From Diphasiastrum complanatum (taxonomy: Eukaryota; Streptophyta; Lycopodiopsida; Lycopodiales; Lycopodiaceae), in NCBI GenBank assembly GCA_029204225.1, contig CM055108.1:8109101-8173100 (forward strand): 64,000 nucleotides of DNA, written 5' to 3'. How positions within the stretch are numbered: the first letter of the stretch is position 1; each line of letters begins with the position of its first letter. The position numbers and the translations under genes are program-made. The notes under the pieces are model-generated. The model ran no database searches, was not told the origin of the DNA, and saw only the letters and a list, made by a program, of their open reading frames with translations. Of this stretch, positions 1 to 64,000 are shown in pieces.

Positions 1-3000
1 TACTTGATTTGGGAGCCACCTCACATTTTGTTTCCTTGAAACAAATTTTGTTTGAGTACAAGAAGACGAACGATTCAAGATTCATTATACTTGGAGACAG
101 TTCTAAACATGTGGTTGATGGAACTGGTGTGTTATGGCTAGACACGAATCAAGGAGACAAGAAACTGGAGGAAGTTCTCTATGTCCCTATTCTTGATAAA
201 GATCTTCTATCTGTAGCTAAGAATAGTTGATACAGGCATGTCAGTAACCTTCACAAAGAACTCCTGTAAATTGTTCGAGGAAGATTCTGATAACCTGATT
301 GCTAAAGGTAGTAGAGAAGGAAATTTTCATCACCTGAACATTCGAACAAGTCAATCAAACTCAGGAATCAACAGATGTATTGTGGCACAGAAGGCTATGT
401 CATATGAACATGGAAGCCTTATACCAAGCCAATAAAAGTCTGAGAATTCAAGGAATCAAAATCAAAAGTAGAGATATTCGAACTACTTGTGAATCCTATC
501 TTAAAGGCAAGATGACTAGAACACCTTTCCGTAAGGATGTTTATAAAGCAACTAAGGTACTTGAAATTGTGCATTCAGATATTTGTGGACCATTCGGAGT
601 ATTGTCATTGGGTGATGCAAAGTAATTCATTACGTTTATTGATGACTTCAGCAAATTCGCTATAGTATACTTTATTCGTACTAAATCTAAAGCTTTCGAG
701 AAATTCGTTGAGTATACGAGTTGGGTTGAGAAGCAGACAGACAATAAACTGAAGCAAATTCGCACAGATCGTGGAGGTGAGTACATTTCCAATGAATTCA
801 AAGCTTACTGTACTGATTGAGGTATTATGCACACAAAGACTGCATCTTACACACCTCAGCACAATGGAATAGCTGAACAAAGGAATTGTACACTAATGGA
901 AGCTGCAAGGTGTATGATGGCTCATGCAAAAGCACCAAACTAGTGGCTACATCAAATTATCTTCAGAATCGTATTCAGAAATCTCGAATACCGAATAAAA
1001 CTCCTCATGAGATATGGTGGAAGTCGAAGCCAAATCTTGCACATGTTCGAATATTTGGATGTGCAGTGTGTATGCACATACCAGATAAGCTGAGAAAGAA
1101 ACTTGATGAAAAGACAAAACAAGGTTTTCTGGTAGGATTCGAGCTACATTTGTCATATTATCGTGTTCATGTACCCAAAACTGGCAAGATTAAAATTGTT
1201 TGAGATGTTAAATTTGATGAGATGAAATACATAGCAGACAATGATCTAGTCGGCTATGAAATTCTCAAAAATTACTATGAGTTGCCAACGACGACAGAAG
1301 AAAAACAAGCAGAAGATGAAAGAGAGTTACTAGATTCAGAGGGAGGTCAAAATTGATTGTTTGACAGACTCGAATCGCCAGTTTGAATTCCAGCGGAAAC
1401 ACTCGAATCAGAATTGAACTTGAAACCTGCAGAATCAAACTCGAAACCACCTGTGAGAAGATCAGAAAGACAACGAAAACCACCAGAAAGGTATGGTCAA
1501 GATGTTTTTAATACGGCCATCGAATTTTGTGGATTCTTTGACGAACCTCAAACATCGAGGAAGCTATAGATGGACCAGATGAAAATCGCTGAATTCAAGC
1601 AATGGAGGACGAAATGTCATCCATGTACAAGAACAATGTATGGACACTTGCACCTATACCTGATGGTAGAAAACCAGTCAAGTGCAAGTGGATCTATAAG
1701 ATCAAAACAGGTCCTGATGGAGAAAACATCAGATACAAAGCAAGGTTGGTTGCTAAAGGATTTTCATAGAAGTATGGAATCGACTACACTGATACTTTCT
1801 CACCGGTAGCCAAACATACATCAATTTGCTTGTTATTCGTGTATGTAGTGGCTTATGATTTGAAAATCTATATTGTGGATGAGAAAACTGATTTACTGCA
1901 CGTAGAATTAGGAGAAGACTTATTCATGGACCAACCACTTGGTTTTGTAAGCCAAGAATATCCATAATACAGATGTCACATGAATAAAAGCATTTATGGT
2001 CTCAAACAAGCACCAAGACAATGGTATAGAAAGAAGGACAAAGCACTAAGTTCCATAGGCTTCAAACCTCTATTTGCTGAATCAAATGTCTATATCAAAT
2101 ATGTCCGAAAAAGAAATAATCATTTTAGCTGTTTATGTTGATGACACGCTTATCTTCTCAAGAAGAGATAACTTAATTTCAGATGTCAAAAGAGACATTT
2201 CTAAAATATTTGAGATCGCTGACCTAGGAGAAGCTAAAATCTATCTAGGCTTGTAGATCGTGAGAGACTTTGAAGGTGGTAATTTGTATCTTCACCAACA
2301 AAAGTACACTCAAAATATCAACATGCTCGAATGCAAAGGTGTGCATACTCCCATGATACCTGGAACACTACCAAGCAAGGCAGATTGTCTGCAAACTCTC
2401 GAGGAAGAATAACAAATGGCCAAAACACCCTATTGTAGGCTAATTGGATCATTGTTATATCTAGCAGACAACACCAGACCTGATATAGCGTTTGCAGTGT
2501 ATAGGTTGAGCCAATATAATCGGAACCCAAGACCGCTACATTGGAAGTTGGCAAAGAGAGTACTACAATATCTCTAGGAAACGAAAGACTATGGATTTTG
2601 TTATTCAAAGAAAGTTGGATTTCACATTGAATCATACAGTGACGCAAGTTGGGCATCCATGAAGGATGATAGCAAAAGTATTTCAGGAGGTCGTACTCTA
2701 GCATCTGGCGCAGCCATACTCTAGATTAGCAAGAAGCAAACAGCAGTAGCTCAATCTTCCCGTGAAGCAGAATATGTAGTAGTAGCCAAGATGGCAAACG
2801 AGCTGATCTGGATTAAACAGATATTGCTAGTTTTGAACCTTATGTCTTGTGAATGGATAACACTTCAGCAATCTATCTTACGAAAGATCTTGTATTTCAC
2901 TCAAAAATGAAGCACATAGCTATGAAGTATCATCATGTGATTCGGGACTTAGTCAAGAAGAAGATACTGAAGACAGTCTTCATACCCACAGAGGAAATGA

Positions 3001-3093
3001 CAATTGATATCTTTAGAAAGCCACTAATAAAGCCTTTTTCGAGAAACAGTGAAGAAGATTGGGGTTAATGCAATTGCCACTTTGAGAGGGAGC
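1..3093 (+). mobile_element. Decayed Ty1/copia retrotransposon, protease to RNase H
   Basis: The internal region enters the window at the retropepsin (about 1-230). A GAG-pre-integrase stretch (WHRRLCHMN, near 380) and integrase core (LEIVHSDICGPF, near 555) follow. Reverse transcriptase runs about 1620-2260, with the active-site motif YVDDTLIFS near 2137, and RNase H (DNTSAIYLTKD, HSKMKHIAMKYHH) about 2850-3040. This is the copia domain order with integrase before RT. Many in-frame stops and shifts break the polyprotein, so it is a fossil. A purine-rich tract (TTTGAGAGGGAG, 3081-3092) stands directly before the 3' LTR, as needed for plus-strand priming. The gag region and 5' LTR lie outside the window. 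Confidence 0.93.
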
Positions 3094-3865
3094 TGTAGAA
3101 CAATTGATCAGATGGATCTTGATTCGACCAACAAAGCGCGCAGTTTACTTGACAAAGGATGAGAAAGAAACGGATGCGAACTCGAAAGATTCACGAAAGA
3201 TTTGTGAAACAGTGTCTTGTTCAAGCCTCAGATGTCACAAAACTATCTCGAACAGTTCGCAAAATATTCTAGCTTCCTTCTTCAAGCTCAAGAATTGTCA
3301 TCTGTCGCGAACAATTCGCGAATGATGAAAATGTCATGAAGAGACAAGTGTCACGAACAATTTGCGAAACACGAAGTTGAGACAAAGAGACAGACTGTCG
3401 TGAAATATTCGTGAACAGAATCTAATCGAGCCTGGAAACAGAGCGTCTATTTGAATATCAACCATCATAAATGGTTAGATTTCTACTATTACAGTATTTA
3501 AAGGCCAAAAGACCTGTCCTGTAGCAATATAAATATATATGCACTACTCGTTCAAAAAAAACTCAATCAGAGATACAACAACGAGATAAGACAACAAGAG
3601 ATGTATATTGATGAATCTAATCAGAGTTATAAAAATTTGTTTTTTATCAATAGTTTCTTATTGTCTAAATTGCCTTAAGTTGTCTCATACTTCCGTATAA
3701 TAACACTTCCGCATATAATTTGCGCATGCATATTCAATCATAATAAATATTGTTCTATTAGTACATAGATAAGATAAAATCACGATTGAAGACACTGATA
3801 TTAGTTTGATTCATTCAAACTTGCATCGTGTTCTATGTGGAGGAATAATTACTATTTTTCCTACA
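3094..3865 (+). repeat. 3' LTR of the copia element
   Basis: It begins TGTAG right after the polypurine tract and ends CTACA, giving TG...CA termini in a 5-bp inverted repeat; length 772 bp. The first 330 bp hold a run of degenerate TTCGCGAA-like words in both orientations (3180-3420). An AT-rich stretch near 3525 (AATATAAATATATATG) could be the TATA or polyadenylation region. The 5' partner is outside the window, so target duplication cannot be tested. Confidence 0.85.
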
Positions 3866-3994
3866 GGAGGCTCATGACACCTCCTTTGAGATTACTGATC
3901 CAAGAGTTTCTGGGCTCAATGCTACGACTGACTATCCTTGTATATATAACAAATTTATTTTTTTTTCAAATGCAATGTTCGGAGAACAAAAACA

Positions 3995-4540
3995 ATGTTT
4001 ATTTGTAAGGACTTGAGTGCTGATATAATCGTGGAGTTGTTGGATGATGGTTGGAATACAAAACAAAATCAGCAGGTTGAGTGCAGAGTATGTTACTCAT
4101 CCATGACATTTAGATATTACATCGAAAAACAAATGCTCACTTTGTTGCTGTATTATAGAAGATGGACTAAATGCAGAAATGTTTGGAAGCCACTTGATCA
4201 AAATTTTGGTATAAACCCTCAAGAGCAACTTCAGGTAACAGTGAAAAGAAATGACAACATTCTTGCAATGGTTGAGGTCGAGGAAGATTGATGTCTCAAT
4301 CACATTCGATCAGAACTAGACATGTTGCAATTCGATCTACCTCAGTACTATCAATTTCGATTGAATGGTATAAAGGTACGTTATGCCATATAAAAATATT
4401 TTTTTTTTCTATTTCTAAGTGAATCAGTTTCATAAAATATATTAAGTAAAACAATTTCTCTTGTGCAGGTAAGAGTAAGGCAGGAAGAACATATAAAATA
4501 CAAAGATATTGGAACATCCATCGAAATTGAAGATCCATAG
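3995..4540 (+). pseudogene. Family F protein, copy 1 (FVCK-type, unknown function)
   Basis: I do not recognise this protein. It starts with MFICKDLSADI and shares a long colinear match with copies at 46345-47723 and near 54130. Shared features are the FVCK/FICK start, a DxGW element, ECR...SSMxFRY, IEKQML and a WxPLDQ motif. The end of exon 1 (VEVEED...) continues across an intron (about 4374-4468, acceptor TTGTGCAG) to a short exon ending at TAG 4540. The C-terminal part (RFxLNGxxV...EexIKxKDIG) has the length and rhythm of a small beta-grasp fold, which is only a guess. A TGA at 4289-4291 replaces the Trp codon kept in copy 2. Exons upstream were cut off by the copia insertion. It converges tail to tail on the H gene downstream. 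Confidence 0.7.
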
Positions 4541-4563
4541 ATTATGAATTATGGAATTTTGTA

Positions 4564-4760
4564 TTATGTAATGCAATTTTTTGTACACACGTGATTGCAA
4601 CTGGATAATATGAGTTTTCGATAACAAAATTCATTGTCTCCTGCAGGAAATGCATTATCTCCATTGGGGAGATCTTTAGTCACTTGAACTCCAGTGACCA
4701 CTACAATCAGATATCGAATCGACGCTTGCCCTTGTTGAAGTCTCATATATATCGGTTGTA
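4564..4760 (-). repeat. Duplicated C-terminal exon piece of the H gene
   Basis: The minus strand encodes KDLPNGDNAFPAGDNEF, which parallels ECLPNGDNALQTED encoded at about 5230-5300 in the last exon of the H gene. The DNA match (ATTATCTCCATTGGGGAGA) is near perfect, so this is a local duplication, or a repeat of an LPN-type motif in the protein. Copy 2 also has LPNTEECNF and ALPKTEED repeats in its C terminus. A motif copy (GATATCGAATCGACGCTTGC) lies at 4710-4729. Confidence 0.6.
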
Positions 4761-5145
4761 TTTTTGGTCTTCATTGCCTTGGTGTGTATTGTCCTTGTCT
4801 TGGCATAATTGGATATGTTCAAATGATGATCTGATTAAAGCTTTGTTGCAACAAATCTAAGTGAACTAATGTTGCATGTTTGGATTGGTTGTGACAAAGG
4901 TTCAATCAGATCATCATTCTAAACTTATCCAAAAAAAACCATGGTAAAGGCAAGGCAGACCAAGGCTATGAAAAACAAACATGTCGGAAAACTGTAGAAA
5001 TTGAAGATGAATGAATCATACCTTGAATTAATAACAAGAAAACAAACAAGTAAGAACAACCATAGAAAATTGTAAATATATTTCTATTAAGATTTTCTGT
5101 ACATGTGTCTCATCCACATCAAGTGAGATGAATTTTTTATCGGTA

Positions 5146-7251
5146 TCAACTATCTATGATCTCTAAATCCATTTCTCCAATTGGAAGTAGCTTGGGTGGA
5201 GAACACTCTGCCACTACAACTGGATATGAATTTCGATCACAAGCTTTATGGTCTTCTGTCTGAAGTGCATTATCTCCATTGGGGAGACATTCGGGCATGT
5301 AAACTAAAAAAAACATAACATAGTTAAATTTTATTAATCAAAGACTAGTTATTAGGAATTTTATTATGAAAAAAAATACAAAAACACAATCAAATATTAT
5401 TAATCGAAGATTACCTCTTCCAGATTAGGAAGTCCATCATGTAGTGCGAGCCAATTGAAAAAGTGTTTGGCATTGCATACCGTATACCAACCACAACTTA
5501 CAGAATCAACCTACTGGGAAGACTGTAGTATCAAAATTTTAACATTATGAGATATCGGATCAACGGTGCAGGATGTTATAATAAAATCAACAATGAAAAC
5601 AAGCGTGTCTCGAATCGATATCCAAAAAATACTGTTTGAATATCGGATCAGCGCACACGATTTGAAAAGAAACCAAACAATAACTACAAGGGTGCGTCGA
5701 ACCGATATTGATAGATTTTTACCTCTGCATTTCAGCTTCGTATAGGCTATTGCATTTGGTACTAAAAAGAGTTCCAATATTTTTAGGATAAGGCTCTTGG
5801 CAATTTTGTGCATGTATGTGTAATAGAGTTCATCTTTAAACAAACTGAATTACACACACCGTCATCATTGACATATAAGGCCAACACATATAAGCTCCGA
5901 TGATCACTGCAATTTGAAAACAATAAATTTATGAGAATCAATGTGAAATCAAAATTCATATGAAAAATTGAACTTCATATAAAATCTAAAAAAAAATACA
6001 CTTACTTTGTTATGTATGGGAGCACGAGAATTGGAGTCCCTAGTCTGACGTATTGGAACATATCATCGTGCAAAATTTTGAAATCAGGGAAATCAAATGC
6101 AAAGCCATGAATTTAAGAGGAAACAATACTACATCTATAAAAAATGGGGTCTGGAAAAACTCCATCCAGTACTGAATTGCCCCACCTCCTACATTGTCAC
6201 CTAACATTTTATTCCTACTTTCTAATTCACCTATATCTAAATTAGAAAGGGGAAGACCAGCATTGGTCTTCAGCATCTTAAAACTGTATCTTGGACCTAA
6301 AGCTTTAAGATATGTATTCAACAATTGGTCATATTGTACATATTGAGGAGTATTTACAAAGGCAAGTGCAGGGGGTGACAGAAGTAATACAGATAAACCA
6401 CAAAAAAAATTGTCATTCAAAATTGATTCTACCTTTACATTAACAAAATCATCTAAATCATTTCCTGGAACAGGAGGTGGGGAGCTAATATTTATGGGGG
6501 TAGGAGGAGACAAAGATTTTGAAGGAAGAGGAGATTTATTAGGAGAGGAAGATCTAGCAGGAGAAGTTAATAATGGAGTTCTAGGAGGAGAAGAAGGAGA
6601 CTTAAGAGGAGACTTGGGAGGAGATTTGGGAGTAGATTGCCTAGCAGATATAATCTCATTTAGAGGAGATGGCTTTGAACAATCCCTCGCTTTATTAGAA
6701 GGCTCATGAGACCTCCTCTTCTTTGAAACACTCCTACTCTGTATACGAATAACAAGCTGAGATGGTTGAGATTGCTTTCGTTTTCTCCTCTCTAAATTTT
6801 GTTTTGGAGGAGAGGAAGTAGCATGTCTAAAGTACTCTGCAAATTTGTCATATATGTCCCGTAGCCTGAACACAATGTTGAAATCCTTGGGCATGATGGT
6901 CACCCTCTTGGCATGGACAGCTACAACAACAATATCTGAAAAAAACTTTACTTGGAAATCCTCATATGTAGTGTGCAACGTCTCTATTGCCGTCACAATA
7001 TATCTCACATCTGCAGATACACTTCTTGTAACCTGTCTGATGGATCTCTGTATGTGAGCTTTCGGAATCAGAAGATTATTTATCTTCTGTAGCTTTCAAA
7101 TATCCTTGAGCTAGGGTGGGTCTCGTCTTCTGCCCCTTGGCCTAGGAGGAGGTGGTGTTGGACGAGACGGTGGTGGTGCATTTCCCTGAACCCCTCTTGT
7201 GATTGGGATTCCACCAGGGTGGACTTGTGCTGTCTGCTTAGTCCGCGCCAT
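5146..7251 (-). pseudogene. Histone H3-like / Ulp1-like protease fusion (family H, copy 1)
   Basis: The start at 7251 gives MARTKQTAQVHPGG, identical to canonical H3 through A7. A Pro/Arg-rich stretch follows, then an H3 fold: QK..NLLIPK, an alpha-2 region at about 6920-7000, and HAKRVTIMPKD exactly as in H3. Next, in the same frame, comes a basic, SP/KSP-rich linker (about 6400-6800) with ERRKRK and KKRRS, which could act as nuclear signals. The C-terminal domain is a C48/Ulp1 cysteine protease. The exon end LVLPYITN splices (donor 6005, acceptor 5907) to DHRSLYVLALYV, which matches HWSL in copy 2, and the Cys motif SCGWYTVCNA lies at about 5470-5498. Damage: TAG 7111-7113, TGA 7096-7098, a frameshift near 6115, catalytic Gln codon turned to TAG (5511-5513), His-Trp now His-Arg (5897-5902). 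The last exon ends at TGA 5146-5148. The gene is dead, but both domains are clear. Confidence 0.83.
5551..5710. promoter_or_regulatory. Cluster of four CGATATC motifs inside a protease intron
   Basis: Four motif copies alternate in direction: 5551-5570 (GATATCGGATCAACGGTGCA), 5603-5623 (forward), 5639-5658 (reverse) and 5691-5710 (GGTGCGTCGAACCGATATTG). They lie between the His exon and the Cys exon of the H gene. Copy 2 has only a ~110 bp intron at this place, without the motif. An insertion of terminal-repeat DNA, or an internal promoter, would explain this. Confidence 0.6.
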
Positions 7252-7260
7252 TAGTATCCA

Positions 7261-7798
7261 ATATCGGAGCAGCGCGCGATGGAGGATAACTCAAGTTCAG
7301 AGGTCAGGTCGAGTGCGTCCAACCGATAGCTGGTAGCGGATGCATGCACGCAAGTAAAAGCTGATGGAAGGAACTTTGCTTTGAGCGCGCTGAATCGATA
7401 TCATATGGATATAGAGAGCAACAAGAAATTTAAGCAAAAAAATTTCAGCATCGTCTGTTTGTTTATATAGTGAAAATCTGAAATGATTGCAAACATGGTG
7501 GTTTGAATTACTTCGAGATATTCAGAGGCTTGTCAATCAAATCAAATTAATCAATCTTTCTTCAAAATGATTAGTCGATAATAACCACCATAATTAATTA
7601 AAACAAAAGTATGGTCACATCTACAATTTATTGCTGAAATTGACAAGGTTAATCGATAAATATCTAACATTTTTTTATATCCAATCATAATAATTTCGAA
7701 AAATTTCAACGGCCATAATTTCATCCAATAGCAAATCGACGTGCATATACTGAATGTGAAAAACAAAGAGGATATTCTCGCGCGTTGAACCGATATTG
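7261..7798. promoter_or_regulatory. CGATATC motif cluster upstream of the H3-like start
   Basis: Motif copies are at 7261-7280 (ATATCGGAGCAGCGCGCGAT, 10 bp from the H start codon), 7313-7330, 7385-7402 (GCGCGCTGAATCGATATC) and 7779-7798 (CGCGCGTTGAACCGATATTG). The same word recurs before the Y gene at 19694-20366. Placement at gene starts suggests a shared promoter or protein-binding site. The rest of 7400-7988 is AT-rich with no gene seen. Confidence 0.65.
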
Positions 7799-7988
7799 GA
7801 AGATAATATGAATAATCAAAGCTTAACTCGATAATTTCTCCTTAGTTGTGGACAGTATGAAGAGTCTATCGAATTAAGATTTGATCATGCAAAATACCCT
7901 CCAATAAATTCGAAATTTTTTCAAATCCCCCCCCCCTACAATAGTAATTCGACGTGCGTAGTCCAAGTGAAAAATCACTATCTTCTCC

Positions 7989-8799
<811 letters not shown>

Positions 8800-8800
8800 A

Positions 8801-8820
8801 TTTTGGCACCGTTGCAGGGG
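8801..8820 (+). other. Primer binding site of the gypsy element
   Basis: TTTTGGCACCGTTGCAGGGG directly follows the 5' LTR. It resembles the TGGCGCCGTTGCCGGGG-type site common in plant gypsy elements, with two changes. Confidence 0.7.
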
Positions 8821-10000
8821 AGCTACGCCAATTTTTCAGTTTGCAGCATGATTGTTGGATGGTTAGCTTGCATTAGGCATCTTGTCGTGACATGAATAGT
8901 GTTAGATCTGCATTTTAGGGTTAGTTTGGAATTGACTTTGCTTGATTTGAGTGGATTTGCTTGTTTGAAATATAATTTAACTGTTAAAATAGAAAAAGCT
9001 ATTCAGATCACCAATCTTAAGATTCATTTGGATTTGAGATATCAGAGAAAATAACAAAAATTGGTCAAATCTGTAAGATTTGGTCAAAAAGAGACAAAAA
9101 GCGTCACCAGAGCTTAGAACTTTTTACCCTCTTTCAAGAAACCTTCGTTGAGTTGCAGACACCTTCGATTTTGTTCACAAAACCTTCAGTTTGAAGGGCG
9201 AAGATTGATTCCCAGCAGATTTCTAGAAACATCAAAAAAATCGTCAAAAAATACCAAAAAATTATCAATACCTTCGTCCGATTCACTGTGCACAGGTGTG
9301 ATTCAGCTCTATCTATTGCCAGGTCGATGAAGAATAATACAAAAAATAGAAAGGATTTCAGAGGATCAGTTGTCATATTGTCATATTTTTGTCAAAAAAG
9401 TCACTTTTTTGCAAAATTACCAGTATTACTCTTGATCCTTTGCCAGAACCTTCGCTGAATTTTCAAAATTTTCTATTTATAATAAAATACTATTTTTGAG
9501 TTCGACGAAGATTCTTCTTGATCAGATCATAGAAAATCTTGAATTTTACTCTCGCCAACCATCAAAAATTATATTTTTTTGTGTCATAAACCTTCGTCCA
9601 TTTTTCCATAATTGTATATGTGTCAGATCTTTCACCTGAGAGGTCGGCGAAGGTTATTTCCCAAGAAATCACTAAAAAAAAAAATGTTCAGAGAGTTTTT
9701 TGTCCAAAATAGCACTATTGAACTTTCGTCAAGCCAATCTTCACCTAGTGAACCTTCGCCAGACCTATTTTAAGTTTCTGATTTTCTAGATCAAGTTTTT
9801 GTCAAAATTTGGATCAAATCTAATATATTTTGAATTGGATTATGAGAGAACAATATCGATTGATCGAATCTTGAAATTTTTTTCATGATATAGAATCACA
9901 TTATTGAAAAATGGAATAGATCTAGCAGATCTGATCTGAGATAGTTGTGATTAAAAAATCTAGATCCAATCTCATTGTCTGTTTAATCTAAATTTGTAAA
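8821..10000 (+). other. Gypsy 5' leader, non-coding, with CCTTCGYC words
   Basis: No coding region is seen. From 9120 to 9770 the words ACCTTCGYC and GRCGAAGGTT recur about ten times in both directions. The same words return after pol at about 16165-16370. They may be packaging or regulatory signals of the element. Confidence 0.55.
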
Positions 10001-11449
10001 GATGGCTGCCCTTGGAACTGCTCCATAGGAAGTCAATCCAATTATTGTTAGAAGAACATCCCATTTGGATCTACCCAAATATAATGGATTAACAGATCCA
10101 GTTAGATTTCTTTAGATATATGCTGAATCCTATGAAGTCTATGGTGAGATTTATCATCAAGATAAAATTAAGCTGTTTCCTTAACAGACGCAACACAAGA
10201 TTGGTACTATAACCCTTTCCTACTTTTAAGTAAAATTAAAATGGAAAAGCGGTATATGGTTCGAGATTACATTGAACGGGTGGAACGTCTTAGATCTGAA
10301 TGCAAACCTGAGCTGATTAACGAAAATGCCATGATTGTGTGGTTTTTGTCAGGTCTACCTAAACGGATTAGATGTGAGTTGAAATGCCATAATGAGTATG
10401 CACTCTTGCGAAATGCTATGGATGATGCAATTCAGGAGGAGGATAAAAATTCAGATGAGGAGCCAAATATCAGTATGTTGTCTTATACAGCAGAGCAGAC
10501 TACTACGACATCCACCACTATTGCATCAACAAATGCCAATGCTACTGTAGAAATGATGTTCAATGAGTTCGGGAAACTTGGAAAGAGTCAGAAGAAACAG
10601 ATGGAAAAGTTGCAATTGCAATTTGACGAGAAGATCAAAGCATTGGAGAATTTCCACGAGAAAGCAAACAAGGAAACTGAAAAGCTTGCAAAGACTTTTC
10701 CTACCAGGGAAAATGTCTAGTGTTCTATTTGTACAGGAAATCGCACAGTGAAAGAGTGTCCTCAATTGAAAAAACGAATGGAACTCAGTGTTTGCCATCT
10801 GTGTAATTCACCTGATCATGAGACTGCTTTTTGCAACTTCAACCCTCGGATAATTCAACAATGGTATGCCTAGATGGGATATCGAGAACCACAGTATGGA
10901 GGTAATCCAGCAGTAAGACCATGACAATCTGCTGGATACCCGAAACGTTTAGCTTTACCTGCCCCACCAAAGCACTCCGCTCCTCCTGCCAATTTGATGG
11001 AACTAGAACCTTACAGAAGTGCTGTACAACGGAACTATGGTAATGATCAGGAAGGTGGATATTCAGAACAATATGTCATTTATGTTGCCACTCAACAACA
11101 AGCTTCTAGAAATTGGACTAGAGCATCACTTGGATGCTTTGCATGTGGAGAAAATCACAAAGTTGTAGAATGTCCAAATAAAGATAAATTTGTACCATTC
11201 TGTCGTGACTGTGGTTATGGGCATTGCTATAAAGACTGTTCAGCAACACCAAAGCCACCACCAGCTACATCACTTGTAAATTTGATAACAATCAAGCAAA
11301 GACCAATAGCTCAGAATAAACCAAGTGCACCCTTGATGGTGGTCACCAGAGCACAGAAACAAAAAGAACCAGTACCTGCTGATTCTATACCATTGAACGA
11401 TACACCAACAACATCGGGAGTCTATTCAAATCTTAATACAGAAAAATGA
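10001..11449 (+). pseudogene. Gypsy gag with zinc knuckles
   Basis: The reading begins near ATG 10001 (MAALGTAP) and shows the gag pattern LPKYNGLTDPVRFL, but stops occur near 10026 and 10110. The longest open part (10241-10720) is helical and charged, typical of a capsid C-terminal region. Cys-rich modules follow at about 10720-10850 (CSICTGNRTVKECPQ, CHLCNSPDHETAFC) and 11135-11245 (CFACGENHKVVECP, CRDCGYGHCYKDC). These are nucleic-acid-binding knuckles of the nucleocapsid. It is broken by stops near 10720 and 10870. Confidence 0.85.
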
Positions 11450-11461
11450 AGATATCAGAAT

Positions 11462-12200
11462 ATGAGGCAGTGGATTAAACATTTGCAAGAAGAAGAGGAG
11501 CTTGAAGCTGCTAAATCAACAGCTGAAGTTCGGTCTTCACCATTGCAGCCTTCAAGAAATTTACGTACGGATATGAATGATCAGCTATATAATCTTGAAG
11601 AACCCTTCAAGATGACTGAACCAGAAGCATCACAAATAGAACTACTCATGAACATTTTGTCTAGTAAGTTTATCTCATTGGGAGAGTTCCTGAAGTTGGT
11701 GCCAAAAGCAAAAGAAGTCTTAGTGCAAAAGTTAGCTCAAGAAGAACCAGAAGTCCATTAGGAGCCACTTTTTTGTGCTGGATTTGAAGAATCTAACGAA
11801 GTACTCCATGTTGGAGCCACTTGGGAAAGTGACAAAAGAATATCACTCTGCTGATACAACATAGACAATTTTCTAAAGAAGCAGCCGTGATAGATGGCGG
11901 TTCAGGAGTTAACTTGATCTCTACAAAGCTATGTGCAAAATGGGGCCTTACAAAGATCAAACCTACTACTTTTGCTATTAAGCTAGCTGATCAAACGACA
12001 GTTCGTCCACGAGGAATGGTGGAAGATATACATGTTTGGATTGCAGGATTACAGTTCGTCATTACTTTTGTAGTGATGGACTTACCAGAAGCACCTAATG
12101 TTTACTGAGTTCTATTGGGACGTCCATGGTTATGAGTTGCGCAAGTAATTCATAACTGGGGTACCGGAAAAATCACTTTTGAAAATCGTGAACGTGCAGT
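11462..12200 (+). pseudogene. Gypsy gag-pol linker and aspartic protease
   Basis: The linker (11462-11760) contains LEEPFKMTEPEASQIELL; a close relative is encoded on the minus strand at 30424-30945. The protease starts near 11887 with IDGGSGVNLIS, in which the usual D-(S/T)-G reads DGG. It ends with LLGRPWL at about 12113-12135 after a TGA (12106-12108). Stops at 11759 and 12106 break it. Confidence 0.8.
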
Positions 12201-12234
12201 TAAAATTGATCCTACAACTTGGACAATCAAACCA

Positions 12235-13209
12235 GTGGTTCAAAAAGGGGATGACAATTCGTCAACAACGGATCGCACTTGTGACCAACCACAGAAAAAT
12301 TTGGGAGCTCATTACGATTCTCAAACAGATACGGTCAATTGGAATGAAGCTCTTGCAACGATTGATTGTATAGTAGGATATATGTGTCAACAAGATAATC
12401 AATCAGATTTGAGCGAGATTTCCTTATTAGATCAAACTTTGGATACACCAATCACGTCTTTACTAAATGTGCTGAATGTAGCCTGAATATCAACGGAACC
12501 TATACCAGATCTGATTGAGGATGAACTCATTCCTGTGAGTCATGCCTTGACTTATGATGGCAATGTAGAACTTATAGATGAGCAGATTCTAAATCATATG
12601 GATCCGACCAGATTTGGAGTGCGTAATGTTCCTGATGAACCAACAATCAAACCGCCCAAGGCAGTTATATTGAAGAAAGACAGGATCATAGGATCAATGA
12701 TGAAGAAACAAGCTAAGCAACATTATAATACGGTCCCGAAATGGGAAAATTTCCCTCGGAAGATTGATTCAAAGGAAGTGCCACCTTTATTGAATAAAGA
12801 CAAAGGAAAAGTCGAGGATGATTCTTCAAGTCAGATTTCTAGTAAGACATCATCATCTAGGAAGTCTTCACCTTTTAAGAAAGATTTATCATCTCGAAAG
12901 TCATCACCTCCACGATCAATTCCTGCTAAGAAGGCTAAACGAAGATCCAAGACAAGTCCTTTAAAAAAAGAACAAGCAAACGTAGTCCAGCATGATATGC
13001 CCAAGCATTTTAAACGTTATACACTGGATGATGTGGTTATCATGTTACCTAAAGCACATCGTGAACCTGAAGAACACATGCCAAAATCTAAAGAAGTTTA
13101 CGATGGCCCAGCTAAGACGCAGCCAATGAATCCTGCCGAGCCAGGAGAACCGGAAAAGATTGTACAAGTTGGATCACAACTTACTCTTGAACAGTATCAA
13201 GCACTCTGA
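12235..13209 (+). pseudogene. Gypsy protease-RT connecting region
   Basis: Open stretches 12235-12486 and 12535-13209 have no domain I know. The second is basic and Ser/Lys-rich (SSRKSSPPRSIPAKKAKRR near 12890-12950). It lies in order between protease and RT, and so probably belongs to the polyprotein. Confidence 0.6.
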
Positions 13210-14703
13210 TTGTTACTTATTAAGTATCAAGATTGCTCTGCATGGACTTATCAAAATTTGAAGGGTACTCCGACATCAGTGATTGAACATACCATACCTT
13301 TAGTATCTGATGCAGTTCCAAAGGTTACAAAGTTCTATCACTATAATTCTAATGTAGCAGATTTGATAAAGAAAGAACTTCAGAGATTGCTTGATGCCGA
13401 TTTTATTTATGAGATCGAGCATATTGAATGGATTTCACCGATTGTCATTGTTTCTAAAAAAAAATGGAAAATTGAGGATTTGTGTGAACCTCAAAGCGTT
13501 GAACAAAGTGACGTGGAAGGATCACTTTTTGTTACCTTTTATTGAAAGCATTTTGGATTGCCTTGCTGGAGCGGAAGCTTATAGTTTTCTGGATGAATTT
13601 AGTGGTTACAACCAGGTTAAGATCGCACCTACCGATCGCCACAAAACCGCTTTTACAATAGAATGGGGCACCTATGCTTACAAAGTAATGTCGTTTGGAC
13701 TCTGTAATGCACCAAGTTCATTCCAGAGAGTAATGCAATTTGCTTTTAAAGATTATCTACAAAAATTCCTTGAAATTTACTTGGACGACTTGGGAGTTCA
13801 TAGTACAGATACACACCACCTGGATCGATTGGAAAAAGTATTTGAAAGATGTCGCAAATATCAGATTTCTCTTAATCCAAAAAAATGTTAGATATGGGTT
13901 TCCCACAGAGTTGTGCTTGGACATGTGATATCAAAACATGGTATTGCCATAGATTATTCAAGATCAAAGTTATTGTGGAATTGCCATCGCCAGCAACAAT
14001 TCGTGGAGTTTACGTGTTTATGGGTCATGTGAAGTACTATCGAATCTTTATTATTTTCTTTGCAAATTTAGCACGACCTATATACAAACTGACTATTGTT
14101 CCTATTTGGACAGTAGAAGCGTTAGAAGCCTTTGAAAAATTAAAAAAAGCATTAATTTCAGCACCAATACTGCGTTCTCCAGATTGGACGATAGAATTTC
14201 ATGTTCATACGGATGCTTCAAAATACACCATTGGATCAGTTTTGACGCAACCAAGTGACTATAAGAAGGATTATCCTATATGATTTGCAAGCAAACAACT
14301 TACAGATCCAGAAAAGAATTATTCAACAATAGAACGTGAGGCATTGGCCATAATTTTTTCTATTCGAAAATTTCATCACTACCTCATGAAAAGGCACTTT
14401 TCATTTTATACGGATCATCAACCGATACTTTACTTGGTAAACAAGACATGCAATACTGGACATATTGCAAGATGGTTATCGTTATTGACTGAATTTGACT
14501 TTCAAATTGTAGTTCAAAAGAGGAAACAACATTATCTAGCCGATCACGTTTCGCGAATCGAATCCGCACCAGTTAACATTGAAGTGGATGATGAACTGCC
14601 AGATGCTGCGTTATTCTATGTTGAAGCAGTACCTGAGTGGGCAGCAGATATTGTTGAGTGCCTGATGCTAGGACAACCAAATGACTCCCCGACAAAAGTA
14701 TAG
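13210..14703 (+). pseudogene. Gypsy reverse transcriptase and RNase H
   Basis: RT motifs appear in order. WISPIVIVSKK is followed by a shift in an A-run near 13458, then LRICVNLKALN, YSFLDEFSGYNQ, MSFGLCNAPSSFQR and the active site YLDDLGVHS (about 13778-13805). RNase H follows at about 14200-14560 with VHTDASKYTIGSVL and TIEREALAIIFSIRKFHHYL. At least three lesions exist: a shift near 13458, TAG near 13890 and TGA 14281. It would have made cDNA from the element's RNA. Confidence 0.92.
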
Positions 14704-14739
14704 AAGAGACAATCGATTCATAAGGCTCAACCTTATCAA

Positions 14740-15840
14740 TTAATTGCAGGACAATTGTATCGTCGTAGATCATGTTTTCACATGATGCCATGAGTGGAGG
14801 ACACTTCTCTGTTTGCAAACTTTTACAATCAGGTTGTTGGTGGCCTACGCTTCACAAGGACACAAAATTTTATTCAAGCATGTGATGTTTGCCAGCGAGA
14901 ATGATGGCCTACTCGACATAACTATGAACCCTTGCATACGGTTTTATCACAAGCACCATTTGAAAAATGAGAACTAGATTATGTTGGACCTATTCACCCT
15001 GCTGCGCAAGGACCTTAGGCCCGATACATTATCATAGCAACTGATTTCATGACCAAGTGGGTTGAAGCCAAAGTTGTCAAAGTTGCTGATGCGAAATCTA
15101 CAGCCAAGTTTCTATATGAAAATATTATAATCAGATTTGGATGTCTGATCGAGATTGTCAGTGACTGGGGTACACACTTTGTTAGTCAAGCAATAAAGTG
15201 TTTACTGGAAGATTTTTTTGTTATACACAGATTTAGTACTCCCTACTATCCCAGAGAGAACGACCAAGCTGAATCTTCCAATAAGATTCTTTGCACCATT
15301 ATGACAAAGACAGTTGAAGCGAGTCGGTTTGATTGGAAACATAAACTGTATGCAACATTATGGGCATTCAGAACCGCTTACAAAAATAGTACAAATCAAA
15401 CACCTTTTCAACTGGTTTATGGTCAAGATGTTGTCATGCCGATTGAATTTTTAATCCCATCTTTATGCATAGCGGCCACAGAACGATTAAATAATGATAC
15501 GTCTTTACAACTCCATCATGAAGCATTGCACAAATTATGTGAAACCCGATTGATGGCAGTTCATGCCTTAGCAACAGAGAAAGCCCGCCGCAAGGCATGG
15601 CATGATCGCCGATTGCACAAAAAAGATTTGAAAGTAGGAGATCTTGCATTTATGTACAAAACCAAGCTGATCAAGAGAAAGTTGAAGTTTACCAAGGAAG
15701 GCCCGTATAAAGTGAAGAAAATCTTGAACTATGGCGCAGTAATTCTTGAGCACTTGGATGGAAAACTATTTGATACTCCGGTGAATGGCAGCCGCATACG
15801 CAAGTTTTGGCAGCCCGCTCCGCCAGTTCAGCAAGTTTGA
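14740..15840 (+). pseudogene. Gypsy integrase
   Basis: The zinc-binding HHCC region lies near 14760-14905 (CDVCQRE) with stops. The catalytic core follows: LDYVGPI, ATDFMTKWVEAK (first Asp), SDWGTHFVSQ (second Asp), and NDQAESSNK (Glu). A long intact frame runs 15049-15840 through the C-terminal domain (GPYKVKKILNYGAVILEHLDG). I see no chromodomain. The enzyme would insert the element's cDNA into host DNA. Confidence 0.92.
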
Positions 15841-16445
15841 TCTCGATGGTTTTTTAATTTTATTTGTTTTTCAATTTTTTGTTTTTCAGTACTTAATTTG
15901 CTGAGTTTTTTGGAAAAAGACAGTTAAAAAAAAATGTATTAAATTGAGAAAAGACTGATGAGCAAAAATCATAAAGTCATCAACATAGAAAAAGGAAGCA
16001 CAGTAATTTTTTGATGGAAAAGGACTTAGAAAATTACTGTTTTGGTCAGATTTAGCCTATTCAGTACCAAAAACCATTGCTGAGCTCTCAAACTGTACAT
16101 CCACTCTAGATTTATCTAATTTGAGGTGGGCGAGGTTCCTATCTAAAAAAATCTCAATTTTTGAGTCCGACGAAGGATTAGTGATATGCCATTTTGGAAA
16201 CCTTTGTCGAGCATCTTAACCTCATTATTAACCTTCGTCGACCTGTTAGATGATCTTAAAATGTCAAAATTAGGTTGTTCATAGGTTCAGGTCTTGGAAA
16301 AATACATTTATGACAGTACCTGGACGAAGGATCCTCCTGGGCGAAGGTTCATCCTTCGCCAGGCCTGGAAAACGTTCACCTGATAAATTCAGATTCCCAA
16401 AAACTTTCACCGAGATCTTTATACCCTATTACCACAGTACTATAC

Positions 16446-18810
16446 ATGCCTGCAAATTTTTGTTCAGAACTGATAAGCCAAACTAGTATTCAGTGTAATG
16501 GACCCACCAAATTCACCTATAAGTTGACTGAATTCGATTCATTCCTCACTTGTGCTAGTGAAGCTCTTGCAAATTTTTACCATGACCAAAGCCTTCCAAA
16601 ATTCCTACACTGCTTTCTGAGATACTTTTACGAGTTTTATATTTTCTTTCTGATCATCATGTCTTCTACCGATACTTCTCAATTTCCGCGCTATACTATC
16701 CATCGTGATGTTCCATCCGCAACGGACATCATGATCCTTCCTAACACAAGCATGATCACTCAGTGGATGACCCTTGCGGAGCCTCTGCTCACTGTAATGG
16801 GTATTCATGAGAGAGGCTTTTTTGGTCGCATCAATATGAAATTTATCACTCTTGCGTTCAGTACATGGAAGGAAGAGAAATCTAAATTTTTTCACTTTCT
16901 AGGGAGCCACACACAAGGTGCGCGTCACTGAGGCCACCCTTGCAGCTATAGGTATAGCATCCGGCACACAGGCCTCACCCAATCACAAGCATGCCAAACA
17001 TGCCATCAAGCCATATATTGACCTCACCAACGATCTGCACTGGACCAATACGGCTACCTTCTGAAAGCCATCATTGAGCCTTCAATCCACACTGCTACCT
17101 AGTTACTGAACAACTTCCTGATGGTTGGCAACCTCAAGAAAGACCGCATCACATCACAGATCCTCCATAGAATAGTGGAGTCCCACACCAAGTTGGCCAA
17201 GGCCCCTCTTGAATCATGTAATTGGTTCAAGACTGTTTCTGGTGAGCTCAAACGAGCTATTAAGGCTAATACTAAGCAGCAGTTCACTGTTGGCTCTTTA
17301 TTGTCCCTTTTAGCCGTTTCACTTAGAAAATAGAATCCATGGCTTCCACCTAGATTCCGTGCTTTCGGTCTACGAAGAAGCACTAACAGAGTCATCTCAC
17401 CAGGCCTCGAGTTCTCATAGTCGTCATCGTCTATGCAGCAAGATCGTTATTCCTGACTCACCTTCTACGTCACGATGTCGCACTAGGCATACCTCGTCAA
17501 CTGCGCTTCCACCCCCTACTGTTGTTCGCACTGAACTTCCCATTCCCCCAGCCTCTGATGCTTCCCTCGCCTCTGCTTCCATTCAAAGACAGTTTGTGAC
17601 CATTGGGCCTACCATTCCCATCACAGCTGCCCAGGCCGCCTCACCCCCACACACCGAAGCCACCTCACCAAACACACAATTCTTTATGGATATGTTCGAT
17701 GATTCCAACCCCCTTGGGGCCACCAAAAATTTTGAAATGCCCCAGAGCCCTGCGCTTTTTGAACTCCAATCCCCTAGAAGAGGATTCAGACATATCCATG
17801 AATCTACTGTTGGTGTTGAAGATGTTAGCCAACAACCTCACACGGAAGATAGCACAACCGCACTTCGAGTCGACATGGCTGTGAAATCACCGAAACAGTT
17901 CGATGTCACAGTGCCTGAGAGATTTGAAGAGGAGGACATTTTTGAACAAGAAGAACTAGTGGCACCTATTCCACGCCTACCAAGGACAATACCATCAGGT
18001 CCTCCTGCTACTGCCACCTCCATGACCGTCGATTCTGGTGATACTCTAGGTTTGGTTTCAAGCCTTGCGCAAGTGATCCAATCTATGCTGGATAAGAAGA
18101 AGAAAATGGAACAGAGAATCTCCGAGATGAGGTCCTAAAACACTCTGATCAACCAGAAAATTGTCTAGTTGGATCGAGAGTTAAAGATTGCCAAACAACA
18201 TGAAGACAAGGCTGAAGCCGAATTGAAGTTGGCCTAGCAACAAGCTGATCACTTGGAAGACTACATCAGCTCCCTGCAAAACACCCTGAGAACCTCACAG
18301 GATCAGGTGGATAAGGCCGTGCAGGATGCAAAGCAACAGGTGCAGCTGCTGAAGGGTCAATTACAGATGGCCGAACAAGATCGCATGTGGCTTCAAGGTG
18401 AGTTGGATGCGACCACACTTGAACGTGATGCGTATCTTCAAACACAAATACCAGATCATCCGGTCGCATCGACGGAGATTGCGTATTTGTTCAAGAAAGT
18501 GGAGACATACAAAGTGGCCCTTCAGAGATTTCAAGGCCACTTTGACAGGTTCAAAGGAGCAGCTTTAACCGAGTTGGCAAAGGCTAAGGAGACCATCATC
18601 ACCTATGAAAAAGCAACTGCTCAAGGGTTAAAAGCCAGATCACAAATCCCCATACCGGTCATGCTGCAAAGATCAGTTGCCGGTTGCTCATTTATATTTT
18701 TGTGCGGCAATGATGGGAGGCTCCTGAGGATCACGCTTCACATCATGGACAACCTCCAAGTGGATTGCCGGAGCCCACCGTTGTTTTCTGCCACACAATT
18801 TGGATTTTAA
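16446..18810 (+). pseudogene. Extra ORF3 of the gypsy element, coiled-coil protein
   Basis: Downstream of pol and before the 3' LTR lies about 2.3 kb of coding-like DNA in several open pieces. The first (MSSTDTSQFPRY near 16660, then VRVTEATLAAIGIAS near 16920 in another frame) recalls the retrotransposon-associated domains often found in plant genomes. The middle (17359-18138) is Pro/Ser-rich and acidic. The end (18253-18640) is a long heptad-rich coiled coil (QQVQLLKGQLQMAEQDRMWL). Related 3' ends occur at 31208-31417 and 39158-39388 (minus). The function is unknown. A structural or envelope-like role is often proposed for such ORFs, but no membrane segment is evident here. Confidence 0.6.
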
Positions 18811-18941
18811 TACTGCATGCCTCGACTTTATGGAGAAGTGCAGTACCATTTAATCAAGTTTCGGCGCGAAGTTAATAAAAGTCCCCAATAACTGCATATT
18901 GCAGGTGTCGTGGGACCTCCACCAATTTTGGTGGGGGATAC

Positions 18942-19692
18942 TGTTGGAGGGTTTGCGGATCCCAAGGCAACCCTAACCCTAGTTAATAAGTGAGAGGGAT
19001 TTGGCACCCTGCGTGTGTAAGTCCAACCTGATGATCACATAGTTATTTGATTGATTAGTTAAAAGTCAATAGAAGGACTTTAGGCCTTTTTGTGGGACTT
19101 TTAATGTCGTAGGGCCTAAATGTCAAGTTAGTGAATAAAGTTTGGTTTCCCTCCAATTTTGATGGTTCCCACACTTTTTTAAATTTGAATAAAAAGAGAG
19201 GCAAGACTGGACCAATAGGATTTAGAGGCCAGGGTCCTCCTCTCTACTATAAGAAGGGACCAACTCGAGTTGCTCCTCATGTTCATTTCCTCATTTCAAT
19301 AAAGCAGATTGGTTCTCTTCAAAAATGGATTGATGAATGTCCTTGCTCTTCTTCCTTCTCCATCTCTCATGATTTTTTTGGATTTTGCTAACTATTGGAT
19401 CTGAATATTATTGGGATTGAGTGTTATTATACTTTTTATGAGAGAGAAAGAGAGAGAGAGAGAGAAAGAGTAAGCTATCTTTGTTGTGGATCGTAGTGTT
19501 AATGGATCTTAGTCTTAATGAGTAGGGTTAATGGATGTAGAGTTAGATTTAGATCTTCCATTCATGCTGAAATCTGAACTAAACTATCGCTCTCATGGGA
19601 ACGAACCTACGCGTGACAACTAACTCCGTCTCTATGATGCTAGATTGACTAGATCTTGGATTCAGGTTAGGCAAGGAAAGAAACCCTCCACA
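18942..19692 (+). repeat. 3' LTR of the gypsy element
   Basis: It runs from TGTTGGAGGG to CCCTCCACA, perfect TG...CA ends with a 9-bp inverted repeat. It follows a purine-rich tract (TTGGTGGGGGATAC, 18928-18941). Length is 751 bp. Confidence 0.92.
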
Positions 19693-19693
19693 A

Positions 19694-20366
19694 GCGCGCT
19701 GATCTGATATCTGAGATGCCCTAGATCTATATTGAAACGCATTATGAATGCCTTATGAAAATGTTTTGAATGAACAACATCTCAAAAGAAAAAATCTCGT
19801 CTTTACGGTCCTTAAATAGGACGAGAGTTTGTAATGATTCTCCTCGTACACGTTTTTCAATGTTGTCCATTTAATATTTGTTTATTATTTGTTTAATGAT
19901 GATTCGGTGAGGCTAGTGATAGACTATTTAATGTATTCCGGTGCAGGAACAAATTCTAGGATCAGAGCTAATGATGATTTGTAAAATCTAGTGATAGACT
20001 ATTTAATGTATTCCAGCATAGGTACAAATTTGTCTCACTCTGATTGGTGGATAAATATAGGCTGTGTACCTCAATTCATTATTTGACAAATGTATGGCTG
20101 TGATCAATAGGTATTCTCTATATTTTGATTCTACGATCTTTCATTCTGAACTCACTAGTCATTTTGTTTTCTTTCTTTCTCGAGATATCAAATCGACGTG
20201 TGCCTTCCCATACAGTGCACGGTCGGATTCATTCAGGCGCGCTGAATCAATATCATTCTCTTCTGATGTGTGCTTGCAAAAAATTTCATTCTCGTCCTAA
20301 CGATATCAGATCAACGCCTGCACTGTGTTCTACCGATATCATTTTGTCGCGTTGAACCGATATCAG
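19694..20366. promoter_or_regulatory. CGATATC motif cluster upstream of the Y gene
   Basis: Motif copies are at 19694-19711 (GCGCGCTGATCTGATATC), 20184-20204 (reverse), 20237-20254 (GCGCGCTGAATCAATATC), 20302-20321 (reverse), 20331-20340 (half) and 20346-20366 (GCGTTGAACCGATATCAGG). The last ends 8 bp before the ATG of the Y gene. If the gypsy element were absent, this cluster would lie next to the one before H (7261-7798), making one divergent H/Y promoter. Confidence 0.65.
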
Positions 20367-20373
20367 GTTCAAT

Positions 20374-21913
20374 ATGGCTAGTTCCACCATGTCCTCAGAT
20401 AACAAACTTCTGGATTTTTTGAATGTCTGTGACATTCCATCTGAGAAATTAGAGTATTTTGCGAGTATTTTTTTTGCTCCCTTCGATATCGATAAACTAG
20501 TTTACGAAAATCGTTATAATGTGATTTATTAGCTTGATAGTTTTTCTCACATTATTAGTACTCTTGTTTTGGATATAGATAGTTTTCGTTTTGTTCATTT
20601 TCAGGACCTTGTGCATTTCCAACCATCTTCTAAGCATAAACACAATAGAAAGTACTCTAACCTACATGACCATTTCAAAAGAAATATATATTGTGATATC
20701 CACAAAAGAATATGTTGTCTTATAATCAAAGGAATGGCTTTTGTCTTTTACATATCTGTTGAAATTCCAGATGATGAGTCTGTTAAATCTTCAACTGTTC
20801 CATTGATCGGAGCATCTGCACCTGCTCCAGTTGATGTAGATGATGCAGATACTGATATAGGGGTTGAAGTTGAAGCATCTATGGCTTCAGATTATCAAAA
20901 GACTCTTTCTCGTTCTATAATCCTCTCTGATTCTCTTCCATCTGCATCTCCTGTTAATCAATTAACTCTACTCGATGTTCCCTTATATTTCATAAATAAT
21001 GAAAGTTATATTTCATTTAATGATATAGAAGATGTTTTGAATTTGAAAGAGGATGAAATCCTCTCAATTTTTTCTCAAAATTTATCAAAATTTTTTGACA
21101 TTGTTGATTACACATATGATGACCTTGAAAGTGAGATGGATTATGATAAAGATGGCAATTGGAAATCTAGCAATGAGGCCTTGGAGGCCATGATTGAAAA
21201 ATCTAAAGCCTATGAAAAAACTTTGCCTACAGAGGAGGAATTTTTGGAATTCCAAAAAAAATATCCCCCAAGGGTTAGATATATCCCCTCCAATAGAGGC
21301 CATCGGAGGACATGACATTAGTAGAGCAAACGTCATTGAATAGGATGATTATGATCTGGTACGTAGATATTATATTGGTATTGATATTGTTCAATTTTCT
21401 TATTTCAAACACTGTGTTAAAGTATGAGTTTGCAGTGTTATGTATCATTCTAATTTTTTTTTTTCTCGTTTACAAGATGCTATTGAAATTGATGCCTTTG
21501 GTATGAGACATGGAGGCGTCTGAGATGTATCAGCTGGGAGAAAGGATGTGTCTCTATCTCATTATTTGAAAAACTTTCAAAATAATGAGATTTGTATATA
21601 TCATTCATCTCTTAATCCATATGCAACCATTGTCATTATGGCCATCAAATCATTATCAGTTTGTTTAGGAGGCCATAATTACGCAAGAGGAACATATAAA
21701 ATAATTTTTGTGAAAAGGGATTTGGCTATTAAGATATTGGGTTATACTCCCAATGAGACTACAAAAAGATCATCTGCAATGGCCCTTTATTCGGGTTACA
21801 TTGATATGAGCAAAAGGAAAAATTTAAAAATTTTGGATCCATATGAAAGGAGATTATTCCTTCATGACAATACCATTCGCCTGAATCTTGAAGAGGATGA
21901 TGAAGATAATTAA
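20374..21913 (+). pseudogene. Family Y protein, copy 1 (unknown, acidic, two exons)
   Basis: I do not recognise the family. The start MASSTMSSDNKLLDFLN (ATG 20374) parallels MASSSGSTRDTSLSAFLLN in copy 3 (51640-53140, minus). Both share LEYF..(L/I)F..P, DLVHF.P, (V/L)P(L/V)Y(F/Y)IN, an acidic EDE(I/V)L segment and LP(T/S)(E/D)EEF..FQ. An intron of roughly 130 bp separates the second exon (about 21465-21913). Its shared features are LQDA(I/L).ID.F, LxHYLxxFxxNEICI.HS, LGGH and KIIFVKRDL. Lesions are TAG 20530-20532, a shift near 21290 and TGA near 21522. It converges on the T gene. No catalytic motif is visible; a structural or DNA-associated role is possible. Confidence 0.65.
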
Positions 21914-21962
21914 AGAATTTTCTGTACTAGACTTTTGATATATTACAAGGATCTCTCTTTTG

Positions 21963-23060
21963 TTATGAATTTGAATGCCTTTCAAAATATCGTAATACTT
22001 GACGAGTTTTTAGCTTGATATCTAAATTGTGCTCTTCTATAAAACCACTGAAAAAGTTGAAATAAATATTTATTTCTTGATTTGTGTCCTCCATGATTTG
22101 TTGCTCTATGAAATGCTCCCTTGCTTGCCAATGAGATTTTTCCATGCCTTGTGATGAACAAATACTTAAGCTCCCATATTCCTTTGCAAAATAAGTTGCA
22201 TGATGAAGAAGGACGTGCTACAAACAATAGTTTTGATTAGTTATATCAGTAAAAAAAAATATAAGCCTGAATGAGAAAAGTACCAGATAATGATATAGAT
22301 TAGCAGCATGTAAAGAGTAACTTTGTCTTTTCCCCAACAATCATGTACAAATTTTATAAATGTGGAGCAATGATTTTGCAAAGTCCTCATGTCTTCTGAT
22401 GATAGGTTTTCTTTCCTGATAACACCTATGAGTTTGTCTAAGTTGGTCCACACTTGTCCCTTTTCCACTCGATTACTTCCTTCCAGTGTTTGTGTGGCTT
22501 GAACAATTTCTCTCCAAATTTCGTATCTAACACTTGATTCTTTGCATGTGTGATTGGATAAGAATCTTCTTGCTTTAGCACCTCCAATTGATGACTTATT
22601 TGGAACGTTTCTTTTTTTCTCGGAGAGTCTGTCACTTTTTTCAATCGTGACATTCCCTTTATGTAGTCTTGCATTTGACAGAACTATTTCCAACCTCCTA
22701 ATTGCTGCTTTAGCCACAGACTCCAGTTTATGATTCCATGCTAGTAGAATATGTAGGTAAATAAGTTTTTCAATAATACAAACCTTGGCATGCAATGTGC
22801 ATATGTGAACATTTTTTAATGGAATTGGCAGAACACTTTTTATATTTGGATCTTCAGCTTCTCGTGTTGGGCCAGTGTTTGTTGATCGTCCCAAATTCAT
22901 ATTGTAGCAATCCTTCATGCAATAAAGACATGGATGCTTTGATGTCGTCCCATGAGAGACATTATACATACATTTTAATGTCTTCAAATCCCTTGCAACG
23001 TGCCATTGAATTTAAAAACTTCCATGGTTTTCGACTGTAAATTTTAAAGACCTATAGAGA
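21963..23060 (-). pseudogene. Family T transposase-like protein, copy 1 (C-terminal half)
   Basis: The minus strand encodes DLKTLKCMYN, then KHPCLYC, a helical region with LHAKVCIIEKLIYLH and GGAKARRFLSNHTCKESS, an intron of roughly 60 bp, and SLSICSSQGMEKSHWQAR followed (one frame over) by FQLFQWFYRR. These match copy 2 (40895-43582) motif by motif. The set of two Asp sites, a zinc knuckle, a helical insert and a late Glu (GMEK) fits a DDE transposase with an inserted domain, by inference. The N-terminal half was lost where a copia LTR (23093) cuts in. It shares a tail-to-tail arrangement with the Y gene. Confidence 0.7.
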
Positions 23061-23092
23061 AGCAAGTAATGCATGACATGTCTGTCAAGAAT

Positions 23093-23605
23093 CAGATATG
23101 CAACATCAAGCATTCACCATAAGCAATCACCAAGTAGGGAGGCGGAAGAAGAACACACAATATCACTCTATCACACTACAATCATACTGAATATAAAATG
23201 TACATATGAACCCTGATAGAGAGAGAAAACCTACGAATAGACTAATAGACTAGCCTACGGCTAATTACAGCTGGTAACAACTGTCAACATTAATGTACAT
23301 CGTAAACAGTAACAAGGAAGTTTATCATTGATTTCTAACACTCTCTCTCAATGATAAAATTACATTCTTCTATTCCTAATAGAGTACGAAACCTCTCAAG
23401 TTTCATCTACCTAATGACTTAGTAAAAATATCTGCCATTTGATTTTCAGATTTACAAAAAACAAGATCAATGGCTCCATCAAGAATTTTCTCTCAAATAA
23501 AATGATAGTATATTCTGATGTGCTTGGTTCGAGCATGTAAAACTGGATTTTTGGCAAGGTGAATGCAGCTTTGATTGTCGCAAGATACAATAGTTGCATC
23601 CACCT
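23093..23605 (-). mobile_element. Copia fragment: 3' LTR and RNase H end
   Basis: Reading the minus strand, the RNase H end (CDNQSCIHLAKNPVLHART, KHIRIYYHF, MADIFTKSLGR) is followed by a purine tract (ATTGAGAGAGAG) and a 248-bp LTR, 23340 down to 23093 (TGTTAG...TTGACA). It interrupts the T gene. A break at about 23600 joins it to unrelated gag sequence. Confidence 0.85.
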
Positions 23606-24154
23606 ATGGCTAACCTAAATCCACAAGCAATCTGTTATATGAGTCAAGTCCAAGTTCAAGTATTTCCAAGACAACAACCACCTGCACAACAACAACGCTT
23701 GCCACTCCTAGGTCCAAGAGGATATGCTCAACCAAACGGGCCAAACCAGCAGAGCCGACTCCACATACAGGCCAATGTAGTGCAGAATACCTCTTATGAC
23801 ACCCCAACCTATGAACCTACTTATGATGAAGGTCATAATACCACATATGTAGATGAGGAATCTACCTCCTATCCTAAAGCGCAATATTATCCAGGGAGGA
23901 ACAACCTACTCAAGTTGACCTATGCCATTTTCTCTTCAGCACTTCAGAAGAGATGTTTTGTATGTGGAGAAACCACTCACTTTCAAAGTGAATGTCACGC
24001 TTTGGTTAGAAATGGCCAGAGTGATTCAAGATTGGAAGATTTTTTTTTTTTTTTTGGCAATAGAGATAGGAGAATCTCTGTTGATGCCATGAGTAAGGTA
24101 AAACTTGCACAAATTGAAGATGATTGGTCTTCAACTACATATGATGATCCATAA
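23594..24154 (+). pseudogene. Retrotransposon gag fragment with CCHC knuckle
   Basis: A 186-residue frame, Gln/Pro-rich at first, with a zinc knuckle CFVCGETTHFQSEC (CX2CX4HX4C) at about 23955-23996. It is the nucleocapsid part of some LTR retrotransposon, distinct from the gag genes at 25453 and 10001. No pol follows. A run of T at 24041-24055 encodes poly-Phe, an unlikely feature of a working protein. Confidence 0.6.
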
Positions 24155-25452
24155 AGTATTGATTCACCATAAAGGGTTCATGTGTATCAAAGGTAGCATT
24201 AGGATGCTTTGCCATTTCTAGCTTTTGTAGCTTGTTGTGCGAAGATCTTAGAAAAGTATTTTGGGAGTTTGAATCCATTCAAGATCCACTTTTTACATGG
24301 TATCAGAGGTAGTTGGCTGTTATTTTTAGTAAGGTTTCCATTTGTGGTGATATTTGGACGTTTGATCAAGTTCTAGCATGACTATGCATTGCACTGTTGA
24401 TCAAATCTTACTAACCTTTGTTTTGTGAGTTGAACTTGTGGATCAAAAGCATATTTCAGGTCTATTGAAGATCAGAGGCTAAGAAGAACCTATTTTGGAT
24501 CAGATCATAACACCTAATCATTTGTTGATTGTGAGCTTGTGCATATTCAATACTAACAATGTTCTGTTCAATGTATTGTTGACAATCTCCACTTCTGTGG
24601 ATGAACACTCTCCTTTGTGGATGAACACTCTCCTTAAGTGGATGAACCTTCTCCTGAAGTGGATGACAAATACTCTTTGAGTGATTTTGGATTTCTCCAA
24701 AAGGCTGAACAAAGCTCCCACTTGGATGAAAGATCCCCTTTTGGGTGAACAGATTGTCAACAATTTTTTGCATAAATTTTGGTGTACTTTGTTGAGCATG
24801 TAAGTAACTCTCCTTATGTAATTCGATTGGAGAATTTGCTGGAAGGTTCTAACCATTATGCAAATGTGTTTTCAGGTTCTTAACAGGTTGAGGAACATTC
24901 TCATGTGAAGTGATTTTAGATCTACATCTAAACACCAAGATTTGACAAGCTAGTGAAGCTAGTCTTGTGATTCACTAAGTGTGCTCTTTCATTCACCTCT
25001 AAAGCTTGTATTTATCATTTGCTGGAGTTTATAAACTTTTAGAAGTGTGGTTTACATGTGGATTTACAGGTTGAATCAATATCTTAGTGTGTTGATCATA
25101 TGTTGATCAAGTTTGTTATTCTAGGTACTCTTGGTAGCCTAGTCTTGTGTATTTTCTAAGAATGCAAGTAACTCTTCACATCATAACTTGATTTGGTCAC
25201 TTGCTAGAAAGTTTTAGAGCTTAATCAAGAGTGTGTTCAAGTTGGTTTGAGTTTGTAATCCATTCTTAGTGTGTGCAAAGTGTTGCATGTGTTTCAATCT
25301 TCCTTTCTATGCTTGGAAACCAGCCAGGTTCAAGATAGAAGTGTTTTAGGGTCCTAGATCTTTTGAGATCTCCTTATCCATCATTTTTTGAGAGGAAAGT
25401 GAGTGCTAGGTGCATTAGGATAGAGACTAAAAGTTGAAGAATCACTATACTC

Positions 25453-26889
25453 ATGGCTTTCAATGGTGGGATCATGTTAGAAACTAATGATAGGTTGAGT
25501 TCATCAAACTACTCTACCTGGAAAGTGAGGATGGAGTCCTTACTTGAGTTGAATGAACTCATGGACATAGTTGCAGGAACTGAAGAGAGACCACCCACAG
25601 CTCAATAGCAACAAAGGTTTGATAAAAAGGCTAAAAGGGCTCTTCATATCATTAAAATGAATGCTACAAATGAACTTCTCAAGGAAGTTGGTAAAAGTCA
25701 AAGTGCAAGTGAGGCATGGAATGCCTTGAAGAATCTCTTTGAATCAAAGTCCACATCTAGGGTATTGACCCTAAGGAGGCAAATGTATTCTAGTAGACAA
25801 AGAGAGGGAGAAAGTGCTCATGCATTTGTCTTGAGGGTTAAGTCCTTAAGTGATGATCTAGCATGCATTGATGAAAGCATAAAAGATGGTGAAATAGTCC
25901 AAGTTATGTTGAATGGTTTGCTAGATGAACATGCTAACCTTGTGCAAAGTTTTGCCATTCAAAGAGTCTTGCCAAGTGTGGTTGACTTGCAAGAGATGTT
26001 ATTGGCTGAAGAACATAGGTTGCAATCAAAGCTTGATGGTGCATCCTTGCAAGGTGGAGGTGAAGAGGATTTTTTCACAAAAGGCAAAGTCAAAGGCAAA
26101 GGTAAAGGCAAAGGGAAATGGTCCAAAGGTGGTAACTTGGATCATGATGATCACTCTTCCTCCTCCTCTTCTACTTCTTTTAGAAAGAAAGATAAGTCAA
26201 AGTTAAAGTTCTTTTATTGTGGGATAAAAGGTCATTTTGCAAATGAATGTCATAAGAAGCAAAGTAATGAAGGTAGCAAGCAAAGCAACTTTTGCACTTC
26301 TAATGAGGATCTAGATTCTTGTGATTCTCTCATGATGTGTTCTTCAAGTCTAATGTCAAGTATAAGTGACAAGGATTCATGGTGGATAGATAGTGGATCT
26401 AGTTCACACATGACTAATCACAAGGAGTTCTTTACTTCTTTGATCTCTTATGTTGGAACCAATAAAGTGGTTCACATGCCAAATGGTGGTGAGTGTATGA
26501 TCAAAGGTATTATCTCAATTCCTATTTGCCTTAGGAATGCAAGGCTTGATGGTGTTCTTTACATTCCTTCACTTTCAAGGAATTTGCTAAGTGTTGGTCA
26601 AATGTTAAAGAAAGGGTACAAGACAAAGTTTGTTGGGGATGTTTGCTTCATTACTAAGGGAGATGTCTTGATTGCTAGAGGCAATAGACAAGGTAGACTT
26701 TACAAGCTTGATGCATTTGTTATGTCTAACAAGAGGAATGAAATGGATGTTGGTGGTTCTCTCAACTTTCAAAAGTCAATTCCTAGCATCAATAAGATTG
26801 GTAGATCTTATGCAAAGTCTAAAGGGATTCCTTATGCTAGATCTAGGTTGAGATCTAATGAGCTTCTTGGAGAGTTATTGTTGTGCTAA
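25453..26889 (+). pseudogene. Copia gag-protease
   Basis: ATG 25453 starts MAFNGGIMLETNDRLSSSNY, typical copia gag (UBN2-like), with one stop at 25606 before a 410-residue open frame. The order is capsid helices, a Lys/Gly repeat (KGKGKGKGKWSKGG, near 26090-26140), zinc knuckle FYCGIKGHFANECHKK (about 26212-26260), and retropepsin with WWIDSGSSSHMT near 26383. The last part carries the FVGDVCFITKGDVLIARG type of GAG-pre-integrase approach. A reversed relative is at 39397-40400. Confidence 0.85.
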
Positions 26890-27876
26890 CTTGGCAACTT
26901 TTTGTGAATCTATGATCAATGCTTTGGATCCATTGGATCTTGAAGATGGACTAGTGCTACCTACTAGTCAAATGGAGTCATGTGGTGCTAAATTAGTATC
27001 ATGTTTGAACTCTTCTACTCATAGATTTCCAAGTCTTGGTGGCTTTTCAATGGAACTACATGGCAAGTGCAAAAATGAAAGAGGTAAGAAGAGAGCTAAC
27101 TTCACCAATGGAGGTGATGAAAACTCTTCTTTGGAAATGGTTGTTGCTAATGACTTATTTACTCATTTGGAAAAAGGTGGTGCTTTGAGCATGTTTGAAG
27201 AAAAGTTTCTTTTGCATCTCTATGTGATAAGTCCAAGAAAGTCATTTGTGCAACAAGTGGTGTCACATGTATTCATAAAAAAAGTAGATCAAAAGGCTCT
27301 ATCATGAGACTTGGTGAGGAAGATCTCAAGTCAAAAGGGAGAGATGAATGTGAAGTGTTCAAAGTAGGATGTACTTTGAATGATGCTTTTGTGAATGATA
27401 GTGAGGGTTCATTATCACTACCTATATCATTGATTAGAAGTCCAGGTTTGACAAGAAAAAGTACTTCAATCATTCTTATGTTGAAGGTACTATGTATTCT
27501 TTTCATGGCTTCTAATGTTCGAGATTCTTCCATTTCTTATGATGCAACTATCAAGAGGGAGATTGCTAACTTTTGTGGTGTGATCATTAAGAGGGAGTCT
27601 TGTGAAGGAAAGGGCAAAGGAAGAGTGACTCTTGGGAAGGTCAAAGTCATGGATCTTACATCTCTTCATCAACTCAAAGGATGCTATGATTGTGGTGGAG
27701 TGTTCATGCGTGATCAAGATGACAAAAGGTTGGATGAAGAAGACTACATGGAGCAACTCAAGTGGCAATTTATTCAAGGCAAGGAAGATCTCATTGGTGA
27801 GCTCATTGAGGTTTGGTTTGAAACCAAATGGGCTGGTTTGAATAGGTTTGATACTCAACTTCATCTTCTCTACTAG
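26890..27876 (+). other. Unrecognised coding-like region after copia protease
   Basis: Open frames 26858-27307 and 27304-27876 follow the protease in place of integrase and RT. The second (from MRLGEEDLKSKGRDE) has a CYDCGGVFMRDQDD stretch and acidic/basic helices but no domain I know. Such captured or replacement sequence occurs in non-autonomous gag-only LTR elements. Confidence 0.45.
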
Positions 27877-27894
27877 CAACTTTGCATGAGTGAT

Positions 27895-27990
27895 CATCCA
27901 AATTCATCACCAAGTGGGTCAAAGCCAAGGCAATGTGAATAGTTGATGCTCAAGCAACTGCCAGGTTCTTGTATGAGAATACATTTACAA
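27895..27990 (+). mobile_element. Gypsy integrase scrap
   Basis: FITKWVKAKAM and DAQATARFLYEN parallel DFMTKWVEAKVV and DAKSTAKFLYEN of the gypsy integrase at 15040-15120. It is a short relic with a stop inside. Confidence 0.65.
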
Positions 27991-28623
<633 letters not shown>

Positions 28624-28734
28624 AAAAAAAAAAAGAGCAAGCGTTTAAAGAGCGAGCAATTGCACGTTTGAAGAGGATTCAAGGAGAACGAAATTCATAA
28701 GCATAGGAGCTTATGGATTAGGCATCGTCGTGAT

Positions 28735-29310
28735 ATGGCACGACGAGCTTATAGGGACAAGCAATCCAAGCCTTCTTGGTGTTCAATAAATGATTGGAAT
28801 TGTGTAAAAGCGGATGAACGAACACCAAATAAATACAAGATTCAGAAGGATGCTGCGGCCGCTAGGATGCATGGGATAGGCAATCCTAGGTTGGGCTCGA
28901 GCAGAAAGGCGGGTTTGCAAGCAAGCATGGTAAGTGAACTTACACTACTCTTATAGTTTATCTTTGATTTTATATGTTTTATTTTTTAATATGCATTATG
29001 ACTAGCTGCTTCAACATAGCCCTAAATTAATTTCAACTTCAATTGAATGCATGGATAGTTGGCGGACTATGGACGTCTGCCAACTAAGGAGGAGTATGAA
29101 TTTGCCTTCAGGGAATCATACGACGCATTAGTCGACAAACTAAAGAGCGAGGGTCATCCTCCAAATGTAAGTACTAGTTTTTGTATTTATACTAATGTGG
29201 TTTGTATTTCGACGTCAATTTTATTTAATTTAATACAATCAAGCATTAAATATTAATGTAGTTTGTTTGCTTGTGTTCATGCAGACTGGATGTCACGACG
29301 ACAACGAGTA
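28735..29310 (+). CDS. Small three-exon gene end, possibly CACTA-transposon encoded
   Basis: Exon 1 (MARRAYRDKQSKPSW..., to about 28929) ends at a donor GTAAGT. Exon 2 (about 29059-29166, ADYGRLPTKEEYEFAFRESY) also ends at GTAAGT. Exon 3 (from about 29284 after TTCATGCAG) closes with TGCHDDNE and TAG 29308-29310. The pieces join in frame to about 110 residues. The W..I..W...KADERTPNKYK pattern faintly recalls the plant Ptta/En-Spm transposase domain; this is a weak call. The CGACG repeats downstream support a DNA-transposon setting. The start may lie further upstream, since the frame stays open a little way before 28735. Confidence 0.4.
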
Positions 29311-29849
29311 GATTAGGTTTATAAGTTTTAGTTGATGTTAGATCTAGAAAGACTCGTGCGACATTAAAGCACCAATTTTGTAATACATTGATTCATATTA
29401 TGAAAAATATTATTATTGCAAATAATCGTGCTATATTGCCATTGCTTTTATATGTGCAATGTTTTGTTTTTCAAAAATTGCAAGTCAAATTTAGGGATGT
29501 GGATTGACGTAATAATCAACTAAGAAATGTCGGATCTCAAAACAAAAATCAATATTATATCTAAAAATTTAAATGAAATTTATGATGTGCACAAAGCAAT
29601 GCAATAAAGTATTGTCAATCATAATGAACATGAAGTAATGCAATAAAATATAAAATGAAAATAGTTTAAGAATGAAAAGTACCTCATGCTTAGTTTGTTA
29701 ATGTTGAATGCAACTCAAAAATATTGTTTTAAAAACAATTCACGAACATCGCTTCTCCAAAAACTCAACTCCAAGAACAGCCCGATAAAAATGCGCGCGC
29801 TATTTTATATGCATTTTTAGTTTTTTTTTACCTAATTTGGGACACACGT

Positions 29850-30346
29850 CGAAATCCGACGTCCTAACACGTCGAATAGACGTCGGACATATTTTTTGAT
29901 CATTCTGTTAATAGACGTCGGAATCCGACAACTTTATAAGACGTCGGAATCCGATGTCCAAGCATACGTCGGATGGGCATCGGACATCCGTTGGTGAAAA
30001 CTTGGCATCATTCTGTGTTTACAGACGTCGGAATCCGACTGAATTCAGAAACGTCGCAATGCGACATCCACGTCACAGCGTTTGCAACGTCCACGTCAGA
30101 GGTTTGCGACGTACATGTCGGATGTCGCATTGCGACGTCCATGTCAGATCAGGTTTGCATGATCGGAAAAACATGTTTCAGAATCCGGCATGTTGTGCCT
30201 GTCGTAAGACGACGTTTTTTAAAGTTGTCGAATTTCGACGACCTTATAGCGACGTGTTTTTCCGACGTCCATGACAAATTAAGAAAAAATTAAACTCGCG
30301 ATTCACGTCGCAAAATACGTTGCAAATCGCGACGGGTGTTGTTGTG
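29850..30346. repeat. Sub-terminal GACGTCGGAATCCGACGTC repeats of a DNA transposon end
   Basis: Palindromic words such as GACGTCGGAATCCGAC and ACGTCGCAATGCGACAT recur at least ten times in both directions. The block ends in a sequence whose reverse complement reads CACAACAACACCCGTCGC, close to a CACTA-type terminus. This is the usual look of the transposase-binding end of an En/Spm element. The opposite end was not found. Confidence 0.5.
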
Positions 30347-30423
30347 ATTTCATTTGAACTAAGTCTGGAATGTACCAATAAAACAACTTTTAAGTGCTAT
30401 TTCCTTGGGGAATGACATAAATA

Positions 30424-30945
30424 CTACACAAATGCAATTCTATGTTGGTATATTACAACAAAATCTGACACAAAATAGTGGTTCTTGCGGTGTTGTGTCC
30501 GGTTCAGTGTCAGCCAATATGACAAGACACCCTTTGCTTGAGGTGCGAGTCGAAGGAACTTTCCAATATAGATGTTCATTCTACTAGATAAGATACTCGT
30601 CAGCAGTTCTATCCTTGGAGCTTCGGGTTCAGCCATATGAAATGGTTCTTCCCAGTGGTGTAGTCGCATGTTCACATCTGATCTATGTGGAGAACCTTGT
30701 AGTGCGGTCGCTTGTTGATCTCTTCTCGGTGTAGTGTCTTGAGGAGTTGTCGGTTGATGTGCAACTTGAGTAGCTTCCTCGGCCTGAGCTTCTTGTATCC
30801 AATGCTTGATCTTCTGGTATCGCCTTTGCTCTTCTTTCACATTAGGATAAGGTAGTCCTGCTCCTTCTAATGTTGAAGGTTGATCGGTTGGCACTAATAT
30901 AGAATGTGGTGATCGCATGCCTTCGAGCACTGGCACCACCTGCAT
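30424..30945 (-). pseudogene. Gypsy gag-pol linker fragment
   Basis: The encoded EEPFHMAEPEAPRIELLTSI and FLRLAPQAKGVL match the linker of the gypsy element at 11580-11740 in order. It is an isolated piece of a related element in reverse direction. The rest of 30945-31205 shows no clear domain. Confidence 0.75.
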
Positions 30946-31204
30946 GGTGGTAGCACATTTTTGAAAAGACTCCGCCAGCCATCAGGGCATATGTGGCCAG
31001 TCCAAGGTTGTTGCGGATCAATCCCCACTACATCCCCATTCCACGATGACATAAATGGGCATAGTGTGGGATGACTTTGGACCAGAATGCTCAACTGGCT
31101 AAAGATCGTTTTGGAGCTTTGCTCGCGATCCAAAATTTCTGTTGCGGTTCCCCACCAAATGAGACAGTTTTTTACCACCATTATTCTTTGATCCTGAAAG
31201 AGCC

Positions 31205-31420
31205 CTGATGTCTGACAAGGTTGAAGACCAGCTCCAAGTGGCACAAGTGTGTTATAGAGTGGCTACGCTAGGCCCTCTAGCCCAATTTTGGTTGGAGAAC
31301 GTCCATAAGGTCTTTTTCCCACTGAAAGATGAGCAAAGCCTCGCGCGCGTCGAATATATGGAAGAAGTCATGGCATACCTAAAAAGGCACCACCAAGAAA
31401 CAAGAGGACCATACTAGTGC
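31205..31420 (+). pseudogene. Gypsy ORF3 tail fragment
   Basis: MSDKVEDQLQVAQVCYRVAT...VEYMEEV matches the region 39158-39388 (minus: SIKDQLPMARLYFRAA...LDFMEKV), and at DNA level the end of ORF3 at 18770-18840. It stops at 31415-31417, just before an LTR-like sequence. Confidence 0.6.
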
Positions 31421-31465
31421 CTAGTGTCAAAAGACCGACACTACTTCAAGCCAGGGGCCCTATTG

Positions 31466-32230
31466 AGGGTAAATCTTGTATACAGATAAATCAATTGTGA
31501 GGGCCGTGGCATCCTACGTGCATAAACCCATAGCCCAATGAGCACATGTAAATAATTGTTGTATGAAATAAAATAGACTTGGGCCTTGTAGAATAATTAA
31601 AAAAGGCCCAAAGTCTAAGTTAATAAAGTTTTAAGTTCTAATTAGAAGTCAAAGTCAAAGTCAAAGTGGTGGTAGGTGAGCTGTGCTTCTTTGTGCACCC
31701 TAGATTGAAATGTGTTTCTTTTGAAGGGCTAGGATTTCAATCCGCCCTTTCTTAAAGTAGCCAATAGAAACCAAAGCGCAAGGGCCTCCCCAAGAAAGAA
31801 AAAAAGAACCTCTTGTTTCTCATTTTACATGCTTATTGAGAGGAGGAAACTCTATCACTTTGAGCACTCAAGCATCTTCATGTGCTTTGCTATTTTATAA
31901 TTCTATTATTTGTGAATGTGCTATTTCTTCAACTCTTGCTATTTTTATGGTTTTATTTTGTTTAATGCTTTTACATTAGAAAATGGTATAAAAATTTGAA
32001 TAGACCTCCCTCTAACTCTTCCTTCTTACTCTCTTTTCACTACAATGGAATGTGTGGATAGGTGGTAGGATTGGGATTAGTGCTTATATTTGTTGAGAAA
32101 AGAAACTAAAGTAGTCAACTTAATATAGTTAGAGTCCTATCCTAGTGAATCTAACCCTTTTGACAGGCGTAGGGCTGCTCACATTGCACTAAGACCCTGC
32201 AGCTACCAGTCTTTTTCTCTTGTTGCTCTT
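31466..32230 (+). repeat. LTR of a gypsy relative
   Basis: From TATTGAGGG on, the order of words follows the gypsy LTR: a GAGGG...GGCA(T)CCT(A)CGTG region, GATG/GAGCACAT, then a GGCCTT/GGCCCAAAG region and a CTCAT end-of-promoter stretch. The likeness is patchy, so it is a separate, older subfamily. The right border is uncertain. Confidence 0.5.
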
Positions 32231-32316
32231 TTGTCTTTTTGTTTAGCAAATCCATATATTTAACAAGAGACAAATATGAGATACGCATGGATTGAAATGC
32301 AATTTTTATCTCATTA

Positions 32317-32760
32317 TTACTGGTTGTAAAATGATGCCGCAGAAGATTTCAACATATGAATCTCCTTCTTGAACATCTCATTTTCTTCAAAACAAGTTTT
32401 GATTGTAGATTTTTCTTCGCACTCCTTTGATATTTTCCTTAATTCCTCTTTCAAATAATGTATTCTTTGCATTGAATGTGCATTCCCATAGAGTTTCAAA
32501 TTCTCACAGTAATCTAAAAGGCCATTTTTGCCATGACACATAGATTATTATTTGAGTTATCGAATGAGAATAAGGATGTTGCAATGAATATGAATCAATA
32601 GGATACAATGTTCATGATGACCATAAATCTACATGCTTTAGCTTTTCTTCCCTATATCGGATCATATCAGAAGTTGATAATTTGGTTCTTTTGAATTTCT
32701 TGTCCTAAGCGGAGCATATTCTGGTGAAAGATCCACATGAAGATGATAAAGCTTAGTCAT
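32317..32760 (-). pseudogene. Family T transposase-like protein, copy 4 (N-terminal fragment)
   Basis: The minus strand from ATG 32760 reads MTKLYHLHVDLSPEYA; copy 2 has METKCHLHVNLEKEYS at the same place. Then LKHVDLWSS and LYP (copy 2: MKNIDLWVK, LYP), and NGLLDYCENLKLYGN followed by a charged coiled coil (IHYLKEELRKISKECEEK). Stops and shifts break it. No other gene of the element lies beside it. Confidence 0.6.
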
Positions 32761-34196
32761 TTGTACAGTAGTATAGTAGCAAACATCACAATGACAATAA
32801 CATAGCTGGAGATGGCGCTAAACACTTATTTGAGCCTGGAGATAGAGATGGCGGTAGTTTTATTTCTGAAATGTCACTCCTAATTTAAATTTTTGCGTGT
32901 TCCCAACTTTTGGGAGGGAATATTTTGACATTTTGAAAATTATATTTCAATTGTGATAGGAGATATCTGAGTAGAGTAAGAGATAGACTCTTTTAGTTTG
33001 GTAGATTTGTCACATGATCATATTAATGTGACAAACAATGATATCGATGATATCAATGCACACTAGATAGATGATGAATTATACAAAATATTGATGTTAC
33101 GATACTGCAAATTACTATGTTGCTAATGATATGAATTGCTCTCCTAATTTATTTTATTGATTGATTGGATGACAAAATATGTTGTGTGGTGATGAGTACA
33201 CATATGATCATGATCATGATAAATATTGTTATGTCGTGTATTATCACATTTTGGTTTTCACTTGTATAAATGGCCTTTGTTGTTGATACATAATCACATT
33301 CCATTTGTTGATAAGAATATCTTCATGAAAACCTATTCAAATCAATTCTATAGTATACCAAGGCTTATATTGAGGGCAACATTTTTTCCATCAGTCATGG
33401 TATATGCCTCAAAATTATCGATGAAGAAATGCGCTAATTTCAGAGATTTTAACAAAGAAATTCCAAGGCTTATACCAAAGAAATTTCCAAGGCTTATATT
33501 GTCACAAGTTAATGCCTGAAAGCCTCGCGCTGCTGGCTAGCCTCGGGCTCATGTTTTAGGCTGTCTTTTCTTGAAACACTACAAATTAGCATAGGAAAGC
33601 CTCTGCTTTCTTGTAGTGATTGGATTTTTTTGGGGGAAGAAGATTTTGTCCATCTCTTGGCAACAAGCTTCAAGAATTGTCTAGGCCGAGACTTGAGCTC
33701 CAGAGGTAGCTCCGAGCTCTACTCCCAAAGTTGTTTAGAGTTGCTCACAGACTTGGGAGGGACACGTATTTGAATTTGGTGGGGAGTGACTCATAGTGAA
33801 AGTTTGCCACCTCCAAAGAAGGTTCAATCAACTTCACAACAATTTGGTGAGAATGACTCACAAGGAAAGTTTGCCCCATTCCAAGAAGGTCCATTAAGGG
33901 GACTTCACACTTTCAATCACCAAGTTTTAGGTTGAAAACCAATAACATTTATACTCTAAATATGCAACCTCAAAAATGTTAATGCTCCCTTCATAGGCAA
34001 AATGATCTGCACAAATCAAAACATACTAGGTAGTGGCCATGTGGAGGAACATATAACAAAATGGATTGTCTTGTCAATTTTTATAGCTTTGGAATAGTAA
34101 TATATATGTCAACAGATTATGGAAAATAATGAAATACTCTAACCTGAACAACAATCAATCCATTCGGTATGGTAAAACAAGTTGCGTGGCATCTCC
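32761..34196. other. No gene seen; short CACTA-like inverted repeat
   Basis: AT-rich sequence without a convincing frame. At 33577-33618 CACTACAA and TTGTAGTG bracket 26 bp, and the reverse complement of the right side reads CACTACAAGAAAGCAGAGGC, a CACTA-like terminus. It may be the end of a lost element or a very short derivative. Confidence 0.35.
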
Positions 34197-35252
34197 TTAA
34201 GTCTGCTTGATGCAGGCAGGATTACCTCCTCTAGGGCCACCAAAAAAGAAATAACTCCCCCAGCTGCTGCTGAAATCTCCTTGTTCAACTGAAATGTTGT
34301 AGCAATTTGCATTGGTCACGGCCTGAATCTGCAAAGTGGCATCGAAGAATGTATGGGGGGAGGTGGCATATGTCACATTTCTGTGGTAAGCAGCCACAGG
34401 GTATCCTTCAATTGGAAATGCACCCGAGCCCATAGCAGTGGTTGTGTGGCCGACTGTGGTAGCGGATGGCAAGATTTCGCCGCCCCATTGCAGCAGATCG
34501 GCGCTCGCTTGCAGAGTAGTGTAGAGACTTGAGGGCCAGTACCCAATGGTTGTGTCTGAGATGGACAACCACCAGCCGGGAGTAGTAGAGTCGTAGAACA
34601 CGACGAGAGAGATTTCATATTCGTTGTTTGCATGGACATCAAGAGTAGTGTATGGCGACACGGTTCCACCGAGCACCCACTTGTTGTTTGTCTGGACAAA
34701 ACCAGCGCAACCCAGATTGTAGCACCCCGTGCTCTTGTAAGCATCTGCAGTCCAGTAGACAAAGAGATGTGGAGCTAAAGGGTTGTCCGACGGATGCAGG
34801 GATGGATACACTTGCCAGCCAACTTCGGCGGTGTTGAGGGAATTAATATTGTCAAATTGGCCTGCAACAACCCTGAAAGGCTGAACTCCGACGCGGGATC
34901 TCCTATGACAGGTGCATTGACTCTCAGAACTGCGCCGGAACCTTGGTAAGCTCCTTTTGAAGATGGCATTCCCACTACAGCATATTCATGTGAGGTTCCT
35001 TGTCTGGATAGCGTTGGAGTTTGGTATTTCCTCAAAAGGGGCTGCTTTGGGTCCCTTCGTTGCACCGGGATGCAACCTTCAGGGCATCCTCCATGCTCCC
35101 TTGCAAAACTTTGTGGATGCAGCCCCGAGCTTCGAGGTTCAACGTGATTTTGTTGCAAATTCAGATATGATGATGGCGACATCCGGATGATATGATCTTT
35201 GAGGGCAGGGTGGTGGGCTGCAATTTGCTGTTCTATTGGGACACAGTCTATC
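34197..35252 (-). pseudogene. Neprosin-domain protein (DUF239 family), broken
   Basis: The 3' part (34811 to stop 34197) reads as a textbook neprosin domain: HLFVYWTADAYKSTGCYNLGC, CAGFVQTNNKW, WWLSISDTTIGYWPSSLY, GGE, HTTTAMGSGAFP, NCYNISV, and WGSYFFFGGPRGGNPAC. The upstream part gives the conserved activation region: IDCVPIEQQIAAHHPAL, GGCPEGCIPVQRRD, and HEYAVVGM. Neprosins are secreted plant peptidases related to the pitcher-plant enzyme. Two lesions are seen. A TAG stands at about 35245 just before IDC, and a one-base shift near 34880 separates EFSLS from RVVAGQFDN. A signal-peptide exon was not found. Either it is a pseudogene or the assembly has an error at 34880. Confidence 0.88.
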
Positions 35253-35884
35253 TAGCTTCCATCTGAAACCTCTCTCAAACCTTTCTTGCACAAGGGATCA
35301 AGAATAATCCAAAAGCTGAATATCAGTAGAGAAGGACTGGTTTACAATATTTTGATACCTCACCCGGCTACTTAAATTTCATGTAAGCAGACCTTTCGAT
35401 CACAAATCGGCTCGCAATCTGTCAGTAGTGCAGCAAATGAACCTCAAGATTCATGACTACCTGAATCTACACGTCTATTGGATTTGATGGTTTAAAAAAG
35501 ACCTGCAAATCACTACTAGACCCGTCAAAGTCCTTGGCTAATTCCTGTCCACATGAACACGGCATGCAAATGACTCGTTAAAAATTCAGGTATGTTCTGC
35601 TGACTTGAAAGTCAGGATTGATGACGCGTCTGCCACCATTTTGTATCATTTTCAGGTGTGGGAACCCTATGTACATTTTGTATCATTTTCTCCCACACCT
35701 ATGTAGTAGGTAATGGCCATGGGGAAATGGCCATGGGGAGGGACATTACCCTAAATAATCTTGGGACCTCGGAGCTAGTGGGGGAGTCCACTAGCTGTTC
35801 GCGGATCGGATAAAATGGACCATTACCTCACGTAATTGATTGTTCGGCTGATTTTTTTTTACGCCCCTCTCTCTTGTCACATGT

Positions 35885-35936
<52 letters not shown>

Positions 35937-37895
35937 GGACTATTCTACATTTTAAGACACTTCCCTACGTCAAAAAAGGCCAAAAAAAAGCTTCTAATTT
36001 GAAAGGTCCTCCACTAACACTACCAAAAACTTTACTATTTAAAATTTCCCACCCATTTTGATAGATAAGGTTTTTTATGTCTTTAAGCTTAGCTTGAACG
36101 AACATACAGGATTTGCTCCTACTTCATCAAGCTAAAATATCACCTTTCACGAAGATTCGTCACATACCACTATAAATCAACCACTCTCAACCGACGTTCT
36201 TCCACAATAGGGTGTGAGGAGAGTTCAGTAAGCTGCTTATTGCAGCAAGTGTGCCCTATCATGATTGCTTTCGTCGTCTTCCACTTTACGGTATGTGGCT
36301 TGTTTGCTTTCTCATCTATGCTTTCATCTCTTTTGGTTATGCATTCTCTCTTTGGCAAGAGGTAAATAGCAAAGTTTTTTGATGCCAAGAGGCGCACTGT
36401 CCACCAACAATGGACCACAACGATTGTTTATACTCTAAAAATGCATACATTTTATGAAATAATAGATCCGATGTCCACCATCGATGGACCAACGATGGAT
36501 CTAGTGAGGGTATCTTATGCATTTCCATCCTGTCTAAGATCATTTATTAAAAACCATGCCAATGGACAACTTAGAAGTCATCATTATCGGAAAGTTAAGC
36601 AGGTTGTGAGATGGTAGATGATAGAAGCAAGAAGTATGGTATTTTAAGCATACAAAGTCTATATTTCTTCTCATTAGTCTTAGAGAGTTGCTTACGTCCA
36701 TAGAACGAAAACATCCTCCCATTACTAAGACTAGAAGCATAGATACATTCTGCTCAACCTGAAAATCGTTGAAGTTATACCCGGATGATTTTAGACATGT
36801 TTTCTTGAGAGGATGATGCCATATTATTCTGTTGAGTGCTTTGTTTCTTTAGAACCAAGTCATTCAATAGTGTTATTGTCATAAACGGTCTATACATCCC
36901 TGTTTAGAAACAAATTCATATAGCAAAGTCAAATTCCCGAAATAGCATCAATACAACTGCTATATTAAGTTTGATCCAAAGATATGTCCCTGTTCATAAG
37001 TTTATTGGTATGTGGTTCAAAACTAAATCTAAATGAACGAAGCAAACGAAGGTCGTAGTAGTATCGATGCTACAAGTACACCAGATTAAATGTTTTGTTC
37101 ATTAGTAATCAGATGCTAGTAAGTATCTCGTAGTCGAAACTAGCATTGAGCATATGTATGAGAGTAGCACTGAGTGATACCAAAGAGATAACTAAAGCTT
37201 TATGCATGTTGTGTATTCGACTGTTAGCATCTCATGCAAGCTTCCAAGCTGTAGTTATGTAAAATAGAATGAGAACGAGAGTAAGCTCATCATTGGATTT
37301 TAAATGTGACCTTTCATCACTCAGTGGACTGTTAGAAGCATAGACCCTTCATCGCTGGACAAGAATGAGGTCTACGTTTGATTGTTAGAAAAATAATCAT
37401 TCAAGAAGGTATCCATATTGTGGATCGTTGGGGACAGCAGTCATACTTTAGTAAAATGACAGTTTTGATAAGTGATCCTTGATGTATAACTGTCCAAAAT
37501 CGCTGGTGAGCTGATCTAGAGAACCATTCCCTCTTTTTCCATCGCTATCATACTAATGTGCAATAGAAAGTAAGCAAAAAAATGTAGTGCATGACCATCG
37601 TTGGCCAGCGGAAAGGATTGGAATGGCATGGATCTATCCCAATACCTCATAAAAACCATGAAAACCTTCTCGAAAATACATAACCTATCCATAATAAAGT
37701 CCTATCTACCGTAGATCAAAGGTGTAATTCTAATAGACAATAGACTATTCAGAACAACACTATGGCTACTGTAAATTATACTCATTCAGATGTCATATCA
37801 GATTCATGGTGAGATACGATTGGAAAGCATGGATATGCTCAGGAGTATGGACAACAGTGCATGATTTATTTCTCGAAGCAATTTTCACATGGGTT
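35253..37895. other. No gene seen; (CT)n tract
   Basis: No frame with a known domain. A (CT)n microsatellite of about 24 units lies at 35886-35934. The stretch 36170-36740 has short overlapping open frames on the minus strand without recognisable content. Confidence 0.55.
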
Positions 37896-39396
37896 TGTAG
37901 TGGGTTTCATTCCTAGCCTATCCTCAACCCAAGATCTGAGCAATCTAGCATCAAGAAAATGAAGTTAGTTGTCACGTGTAGGTTCGTTCCCATGAGAGCG
38001 ATAGCATATCTCATATTTCAGCATGCCATGGAAGATCCACATCTAATTCTAACTTCCATTAACCCTAAGCATTAACACTACAACCATTAACACTACGATC
38101 CACAATGAAGATAACTTACTCTTTCTTTCTCCCCTTCTGTCTCACAAAAAACATAAGAATATGCAATCCTAATAATATCATTAGAGGAGTTTTGAGTTCC
38201 AAAAAGACCCTTTAAGAATTCGTGCAAGATGTAGTTTATATTATTAAAATATTATAGCACTAATACTTTTGATTTGCCATAACTTTTTAATCGTAGTTAG
38301 AAGTATGTCATCTAACATGTCATTGGAAAGTCCTTCTCGAGCACCTTCCAATGCACCAAACTCCGCTAAATTCGGACTTACCACTAAAAAGTTATGCCAT
38401 TTTTAGTGTGGAATCAAAATGTGGACTCAAAATGTTACGTTACGTAGATTTCAAATTTCAGTGTTTTGATTGGTCCATGTGTAAGAAAAAATTGAGAAAA
38501 AATATAAAAAGAATCTTTACAAAGGGTCTTTTTTGGATTTAGAACTCCTCTAATGTCAGATCCAACAATTAATAAATGCAACAAAAGCATGAGAGGTGGA
38601 GGAAAAAGATAGAGAGCAAGGACATTCACAAATCCATTCCATAAGAGAACCAATCTACTTGTATTGACATGAGGATATGAACATGTGTAGCAAACTCGAG
38701 TTTGCCCCTTGTTATAGTGGAGAGGAGGGCCTTGGCCTCAAAATCCTATTGGACCATTTCTACCTCCCTAACTATTCAAGTTTAAAAAAGAGTGGGAATC
38801 CATTCAATAATTGGAGAGAACCAATTTGAATTTGAATTTGAACCAATTTTGGTGGGAGTCCCAACTTTTATTCACTAACTTGACGTTTAGGCCTACGACA
38901 TTAAAAGTCCCACAAAAAGGCCTAAAGTCCTTTTATTGACTTCCTATTTATCAAATAACTATGTGATCATCGGGTTGGAGTTACACACGCAGGGTGCCAA
39001 ATCCCTCTCACTTATTAACTAGGGTTAGGATTGCCTCGGGATCCGCAAACCCTCCAACAATATCTCCCACCAAAACTGGTGGCGGTCCCACGACACCTGC
39101 GAGAGGCAGTTAGTGGGGGCTTTTATCAGCATCACGTCGTTTTTTTATTAAATGACACTACACCTTCTCCATGAAGTCAAGTTGGGCAGTGTTGAGATCT
39201 AGGTTGTGCGGCAAAAAACAGCGATGGTCTCCGACGATCCACTTTGAGGTCATCCAAGCAGTAAACCGAGATTTCCAAGAGCCTCCCATCATGGCAGCAC
39301 GGAAATAAAGTCTGGCCATTGGCAGCTGATCTTTAATACTATCTGACGCCATTGGCTTATTCGGATCGAATGCCAAGTGAGAAGACAATCATCCCA
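37896..39396 (-). mobile_element. Reversed 3' end of a gypsy element with its LTR
   Basis: Reading the minus strand, an ORF3 tail (39388-39158) is followed by the conserved 3' leader (GGTGTCGTGGGACCGCCACC) and an LTR from 39059 (TGTTGGAGGG) to 37896 (CACTACA). The LTR matches those of the 7989-19692 element. It is 1164 bp long because a 377-bp MITE sits inside it. The upstream part is cut off at about 39396 by copia gag sequence. Confidence 0.88.
38179..38555. mobile_element. MITE inside the gypsy LTR
   Basis: Terminal inverted repeats CATTAGAGGAGTT...CCAAAAAGACCC and the reverse complement of GGGTCTTTTTTGG...AACTCCTCTAATG bound 377 bp. The flanking LTR sequence (AATAATAT / TCAGATCC) rejoins exactly to the uninterrupted LTR, so the borders are sound. 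No target duplication longer than about one base is visible. Part of the same sequence recurs at 48060-48200. Confidence 0.8.
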
Positions 39397-40400
39397 TCAC
39401 GTTGCAATGGACGCCAGTAGAGTTATATCTTTTGTGAACAACGCCGATTGCCTCATTGTTGGTCCGTATGCCAACAAAGAAGTGAAGTACTCTTTGTGAA
39501 AGGTCATTTGTGAAATTGCTCCACTATCAATCCACCAAGGATCTAAATCTCCATCATTAGCAAGCATACATGAAGACATCACAAAAGTATCATCATTGCA
39601 CCTTGAACATCCAAACCATCCTCATCAAGAGTAAAATTACCTTGCTTGTCTCCTTGTTCTCTCTTCTTCTTGTAGCAATCACTTGTAAAGTGTCCTTTGA
39701 TGCCACAATAGAAGCACTTGAGCTTTGATCTATCCTTCATTTTGCCACTTGAAGAAGCATCCACTTGATTTTTCCCTTTGTGAACATAGCATTCTCTTGA
39801 AGTGTCGATGTGGATCCACCTCTTGCTTGAAGCCTATATTCTCCATTGATCAAGATCTCTTGAAGATCCATCAAACTTGGCAAAGTCTTTTGAATAGCAA
39901 CACTTTGAACAATGTTAGCATGAGCATCCAACAAGCCATTAAGAAATACTTGAGTAAGCTCTCCTTCCTTAATGTTTTCTTCAATGCAATCCAACTCATC
40001 ACTCAATGCTTTCATCCTCAAAACAAAAGTACTTGGACTTTTTTTCATTCTTTTGCAAACAAGGAAATATTTGCCTTCTTAGAGTCAACACTCTAGAAGT
40101 AGACTTGGATTCATAATGCTTCTTCATTGAATCCCAAGCTTCCAAAGATGATGTGCACTTACCAACTTCCTTGAGAAGCTCATTGGTAACATTCATCTTT
40201 ATCATGTGTAGAGCCTTCTTGGCCCTCTTGTCATACCTCACTTGATCTTGTTGTGTTGTTGGTCTCTCCTCCAAGCCTACAACAATATTCAAAACATCAT
40301 TCATCTCAAGAAGTGACTCCATCCTTACTTTCCACAATGAATAGTTACTTGAGGTAAGCCTATCATTGGCCTCCAACATGACTCCAATTGAGATTGCCAT
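39397..40400 (-). pseudogene. Copia gag and protease start, reversed
   Basis: From MAISIGVMLEANDRLTSSNY at 40400 the minus strand parallels the gag at 25453 closely: KAKKALHMIKMN, STSRVLTLRRQ, then one frame over VFLNGLLDAHANIVQSVAIQ, zinc knuckle FYCGIKGHFTSDCYKK, and protease WWIDSGA. Shifts occur near 40025 and 39580. It ends at the gypsy junction. Confidence 0.85.
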
Positions 40401-40894
40401 GTAGCAATGACCTGATCTTATTTTTCAACCTATTTCAAAGCACAAAGCACTCCTTTGAACAACAACAAATGCTTTCAGAAGAAATCACCAAGATTTAAAA
40501 CTATCTAAAAAATTCTCTTCTAGCCATTAGGGCCCTTTTGAACTCAAAAAGGGCCTCTTCCTTGCCTAAACAAGTTTCTTAATCATAATTAGTGTAATGC
40601 TAATCCATCCTACGTGGCACCTTTACCATGGGTTACCACATAGAGTGAGCATGAGTTAAGAGCTATCTCTAAGATCTATTTTCATAGACTTTAGTAGGTT
40701 TGTTACATAGACTATACTAGGGTAACCTTAGAGTAGGACAAAGCCTATCATTGAATGTCATCCCAAAAGTACAACACATAGGACCTAGGCATGACACAAT
40801 ACTCCATGTCTAGCTCATTTCAAATGCATACTTCAAACTAACATTAAGCCAAATTCATTTTTGAAGATCTTCTTGGACCTTGGACGTTTTCAAG
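40401..40894. other. Copia leader remnant, no gene seen
   Basis: Sequence upstream (in minus sense) of the reversed gag; no frame or clear LTR. It abuts the start of the T gene copy 2. Confidence 0.4.
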
Positions 40895-43582
40895 ATGGAA
40901 ACAAAATGCCACTTGCATGTGAACTTAGAGAAGGAGTATTCCACAACCAAAGCTGCATGGGGTGTTAACCTGAACTCATACAAAATGCATTGTTGGAGGT
41001 TAAAAGGAATGAAAAATATCGATCTATGGGTAAAAGGTGATTTGTATCCACCTAATCCATTGACCAATATTTCTCCTCAATTTTGTGATGTACATAGTTT
41101 GTTAAGGTTCGTTGGTGATGGTGCCAACGGACTTCTTGGCTACTGTCAAGTTATGGATTCTCGAAGAATCCAAGCTGAAATGCTAGCGAATAGTGAAAAC
41201 ATTCATATTACATACATGAATGAGCAATTAAAATCATTGCAACAAACAAATCAGACATTGGCTAAAGAGATAACAAATCTAAAATTAGAGCTCACCAGAT
41301 CTGTCACAAAGTTTGAAGAATTGCAATCTTCAAACATTAGTCTTCAAAAGATATTATATGGATTCTAGCGAAAGCGTTGAGTCTCAACGGATGACCAATC
41401 AAAAGACAATATTAAAAGGTGCAAACTAGATGCTCTGACACCAACAGGTGGTGGTGCTAGTAAAAGACACAAGAGATTGATGAAAGAATTTTTGAATAAC
41501 ATGGTCGGAGATCATTTCCAAAGCACCAAACATATGAAGCAATTCATGAAGGGTAAAGATTTGATGCAGATTGTGGAAAATGAAACGAGTGATTCATTCT
41601 GTTTAAAGATTGCAAAAAGACTTGCTACTAGGTTTTCAACCGAATCCAAATGTTAGAGAGATAGTTTATGCATGTGATCAAGGAGGTGTGAGTCGAAAAA
41701 GATATAGAGCATTGAAAAAATTTATGAAGAAATCTGACCAAAACGGATTGAAACGACATCAAATATTACCTGCTTACAAATTTCTTCAAGCTACAAAGCG
41801 AGAATGCAATTCATTCATAGAAAATGAATTAGGTGAATTCTTCCATATTTAGGATACTTTTAAAATATCCAGCAAGAAAAAGGGATCTATTGTTCGTTTT
41901 CATTATAACCAATACAACAATATATTTTTGGATCTAGAAAAGGTCCAAGCAATGATGATATGACATTACAATGTCAAAAGAGATGGTGAGTTTGTTTCAC
42001 AACAATTTCAATTATTATTTTTCTATTTTTCGTAAGCAACAATTATTGTGTGTATGTTATTTACAAAAATTTGGTATTGCAGATATTGGAGGCAAAGCTA
42101 TATTTGTCATTAAGTTGGATGAAGCGGAGATCGTAAAAGATCGCAAACTAGAACATGTCACAATCATGTTGATGAACCAAGCATTGCAGGAGTCAACCAG
42201 AAGTGAGTCCAATAAATTTAGTGTGCAATCCGAAAATTATATATGGTGGATAACTGCATTTGAAGTTCATAAAGAGACCCACGATGTGTTGAAGTGGGTA
42301 TTTGAATGATGCAACATATCCAAGGTAATACAAGCACAAAATGGAGGAGAATTGCTAAGTGTTGATGGGCAAAATTTTACTATGGAATTGCACTTAGCTG
42401 TCGATTTGAAGACCCTAAAATGCATGTTTGGTTGCGGGCTCGGTGCGAATGTCAAACATTTTTGCATATATTGTATGTCTGAAAGAGGCCGAAATAAAGG
42501 TGTGTTGCATTGCAACCAACGAGTTCCACCAATCAGGCGCAATCCAGACAAAGCATGGAGTCCCGTATTAGAGATTCCTTCCATTTTTGCACGATGCATG
42601 GTGAATTGCGGATATTGGACAAGTTGTTATATTTGCATTGTTGCTATGCATGGAATATGCAACCCAAATCACGCGCGGATGTTAGCATTCGAGATCTAGA
42701 GATAGTGTTATCAGAAATGGGACTTCACGGAGGCCATGTGAATCTTTTCCAAGAACGTTTAGTTGAGTGGAAAAACTCAAGACTTGCCGGCAAAAGTTTC
42801 CATGGGGGGCACAAAAGCAAGGCATTTCTTGTCAAATCATACTGGACAAGAAAGTAGTCTTCAATGGGAGTATTGGAAGAGAGTGTGTGAATGCACAACA
42901 AATATTGGCTCAGATCCCCGTATGGCTGCCACACGTCCAAAGGTGTGGCAAGCATTTGATGCTTTGTCACTGACTATCAATAAAAAAGACTTGGTTATGA
43001 TAGATATCAGACGGAAGTACAAGCATTCACTCGATTGATGATTGATGCATGGGGAGAAACACACATCACTCATTATATGGTCAATGTTTTGTCTTTATTT
43101 TTTCTTTGTAAGTTCTATCCAAGTGAAATGTACTAATTGGATTCTTTTGCAAACAACAAATTTTGTACGTTCATGGACCTTGGTTTTTAAAGACATATGA
43201 ATCATTGGCTTTTTGGAATACCCAAGGGATGGAGAAGGGCCATTATAGGGCCAAGGCTGCGTATTTCAAAAATTCAAGACACGGTGGAGGTAAAGGTCTT
43301 AGCAATGCCTTGGTAGAGATATTTCGGTGGTTTTATAGAGGAGTTTTGAGAAGACAAAACATCGAAGAAACACGGGCTCGAGGGTTGACTTCAATGATAT
43401 CTTCATTAAATTTAGCCAGAAGAGCCGCTTGGAAGTCATCCACAACTAATGCAAGGCATAGGAAATGGAAGATGTCTCGGGTTCGTGTAGGAAAGCAGTG
43501 GGTTCCTCGGCAAAGAACATCCAATGAAGAGGATGGCATTTCAGAAATAGCACACAATGAACAAACAGAATATGTTGCATGA
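40895..43582 (+). pseudogene. Family T transposase-like protein, copy 2 (most complete)
   Basis: The start METKCHLHVNLEKEYS is at ATG 40895. A coiled coil (EQLKSLQQTNQTLAKEIT) lies near 41220-41350, then GGGASKRHKRLMKEFL and a globular part YACDQGGVSRKRYRALKKF. After a probable intron come FVIKLDEAEIVKDRK (candidate first Asp, 42118-42120), LAVDLKTLKCMFG (second Asp, 42403-42405), a CIYC knuckle, a helical insert (ELRILDKLLYLHCCYAWN; GGTKARHFLSNHTGQESS), an intron near 43085-43160, and QGMEKGHYRAKAAYF (candidate Glu, 43232-43234) with FRWFYRG. The order resembles transposase-like proteins seen in animals and plants that I cannot name with certainty. Stops near 41368, 41850 and 42307 and several shifts make it inactive. 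It would have moved the element, by inference. Confidence 0.68.
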
Positions 43583-44534
43583 CTTGCAACATATCCTCGG
43601 CTTACGAGAGGACGAGATGTTGGTAGGATTAGTGAAATTGCAAAATGGCACCAACACCTTTGACCACTCAATGCCAGACGATACATTTTGACAGCTGATT
43701 GGAGATGACACAAATACTACTGAGCAAGCTTTGGCAAAAAATTTGTGTGAACTGGAGACTCTGCAACCACCGGAGGTTGAGCATAAACAATTTGGAAAAT
43801 TACCGATTGGCACAACTGAGATGCCATATAGAGGCCACAGAATTATCCTTGCAAAAAGCGAGAATGAGGATGAAGGATCTTAGGCAAGTTCTTTGTCAAC
43901 AAATATTCTCATCCATGCTTATTCCCATTTCTTAATCTGTTCATTATAATTATAACATTCCTATATAATGTATTTCAGTATGCGGTGGAGATTGACAATT
44001 TTGCAATGAGGAGCGGAGGTTCTCGTGAGGACCGAACAGAGCGAAGGCCAGATGCATCCCTGGCATACTACATTGGACAATTCCCTGAAAACTATATCTT
44101 CTGTTTCAGCAATGTGTATAGTCCTGATGGGCCCACTGAGCTGGTCAAGTGCAAAGCATTTTCCAGATGCTCCACTTTCACAGACTACACCAAAGGCCTA
44201 CTGTGTACGAAGGAGCGCTATCTTGCACAACTTCTGCTCGAGGTTTGAGTCCAGATTACTTCTGGCCTTTACGGTTGGACCTTATGAGGAGCATACTGAT
44301 GCTGCTAAGTTAGCATCGGAGTTACTGAAGCCAACAATAGGACTAGAAAATAGATCAGAGTCACTGTTTGAAGCACTGGCAAATGTAAAAGAATTTTAAA
44401 GGAAATTGTATTTTTTTTTAAAAATATTTCACTTCAAATTGCATGCATTTGAAAATTTCATTCATTATGGTAGGTTTTAAAATTTTCTACCAATCATCTA
44501 AATCTAAGGGCATAAAAATGCCATTTTGAATTTC
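43583..44534 (+). other. Unassigned stretch between T and H of copy 2
   Basis: The Y gene expected here by comparison with copies 1 and 3 is not found. Open frames 43985-44248 and 44025-44399 (plus) have no domain I know, though ILAKSENEDEGS near 43850 could be a tail of the T protein. Confidence 0.4.
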
Positions 44535-44705
44535 AAACGACCCCTCTCCGCGCCCTTGTCTGATTTGCATGCAAGGGGGCGGAGAGGGGCCATTTGGCCA
44601 GGTCAAACACCCTGCCTCCGCGCCCTTTCGTGCAAATCACGCAAGGGTGTGGAGGGGGGTCGTTTGACCCGGTCAAACGTCCTTTGGCCATGCCCTTGCA
44701 TGCAA
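44535..44705. repeat. GC-rich double hairpin
   Basis: Two inverted repeats follow each other. The first is CCCCTCTCCGCGCCCTTG (44541-44558) with CAAGGGGGCGGAGAGGGG (44572-44589). The second, related, runs from about 44616 to 44662 (CCTCCGCGCCCTT with AAGGGTGTGGAGG). GTCAAAC words lie between and after them. Base composition is far richer in GC than the surroundings. It sits where the histone half of the H gene is missing. Confidence 0.7.
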
Positions 44706-46256
44706 ATTAGATGCTGGAGAATCTAACTCAGATCGAGAATTTTCTCCTAGTCCTCCTCCTGTTATTCGTCCAACTCCTCAGCGGGTTTCATCACCAAAAG
44801 TGTTGATTACCCAAGACGAGCTAGACAAAATAACAGAGAAATCTGTAAATATTGTTTCCACTTCGCTTTTTGCTCCTGTACATAATCTTTTTGTGAGAAT
44901 TCCATACGATCCAGCCCAGGTTTTTTTTATTTTGAGCATTATGATCAATAGAGGCCTACCTAGCTAACAAAATTGATCTTCTTGGCAACTTTTTTGATTT
45001 TTTTCTTCCAAATACACGTAGCAGCTTTAGATTAGGTCCCAAATTTTGTGCCGAGCTAAAAGATAAGAACTCAGAAATTTCATATGCAATAGTAGAGGCC
45101 GGAGTTTCTTTTTTGCAGAATAGTATTAGTTTCGATTCCCATGGTTCAATTTTTGTAGTTAGTCCATTTTTCATGAGAGCGGTAATGGAAAAAGAAGCCA
45201 ATTTTGAGAAGGCTGTCTATTTTATCAAGTGCAGTCCTTTGGCAAAATTTTATTTGATTTCATCAGAAAATAAGTAAGGATTGCTCTTTTGTTTTTGTTG
45301 CTTTAATTTGGATTGTTGCATGCCTCATTGCTTTAATAAGAATGAAATTTTTTTCATAAATATGAGTTTAACGATATTTGTATCTTGGTTGTTGCAATCG
45401 GCATTGGAGCCTAAATATTCTTTTTGTAAAGATAAATAAGGAGGGAGTATCAAATTTTCTATGTGTAAAATTAAACTCAGCTGCAAATACACATAGAGAA
45501 TTTGATTCTCTACTTCATGATGTCGTTCGAGAAATACCGACAACGGCAGCTTCAATTGGAGATATAACCATTAAATCTCTCAAGGTATATTGAATTTATT
45601 TATGATATGCACGTATTTCTTTTTTAGCTCAAATGTATCGTCATAGCATAAATTAAATTTTGATCAGAATATTACTAATTTTTGTTCTATATATGTAGTG
45701 TGTACATCAAAATGATGCTTTTAGTTGTGCATGGTTCGTCCTGTACAATACGAAGCTATTTTTTGAATGGTATAATTTACAAACGGATGTAAATATTGAA
45801 AAGCTAAAATTCTTTTCATTTGTAGTTCATTTCATTCTGATTCATATTTTATTACTATCATTTTTGTAATTTGCTGATTCTCGTGTTTTGTGATGACAGT
45901 TCACTCTTGAGCCGTATACTCCTGATGATGTATATAGATTTCGGCAAGAGTTGATTAGAACCTTTGCCCAATACGGTGTAAACGTTGCACCTGCAATCAA
46001 GGGCCCTCAAAAGGAAGCTGCTCCTGTCTTAACAGCCTTTCAGGTGGTTCAGGATGCAGATCTTATATTATATGATAAAAAAAGAATAAAAGTCCTTCCT
46101 AATACAGAGGAATGCAATTTTGTAGCAGATATTCCTCTTGCCTTAAAAGGCATTGAGGCCCTTCCCAAAACAGAGGAGGACAAGAATATAGAAGGAGCTG
46201 TTGCTTTATCAGTTCCTAATACTGATATAGAAAATATAGAAAAATTGATAGAATAG
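44706..46256 (+). pseudogene. Family H, copy 2: Ulp1-like protease without the H3 part
   Basis: It begins in the SP-rich linker (EFSPSPPPVIRPTPQRVSSP, ITQDELDK), as in copy 1, then YLANKIDLLGNFFDFF, FRLGPKFC and VSFLQNSISF to the exon end near 45275. The next exon carries NRHWSLNILFVKINKEGVSN, with the protease His at 45402-45404 and Trp beside it. After an intron (45591-45698) comes VHQNDAFSCAWFVLYNTK, with Gln 45708-45710 and the nucleophile Cys 45726-45728. The last exon (from about 45900) reads FTLEPYTPDDVYRFRQEL and ends at TAG 46254-46256. His, Gln and Cys in this order and spacing define a C48/adenain-type protease, which cleaves SUMO-like tails or processes viral proteins. The usual Asp seems to be Asn (VKLNSA). 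A frameshift near 44950 and loss of the 5' part make it a pseudogene. Confidence 0.82.
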
Positions 46257-46344
46257 AGATCTATTTGTAAATAGATAGACATAAAAAAAAAGATACAATC
46301 ATTTTACTTGTAAACAACCCATTTATGGGTTTTTTTTATTGATA

Positions 46345-47723
46345 TCACAATAGATTCTTACAATCAGCTTGTGTCCATAGTCTAATAATGGAATGCATTT
46401 TTTCTATAATGATAAAAAGACATTGGCATGTATTTGCTGATAGTGAATCCATAAGTTGGATTGTTTCACCAATATCTCTGCATTTGATCTCGAGCTCATG
46501 TCTTTTATGTCCCTGCATAAAACTAGTACAAAGTTAGTTAGAATTAGTACAGAGTTTGTATTAGAAAGTTTTAATTGAAACTATTCATAAAAGATTGAGT
46601 GTTTACAGTTACTTACGAGTTTACCATTTAAAATGAATCTGAAGTTTGAAAGTACATCATCTTGTAGGAGCAGTAGTTCTCGCCGGTTGTAGTTTAGACT
46701 CCAATCTTCTTCCACCTCAACACATGTCAAAACGACATCATTGTATATAATTTCAATATTTTTTCGTTTTGAATGTCCACTGGCTTCCAAGTCTTGATCG
46801 AGTGGCACCCATTTACCTTTATTTTTTTTCCATCTTTGATATAAGCTCAACATTTGTTTTTCAATTTAATAACGGAAGCACATGGAAGACATTTTAATTC
46901 TGCATTCTATTTTTCCATCTGATCTTTTGTCCCAGCCTTCATCCATAAGTTCAGATAATAAACTATCTGATAAATTTTTGCATACAAACATCGTTGGGGT
47001 TTTGTGTACATTGACACTTTTTTACATCATTATATATCTTGCAACGAAATGATTCTGAAACTGTAGCATTTGGTGCAATTCATTCATCACTTTCAAAACT
47101 AGGTAATGGAACTGGTACTATTTGTCCAAAATTTTCTTTTGTATCAGGAATGTACATTGATTCATAAAAAAAGATTCCACTATCAGCTAGATCTTTTGCA
47201 GTTCTACCTCGATATTGTAGCTATCCAATATTAGTGTGAATAACATCTAACACACCTGCTAAAGATCCACTCGGCTCCCATTCATTTATGTTGGATGGAT
47301 ATAAATCTGCAAGAGAAAAATGATCAGATTGGCAAGTTTACTATGAGATAATTATGAATGACAAAAATCAAAGTATCAAAAATATCAATACTCACAATTG
47401 CTTTTTTTGTGATCCTGACGGTTGAATCCTTGCACATTCATCTCTGAATGCATATATACATGTTGGACTAGAATTTCAGAAATAGATTTTCCTCCTGTTG
47501 ATGTTCTGAAATCCAAAATTCTGGCCTTTCAATAAGATCGAAATGATAGTTTTGACCTTTTCCTTCTTCGAAATGCTCCTCTTGATGATGGATGCATCAA
47601 AACCCAAGAGTTTTTTGAATATTTTCTTGGCACCCATAATCCATTATATCTATCTCGTTGAATAGAAGCACAGAGTGGATTGAGGAGCATGGCTTCGTTG
47701 ATGGTGCCATTCGTAATTTGCAT
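46345..47723 (-). pseudogene. Family F protein, copy 2 (longest copy)
   Basis: The start MQITNGTINEAMLLNPL (ATG 47723) leads to a basic RRRKRSKL patch, a possible nuclear signal. After an intron (about 47312-47395) comes DLYPSNINEWEPSGSLAGVL, RGRTAKDLADSGIFFYESMY and ESFRCKIYNDV. Then MFVCKNLSDSLLSELMDEGW, ECRIKMSSMCFRY, QMLSLYQRWKKNKGKWVPLD and VEVEEDWSLN follow. A last exon after TTTATGCAG gives IKCRDIGETIQL and ends at TGA near 46345. Four or more stops break it. It converges on the H gene, as in copy 1. No known domain is recognised; the ending may be ubiquitin-like. Confidence 0.65.
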
Positions 47724-47839
47724 GCAAAAATCTGAAACAATGAACTATGAATTTGAAAACCTGCGTAGACAAAAAGCCATGAATCTGAGAAAAAGTGTAG
47801 GCAAAAATTTGAAACACTGATCTATTTGGCGCCACAAAT

Positions 47840-49799
47840 TAACTCTGGTTATCCCTGTTAACCATGGTTTGACAATGCATATACATTAATGGTACATCAA
47901 TTTTTTCATGTCAACCATTTGTCATATTCATTTTTAATATTTTTGGATCTCTTTGGGCAGTGATGGGCTAGAAGGGCAAGCCTCATCAACCAATAGCATT
48001 TCCACATGCTGCCCGACGAAACAACAATATATTTAAAAAGTTTTTATTTTATTTATATTTGAAAAATTCTACATTACATAGAACCCCGAAGCTAAGGTTT
48101 CAATTGGTCCACATGGCAATGAAAATAAGAAAAAAATAAAAAAGCATCTTTTTCAAAGGCCCTCGTCGGGCTCTAAGTTTCTCTAATGAAACAAATCAAC
48201 ACATAGAATCATGGAATCTTGATCAATCTATGATCTATTTTCAATCTAATGACTTTTGTCACTTCCTAAGATTGAAACACACTCAAATGAAGTCCAGCAA
48301 CCTCACTATCTAGAGATCCAATCAAAATTAGGGTTTTGACAAAATCACAAAAAATTGACTATTCCAAATCTATATGCAAACTCACAAAAAATTGACTATT
48401 CCAAATCTACATGCAAATGTTAAAAATTTGATATGCAACCTATTAGCCACCACTAAGGCTGATCTAATGATCCAAAAATCGGCAAAATCCAGTATGTGAA
48501 GTGTTTACATTCCGAATGATCGCCATCTAATATTTACTCAACCTTCTGTTTCTTTAGAACAAAAGGTTTCAGCGGATGAGCAGATACTGTTGATGTAATT
48601 CCTCCAAGTAATGTCGGGTTTGCGAAACACCTAAAAAAGATCTTGAGGATCTTCGAACTTAGGTTGACTAGATTGGAATGGTGTCTCTTCTTGAAACAAG
48701 TGGAAGACTTATGTAACTGGCTGGCTAGCGGTATTGCGACTCTGAACTCAGAGTGTAAGAAGGGCATTGCAACAAACTTCTAAATGAGACAAAGGCCACG
48801 AACTCATGACTTGGGATTTCACGAGGGACATCGGTTCTCCTTCCACGCCTGAGGTATATCTTTAACTTTTATATTATTGTTGCAATAGGAACCATATATA
48901 GAAGGGACATTCATTCTGTTGACTCTTATGTTGAAAATGAGTAGTTTTATGTAGTAGTGTGCGTGAAATCTAAATTTATGTGGTGTGACGTAGTGGGTAG
49001 AATACATGTGTTAGGATGTGATGAAACTTCGTATCATAGTCCCTTCTATGATGCTCGTGTGCTAAAATTTTGGGTTCTAAGCTTTGCCTAAATTGGAATC
49101 ACATTGCAACATGAGTTTTTCCATTGCATCCACGCTCGACCTCTTTGAAATAGAAGAGCGGGTTTTCACCGTACGTGGTTGAAATACACCACCTCGGTTA
49201 GGGGTCAGCATAGTCACCTCCAACGTTGGAACTGTTTAGTGAAATACCTATGCTTGACGCTTGGCAAAATATCCCGCTTATCAAACAAAGCAGCATGTAT
49301 AACTAGCACCCCACATAGCACGAAGATGACTAAAAGGTGATGCTTTATTGTCGTTTCACGCACACTGATCTTATTTACTATTGATTGAGCACTCATGGAC
49401 ATTTCACAAAAATTGTAAACACCATACTCTCTACCAAGTGCAGCCGTAGTGTAATGGATGTCCTTAATTACCCTCACCTAGAGCTAGGATATGGGAAGAC
49501 ATGATCAATATGACCTAGAGTGCTATTAAACCTCCTTGCAGTTGTGCCTCTGGGGGCCTGGAAAACCCTCATCGGCTGGAGAGCACGGGGTGATTGAGAT
49601 GGCCCTCGGGATTGGAAGCGGCATTTCCCAATCACTCACGTAAGGGCAGTGTGGGCCCTTCCCCTGTAGGGCTTCCTGGCTGGATTAGTAGGATATTGTG
49701 AGAGATTGCAGAACCATAGAAAACAATTTTATATGAATAAGATTCACTTTTAAGAATGTGAGTTAATACGGATATCCTCTTACTGTCAAAATAGAGATT
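47840..49799. other. No convincing gene; MITE-related fragment
   Basis: The piece 48060-48200 shares words with the MITE at 38179-38555 (TTTCAATTGGTCCACATG, GCATCTTTTTCAAAGG, CTCTAATG). The frame 49214-49477 (minus) has a hydrophobic stretch but no identifiable family. The rest shows nothing I can support. Confidence 0.45.
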
Positions 49800-50733
49800 G
49801 TCTTTGAAGAAACAAAACGTTTTTGTTTACAAAACGTTGCTAACTTTCAGCCCTCGGCTTGACGAAGATGTTCGTGAACACGAAAGTCAGGAGACACGAA
49901 ACACAAAAAAGTTTTGCGAACATGAAAGTCAAAGGAGACGAAGACGAACGGTTTGCGAACACAAAAGATTCACGAACGAGAATCTTTTGCGGTCTAGCAC
50001 AAGAATCTTTTGCGATCCAGTACGAGAGAAAAGCAGACGAGCAAAACGAAACCGACGATGGAAACGGAACCAACGATGGAAACGAAACCAACAACGCGAC
50101 ACGAAAAATGTCACGAAACCTGTTTTGCCCTCATGCTCCAAAGAGTACCAGCAAAGATCACACAAGAATCTAGAAGTACATATAACTGATCTGATGGCAT
50201 GACGTCAGCAGATACATTTTAGGTCGTGGCTAATCTACCACTCTTGCAATTCCCTGATTAGTTGTAGATGCTTAATCACTCTAACCTTAGATTTGTATAG
50301 AGCGACTATACTTACTGGATGATATTTGACATATAGATCAACAGAGTACACATACAGTGTAATGTAGTAGTCTGATGTAAGTAAGCAATCAAGACAAAAA
50401 TACAGAATACATGTCCGCCTGCATGCGAAGACAATTCTGTCTAGGATCTATAGATCCAACTGTCCTCTAGTAAAGCGAGACGATTGCTCGTGAGAGAACT
50501 GTGTTTCTCCCACGCCAACACACTACGTGGATTTGCATGTAGTGCTTGAAGAAATCAGAAAAAGATCAATATAGATGTTTTTCTCGTTGTGTCTGATCTC
50601 GAATGCAAATGCGTCTACTGTTAATCGTGTGTCTGAGTTTTTCTTGTTCATTTGAATTCCTCACCTTGGTTGAAACTATGTTGAATGTTGCATTAATTTT
50701 ATAAACATAGATCAGCAATGCCTAACTACATTC
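49800..50733. repeat. Probable solo LTR or LTR fragment
   Basis: The left part is rich in TTCGTGAACACGAAA- and TTTGCGAACA-type words like those in the copia LTR at 3180-3420. The right part has an LTR look: GATGACGTCAGCAG-like promoter words, TCTGATCTC, and an end CTAACTACA at 50733. No coding region adjoins and the left end is not defined. Confidence 0.35.
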
Positions 50734-50879
50734 TGGAGGACTATAGGAGTGATTCAGCTGGCAGTGTCCACCGATCGCATCTGAACTCCATTCGAGTGCA
50801 AGAGAGTCGTGGTTCCTTCGCAAAAGCTTCGCGACTGCGATTGATTTCTCGACAGCCTTTTGCAAAAGATGTTAAAGGA

Positions 50880-51480
50880 AAATGAACAACTTAAAAAAAT
50901 AATGAATCATTATAGAAGATAACAATCAATATCAAATTAGAATTAGAGCAAATGCAATCAATCTTACAATCTATTCGAATTGAAAATTTACAATTAGTGA
51001 AGGATGTGGAATTGGCTAAGAAGAATGCTAGAAATAAGAAGTGAAAGCGACAAAGTTGCAAGGATATTCAAACGCTTTCAAAAGGAGGTTATTGAAATAG
51101 AAGGATTCTGCATTCAAGTAAGCATATTTCGATTTTTGTAACTTGATCAATGACATTTGGATTTAATTTCAGCTACGGTGATATTTTGCTAACTATCTGT
51201 TTTTTTGCGATTATGATTTTGACATCTACAGCATATACTAAGAGATCATACAACATTTTTTGCAAACACATATGGAAGCCTGAGTGTCTGGTCATCACAA
51301 GGGATGGAGAAGTCAGATTGGCAAGCACGGGCAACATTTCATTGAAATACACAACATGGAGGATCCAATGAAAAACAAAACTAAATTTTTCAATTGTTTC
51401 AATGGTTCTACCGTAGAGTCCAGATTTGACAAATAACAAAGTTCACACAATACAACAAGTTTCAAAAAGCATGCAAGTTC
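50880..51480 (+). pseudogene. Family T transposase-like protein, copy 3 (internally deleted)
   Basis: A coiled coil (LELEQMQSILQSIRIENLQL, about 50938-50995) is followed, without the catalytic middle, by TYGSLSVWSSQGMEKSDWQA (about 51265-51325) and IFQLFQWFYRRVQ (to about 51425). The GMEK end is much like copy 1. It converges on the Y gene copy 3, the same tail-to-tail order as in copy 1. Confidence 0.62.
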
Positions 51481-51639
51481 ATACGGAAAGAGAGAAATTA
51501 GATGATTGTCGAGTAGAAGATAACAAAGACATTTAGTCATCATTGTCATCAAATCATGACAAGTTTAGAATTGCTTGCAAATTCATGGAACAAGAGAGAG
51601 GAGCAATAGTCAATATAAATGTATTTATTTTATAATAAC

Positions 51640-53140
51640 AGAATACAAAGTGTTTACTCTTCATCATCAGCTTTTGTATCTGCTTCTATGGCTATATTGT
51701 CATGAAGCTGCTTGAGTATGCATCTATTAGATGTGCATTATCCTTGTTTCCACTAAGTTCAATATAAGTAGAGTACAATGAATAATGGGAGCTCCTTAAA
51801 GGAACATTACCATCAGTAAAACCTAGAATGTTCAAAACATTAGATCTTTTACGAAAATGATCTTATTTGTCATAACAAGTTTATGTCCTCCTAGATAAAA
51901 AAATAAAGCTTTAACTACCATTATCAGAGTCTCCCCAACTGGGCTCAGCTTTGAATGAGCAATACAGATCTCATTCTTTAGAAAATGCCTAAGATAGTGG
52001 CCAAGTCCACTATCCCTTTAGAACGAGGAAGCATGTTGTTTGTAACCACTTTGTCTCGCAACAAAGTCATCAATTATGAGAGCATCTTGCCATAAAAAAT
52101 AAGCTTAAAATAAAATACTCAACAATAAATGACATTTATAGGCAAGGAAGTTAAAACACTTACACATTCTTCATCATCAACAGCAATCAGATCTGAATGA
52201 TCAATATTATGAACACCTACTGAAGAAGAATCATCTGTGAAATGCATTAATGATGGACGAGGGAAGCCCATATGGGATTGAAATGCCGTGAATTCTTCAT
52301 CAGATGGTATGCTTCGTCCATGCTCAACAAAATTTGACAAAGCTTTTGTCAGGCATTCTTCACTGGTCATAAGTCCATTCTCATCATCATAATCAATTCC
52401 AGCCACAAGGTCACTTGTTTCAAAATCGACAAAGTCAGAGAATTCAAAAATTGTGTCGGATAATAAACATAGCACCTCATCCTCACGATAGTCGAAAAAC
52501 TGACACAAATCAACTGTAGTAATATATACATCATCATTTATATAATACACAGGCAAATTGAAAAGACATTTAGATTCATCTATAGACATTGATTCATTAG
52601 CAATAATATTCTGGCCAATGAAAGGATCCCGAAACACATCAGTATTTACATCAAGAAAATCACTATCCGTATCAAGGGTGTCGATAAGGAAGTGACTAAT
52701 ATCTTTAAGGGATGATTGGATTGAGGATCAAAAGGCCTCATCCTCCGGGATCTGAACTAATAGGAAAAGTATGAATCCAGTCTAGTATTCAACAAAACGA
52801 CATTTTCTTTTGCAATAAGGACACATCGAAGTGCTTTTAAGTAGATCAAACAATTTTGTAAACATTCTATCTAGTCTCTACTTGAATTGTGGAAAGAAAT
52901 GGACAAGATCAGTATAATGCATGAAGGAGAGTAAACCTATGGAGATAATAGGTATACTGAGTATATCTCTAAATCTAACATAATGGTCATAAAATACTTC
53001 TGAATTGGGTTGTGTAGTCTTGAAAACATGTAAATATGGGCGAAATAGGTTCTGGAAGTAGTCTAAGTTGCTAGTTATTCCAAATTCAGTAAAAATGCAC
53101 TTAGGCTCGTGTCACGGGTAGATCCGGAGGATGAGGCCAT
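51640..53140 (-). pseudogene. Family Y protein, copy 3
   Basis: ATG 53140 gives MASSSGSTRDTSLSAFLLN. After a shift, NLDYFQNLFRPY and YTDLVHFFPQFK follow, then LFLLVQIPEDEAF, and a clean frame from 52637. That frame has LPVYYINDDVYI, EDEVLCLL and IPSDEEFTAFQ, and ends in the donor GTAAGT near 52166. Exon 2 (about 52090 to 51640) has LIIDDFVARQSGY, LGHYLRHFLKNEICIAHS, YLGGHKL and IIFVKDL, then RSSHYSLYSTYIELS. All match copy 1. Stops and shifts are present. The function is unknown. Confidence 0.65.
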
Positions 53141-53970
53141 GGTACTCGGGCAAATATCGCTCCTGTATGCGAGATAAGCAATCCAAAAAAAAGAAATTGT
53201 AAAGAACGCGCACAGAAGGATATGTATGACATATAGCAATGGGATATTGCACTTGTGTAGGTATATGGCAAGCTACAACATACAACACATAGTAGGCACA
53301 CAAGAGCGATATGCCGTGAAATCCAAGAAAAAAAAACGCAAAAAATTAATCGGGTTGCGTGCATTTTATAGGGCATTTTTTCACACGTGTGGTCAAATGG
53401 TCAACGGAGACGTGTTGGCTCACCATTCATTCGTACGTTTACGCACGTGTGCACCGACACATGGACACCTGTGAAATGACATCAAGACATGTGTCACATG
53501 GTCATTGCTAGGATTGGCGCCACGTGCTGCTTTTCCATTTGTTCATACATTCACACACGTGTAAAATGACAATGTGACACGTGTCACTAGATCATTGGTT
53601 GGATGGGAAACACGTGTCAATACCAGACGAAGCGACAATTCAGATGTGCCACAAGACGATCTTTTGCACGTGCGAACCACAATATAAAACTCACAATCTA
53701 CGAGGCATTTTTTCACTTTTTTTTTTCGCTTCGCATATCGCACTTTTGTGCCACTCTCTCATTCGCTACTCTACCTACTACCTTCCATGTGCACAGGTCC
53801 GATATCCCAGCACACAGTCTCTGCATATCGCACTTGTGCACCCCTCTACTATATTCTCTGTTATCGCTTATACTTCTCGTGCACAAGTTCGATATACCCG
53901 TACATTATTTCCGTACATATTGCTTCTCTGCGAGAGCAGTCCACCCTTCCTCTTTCTATCTCGCTCATTG
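53141..53970. promoter_or_regulatory. Divergent Y/F promoter region with CGATAT and CACGTG words
   Basis: Between the Y start (53140, leftward) and the F reading frame (about 53985, rightward) lie inverted copies of CATATCGCACTTKTGTGCC and GTGCACARGTYCGATATMCC. They are at about 53150-53175, 53255-53320, 53735-53755, 53801-53818, 53822-53840, 53880-53898 and 53970-53985. In between, 53380-53680 has at least seven CACGTG-core palindromes (for example GACACGTGTC, CACACGTGTG). CACGTG is the plant G-box bound by bZIP and bHLH factors. Confidence 0.6.
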
Positions 53971-54350
53971 TGCACAACTCCGATGTTTCTGAATCCTTCA
54001 GATGCAAGCTACTCATTGATGTTAGAAGTGCTATGAAGATAAGTATGGGCTCGAAAATTGTTCACCTACGTTGGTTTATCTCATTGCATATATTGTTGAT
54101 GTTTTCTCAAGTGCTAGTGTTCGAAGGAGACCAACTTTATTTGTTTGCAAGGATTTATCAGATGAGACTTTGTCAAATCTCATGGATGTACAAAGTAATG
54201 GAAAATGACATAATTTGCAATTGCACATTCACTAATATTTGTCATGTCACATTTGCAAAAAAGACAAGAGCTGATAACGTGCTGCAAAGATCTACCTACA
54301 ACAATCACCATTGTGGAAAAACAATAGCTTCAAATAAAGTTCAGTAAAAA
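53971..54350 (+). pseudogene. Family F protein, copy 3 (fragment)
   Basis: SESFRCKLLIDVRSAM (near 53995) matches ESFRCKIYNDV of copy 2. SVRRRPTLFVCKDLSDETLS (near 54115-54175) matches the FVCK start, and ICNCTFTNICH matches the ECR...SSMC element. Frames shift between these parts. It points away from the Y gene, unlike F in copies 1 and 2, so this copy is rearranged. Confidence 0.55.
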
Positions 54351-57300
54351 TCGGTGTATAGACTCTTTCATTCAATAAATGAAAGCCCAAGTTGGGCATC
54401 AGTACATGTATTTTGGACTCCAAATTCATAAAATGGAGCAGCATTTGATATACCAATGTATATTTTCCTATTCAATTGGTCTTCCAAGAACATGATTTGA
54501 TTTTGTGATTGAGTCTCATTAGCCTTCTTGGTTGTTCTTTACACATGCAATACAAGGAGAGGGCTCCTATTTATATCCAAACCCTAATGGTCCCCCTTCA
54601 CAATTCAAGCTTGCCATTCTTCATGCTCATTAGAAGTGGCCTCCATAGTAAATGGCATGTGCTTTGGAGGGTGGTGAATTGATGGTGGGTCTTGGTGAAA
54701 GTCTTCAAAACCAAGTGGGTGTACTATTTTCTAGGGTTTTCCTAGCTTCCAAGGCTCCATTTCGGTGGTGCCTTCGGTCCATGCCAATTTTTACAGTTTT
54801 GCAAAAGTCAAACTCAATATTAGCTTGATTTTCCATGGAAAAATATCGGCTAACACTATAATAAAATATGTGTGAATGTACAAAAAGATTTTTGTAAGTA
54901 AATCTATTTTAAGTAGCGTACAAGCCTAGAAAGAATAGTCTGAGGGTTGATCGACTATGTACTAGGCATTTGCATAAAAACATCTGAATTTCATCACTCC
55001 CTTTGGTTGTTGTTGTCTACAATGTCTATGCTCAATTATATAAACTATCAATCAAGCTCAATTAGTCAATAATAGATATTGCTAAGTGTTCTTAAATAAA
55101 GATTAGAAAAGCCGGTAAACGGAGCATACAATACAATTAGCATGTAGACTATAGAAGTCGAACATATTTGGGGTCATGAAAGGTCGACAAAGAGTTGACT
55201 GTACTCAGAGGCTATCAAAACTATTCTCCTAACTCATACGAAGTCTTAGGATCATAGATATACAAATCTAGTGTATGTGCCACAATTGACTACGCTATGG
55301 ATTGAGGATTGCAATTATTTCTTTCTAAACCTTGGTTGACCTTTGCTTTGTCGTGAATTATACTCTTCATAACATTTATATAGTTCTAAATTATAAGCAC
55401 TAATTCAAAGTTTCCTACATTCTTTCTAGGTTTGACCAATTATACTCAAGTTTAAATTGCATTGTGCATAGTGCAATTATTTTTTTCGAGATTTTATTGA
55501 TCCTTTGCTTTGTGTTAAAATATATTTCTTTAGAAGACTTACAAAGTGTTTTTTAGGCACTAGCTTGTGTTTTATTACATTCTATGTAGGTCTTGTGATC
55601 TAGGTATGATCAATCCTTCTCAAGTTTCAATCATCTTGTGAACTATTTTGAAAGATCTTGGTTGATCGATATTTGAATTGTGAAAAAATATATTAGTTAG
55701 AACACTTATATATACTTGTATATCAAGTTGTATTGCATTATATGTATGTTTGATCTAGGGTTTATTAATTCTTGGGCATGTTTCATTTTGTTTTAAAAGA
55801 AATGATTGAAGTTTGATTTATTTTTCTATTATACATGGGAACATAATAAAAAACTTGAAATATACAATACATGCACTTAGTTTGAGGCTTGTGTGGAGCT
55901 ACGGGTTGCTATATGATATCAATTAGCATTTAAAGACAAGTAGACTTGATGCCAGTGGGCAATGCTAAAATATTATAATGTGTATAATCTGGACCATAGA
56001 TTACTCCCTTAGTTGAATTAACTTTTTTGTACTTCAAAATGAATATAGAGAGTCGAGAGTATTGGGATTTTAATTCCACTTCAAACCCCATTTGATATAA
56101 TTGCCATTGAATATTACAAGTTATTTTCTTTCACCTATCCATGATAATGTCTGAGACCTGGTATTTTACAACCTATTGCAAACAAAGAACCTTTAAAACT
56201 ACATGAAAGTTCGCATAGTCAACTACCTCAACTCGAATAATATTCAAAGGATCGAATTGTTGTTGACCTGAGTCGGTTTTAGTTTAAAAGCCTTATAATT
56301 TCAAAGGCATTAGCTAGATTTCTAGTTTAGAAGTTGCATGCCTTGCAATGGGCTTCTATGCATTTCAATGCAAGCCCTACAATTGTAAAGTGATGAACTC
56401 CCTTCAATTTCAAGCTTGCTTAAGGGTTGAATTGAAGGCATGGCCTTTGGCATCACTTACTTTTGTCCTACACAAGTTTATCTCATATGGGTGGATCACA
56501 TGGCTCTAATTTCATTTTGCACATAGAGTAGTACAAGGAACCACAAACTTGTTCTAAATTTTTAGGAGCTTAGATTTCAATCAATGAATAGCTTGGGGTT
56601 TTTTTTTGTGGCATTCGAACTACAAAAATTAAATGGGAAAATCGAAGTACATACATCCTCTGAAATAGCTAAGATTCATGAGAATGGTTGATTTGCTCTT
56701 AAAGTGCAGGTTCAACTATAGGTTGCTATATAAACGAGATACTTAGGAGCCTCATGTTCAAATTTTGACTTGGCTTTTGTGTGATAGGCAATGTATATAT
56801 TGCACATGTTCAATTGACTACCCTTCCAAAAAAAACATTGAGTTTAAAAAAGAAAAGAAAAGAGGTAAAGTGCCAATAACTATAGTCTTAATGTTCCATC
56901 TAACATGGATGTAGCATCTGCCACGAGAAGCACTTGATCTCATTTTTGAAGAAAGCAGAAGGCATAACCAAGTCTAGATAATATGCCCTATGAACACCTC
57001 CCAAACCATTACCATAAAGTACCAAGAAACCTTCATGTATTGAGGGAATGGCCCTTGTGTGACCATTTCTTGGTGGTAAGGGTAACTGGCTTGGAATAAC
57101 TTCAACATTTGCTCGAACCACCAATAAAGGTTTCTTGTGTGAAAAGTAAGCTAAAACTTTACTTTTCGCCATAGAATCAATGTTGTTTTTTTTTACATTT
57201 GGTGCCTCCCCGAGCACACTTCCCTTGAGATTTTTAGAAAGGTGTTCATGATTTTTTTACCTTTTTTTACTTGCACCTTCAGTTTGGGAGGTGTGTGTAA

Positions 57301-58605
57301 ACCGGGGATTTTTAAGGATCAATAAGATGTGTAATGAAAATGTTTCAAGCATCTTTTGAGCATATGGCCCTCCCTTTGTTCAGACATGTATATTTAACCC
57401 ACTTTAAGGGGCTTAATAGTCATTGCATTCTCTAACCAAAGCACCACTCACGTTCTCATTTTACATTGCACATTGGTGCTCGCAAAAAGGTTTCAAATCA
57501 ATCTTGTTAAAAACCTAAAAGATGTTTATAAGGTCGAGTAAAACCTAAAATGTGAAATTTGTAACTAAAACTAACTGATTTCATTAAAAAAACCTACAAA
57601 TCTAAAAATGAGTCGATAAAATGTGAATTTCAACAATTGGCCTCTTTGTATTTGTCGATTTTCTGTGAGCATTGTTGCACATGAGCTTTATGGATGTACT
57701 CTAAAATTGAATAGAATTAATTTTACAGGTTTTGACGAGAAGTTAGAACAGATTCGAAAGATTTTTCTCATGGGAAGGGTTTCACACATTATAAAGTAAA
57801 AAAAGCACATGTTTGCAAGCCATGAATTCTGCTGAGACAATTTATTGAAGTCTAAATGCTGACCATGTAATAAGGTCTGTTGAGGGATGGTTAGAGTCCA
57901 GAAATTCAGATGATCTGATTCTCTTTTCTGCAAAAAATTACCTCAAAACCAATGACAGAAATTTTTCTCTACAAGAGCCTGATTTGTACTAGTACAGGGG
58001 CTGCAATTCAGTTAGTTGAAGACATTCCTACGAGCAACTAATCAAAGATTCACATTTCTGTCTTTCTAAAAGATGGCTTATGTGCAAATGAACCCAACTG
58101 GAGGTCGAATTCACTCAGCCACAAGAAAGGGCATACATGAACAAAAGTAATGCGTTGGCGAGTGTAAACCAACTCTCAACTTTCACAAGGTTTGACAGCT
58201 AGACCTGACAACAATCTCCATGGCCATCTATGATAATGATCTGAAATGCCTACAAGGGGCTTTCAAATGATCACTACTTTCTTGCATTCCTGAGATCTGT
58301 TACAACAATAGTGCATGATGACAGTACATTGTATGTGATTTTTTTGAATGATCATACAGAATTGCGGTGTAATTTAAGGTGACCTATAGGAATGATGCTT
58401 TGGCAGGTGTGATCTGAAGCTTCTAAACGTCCAACGATGCAACCTCTTTTCATTGGTTTTGAGAAGAAGAAACTCTCTTCCTAGGCGAGTTGTAACCATT
58501 GACAGTGATGCCACTGTATTACACATCAGGTGTAAGTCATGAACAATCAATCAGAGAAAGCAGTGAGACTTGGCAGATCACCTTCTATAAGACCTTGTTC
58601 TGACC
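54351..58605. other. No convincing gene; 3' flank of the TRM gene
   Basis: AT-rich sequence. The frame 56900-57217 (minus, 105 codons) has no known domain and is not supported by splice sites or homology I can see. The last few hundred bases before 58606 would be the 3' untranslated region of the TRM gene. Confidence 0.5.
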
Positions 58606-61600
58606 TCACCTATAAGGTCTCAAGAATTCGAGCCTCGACATTTGAGAGGAGTCAGCTTTCATACATTCCAAATTGGTTGGATGCAGGATTTCAGCTTTAA
58701 GAAAATCCAGCGATGGAAGCTTTGTGGAACGTAGTGGCTCTGAGATTGGTGGGTGATATTCTTGACGAGTATTTAATGGAGTTCCTTGCAGACAAAATTC
58801 CATCCTTTGGGTTCTCGCTGTGTTCACATTAGCTGCAGTAATGGGCCTGTCCAGTATCACTTCGTGTAAGATATCCTCCAAAATCATCCTCTCAAGCTTG
58901 GAGCTCATTTCTGCAATTTCTATATTGCAGTGATGCCACAGAGACGACTCTACGGTCAAGTCTCTCTCTATAGATCTAAAAATCATCTCGTTGTCATCTT
59001 GCTCTTGTAAGCAGCTTGTATTGTGTAATTCAGCCCAAGCCTGTTCTAGAAGTTGACGTCCAATTGATCGTTTGAGAAGGTGCGAATATGTGTCAATACA
59101 TGGTAGGAGTTTCTTAGCTAGTAGTTCTGATAGGCAAGCAAGATGAAGATGCTCATTGACTTCCGTAAATTTCTTACTCATCGGGCTGGAACCTTTGGAA
59201 AGATTCTGTGTGTATAAATCTGATTTCTTTCTGGATCCAGCTGATGATGATTTTCCACCCTTTTTTAAGCTGTCTGAAATGTCTGCCATACTAGGGAAAT
59301 CCAAATATTGCCACCATAAAAGAATGGCATCTACTTCCACAAACCCGGAAGCCAGTAACATCACTCTTAGAGATTCCATTGATTCGTCCCGGCAGTCAAT
59401 AGATTTCCAGTTATCTTTGCATGTAAGGCTACTTCTTTCTATTTGGTGAGTGGATATAATAGAAAAATCAGCTTCGAATGTATCATATGTTGCAGATGTG
59501 GATAATTTGGACGTATTAAACTTGGTTTTGAAGCCAGGTGCTTTCTCTGTTTGTGATCCATACGAGGTTTCCAACGATTTATTGGAGATTCCATCTGCAT
59601 CTCAAAGAGCTTGAAATCAGCAACTTCATGCAAGAAACATCAGTACCTCCAATGGAACAAAAAGCATTTAAGTGAAAGGGGTAGTAACAATATTCAAAAC
59701 ATTCAAAAGTTTCATAATGCTATAAAACCTAAAAAACAAAAAATGTTATGATTGATAAGTAAAAGTCCACAAGTTCAGTACGTTCAATCTCATAAGTGAT
59801 CCCTCAGCTCTTCACTAACCAAATTAGTAGGTTATGAATAGGCCTAATGACTGGCATGTATACTAGGATAAGAAGTTAAAAGTAGTTCATGTCTATACAT
59901 GTTAATTGAACATTTATGCTCAGTCACATCAGTTTTGCTTTCTAAATCGAAGCAGTACACAGGACTACCTGGTGAACAAAGCCTAATAGGTTACACAATG
60001 CCAGTCTTTCACAGTTATCTCACAAGGTATGTATAGCCTCAGAACTTAAACCCTCGTTACTCTTGGCAAGCTTAAGCTCAGAGGGGCTCTAACAGCAGCC
60101 GGTATTTCCAAAAATCTGAAACGACCCTATGAACTTGAATAATGCTGGCCCGAGAAATTTTAGAAGATTTCAGAATAAGATCAGATGCTGAGGATCAGAA
60201 AGGGGAATACACAACTAGTTAAGCACACCTACTGACGACCTGTGGCGCACTTTGTGCAGTAATTTATTGTAGAGAGAAAACGATTCAAAGATTCATCAGT
60301 ATCATCACTTTTACCTTCTTGCCTCTTAACTTCCAATAACTTTGCTCTAACCTAGAGAAGGTTTGCTACCTGGAAGATCAACAACAGTGCGGTTGTAGAT
60401 ACTTCTTGGGGAATTCTCATCATGGAAAAGGCTGTCAAGGACGGAAACAGGACTTGGTTGCTCATTGCCCTCCAGGTTCTTTGCGACCGGCAAGTTCAAC
60501 CTTTCTTCATTTTCAGAGTTGGGGGATACAGGTTCATGAAAACTTGATTCCCTGTCATATTTTGACATAGTTTGTAGCTCCGAACTTACCATTACCTGTA
60601 CAATCATATTCCAATAACAAAACCATAAGAATTGTGATTTTCCAAAACCTACTCTGCTAAATTGCTATTGTTGGCAAAACTATTACTTAATTGTAAAGCA
60701 GTTGTGAACTCATGAGGTTCTGAAGAGCTCCAAATGAGCAACATGAACTTGCCTCTATAGGTTTAGGTCCAACGCTGAAGCGGGCTGGCAAATCATGATT
60801 TTCAAGACAATGATCTTTTGCCCCATCATCACAGACTCTAACAATCTTGCCTAAAGGTCTTTCATGGATTGGATCAATTTCGTGACGTAAAGAACTCCCT
60901 GTTGATTGAGTATCCTCTCTTCCAGTTTCTTGAACCTGATGATTTTCGGAAGCGTAAAGCGCAAAAGTCTCAAACCCAGGATGAATGACCTCTCTACCTT
61001 TTTCCATGTTGGAACTATTTCTAATCAGTCTGTGTAGCACATTATCAGACTTCGAACGATCTCTGACGTTAATTGTGTCAGCAACTTTGGGCTTCAGACA
61101 GTTGCTTCCTGTACTCATGGCCATCTCTGATTCTGCACATTCAGTTGGCATCCTGCTGTCTAAATGGTTATCAATACTATGAAGAGGCTGCAGGATTGTC
61201 AATTTTACCGGCAGAACTTGCGACGTTCTGCTCTTTACTGAAGGCTCTGGATCTCTAATAGGGGTGGTTGCATTCAGCGAGCAGCTTCCTTTGTTTTCTA
61301 CATTAGGTTTTCTTCCAGCTTCAAGGGGCCTTTGATTAGCTCTAGATATGTGAGACTGCATAGCCAAAGTGGCTCTGCTCTCCCCTTTGTCTTTACGAAG
61401 ATTCCCTGTTGAGTTTACTTTCTTCATCTTTTGAAATGGCTTGCTCTCATTTTTGGAGCAACTTCCTGTGGATCCCAGGTCTTTAATGACAGAAGGGTGA
61501 GACTGTGCCACGAACTCAGTTGAACTAGAAACTTTCACTGGCTTCATTTCAAATTCCATTTCAACTAAATCTGCAGGCTGCGGTCTAATCAAGAAGTTGG

Positions 61601-63966
61601 CTGCTGCAGTACCTTGTCTTTTCCTAAAAGTGAATGCTTCTTCTATGAGTTGATTTGGTTGACCATGTGCCAGTTCTTGGGCCTTGAGAGGCTTTTTTGG
61701 ACTTACCAGAGGTTCTTGTTTTGTGGTTTGATAGCCAGGGATCGTGCACTTCAAGTGATCAGGAGCAAATTTTATTGAGTCGATTGATCCTCCACAAACA
61801 TGGTTGTCCTTTTTCGTGTGTTCGGAATCTGCTAGTCTCATATACTTGTCACTTATCTTATACTGACAAGTTTTTCTTTCGTTACAAAACAAGTGCTCCT
61901 TCTGTCCAAAGTGTTCACTATTTTGACGTTGGCTTCTTTCTGCATCCAGTAGCTTCAATAGTCTCTTTGTTTCACTCCATCTGCGAATGCAATCTTTCTT
62001 GCTATATGTTTCCAAGGATTCATGAAACGTTGTACTAGCCCTTGAAGCAGACTTTGTTTTATTTGGAAAATTTAAGCTCAATTGGTCTCTAATGTCTGCT
62101 GTATCTTGAAGGAGTGACGTTGTCTTTTGCACAGAACTTGATAGAGTTTGAGATTTGGGGACTGTTTCTTGCTTTTTTGAGGACAAAAGATTCACTTCTC
62201 GGGAATGATTTCGTGCATGGAGCATCTGATGCTCAGTACCATGTAGTTCATCTTGCCATTTATCAGTTTCTATTTTATTTCCAGCTTGAAGTTGTATCCG
62301 ACTTGATTCTGATTGCACTACGGTCGACATTTTGTTCTTTCCAGCTTGGGGAAGCGGCTTTTTGTAGGCCTTTCTAGCCGTCTGATCGAGCATTTTGGTC
62401 TGATTTGGATTTTGAGGAGCCTGGTAAAGAAGTAATGCTTGCAGCAGTTTTGCCTCAGTGGAGGGTTTTTTCAACAAGAGCTTGGGCTGATGTGTTGAAT
62501 CAACCGGCATTTCTTCCAGCCCCATAAGGCGAGCGATGACGTTGCTTGTTCTACGTTTTGTTTCACTTTGAGGTTTCTGATTGGATTCAGTACAGCCCAG
62601 CCCGGCAGCAGATACATTTTGGCCCAGAGAGGATTTCGAGCTTACTTTTGTGTCAAAGGATCTCCTCGGTTGATCATCTTGTGTACGATTTTGAGACAAA
62701 TTTACCAGCCAAGAATTTCTGCAATCATGAAGTGGAAAGCTTCCGTCCACGGAATGCCGAGGTGGTTCCATTATCCTTTTCGGAATCCTCTCTTCCAAGT
62801 CGGCCAAAGGCTTCATTGCTTGCCATCCATTGCAAGAATGCCTTGGTGGTTCTTTCGACAGCAATTGTGCCTCTTTAAGATCGATTGACGGCCTTGGCGG
62901 TTCCTGCACAAAGTCATTCCACCCTGCATCCCTTAGTTTCGCAAGAACTCTTAAACATTCTTTCATATCGGCAGATGTTCTGGGGGGCTGGATATCCTCT
63001 GCTGATGCACTGGACTTTAAATTCTGGAGAAAAGAATCATTGTGCTCAGATGAAGCTTTCGACGCTTCTCTACTATCTGCAGAGGTATTATGCGGCTCCA
63101 TTGGCTTCAGAGTATTTCCAAGCTTTTTGTTACTATCCAGGGGATATGTTGGCTCTTGCTCTTCCTTTTTGCAATGGGGTAACTTAGCAACCTCCTTGAT
63201 AGAGTTTGATTCTACATGAACCTCAAAATCAAGTGAAGACCTCGGAGCTTCAATATCCTCGAACAAGGTCATAAAATGATCCTTTTCTATGATTTTCGAT
63301 TTTTTAGCTTCAACAGCCTCCAAAAAGCATTTTGCGTTACCTTCAGGTACAACAGAACCCCTTGATCGATCTCTGTAGTACGAGAAAAGCTGAGCTGCTT
63401 CTTTGGAATCAAAAGATGCCCTGGGTGGTTCCTTAGAAGAAACGCTTTGAGATACTCTCAGGCCTTTAGATTGAACAGACGCTTTTGCTTCAAGAAATGA
63501 ATCGAATGAACTTCTGTGAGGCTCAGAGTCCTGCTGCAGAGAAACAGGCCTTTTGTAAGGGGATAGATAGCATCACAGAGCCAACAGCAACGGCATAACC
63601 ATTTGGCTAAATAATGCTTACTGGCGCAGTCAGCTGCAATAGAAATTTTCAACCATAAAGTCACCTTGCTTCATGCTAGGATGAGCATCGGTAATTAATG
63701 ATATCCCACATCGTGCTAGAGAAATCAGAGCAGTTTTCAGTTTTTAGACCGTATATCTTATTTTGGAAGAGCACAACTTGCTTTTTGAAGCTAATGTGTT
63801 CATTCTCGATTTGGATTTTGATGATTTTTACGACCAGGATTGGGTCACTGGGATAACGAGAATGACTTGCTTGTACATGTAATAGAGGAGGAAAAACTCA
63901 CCAGGCAGTCACTGGCGAGCATACTGGTATCCCACTTGGAGCTATTTGTAACAGCTATTCTCCTAC
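58606..63966 (-). CDS. LONGIFOLIA/TRM-family protein (partial at 5' end)
   Basis: A host gene with good splice sites. Exons: 63902-63966 (acceptor TTTTGCAG, donor GTGAGT), 60753-63533 (acceptor TTTCTCTGCAG; donor AG/GCAAGT, a GC-AG intron), 60370-60595, and 58606-59594 (stop TAA-type end after RLEFLRPYR). All phases fit. Marks of the family are TSNVIARLMGLEEMP (near 62530; DUF3741/VARLMGL motif), EQPSPVSVLDSLFHDE in the 60370-60595 exon, and a C-terminal DUF4378 domain (SLRVMLLASGFVEVDAILLW, LLEQAWAELHN, KLERMILEDILHEVILDRP). The TRM proteins bind TON1 and microtubules and direct cell elongation and division-plane placement. The N-terminal part carries eight PPRxSxD repeats. The first exon and promoter lie beyond the window. 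It is the only gene here that looks intact. Confidence 0.9.
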
Positions 63967-64000
63967 CTGCAAAATCAGCATGAAGAGCTTGATATTAGGA

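Follow-up and report, generated by a model that had tools for sequence, protein, structure and literature searches.

A decayed gene joining histone H3 to a Ulp1-type protease

We analyzed a stretch of 64,000 nucleotides from Diphasiastrum complanatum (contig CM055108.1, positions 8,109,101 to 8,173,100 of the forward strand), hereafter called the window. Its minus strand carries a mobile-element gene that joins histone H3 to a C48/Ulp1-type protease. A sequence-only reading had claimed this fusion at 5146..7251; the analysis confirmed it and found the fusion in at least three families. The proposed span does hold the fusion gene but is too narrow, as the whole element is larger.

The window gene (5214..7251, -) is decayed and consists of four exons, whose frames and splice borders were read directly. 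Exon 1 (7251-6006, -) and exon 3 (5522-5415, -) were defined by frame reading, and the limits of exon 2 (5906-5723, -) and exon 4 (5303-5214, -) were partly inferred. Splice borders were read for intron 1 (6005-5907, -), intron 2 (5722-5523, -), and intron 3 (5414-5304, -). This exon plan is identical to that of an intact relative, L037/L040. The gene starts with an H3-like N-terminal tail (7114..7251, -) beginning MARTKQTA, in which direct reading showed K4 to be kept and K9 to be replaced by V, a pattern shared by relatives. The histone H3 fold (6829..7110, -) follows, and then a linker (6463..6828, -) that proved on direct reading to be basic and Ser-Pro-rich, as had been described. The Ulp1/C48-type protease domain (5214..6462, -), recognized by frame reading, contains a His box from 5906, an Asn (KMNS), and a Cys box from 5510.

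The frame of the window copy is not open, because two in-frame stops (7113-7111 and 7098-7096) separate MARTKQTA (7251) from the fold. The H3 start reported earlier is in the same frame as the fold, but these stops close the frame in this copy. Likewise, the single frame said to extend over more than 1 kb holds from 7251 to about 6118 but is broken by a frameshift near 6115. The other marks of decay are HR in place of HW and a stop before the Cys box.

The histone H3 part

The H3 fold in the window gene is beyond doubt. The open reading frame at 6040-7095 (-) matched PF00125 at 9.6e-13 (48.9 bits, cutoff 26.4), so that the profile check suggested for the H3 part was significant. A phmmer search of the PDB with the window H3 returned 182 distinct sequences at E<=1 (best 5.9e-13); among the 60 of these listed, 59 were annotated as histone H3 or one of its variants, and the remaining one as 'histone domain-containing protein'. 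Canonical H3 aligned to 7110-6859 with a score of 161, whereas the highest score among 20 shuffles was 49; the alignment crosses one of the two in-frame stops. With the same cutoff, PF00125 scored 87 bits in L037, 82.9 bits in L041, and 73.1 bits in L010.

We refer to the family of the window copy as the D family. Eighteen D-family copies were fetched, 10 kb each; they are not all independent, as three pairs (L009/L012, L018/L019, and L023/L024) are near-identical and L025 is the copy on contig C1475. K4 was kept in all 17 readable tails (L016 has no tail), and position 9 was V, G, or R in the same 17 and never K. Position 9 is D in L037 and A in L041, both of which keep K4 and R8. A tail with K9, a feature of canonical H3, was absent from the D tails, L037, and L041. 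GG at tail positions 12-13 agrees with canonical H3. The loop KRVTIMPKD is kept in the fused families read. K9 may be lost simply because the tail no longer serves as a tail.

The protease part

In the window copy the His box (5906 on), the Cys box VDSVSCGWYT, and the end piece of the protease lie on separate exons. The C48 ending with His and Cys motifs claimed earlier is present as boxes, but these are split among exons, the His box reads HR rather than the HW of most readable relatives, and Pfam and PDB searches with the joined window copy gave no protease match. The window protease is too decayed for a profile match, and its identification therefore rests on relatives. The L037/L040 protein matched PF02902 at 7.9e-9 (36.1 bits, cutoff 20.7) and PF00125 at 1.5e-24, so that the suggested search with PF02902 succeeded in an intact relative and in the same protein as the histone match. 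The best PDB match of the L037 protease part was yeast Ulp1 (1euv, E 0.0026). A hand-assembled D-family blend did not reach PF02902 (16.9 bits, cutoff 20.7), and the protease half of the L041 first exon alone gave no Pfam match.

His boxes were readable in 12 of the 18 D-family copies, with His in 11 and Asn in 11 of them; Cys boxes were also readable in 12, all with Cys. The pattern search behind these counts is biased toward well-preserved boxes. The HW box, the Gln six residues before Cys, and the Cys-Gly pair (L037) resemble yeast Ulp1 and the plant ESD4-type SUMO proteases (C48), from which the fusion differs by H3 in front of the protease and by Asn in place of the catalytic Asp. His, Gln, and Cys are present, and Asn stands at the Asp position in the D family, L037, and the second window copy described below. 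Judged from sequence, this Asn would be a mark against full protease activity. In a review of plant ULPs, one passage allows Gln or Asn and another gives His-Asp-Cys for ESD4/ELS1 (PMC11371177). A direct repeat of the last protease exon lies downstream of the gene (window 4616-4690 vs 5231-5305, 76% identical) and was also seen in L010 and L011.

Fused copies in three families

The genome searched comprised 1.74 Gb in 5176 contigs. The window open reading frame gave 116 scored matches among 11092 first-look candidates. The listed D-family matches have a query start of 45 or less (inside the H3 fold) and an end of 310 or more (in the protease), in one frame with stops read through. Eight listed matches had no internal stop, two of which were the window copy and its near-identical counterpart on C1475. 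D-family copies occur on each of contigs C1-C24. Contig C1475 carries near-identical copies of both window elements and is probably a haplotig of the window.

An intact copy joining both domains, of the kind that had been proposed as a check, is present in the same genome: L037/L040 is an intact fused gene that encodes 491 aa and has three GT-AG introns of 107, 112, and 100 nt. The L037 fused exon gave 119 scored copies among 9623 candidates, again in one frame with stops read through, and 26 of the 119 listed copies, between-contig duplicates included, had no stop in the fused exon.

A second copy in the window (44668..46000, +) contains linker and protease exons. As had been noted, linker and protease are present in it, but it belongs to a family other than that of the window gene and no H3 part was found; its first 3' splice site reads as mutated. 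In a shuffle test its His box scored 75 against at most 53, and its Cys box 66 against 48. Its protease piece gave 150 scored matches among 4169 and led to L041, a fused member of the same family: the open first exon of L041 encodes 372 aa with H3, linker, and the N-terminal half of the protease, matching PF00125 at 2.9e-23. Exon 1 has a common end point in D, L037, and L041, ahead of the catalytic His. The fusion is thus carried by at least three diverged families, whose H3 folds are 39-55% identical.

Median pairwise dN/dS was low in the protease half (0.34) and the H3 fold (0.38) and higher in the linker (0.80). The sample was 9 of the 18 fetched copies (first-exon frame >300 aa), with 34-35 usable pairs of 36; since pairs share history, these values are support rather than a p-value test. 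More than 100 one-frame copies in each of two families, together with dN/dS, rule out a chance juxtaposition of H3 and protease, and the fused copies rule out that the two are always separate genes. Neither of the outcomes named beforehand as contradicting the fusion, parts that are always separate or the lack of an H3 match, was found.

The same data bear on whether the gene is a passenger, assembled in a single capture of host H3 and Ulp1 fragments and copied since then without serving any function. Capture of gene fragments is common in plant transposons (PMC13317346), and most listed copies contain stops. However, the domains show lower dN/dS than the linker, the fusion and its exon plan are kept across families this far apart in the H3 fold, and more than a fifth of the listed L037-family copies (26 of 119) are stop-free in the fused exon. 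We consider a mere passenger very unlikely.

Relationship to host and centromeric H3

Canonical H3 gave 154 matches in the genome. Thirteen were 97-99% identical over the whole length and were taken, from sequence, as host H3; nine partial matches were 79-93% identical. The remaining listed matches were 44-57% identical, and six such places (L034-L039) were read. Five of them (L034, L035, L036, L038, and L039) are H3-like genes with long Pro-rich N-termini and the loop KRVTILPKD, and no fused protease was seen in the fetched stretches. The frame ends right after the fold in four of these five H3-only genes; that of L034 reads on. An X2-like gene (X2 is described below) seems to lie antisense and downstream in L034.

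In the H3 tree the fused H3s formed one clade (support 96) and two H3-only representatives a separate clade (support 99). The simplest interpretation is a single fusion event that predates the split of the families. The transposon H3s fell with CENH3s, split from canonical H3 at 94-96, in a small tree with inner nodes of 50-66, long branches, and provisional reference sequences. Like CENH3/CENP-A, they are divergent H3s with a variable tail that group, weakly, with CENH3 in the tree. They are unlike CENH3/CENP-A in the fused protease, in being a multicopy transposon gene, and in loop 1, which is longer in CENH3: its length equals that of H3 in D and L041 and is one residue longer in L037. Pairwise scores favoured canonical H3 for L037, L034, and L038 and were mixed for D.

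These relationships would matter if the H3 part, akin to centromeric H3 through kinship or convergence, tethered the transposition machinery to a chosen chromatin type, with the protease as an accessory that clears SUMO at the target. The grouping with CENH3s (split 96 and 94 in two trees), the CENH3-type residues LLIP, RWT, ED, and KDF seen by eye, and the L041 match above the cutoff of the CENP-T histone fold (PF15511, 29.1 bits, cutoff 28.1) point this way, and retrotransposon targeting to CENH3 chromatin has been reported. However, support for the place among the CENH3s is low (50-66, on long branches and with provisional references), D and L041 lack the CENH3-like longer loop 1, the pairwise scores lean to canonical H3 for L037, L034, and L038 with a mixed result for D, and copies occur on each of contigs C1-C24. 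Such integration targeting seems rather unlikely.

The element around the window gene

Comparison among copies revealed a single element that comprises 3954-7988, with H3-Ulp1, and 19691-23045 and is split by a Ty3-type LTR retrotransposon (7989..19692, +) with LTRs at 7989-8799 and 18942-19692. Both flanks of the Ty3 belong to one element because copies without the insert join them. The LTRs are up to 95% alike. A target-site duplication of the Ty3 insertion was looked for in the window and none was seen; a simple insertion with target duplication was set aside, as no duplication is visible.

The gene order of the element is X1, X2 on the opposite strand, a divergent promoter, H3-Ulp1, and Y on the opposite strand. 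The H3-Ulp1 side of the promoter is the upstream region at 7252..7988, with TATCGRTTCRACGCRC-type motifs; the X2 side (19693..20370) has the same motifs and is joined to the H3-Ulp1 side in Ty3-free copies. X2 (20371..21910, +) is acidic and without a Pfam match. The C-terminal part of X1 (22000..23045, -), with DLKTLKCMYNVSHG..HPCLYCM and no Pfam match, is regarded as a candidate transposase solely because of its size, position, and Cys/His motifs. A part of Y (3950..4288, +) contains Cys, is convergent with H3-Ulp1, and has its best Pfam match below cutoff. A Pfam scan of ten X1, X2, and Y open reading frame pieces gave nothing above cutoff. An AlphaFold model of one X1 piece had a mean pLDDT of 43.6 and was set aside. 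Both ends of the element are visible in the C10 copy and its near-identical C13 twin, as imperfect inverted repeats starting CATTAGGG about 9.2 kb apart; no target-site duplication was recognized at these ends.

In the second window element, X1 and X2 lie at 41607..44396 (+) and Y at 46584..47021 (-). Fragments of X1, X2, and Y from a third related element occur at 51223-52727 and 54026-54205, where no H3-Ulp1 gene was recognized.

Large DNA viruses contain both Ulp1-like proteases and histones, and the sequence-only reading had offered, beside a counter-silencing deSUMOylase, a protease that matures a particle. The protease would then process a polyprotein of a virus-like element, Polinton-like or derived from a giant virus, whose histone packs DNA. 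However, the ten element pieces scanned contained no capsid, polymerase, or ATPase match, the gene is spliced, the element measures about 9.2 kb, and viral contigs yielded no relative of the window open reading frame or of a five-sequence alignment in a search that used few short patterns. A viral origin was rejected, as nothing was found among the viral contigs with these queries; particle maturation is without support here, and we regard it as highly improbable.

Motif arrays in the promoter and intron 2

The motif TATCGRTTCRACGCRC, allowing up to two mismatches, occurred at 114 sites in the 18 D-family copies, compared with a mean of 0.0 in five Markov replicates; the sites are not independent, because the copies share descent and some are near-identical pairs. 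All 114 lie at -2250 to 0 or at +1500 to +1680 from the H3 start. The upstream stretch lies between the starts of X2 and H3-Ulp1 in the window, C8, and C5 copies, where X2 was mapped. The downstream stretch is intron 2 in the window copy, in which a motif cluster occupies 5553..5707. No TATCGRTTCRACGCRC site was found in L016. A longer form of the motif, allowing up to three mismatches, had 10 sites in the window, where 0.22 were expected. Seven of them lie in 4712-7795 and two in 20235-20362, whereas the tenth, at 31343, falls outside the element. Of these, the one at 4712-4729, with three mismatches, is weaker and lies downstream of the window gene. The motifs occur in either orientation and often form opposed pairs with a spacing of about 50 bp.

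Another noncoding array, whose units of about 70 bp carry GTTTGACC inverted pairs, may be family-specific. It was observed in the second window element (window 44533-44711), where it lies between X2 and the protease, and next to the H3-only genes, at L034 1080-1159, L035 1000-1070, L036 1034-1113, L038 1031-1092, and L039 1247.

Comparison with known systems and possible function

Few transposon proteins are known that fight silencing. The element resembles the KIU (Kaonashi) non-TIR MULEs and the VANC-bearing VANDALs of Arabidopsis in being a DNA transposon with a Ulp1-type gene beside other genes. KIU genes are described as VANC genes with a Ulp1 domain whose role is said to be unknown (PMC13317346), and VANC21 as binding a short motif that forms arrays, in the same orientation, in introns and in intergenic and terminal noncoding parts of VANDAL21 (PMC5735166); these arrays are also treated in PMC10398659. 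As in the VANC/VANDAL system, the motifs are concentrated here in a promoter and an intron. The element differs from KIU and VANC in its inverted termini, in histone H3 as the partner of the protease, and in motifs that point both ways. The MULE transposase domain was not found by Pfam in the X1 pieces, a weak result as the pieces are broken. The tested features do not place the fusion protein in the VANC/KIU family.

In grapevine, Ulp1 has been described in CACTA and MULE families (PMC2528002). The present element shares a Ulp1 domain in a DNA transposon with inverted termini with such CACTA elements (grapevine Cactavine, rice), but its termini start CATTAGGG.. instead of CACTA, and the X1 pieces gave no Tnp2 match in Pfam. 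The word histone is absent from the main text of the Cactavine paper (PMC2528002). Among the papers listed in searches of an open full-text library, we found no H3-Ulp1 fusion and no transposon-encoded H3.

We infer that the fusion protein is a chromatin-bound deSUMOylase that counters silencing, working like the VANC and KIU proteins. This is the best reading, at a probability of about 0.5, and of the two functions proposed earlier it is the one that fits best. It builds on four observations: the fused gene itself, the number of its copies, dN/dS values that are lower in the two domains than in the linker, and the motif setting. The H3 part would pair with H4, so that the protein would enter chromatin; a histone would thus act in place of, or in addition to, the sequence-specific DNA binder of the VANC/KIU type. 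The motif arrays of the element are a possible site of entry, where X1, X2, or Y would serve as the DNA-reading partner; this tie between fusion protein and motifs is putative. The protease, if active on SUMO, would strip it from silencing factors at the element, and an H3 tail without K9 could not receive H3K9 methylation, the mark by which plant transposons are kept silent. The divergent promoter would then stay open, and the element would gain by being expressed and moved.

With an H3 variant of its own, joined to a SUMO-type protease, a transposon would be an example of a parasite that changes the nucleosome itself. The fusion suggests that such an element may remake chromatin by which it would be silenced. 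Because one genome holds many natural copies, both intact and decayed, the case can be tested directly. In a bolder and less probable form, the element would build the nucleosomes of its own promoter from a private H3 that has K4, lacks K9, and carries a SUMO-stripping protease, which would be the first transposon-encoded histone system. If so, the element would make its own chromatin, and the H3-only genes would represent the same idea with the protease apart.

An action away from the element is also conceivable, in which a dominant-negative or scavenging histone titrates H4 or H3 chaperones and the protease averts its SUMO-directed degradation. A divergent H3 that keeps the KRVTIMPKD loop in the fused families read (KRVTILPKD in the H3-only genes) is consistent with this, but the motif arrays and the kept fusion would be left unexplained, and we think it unlikely.

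Two further features were observed in the window. A Neprosin-domain frame lies at 34197-34985 (-; PF03080, 6.1e-59), and 58609-63572 (-), with VARLMGL and DUF4378 motifs, is a likely host gene.
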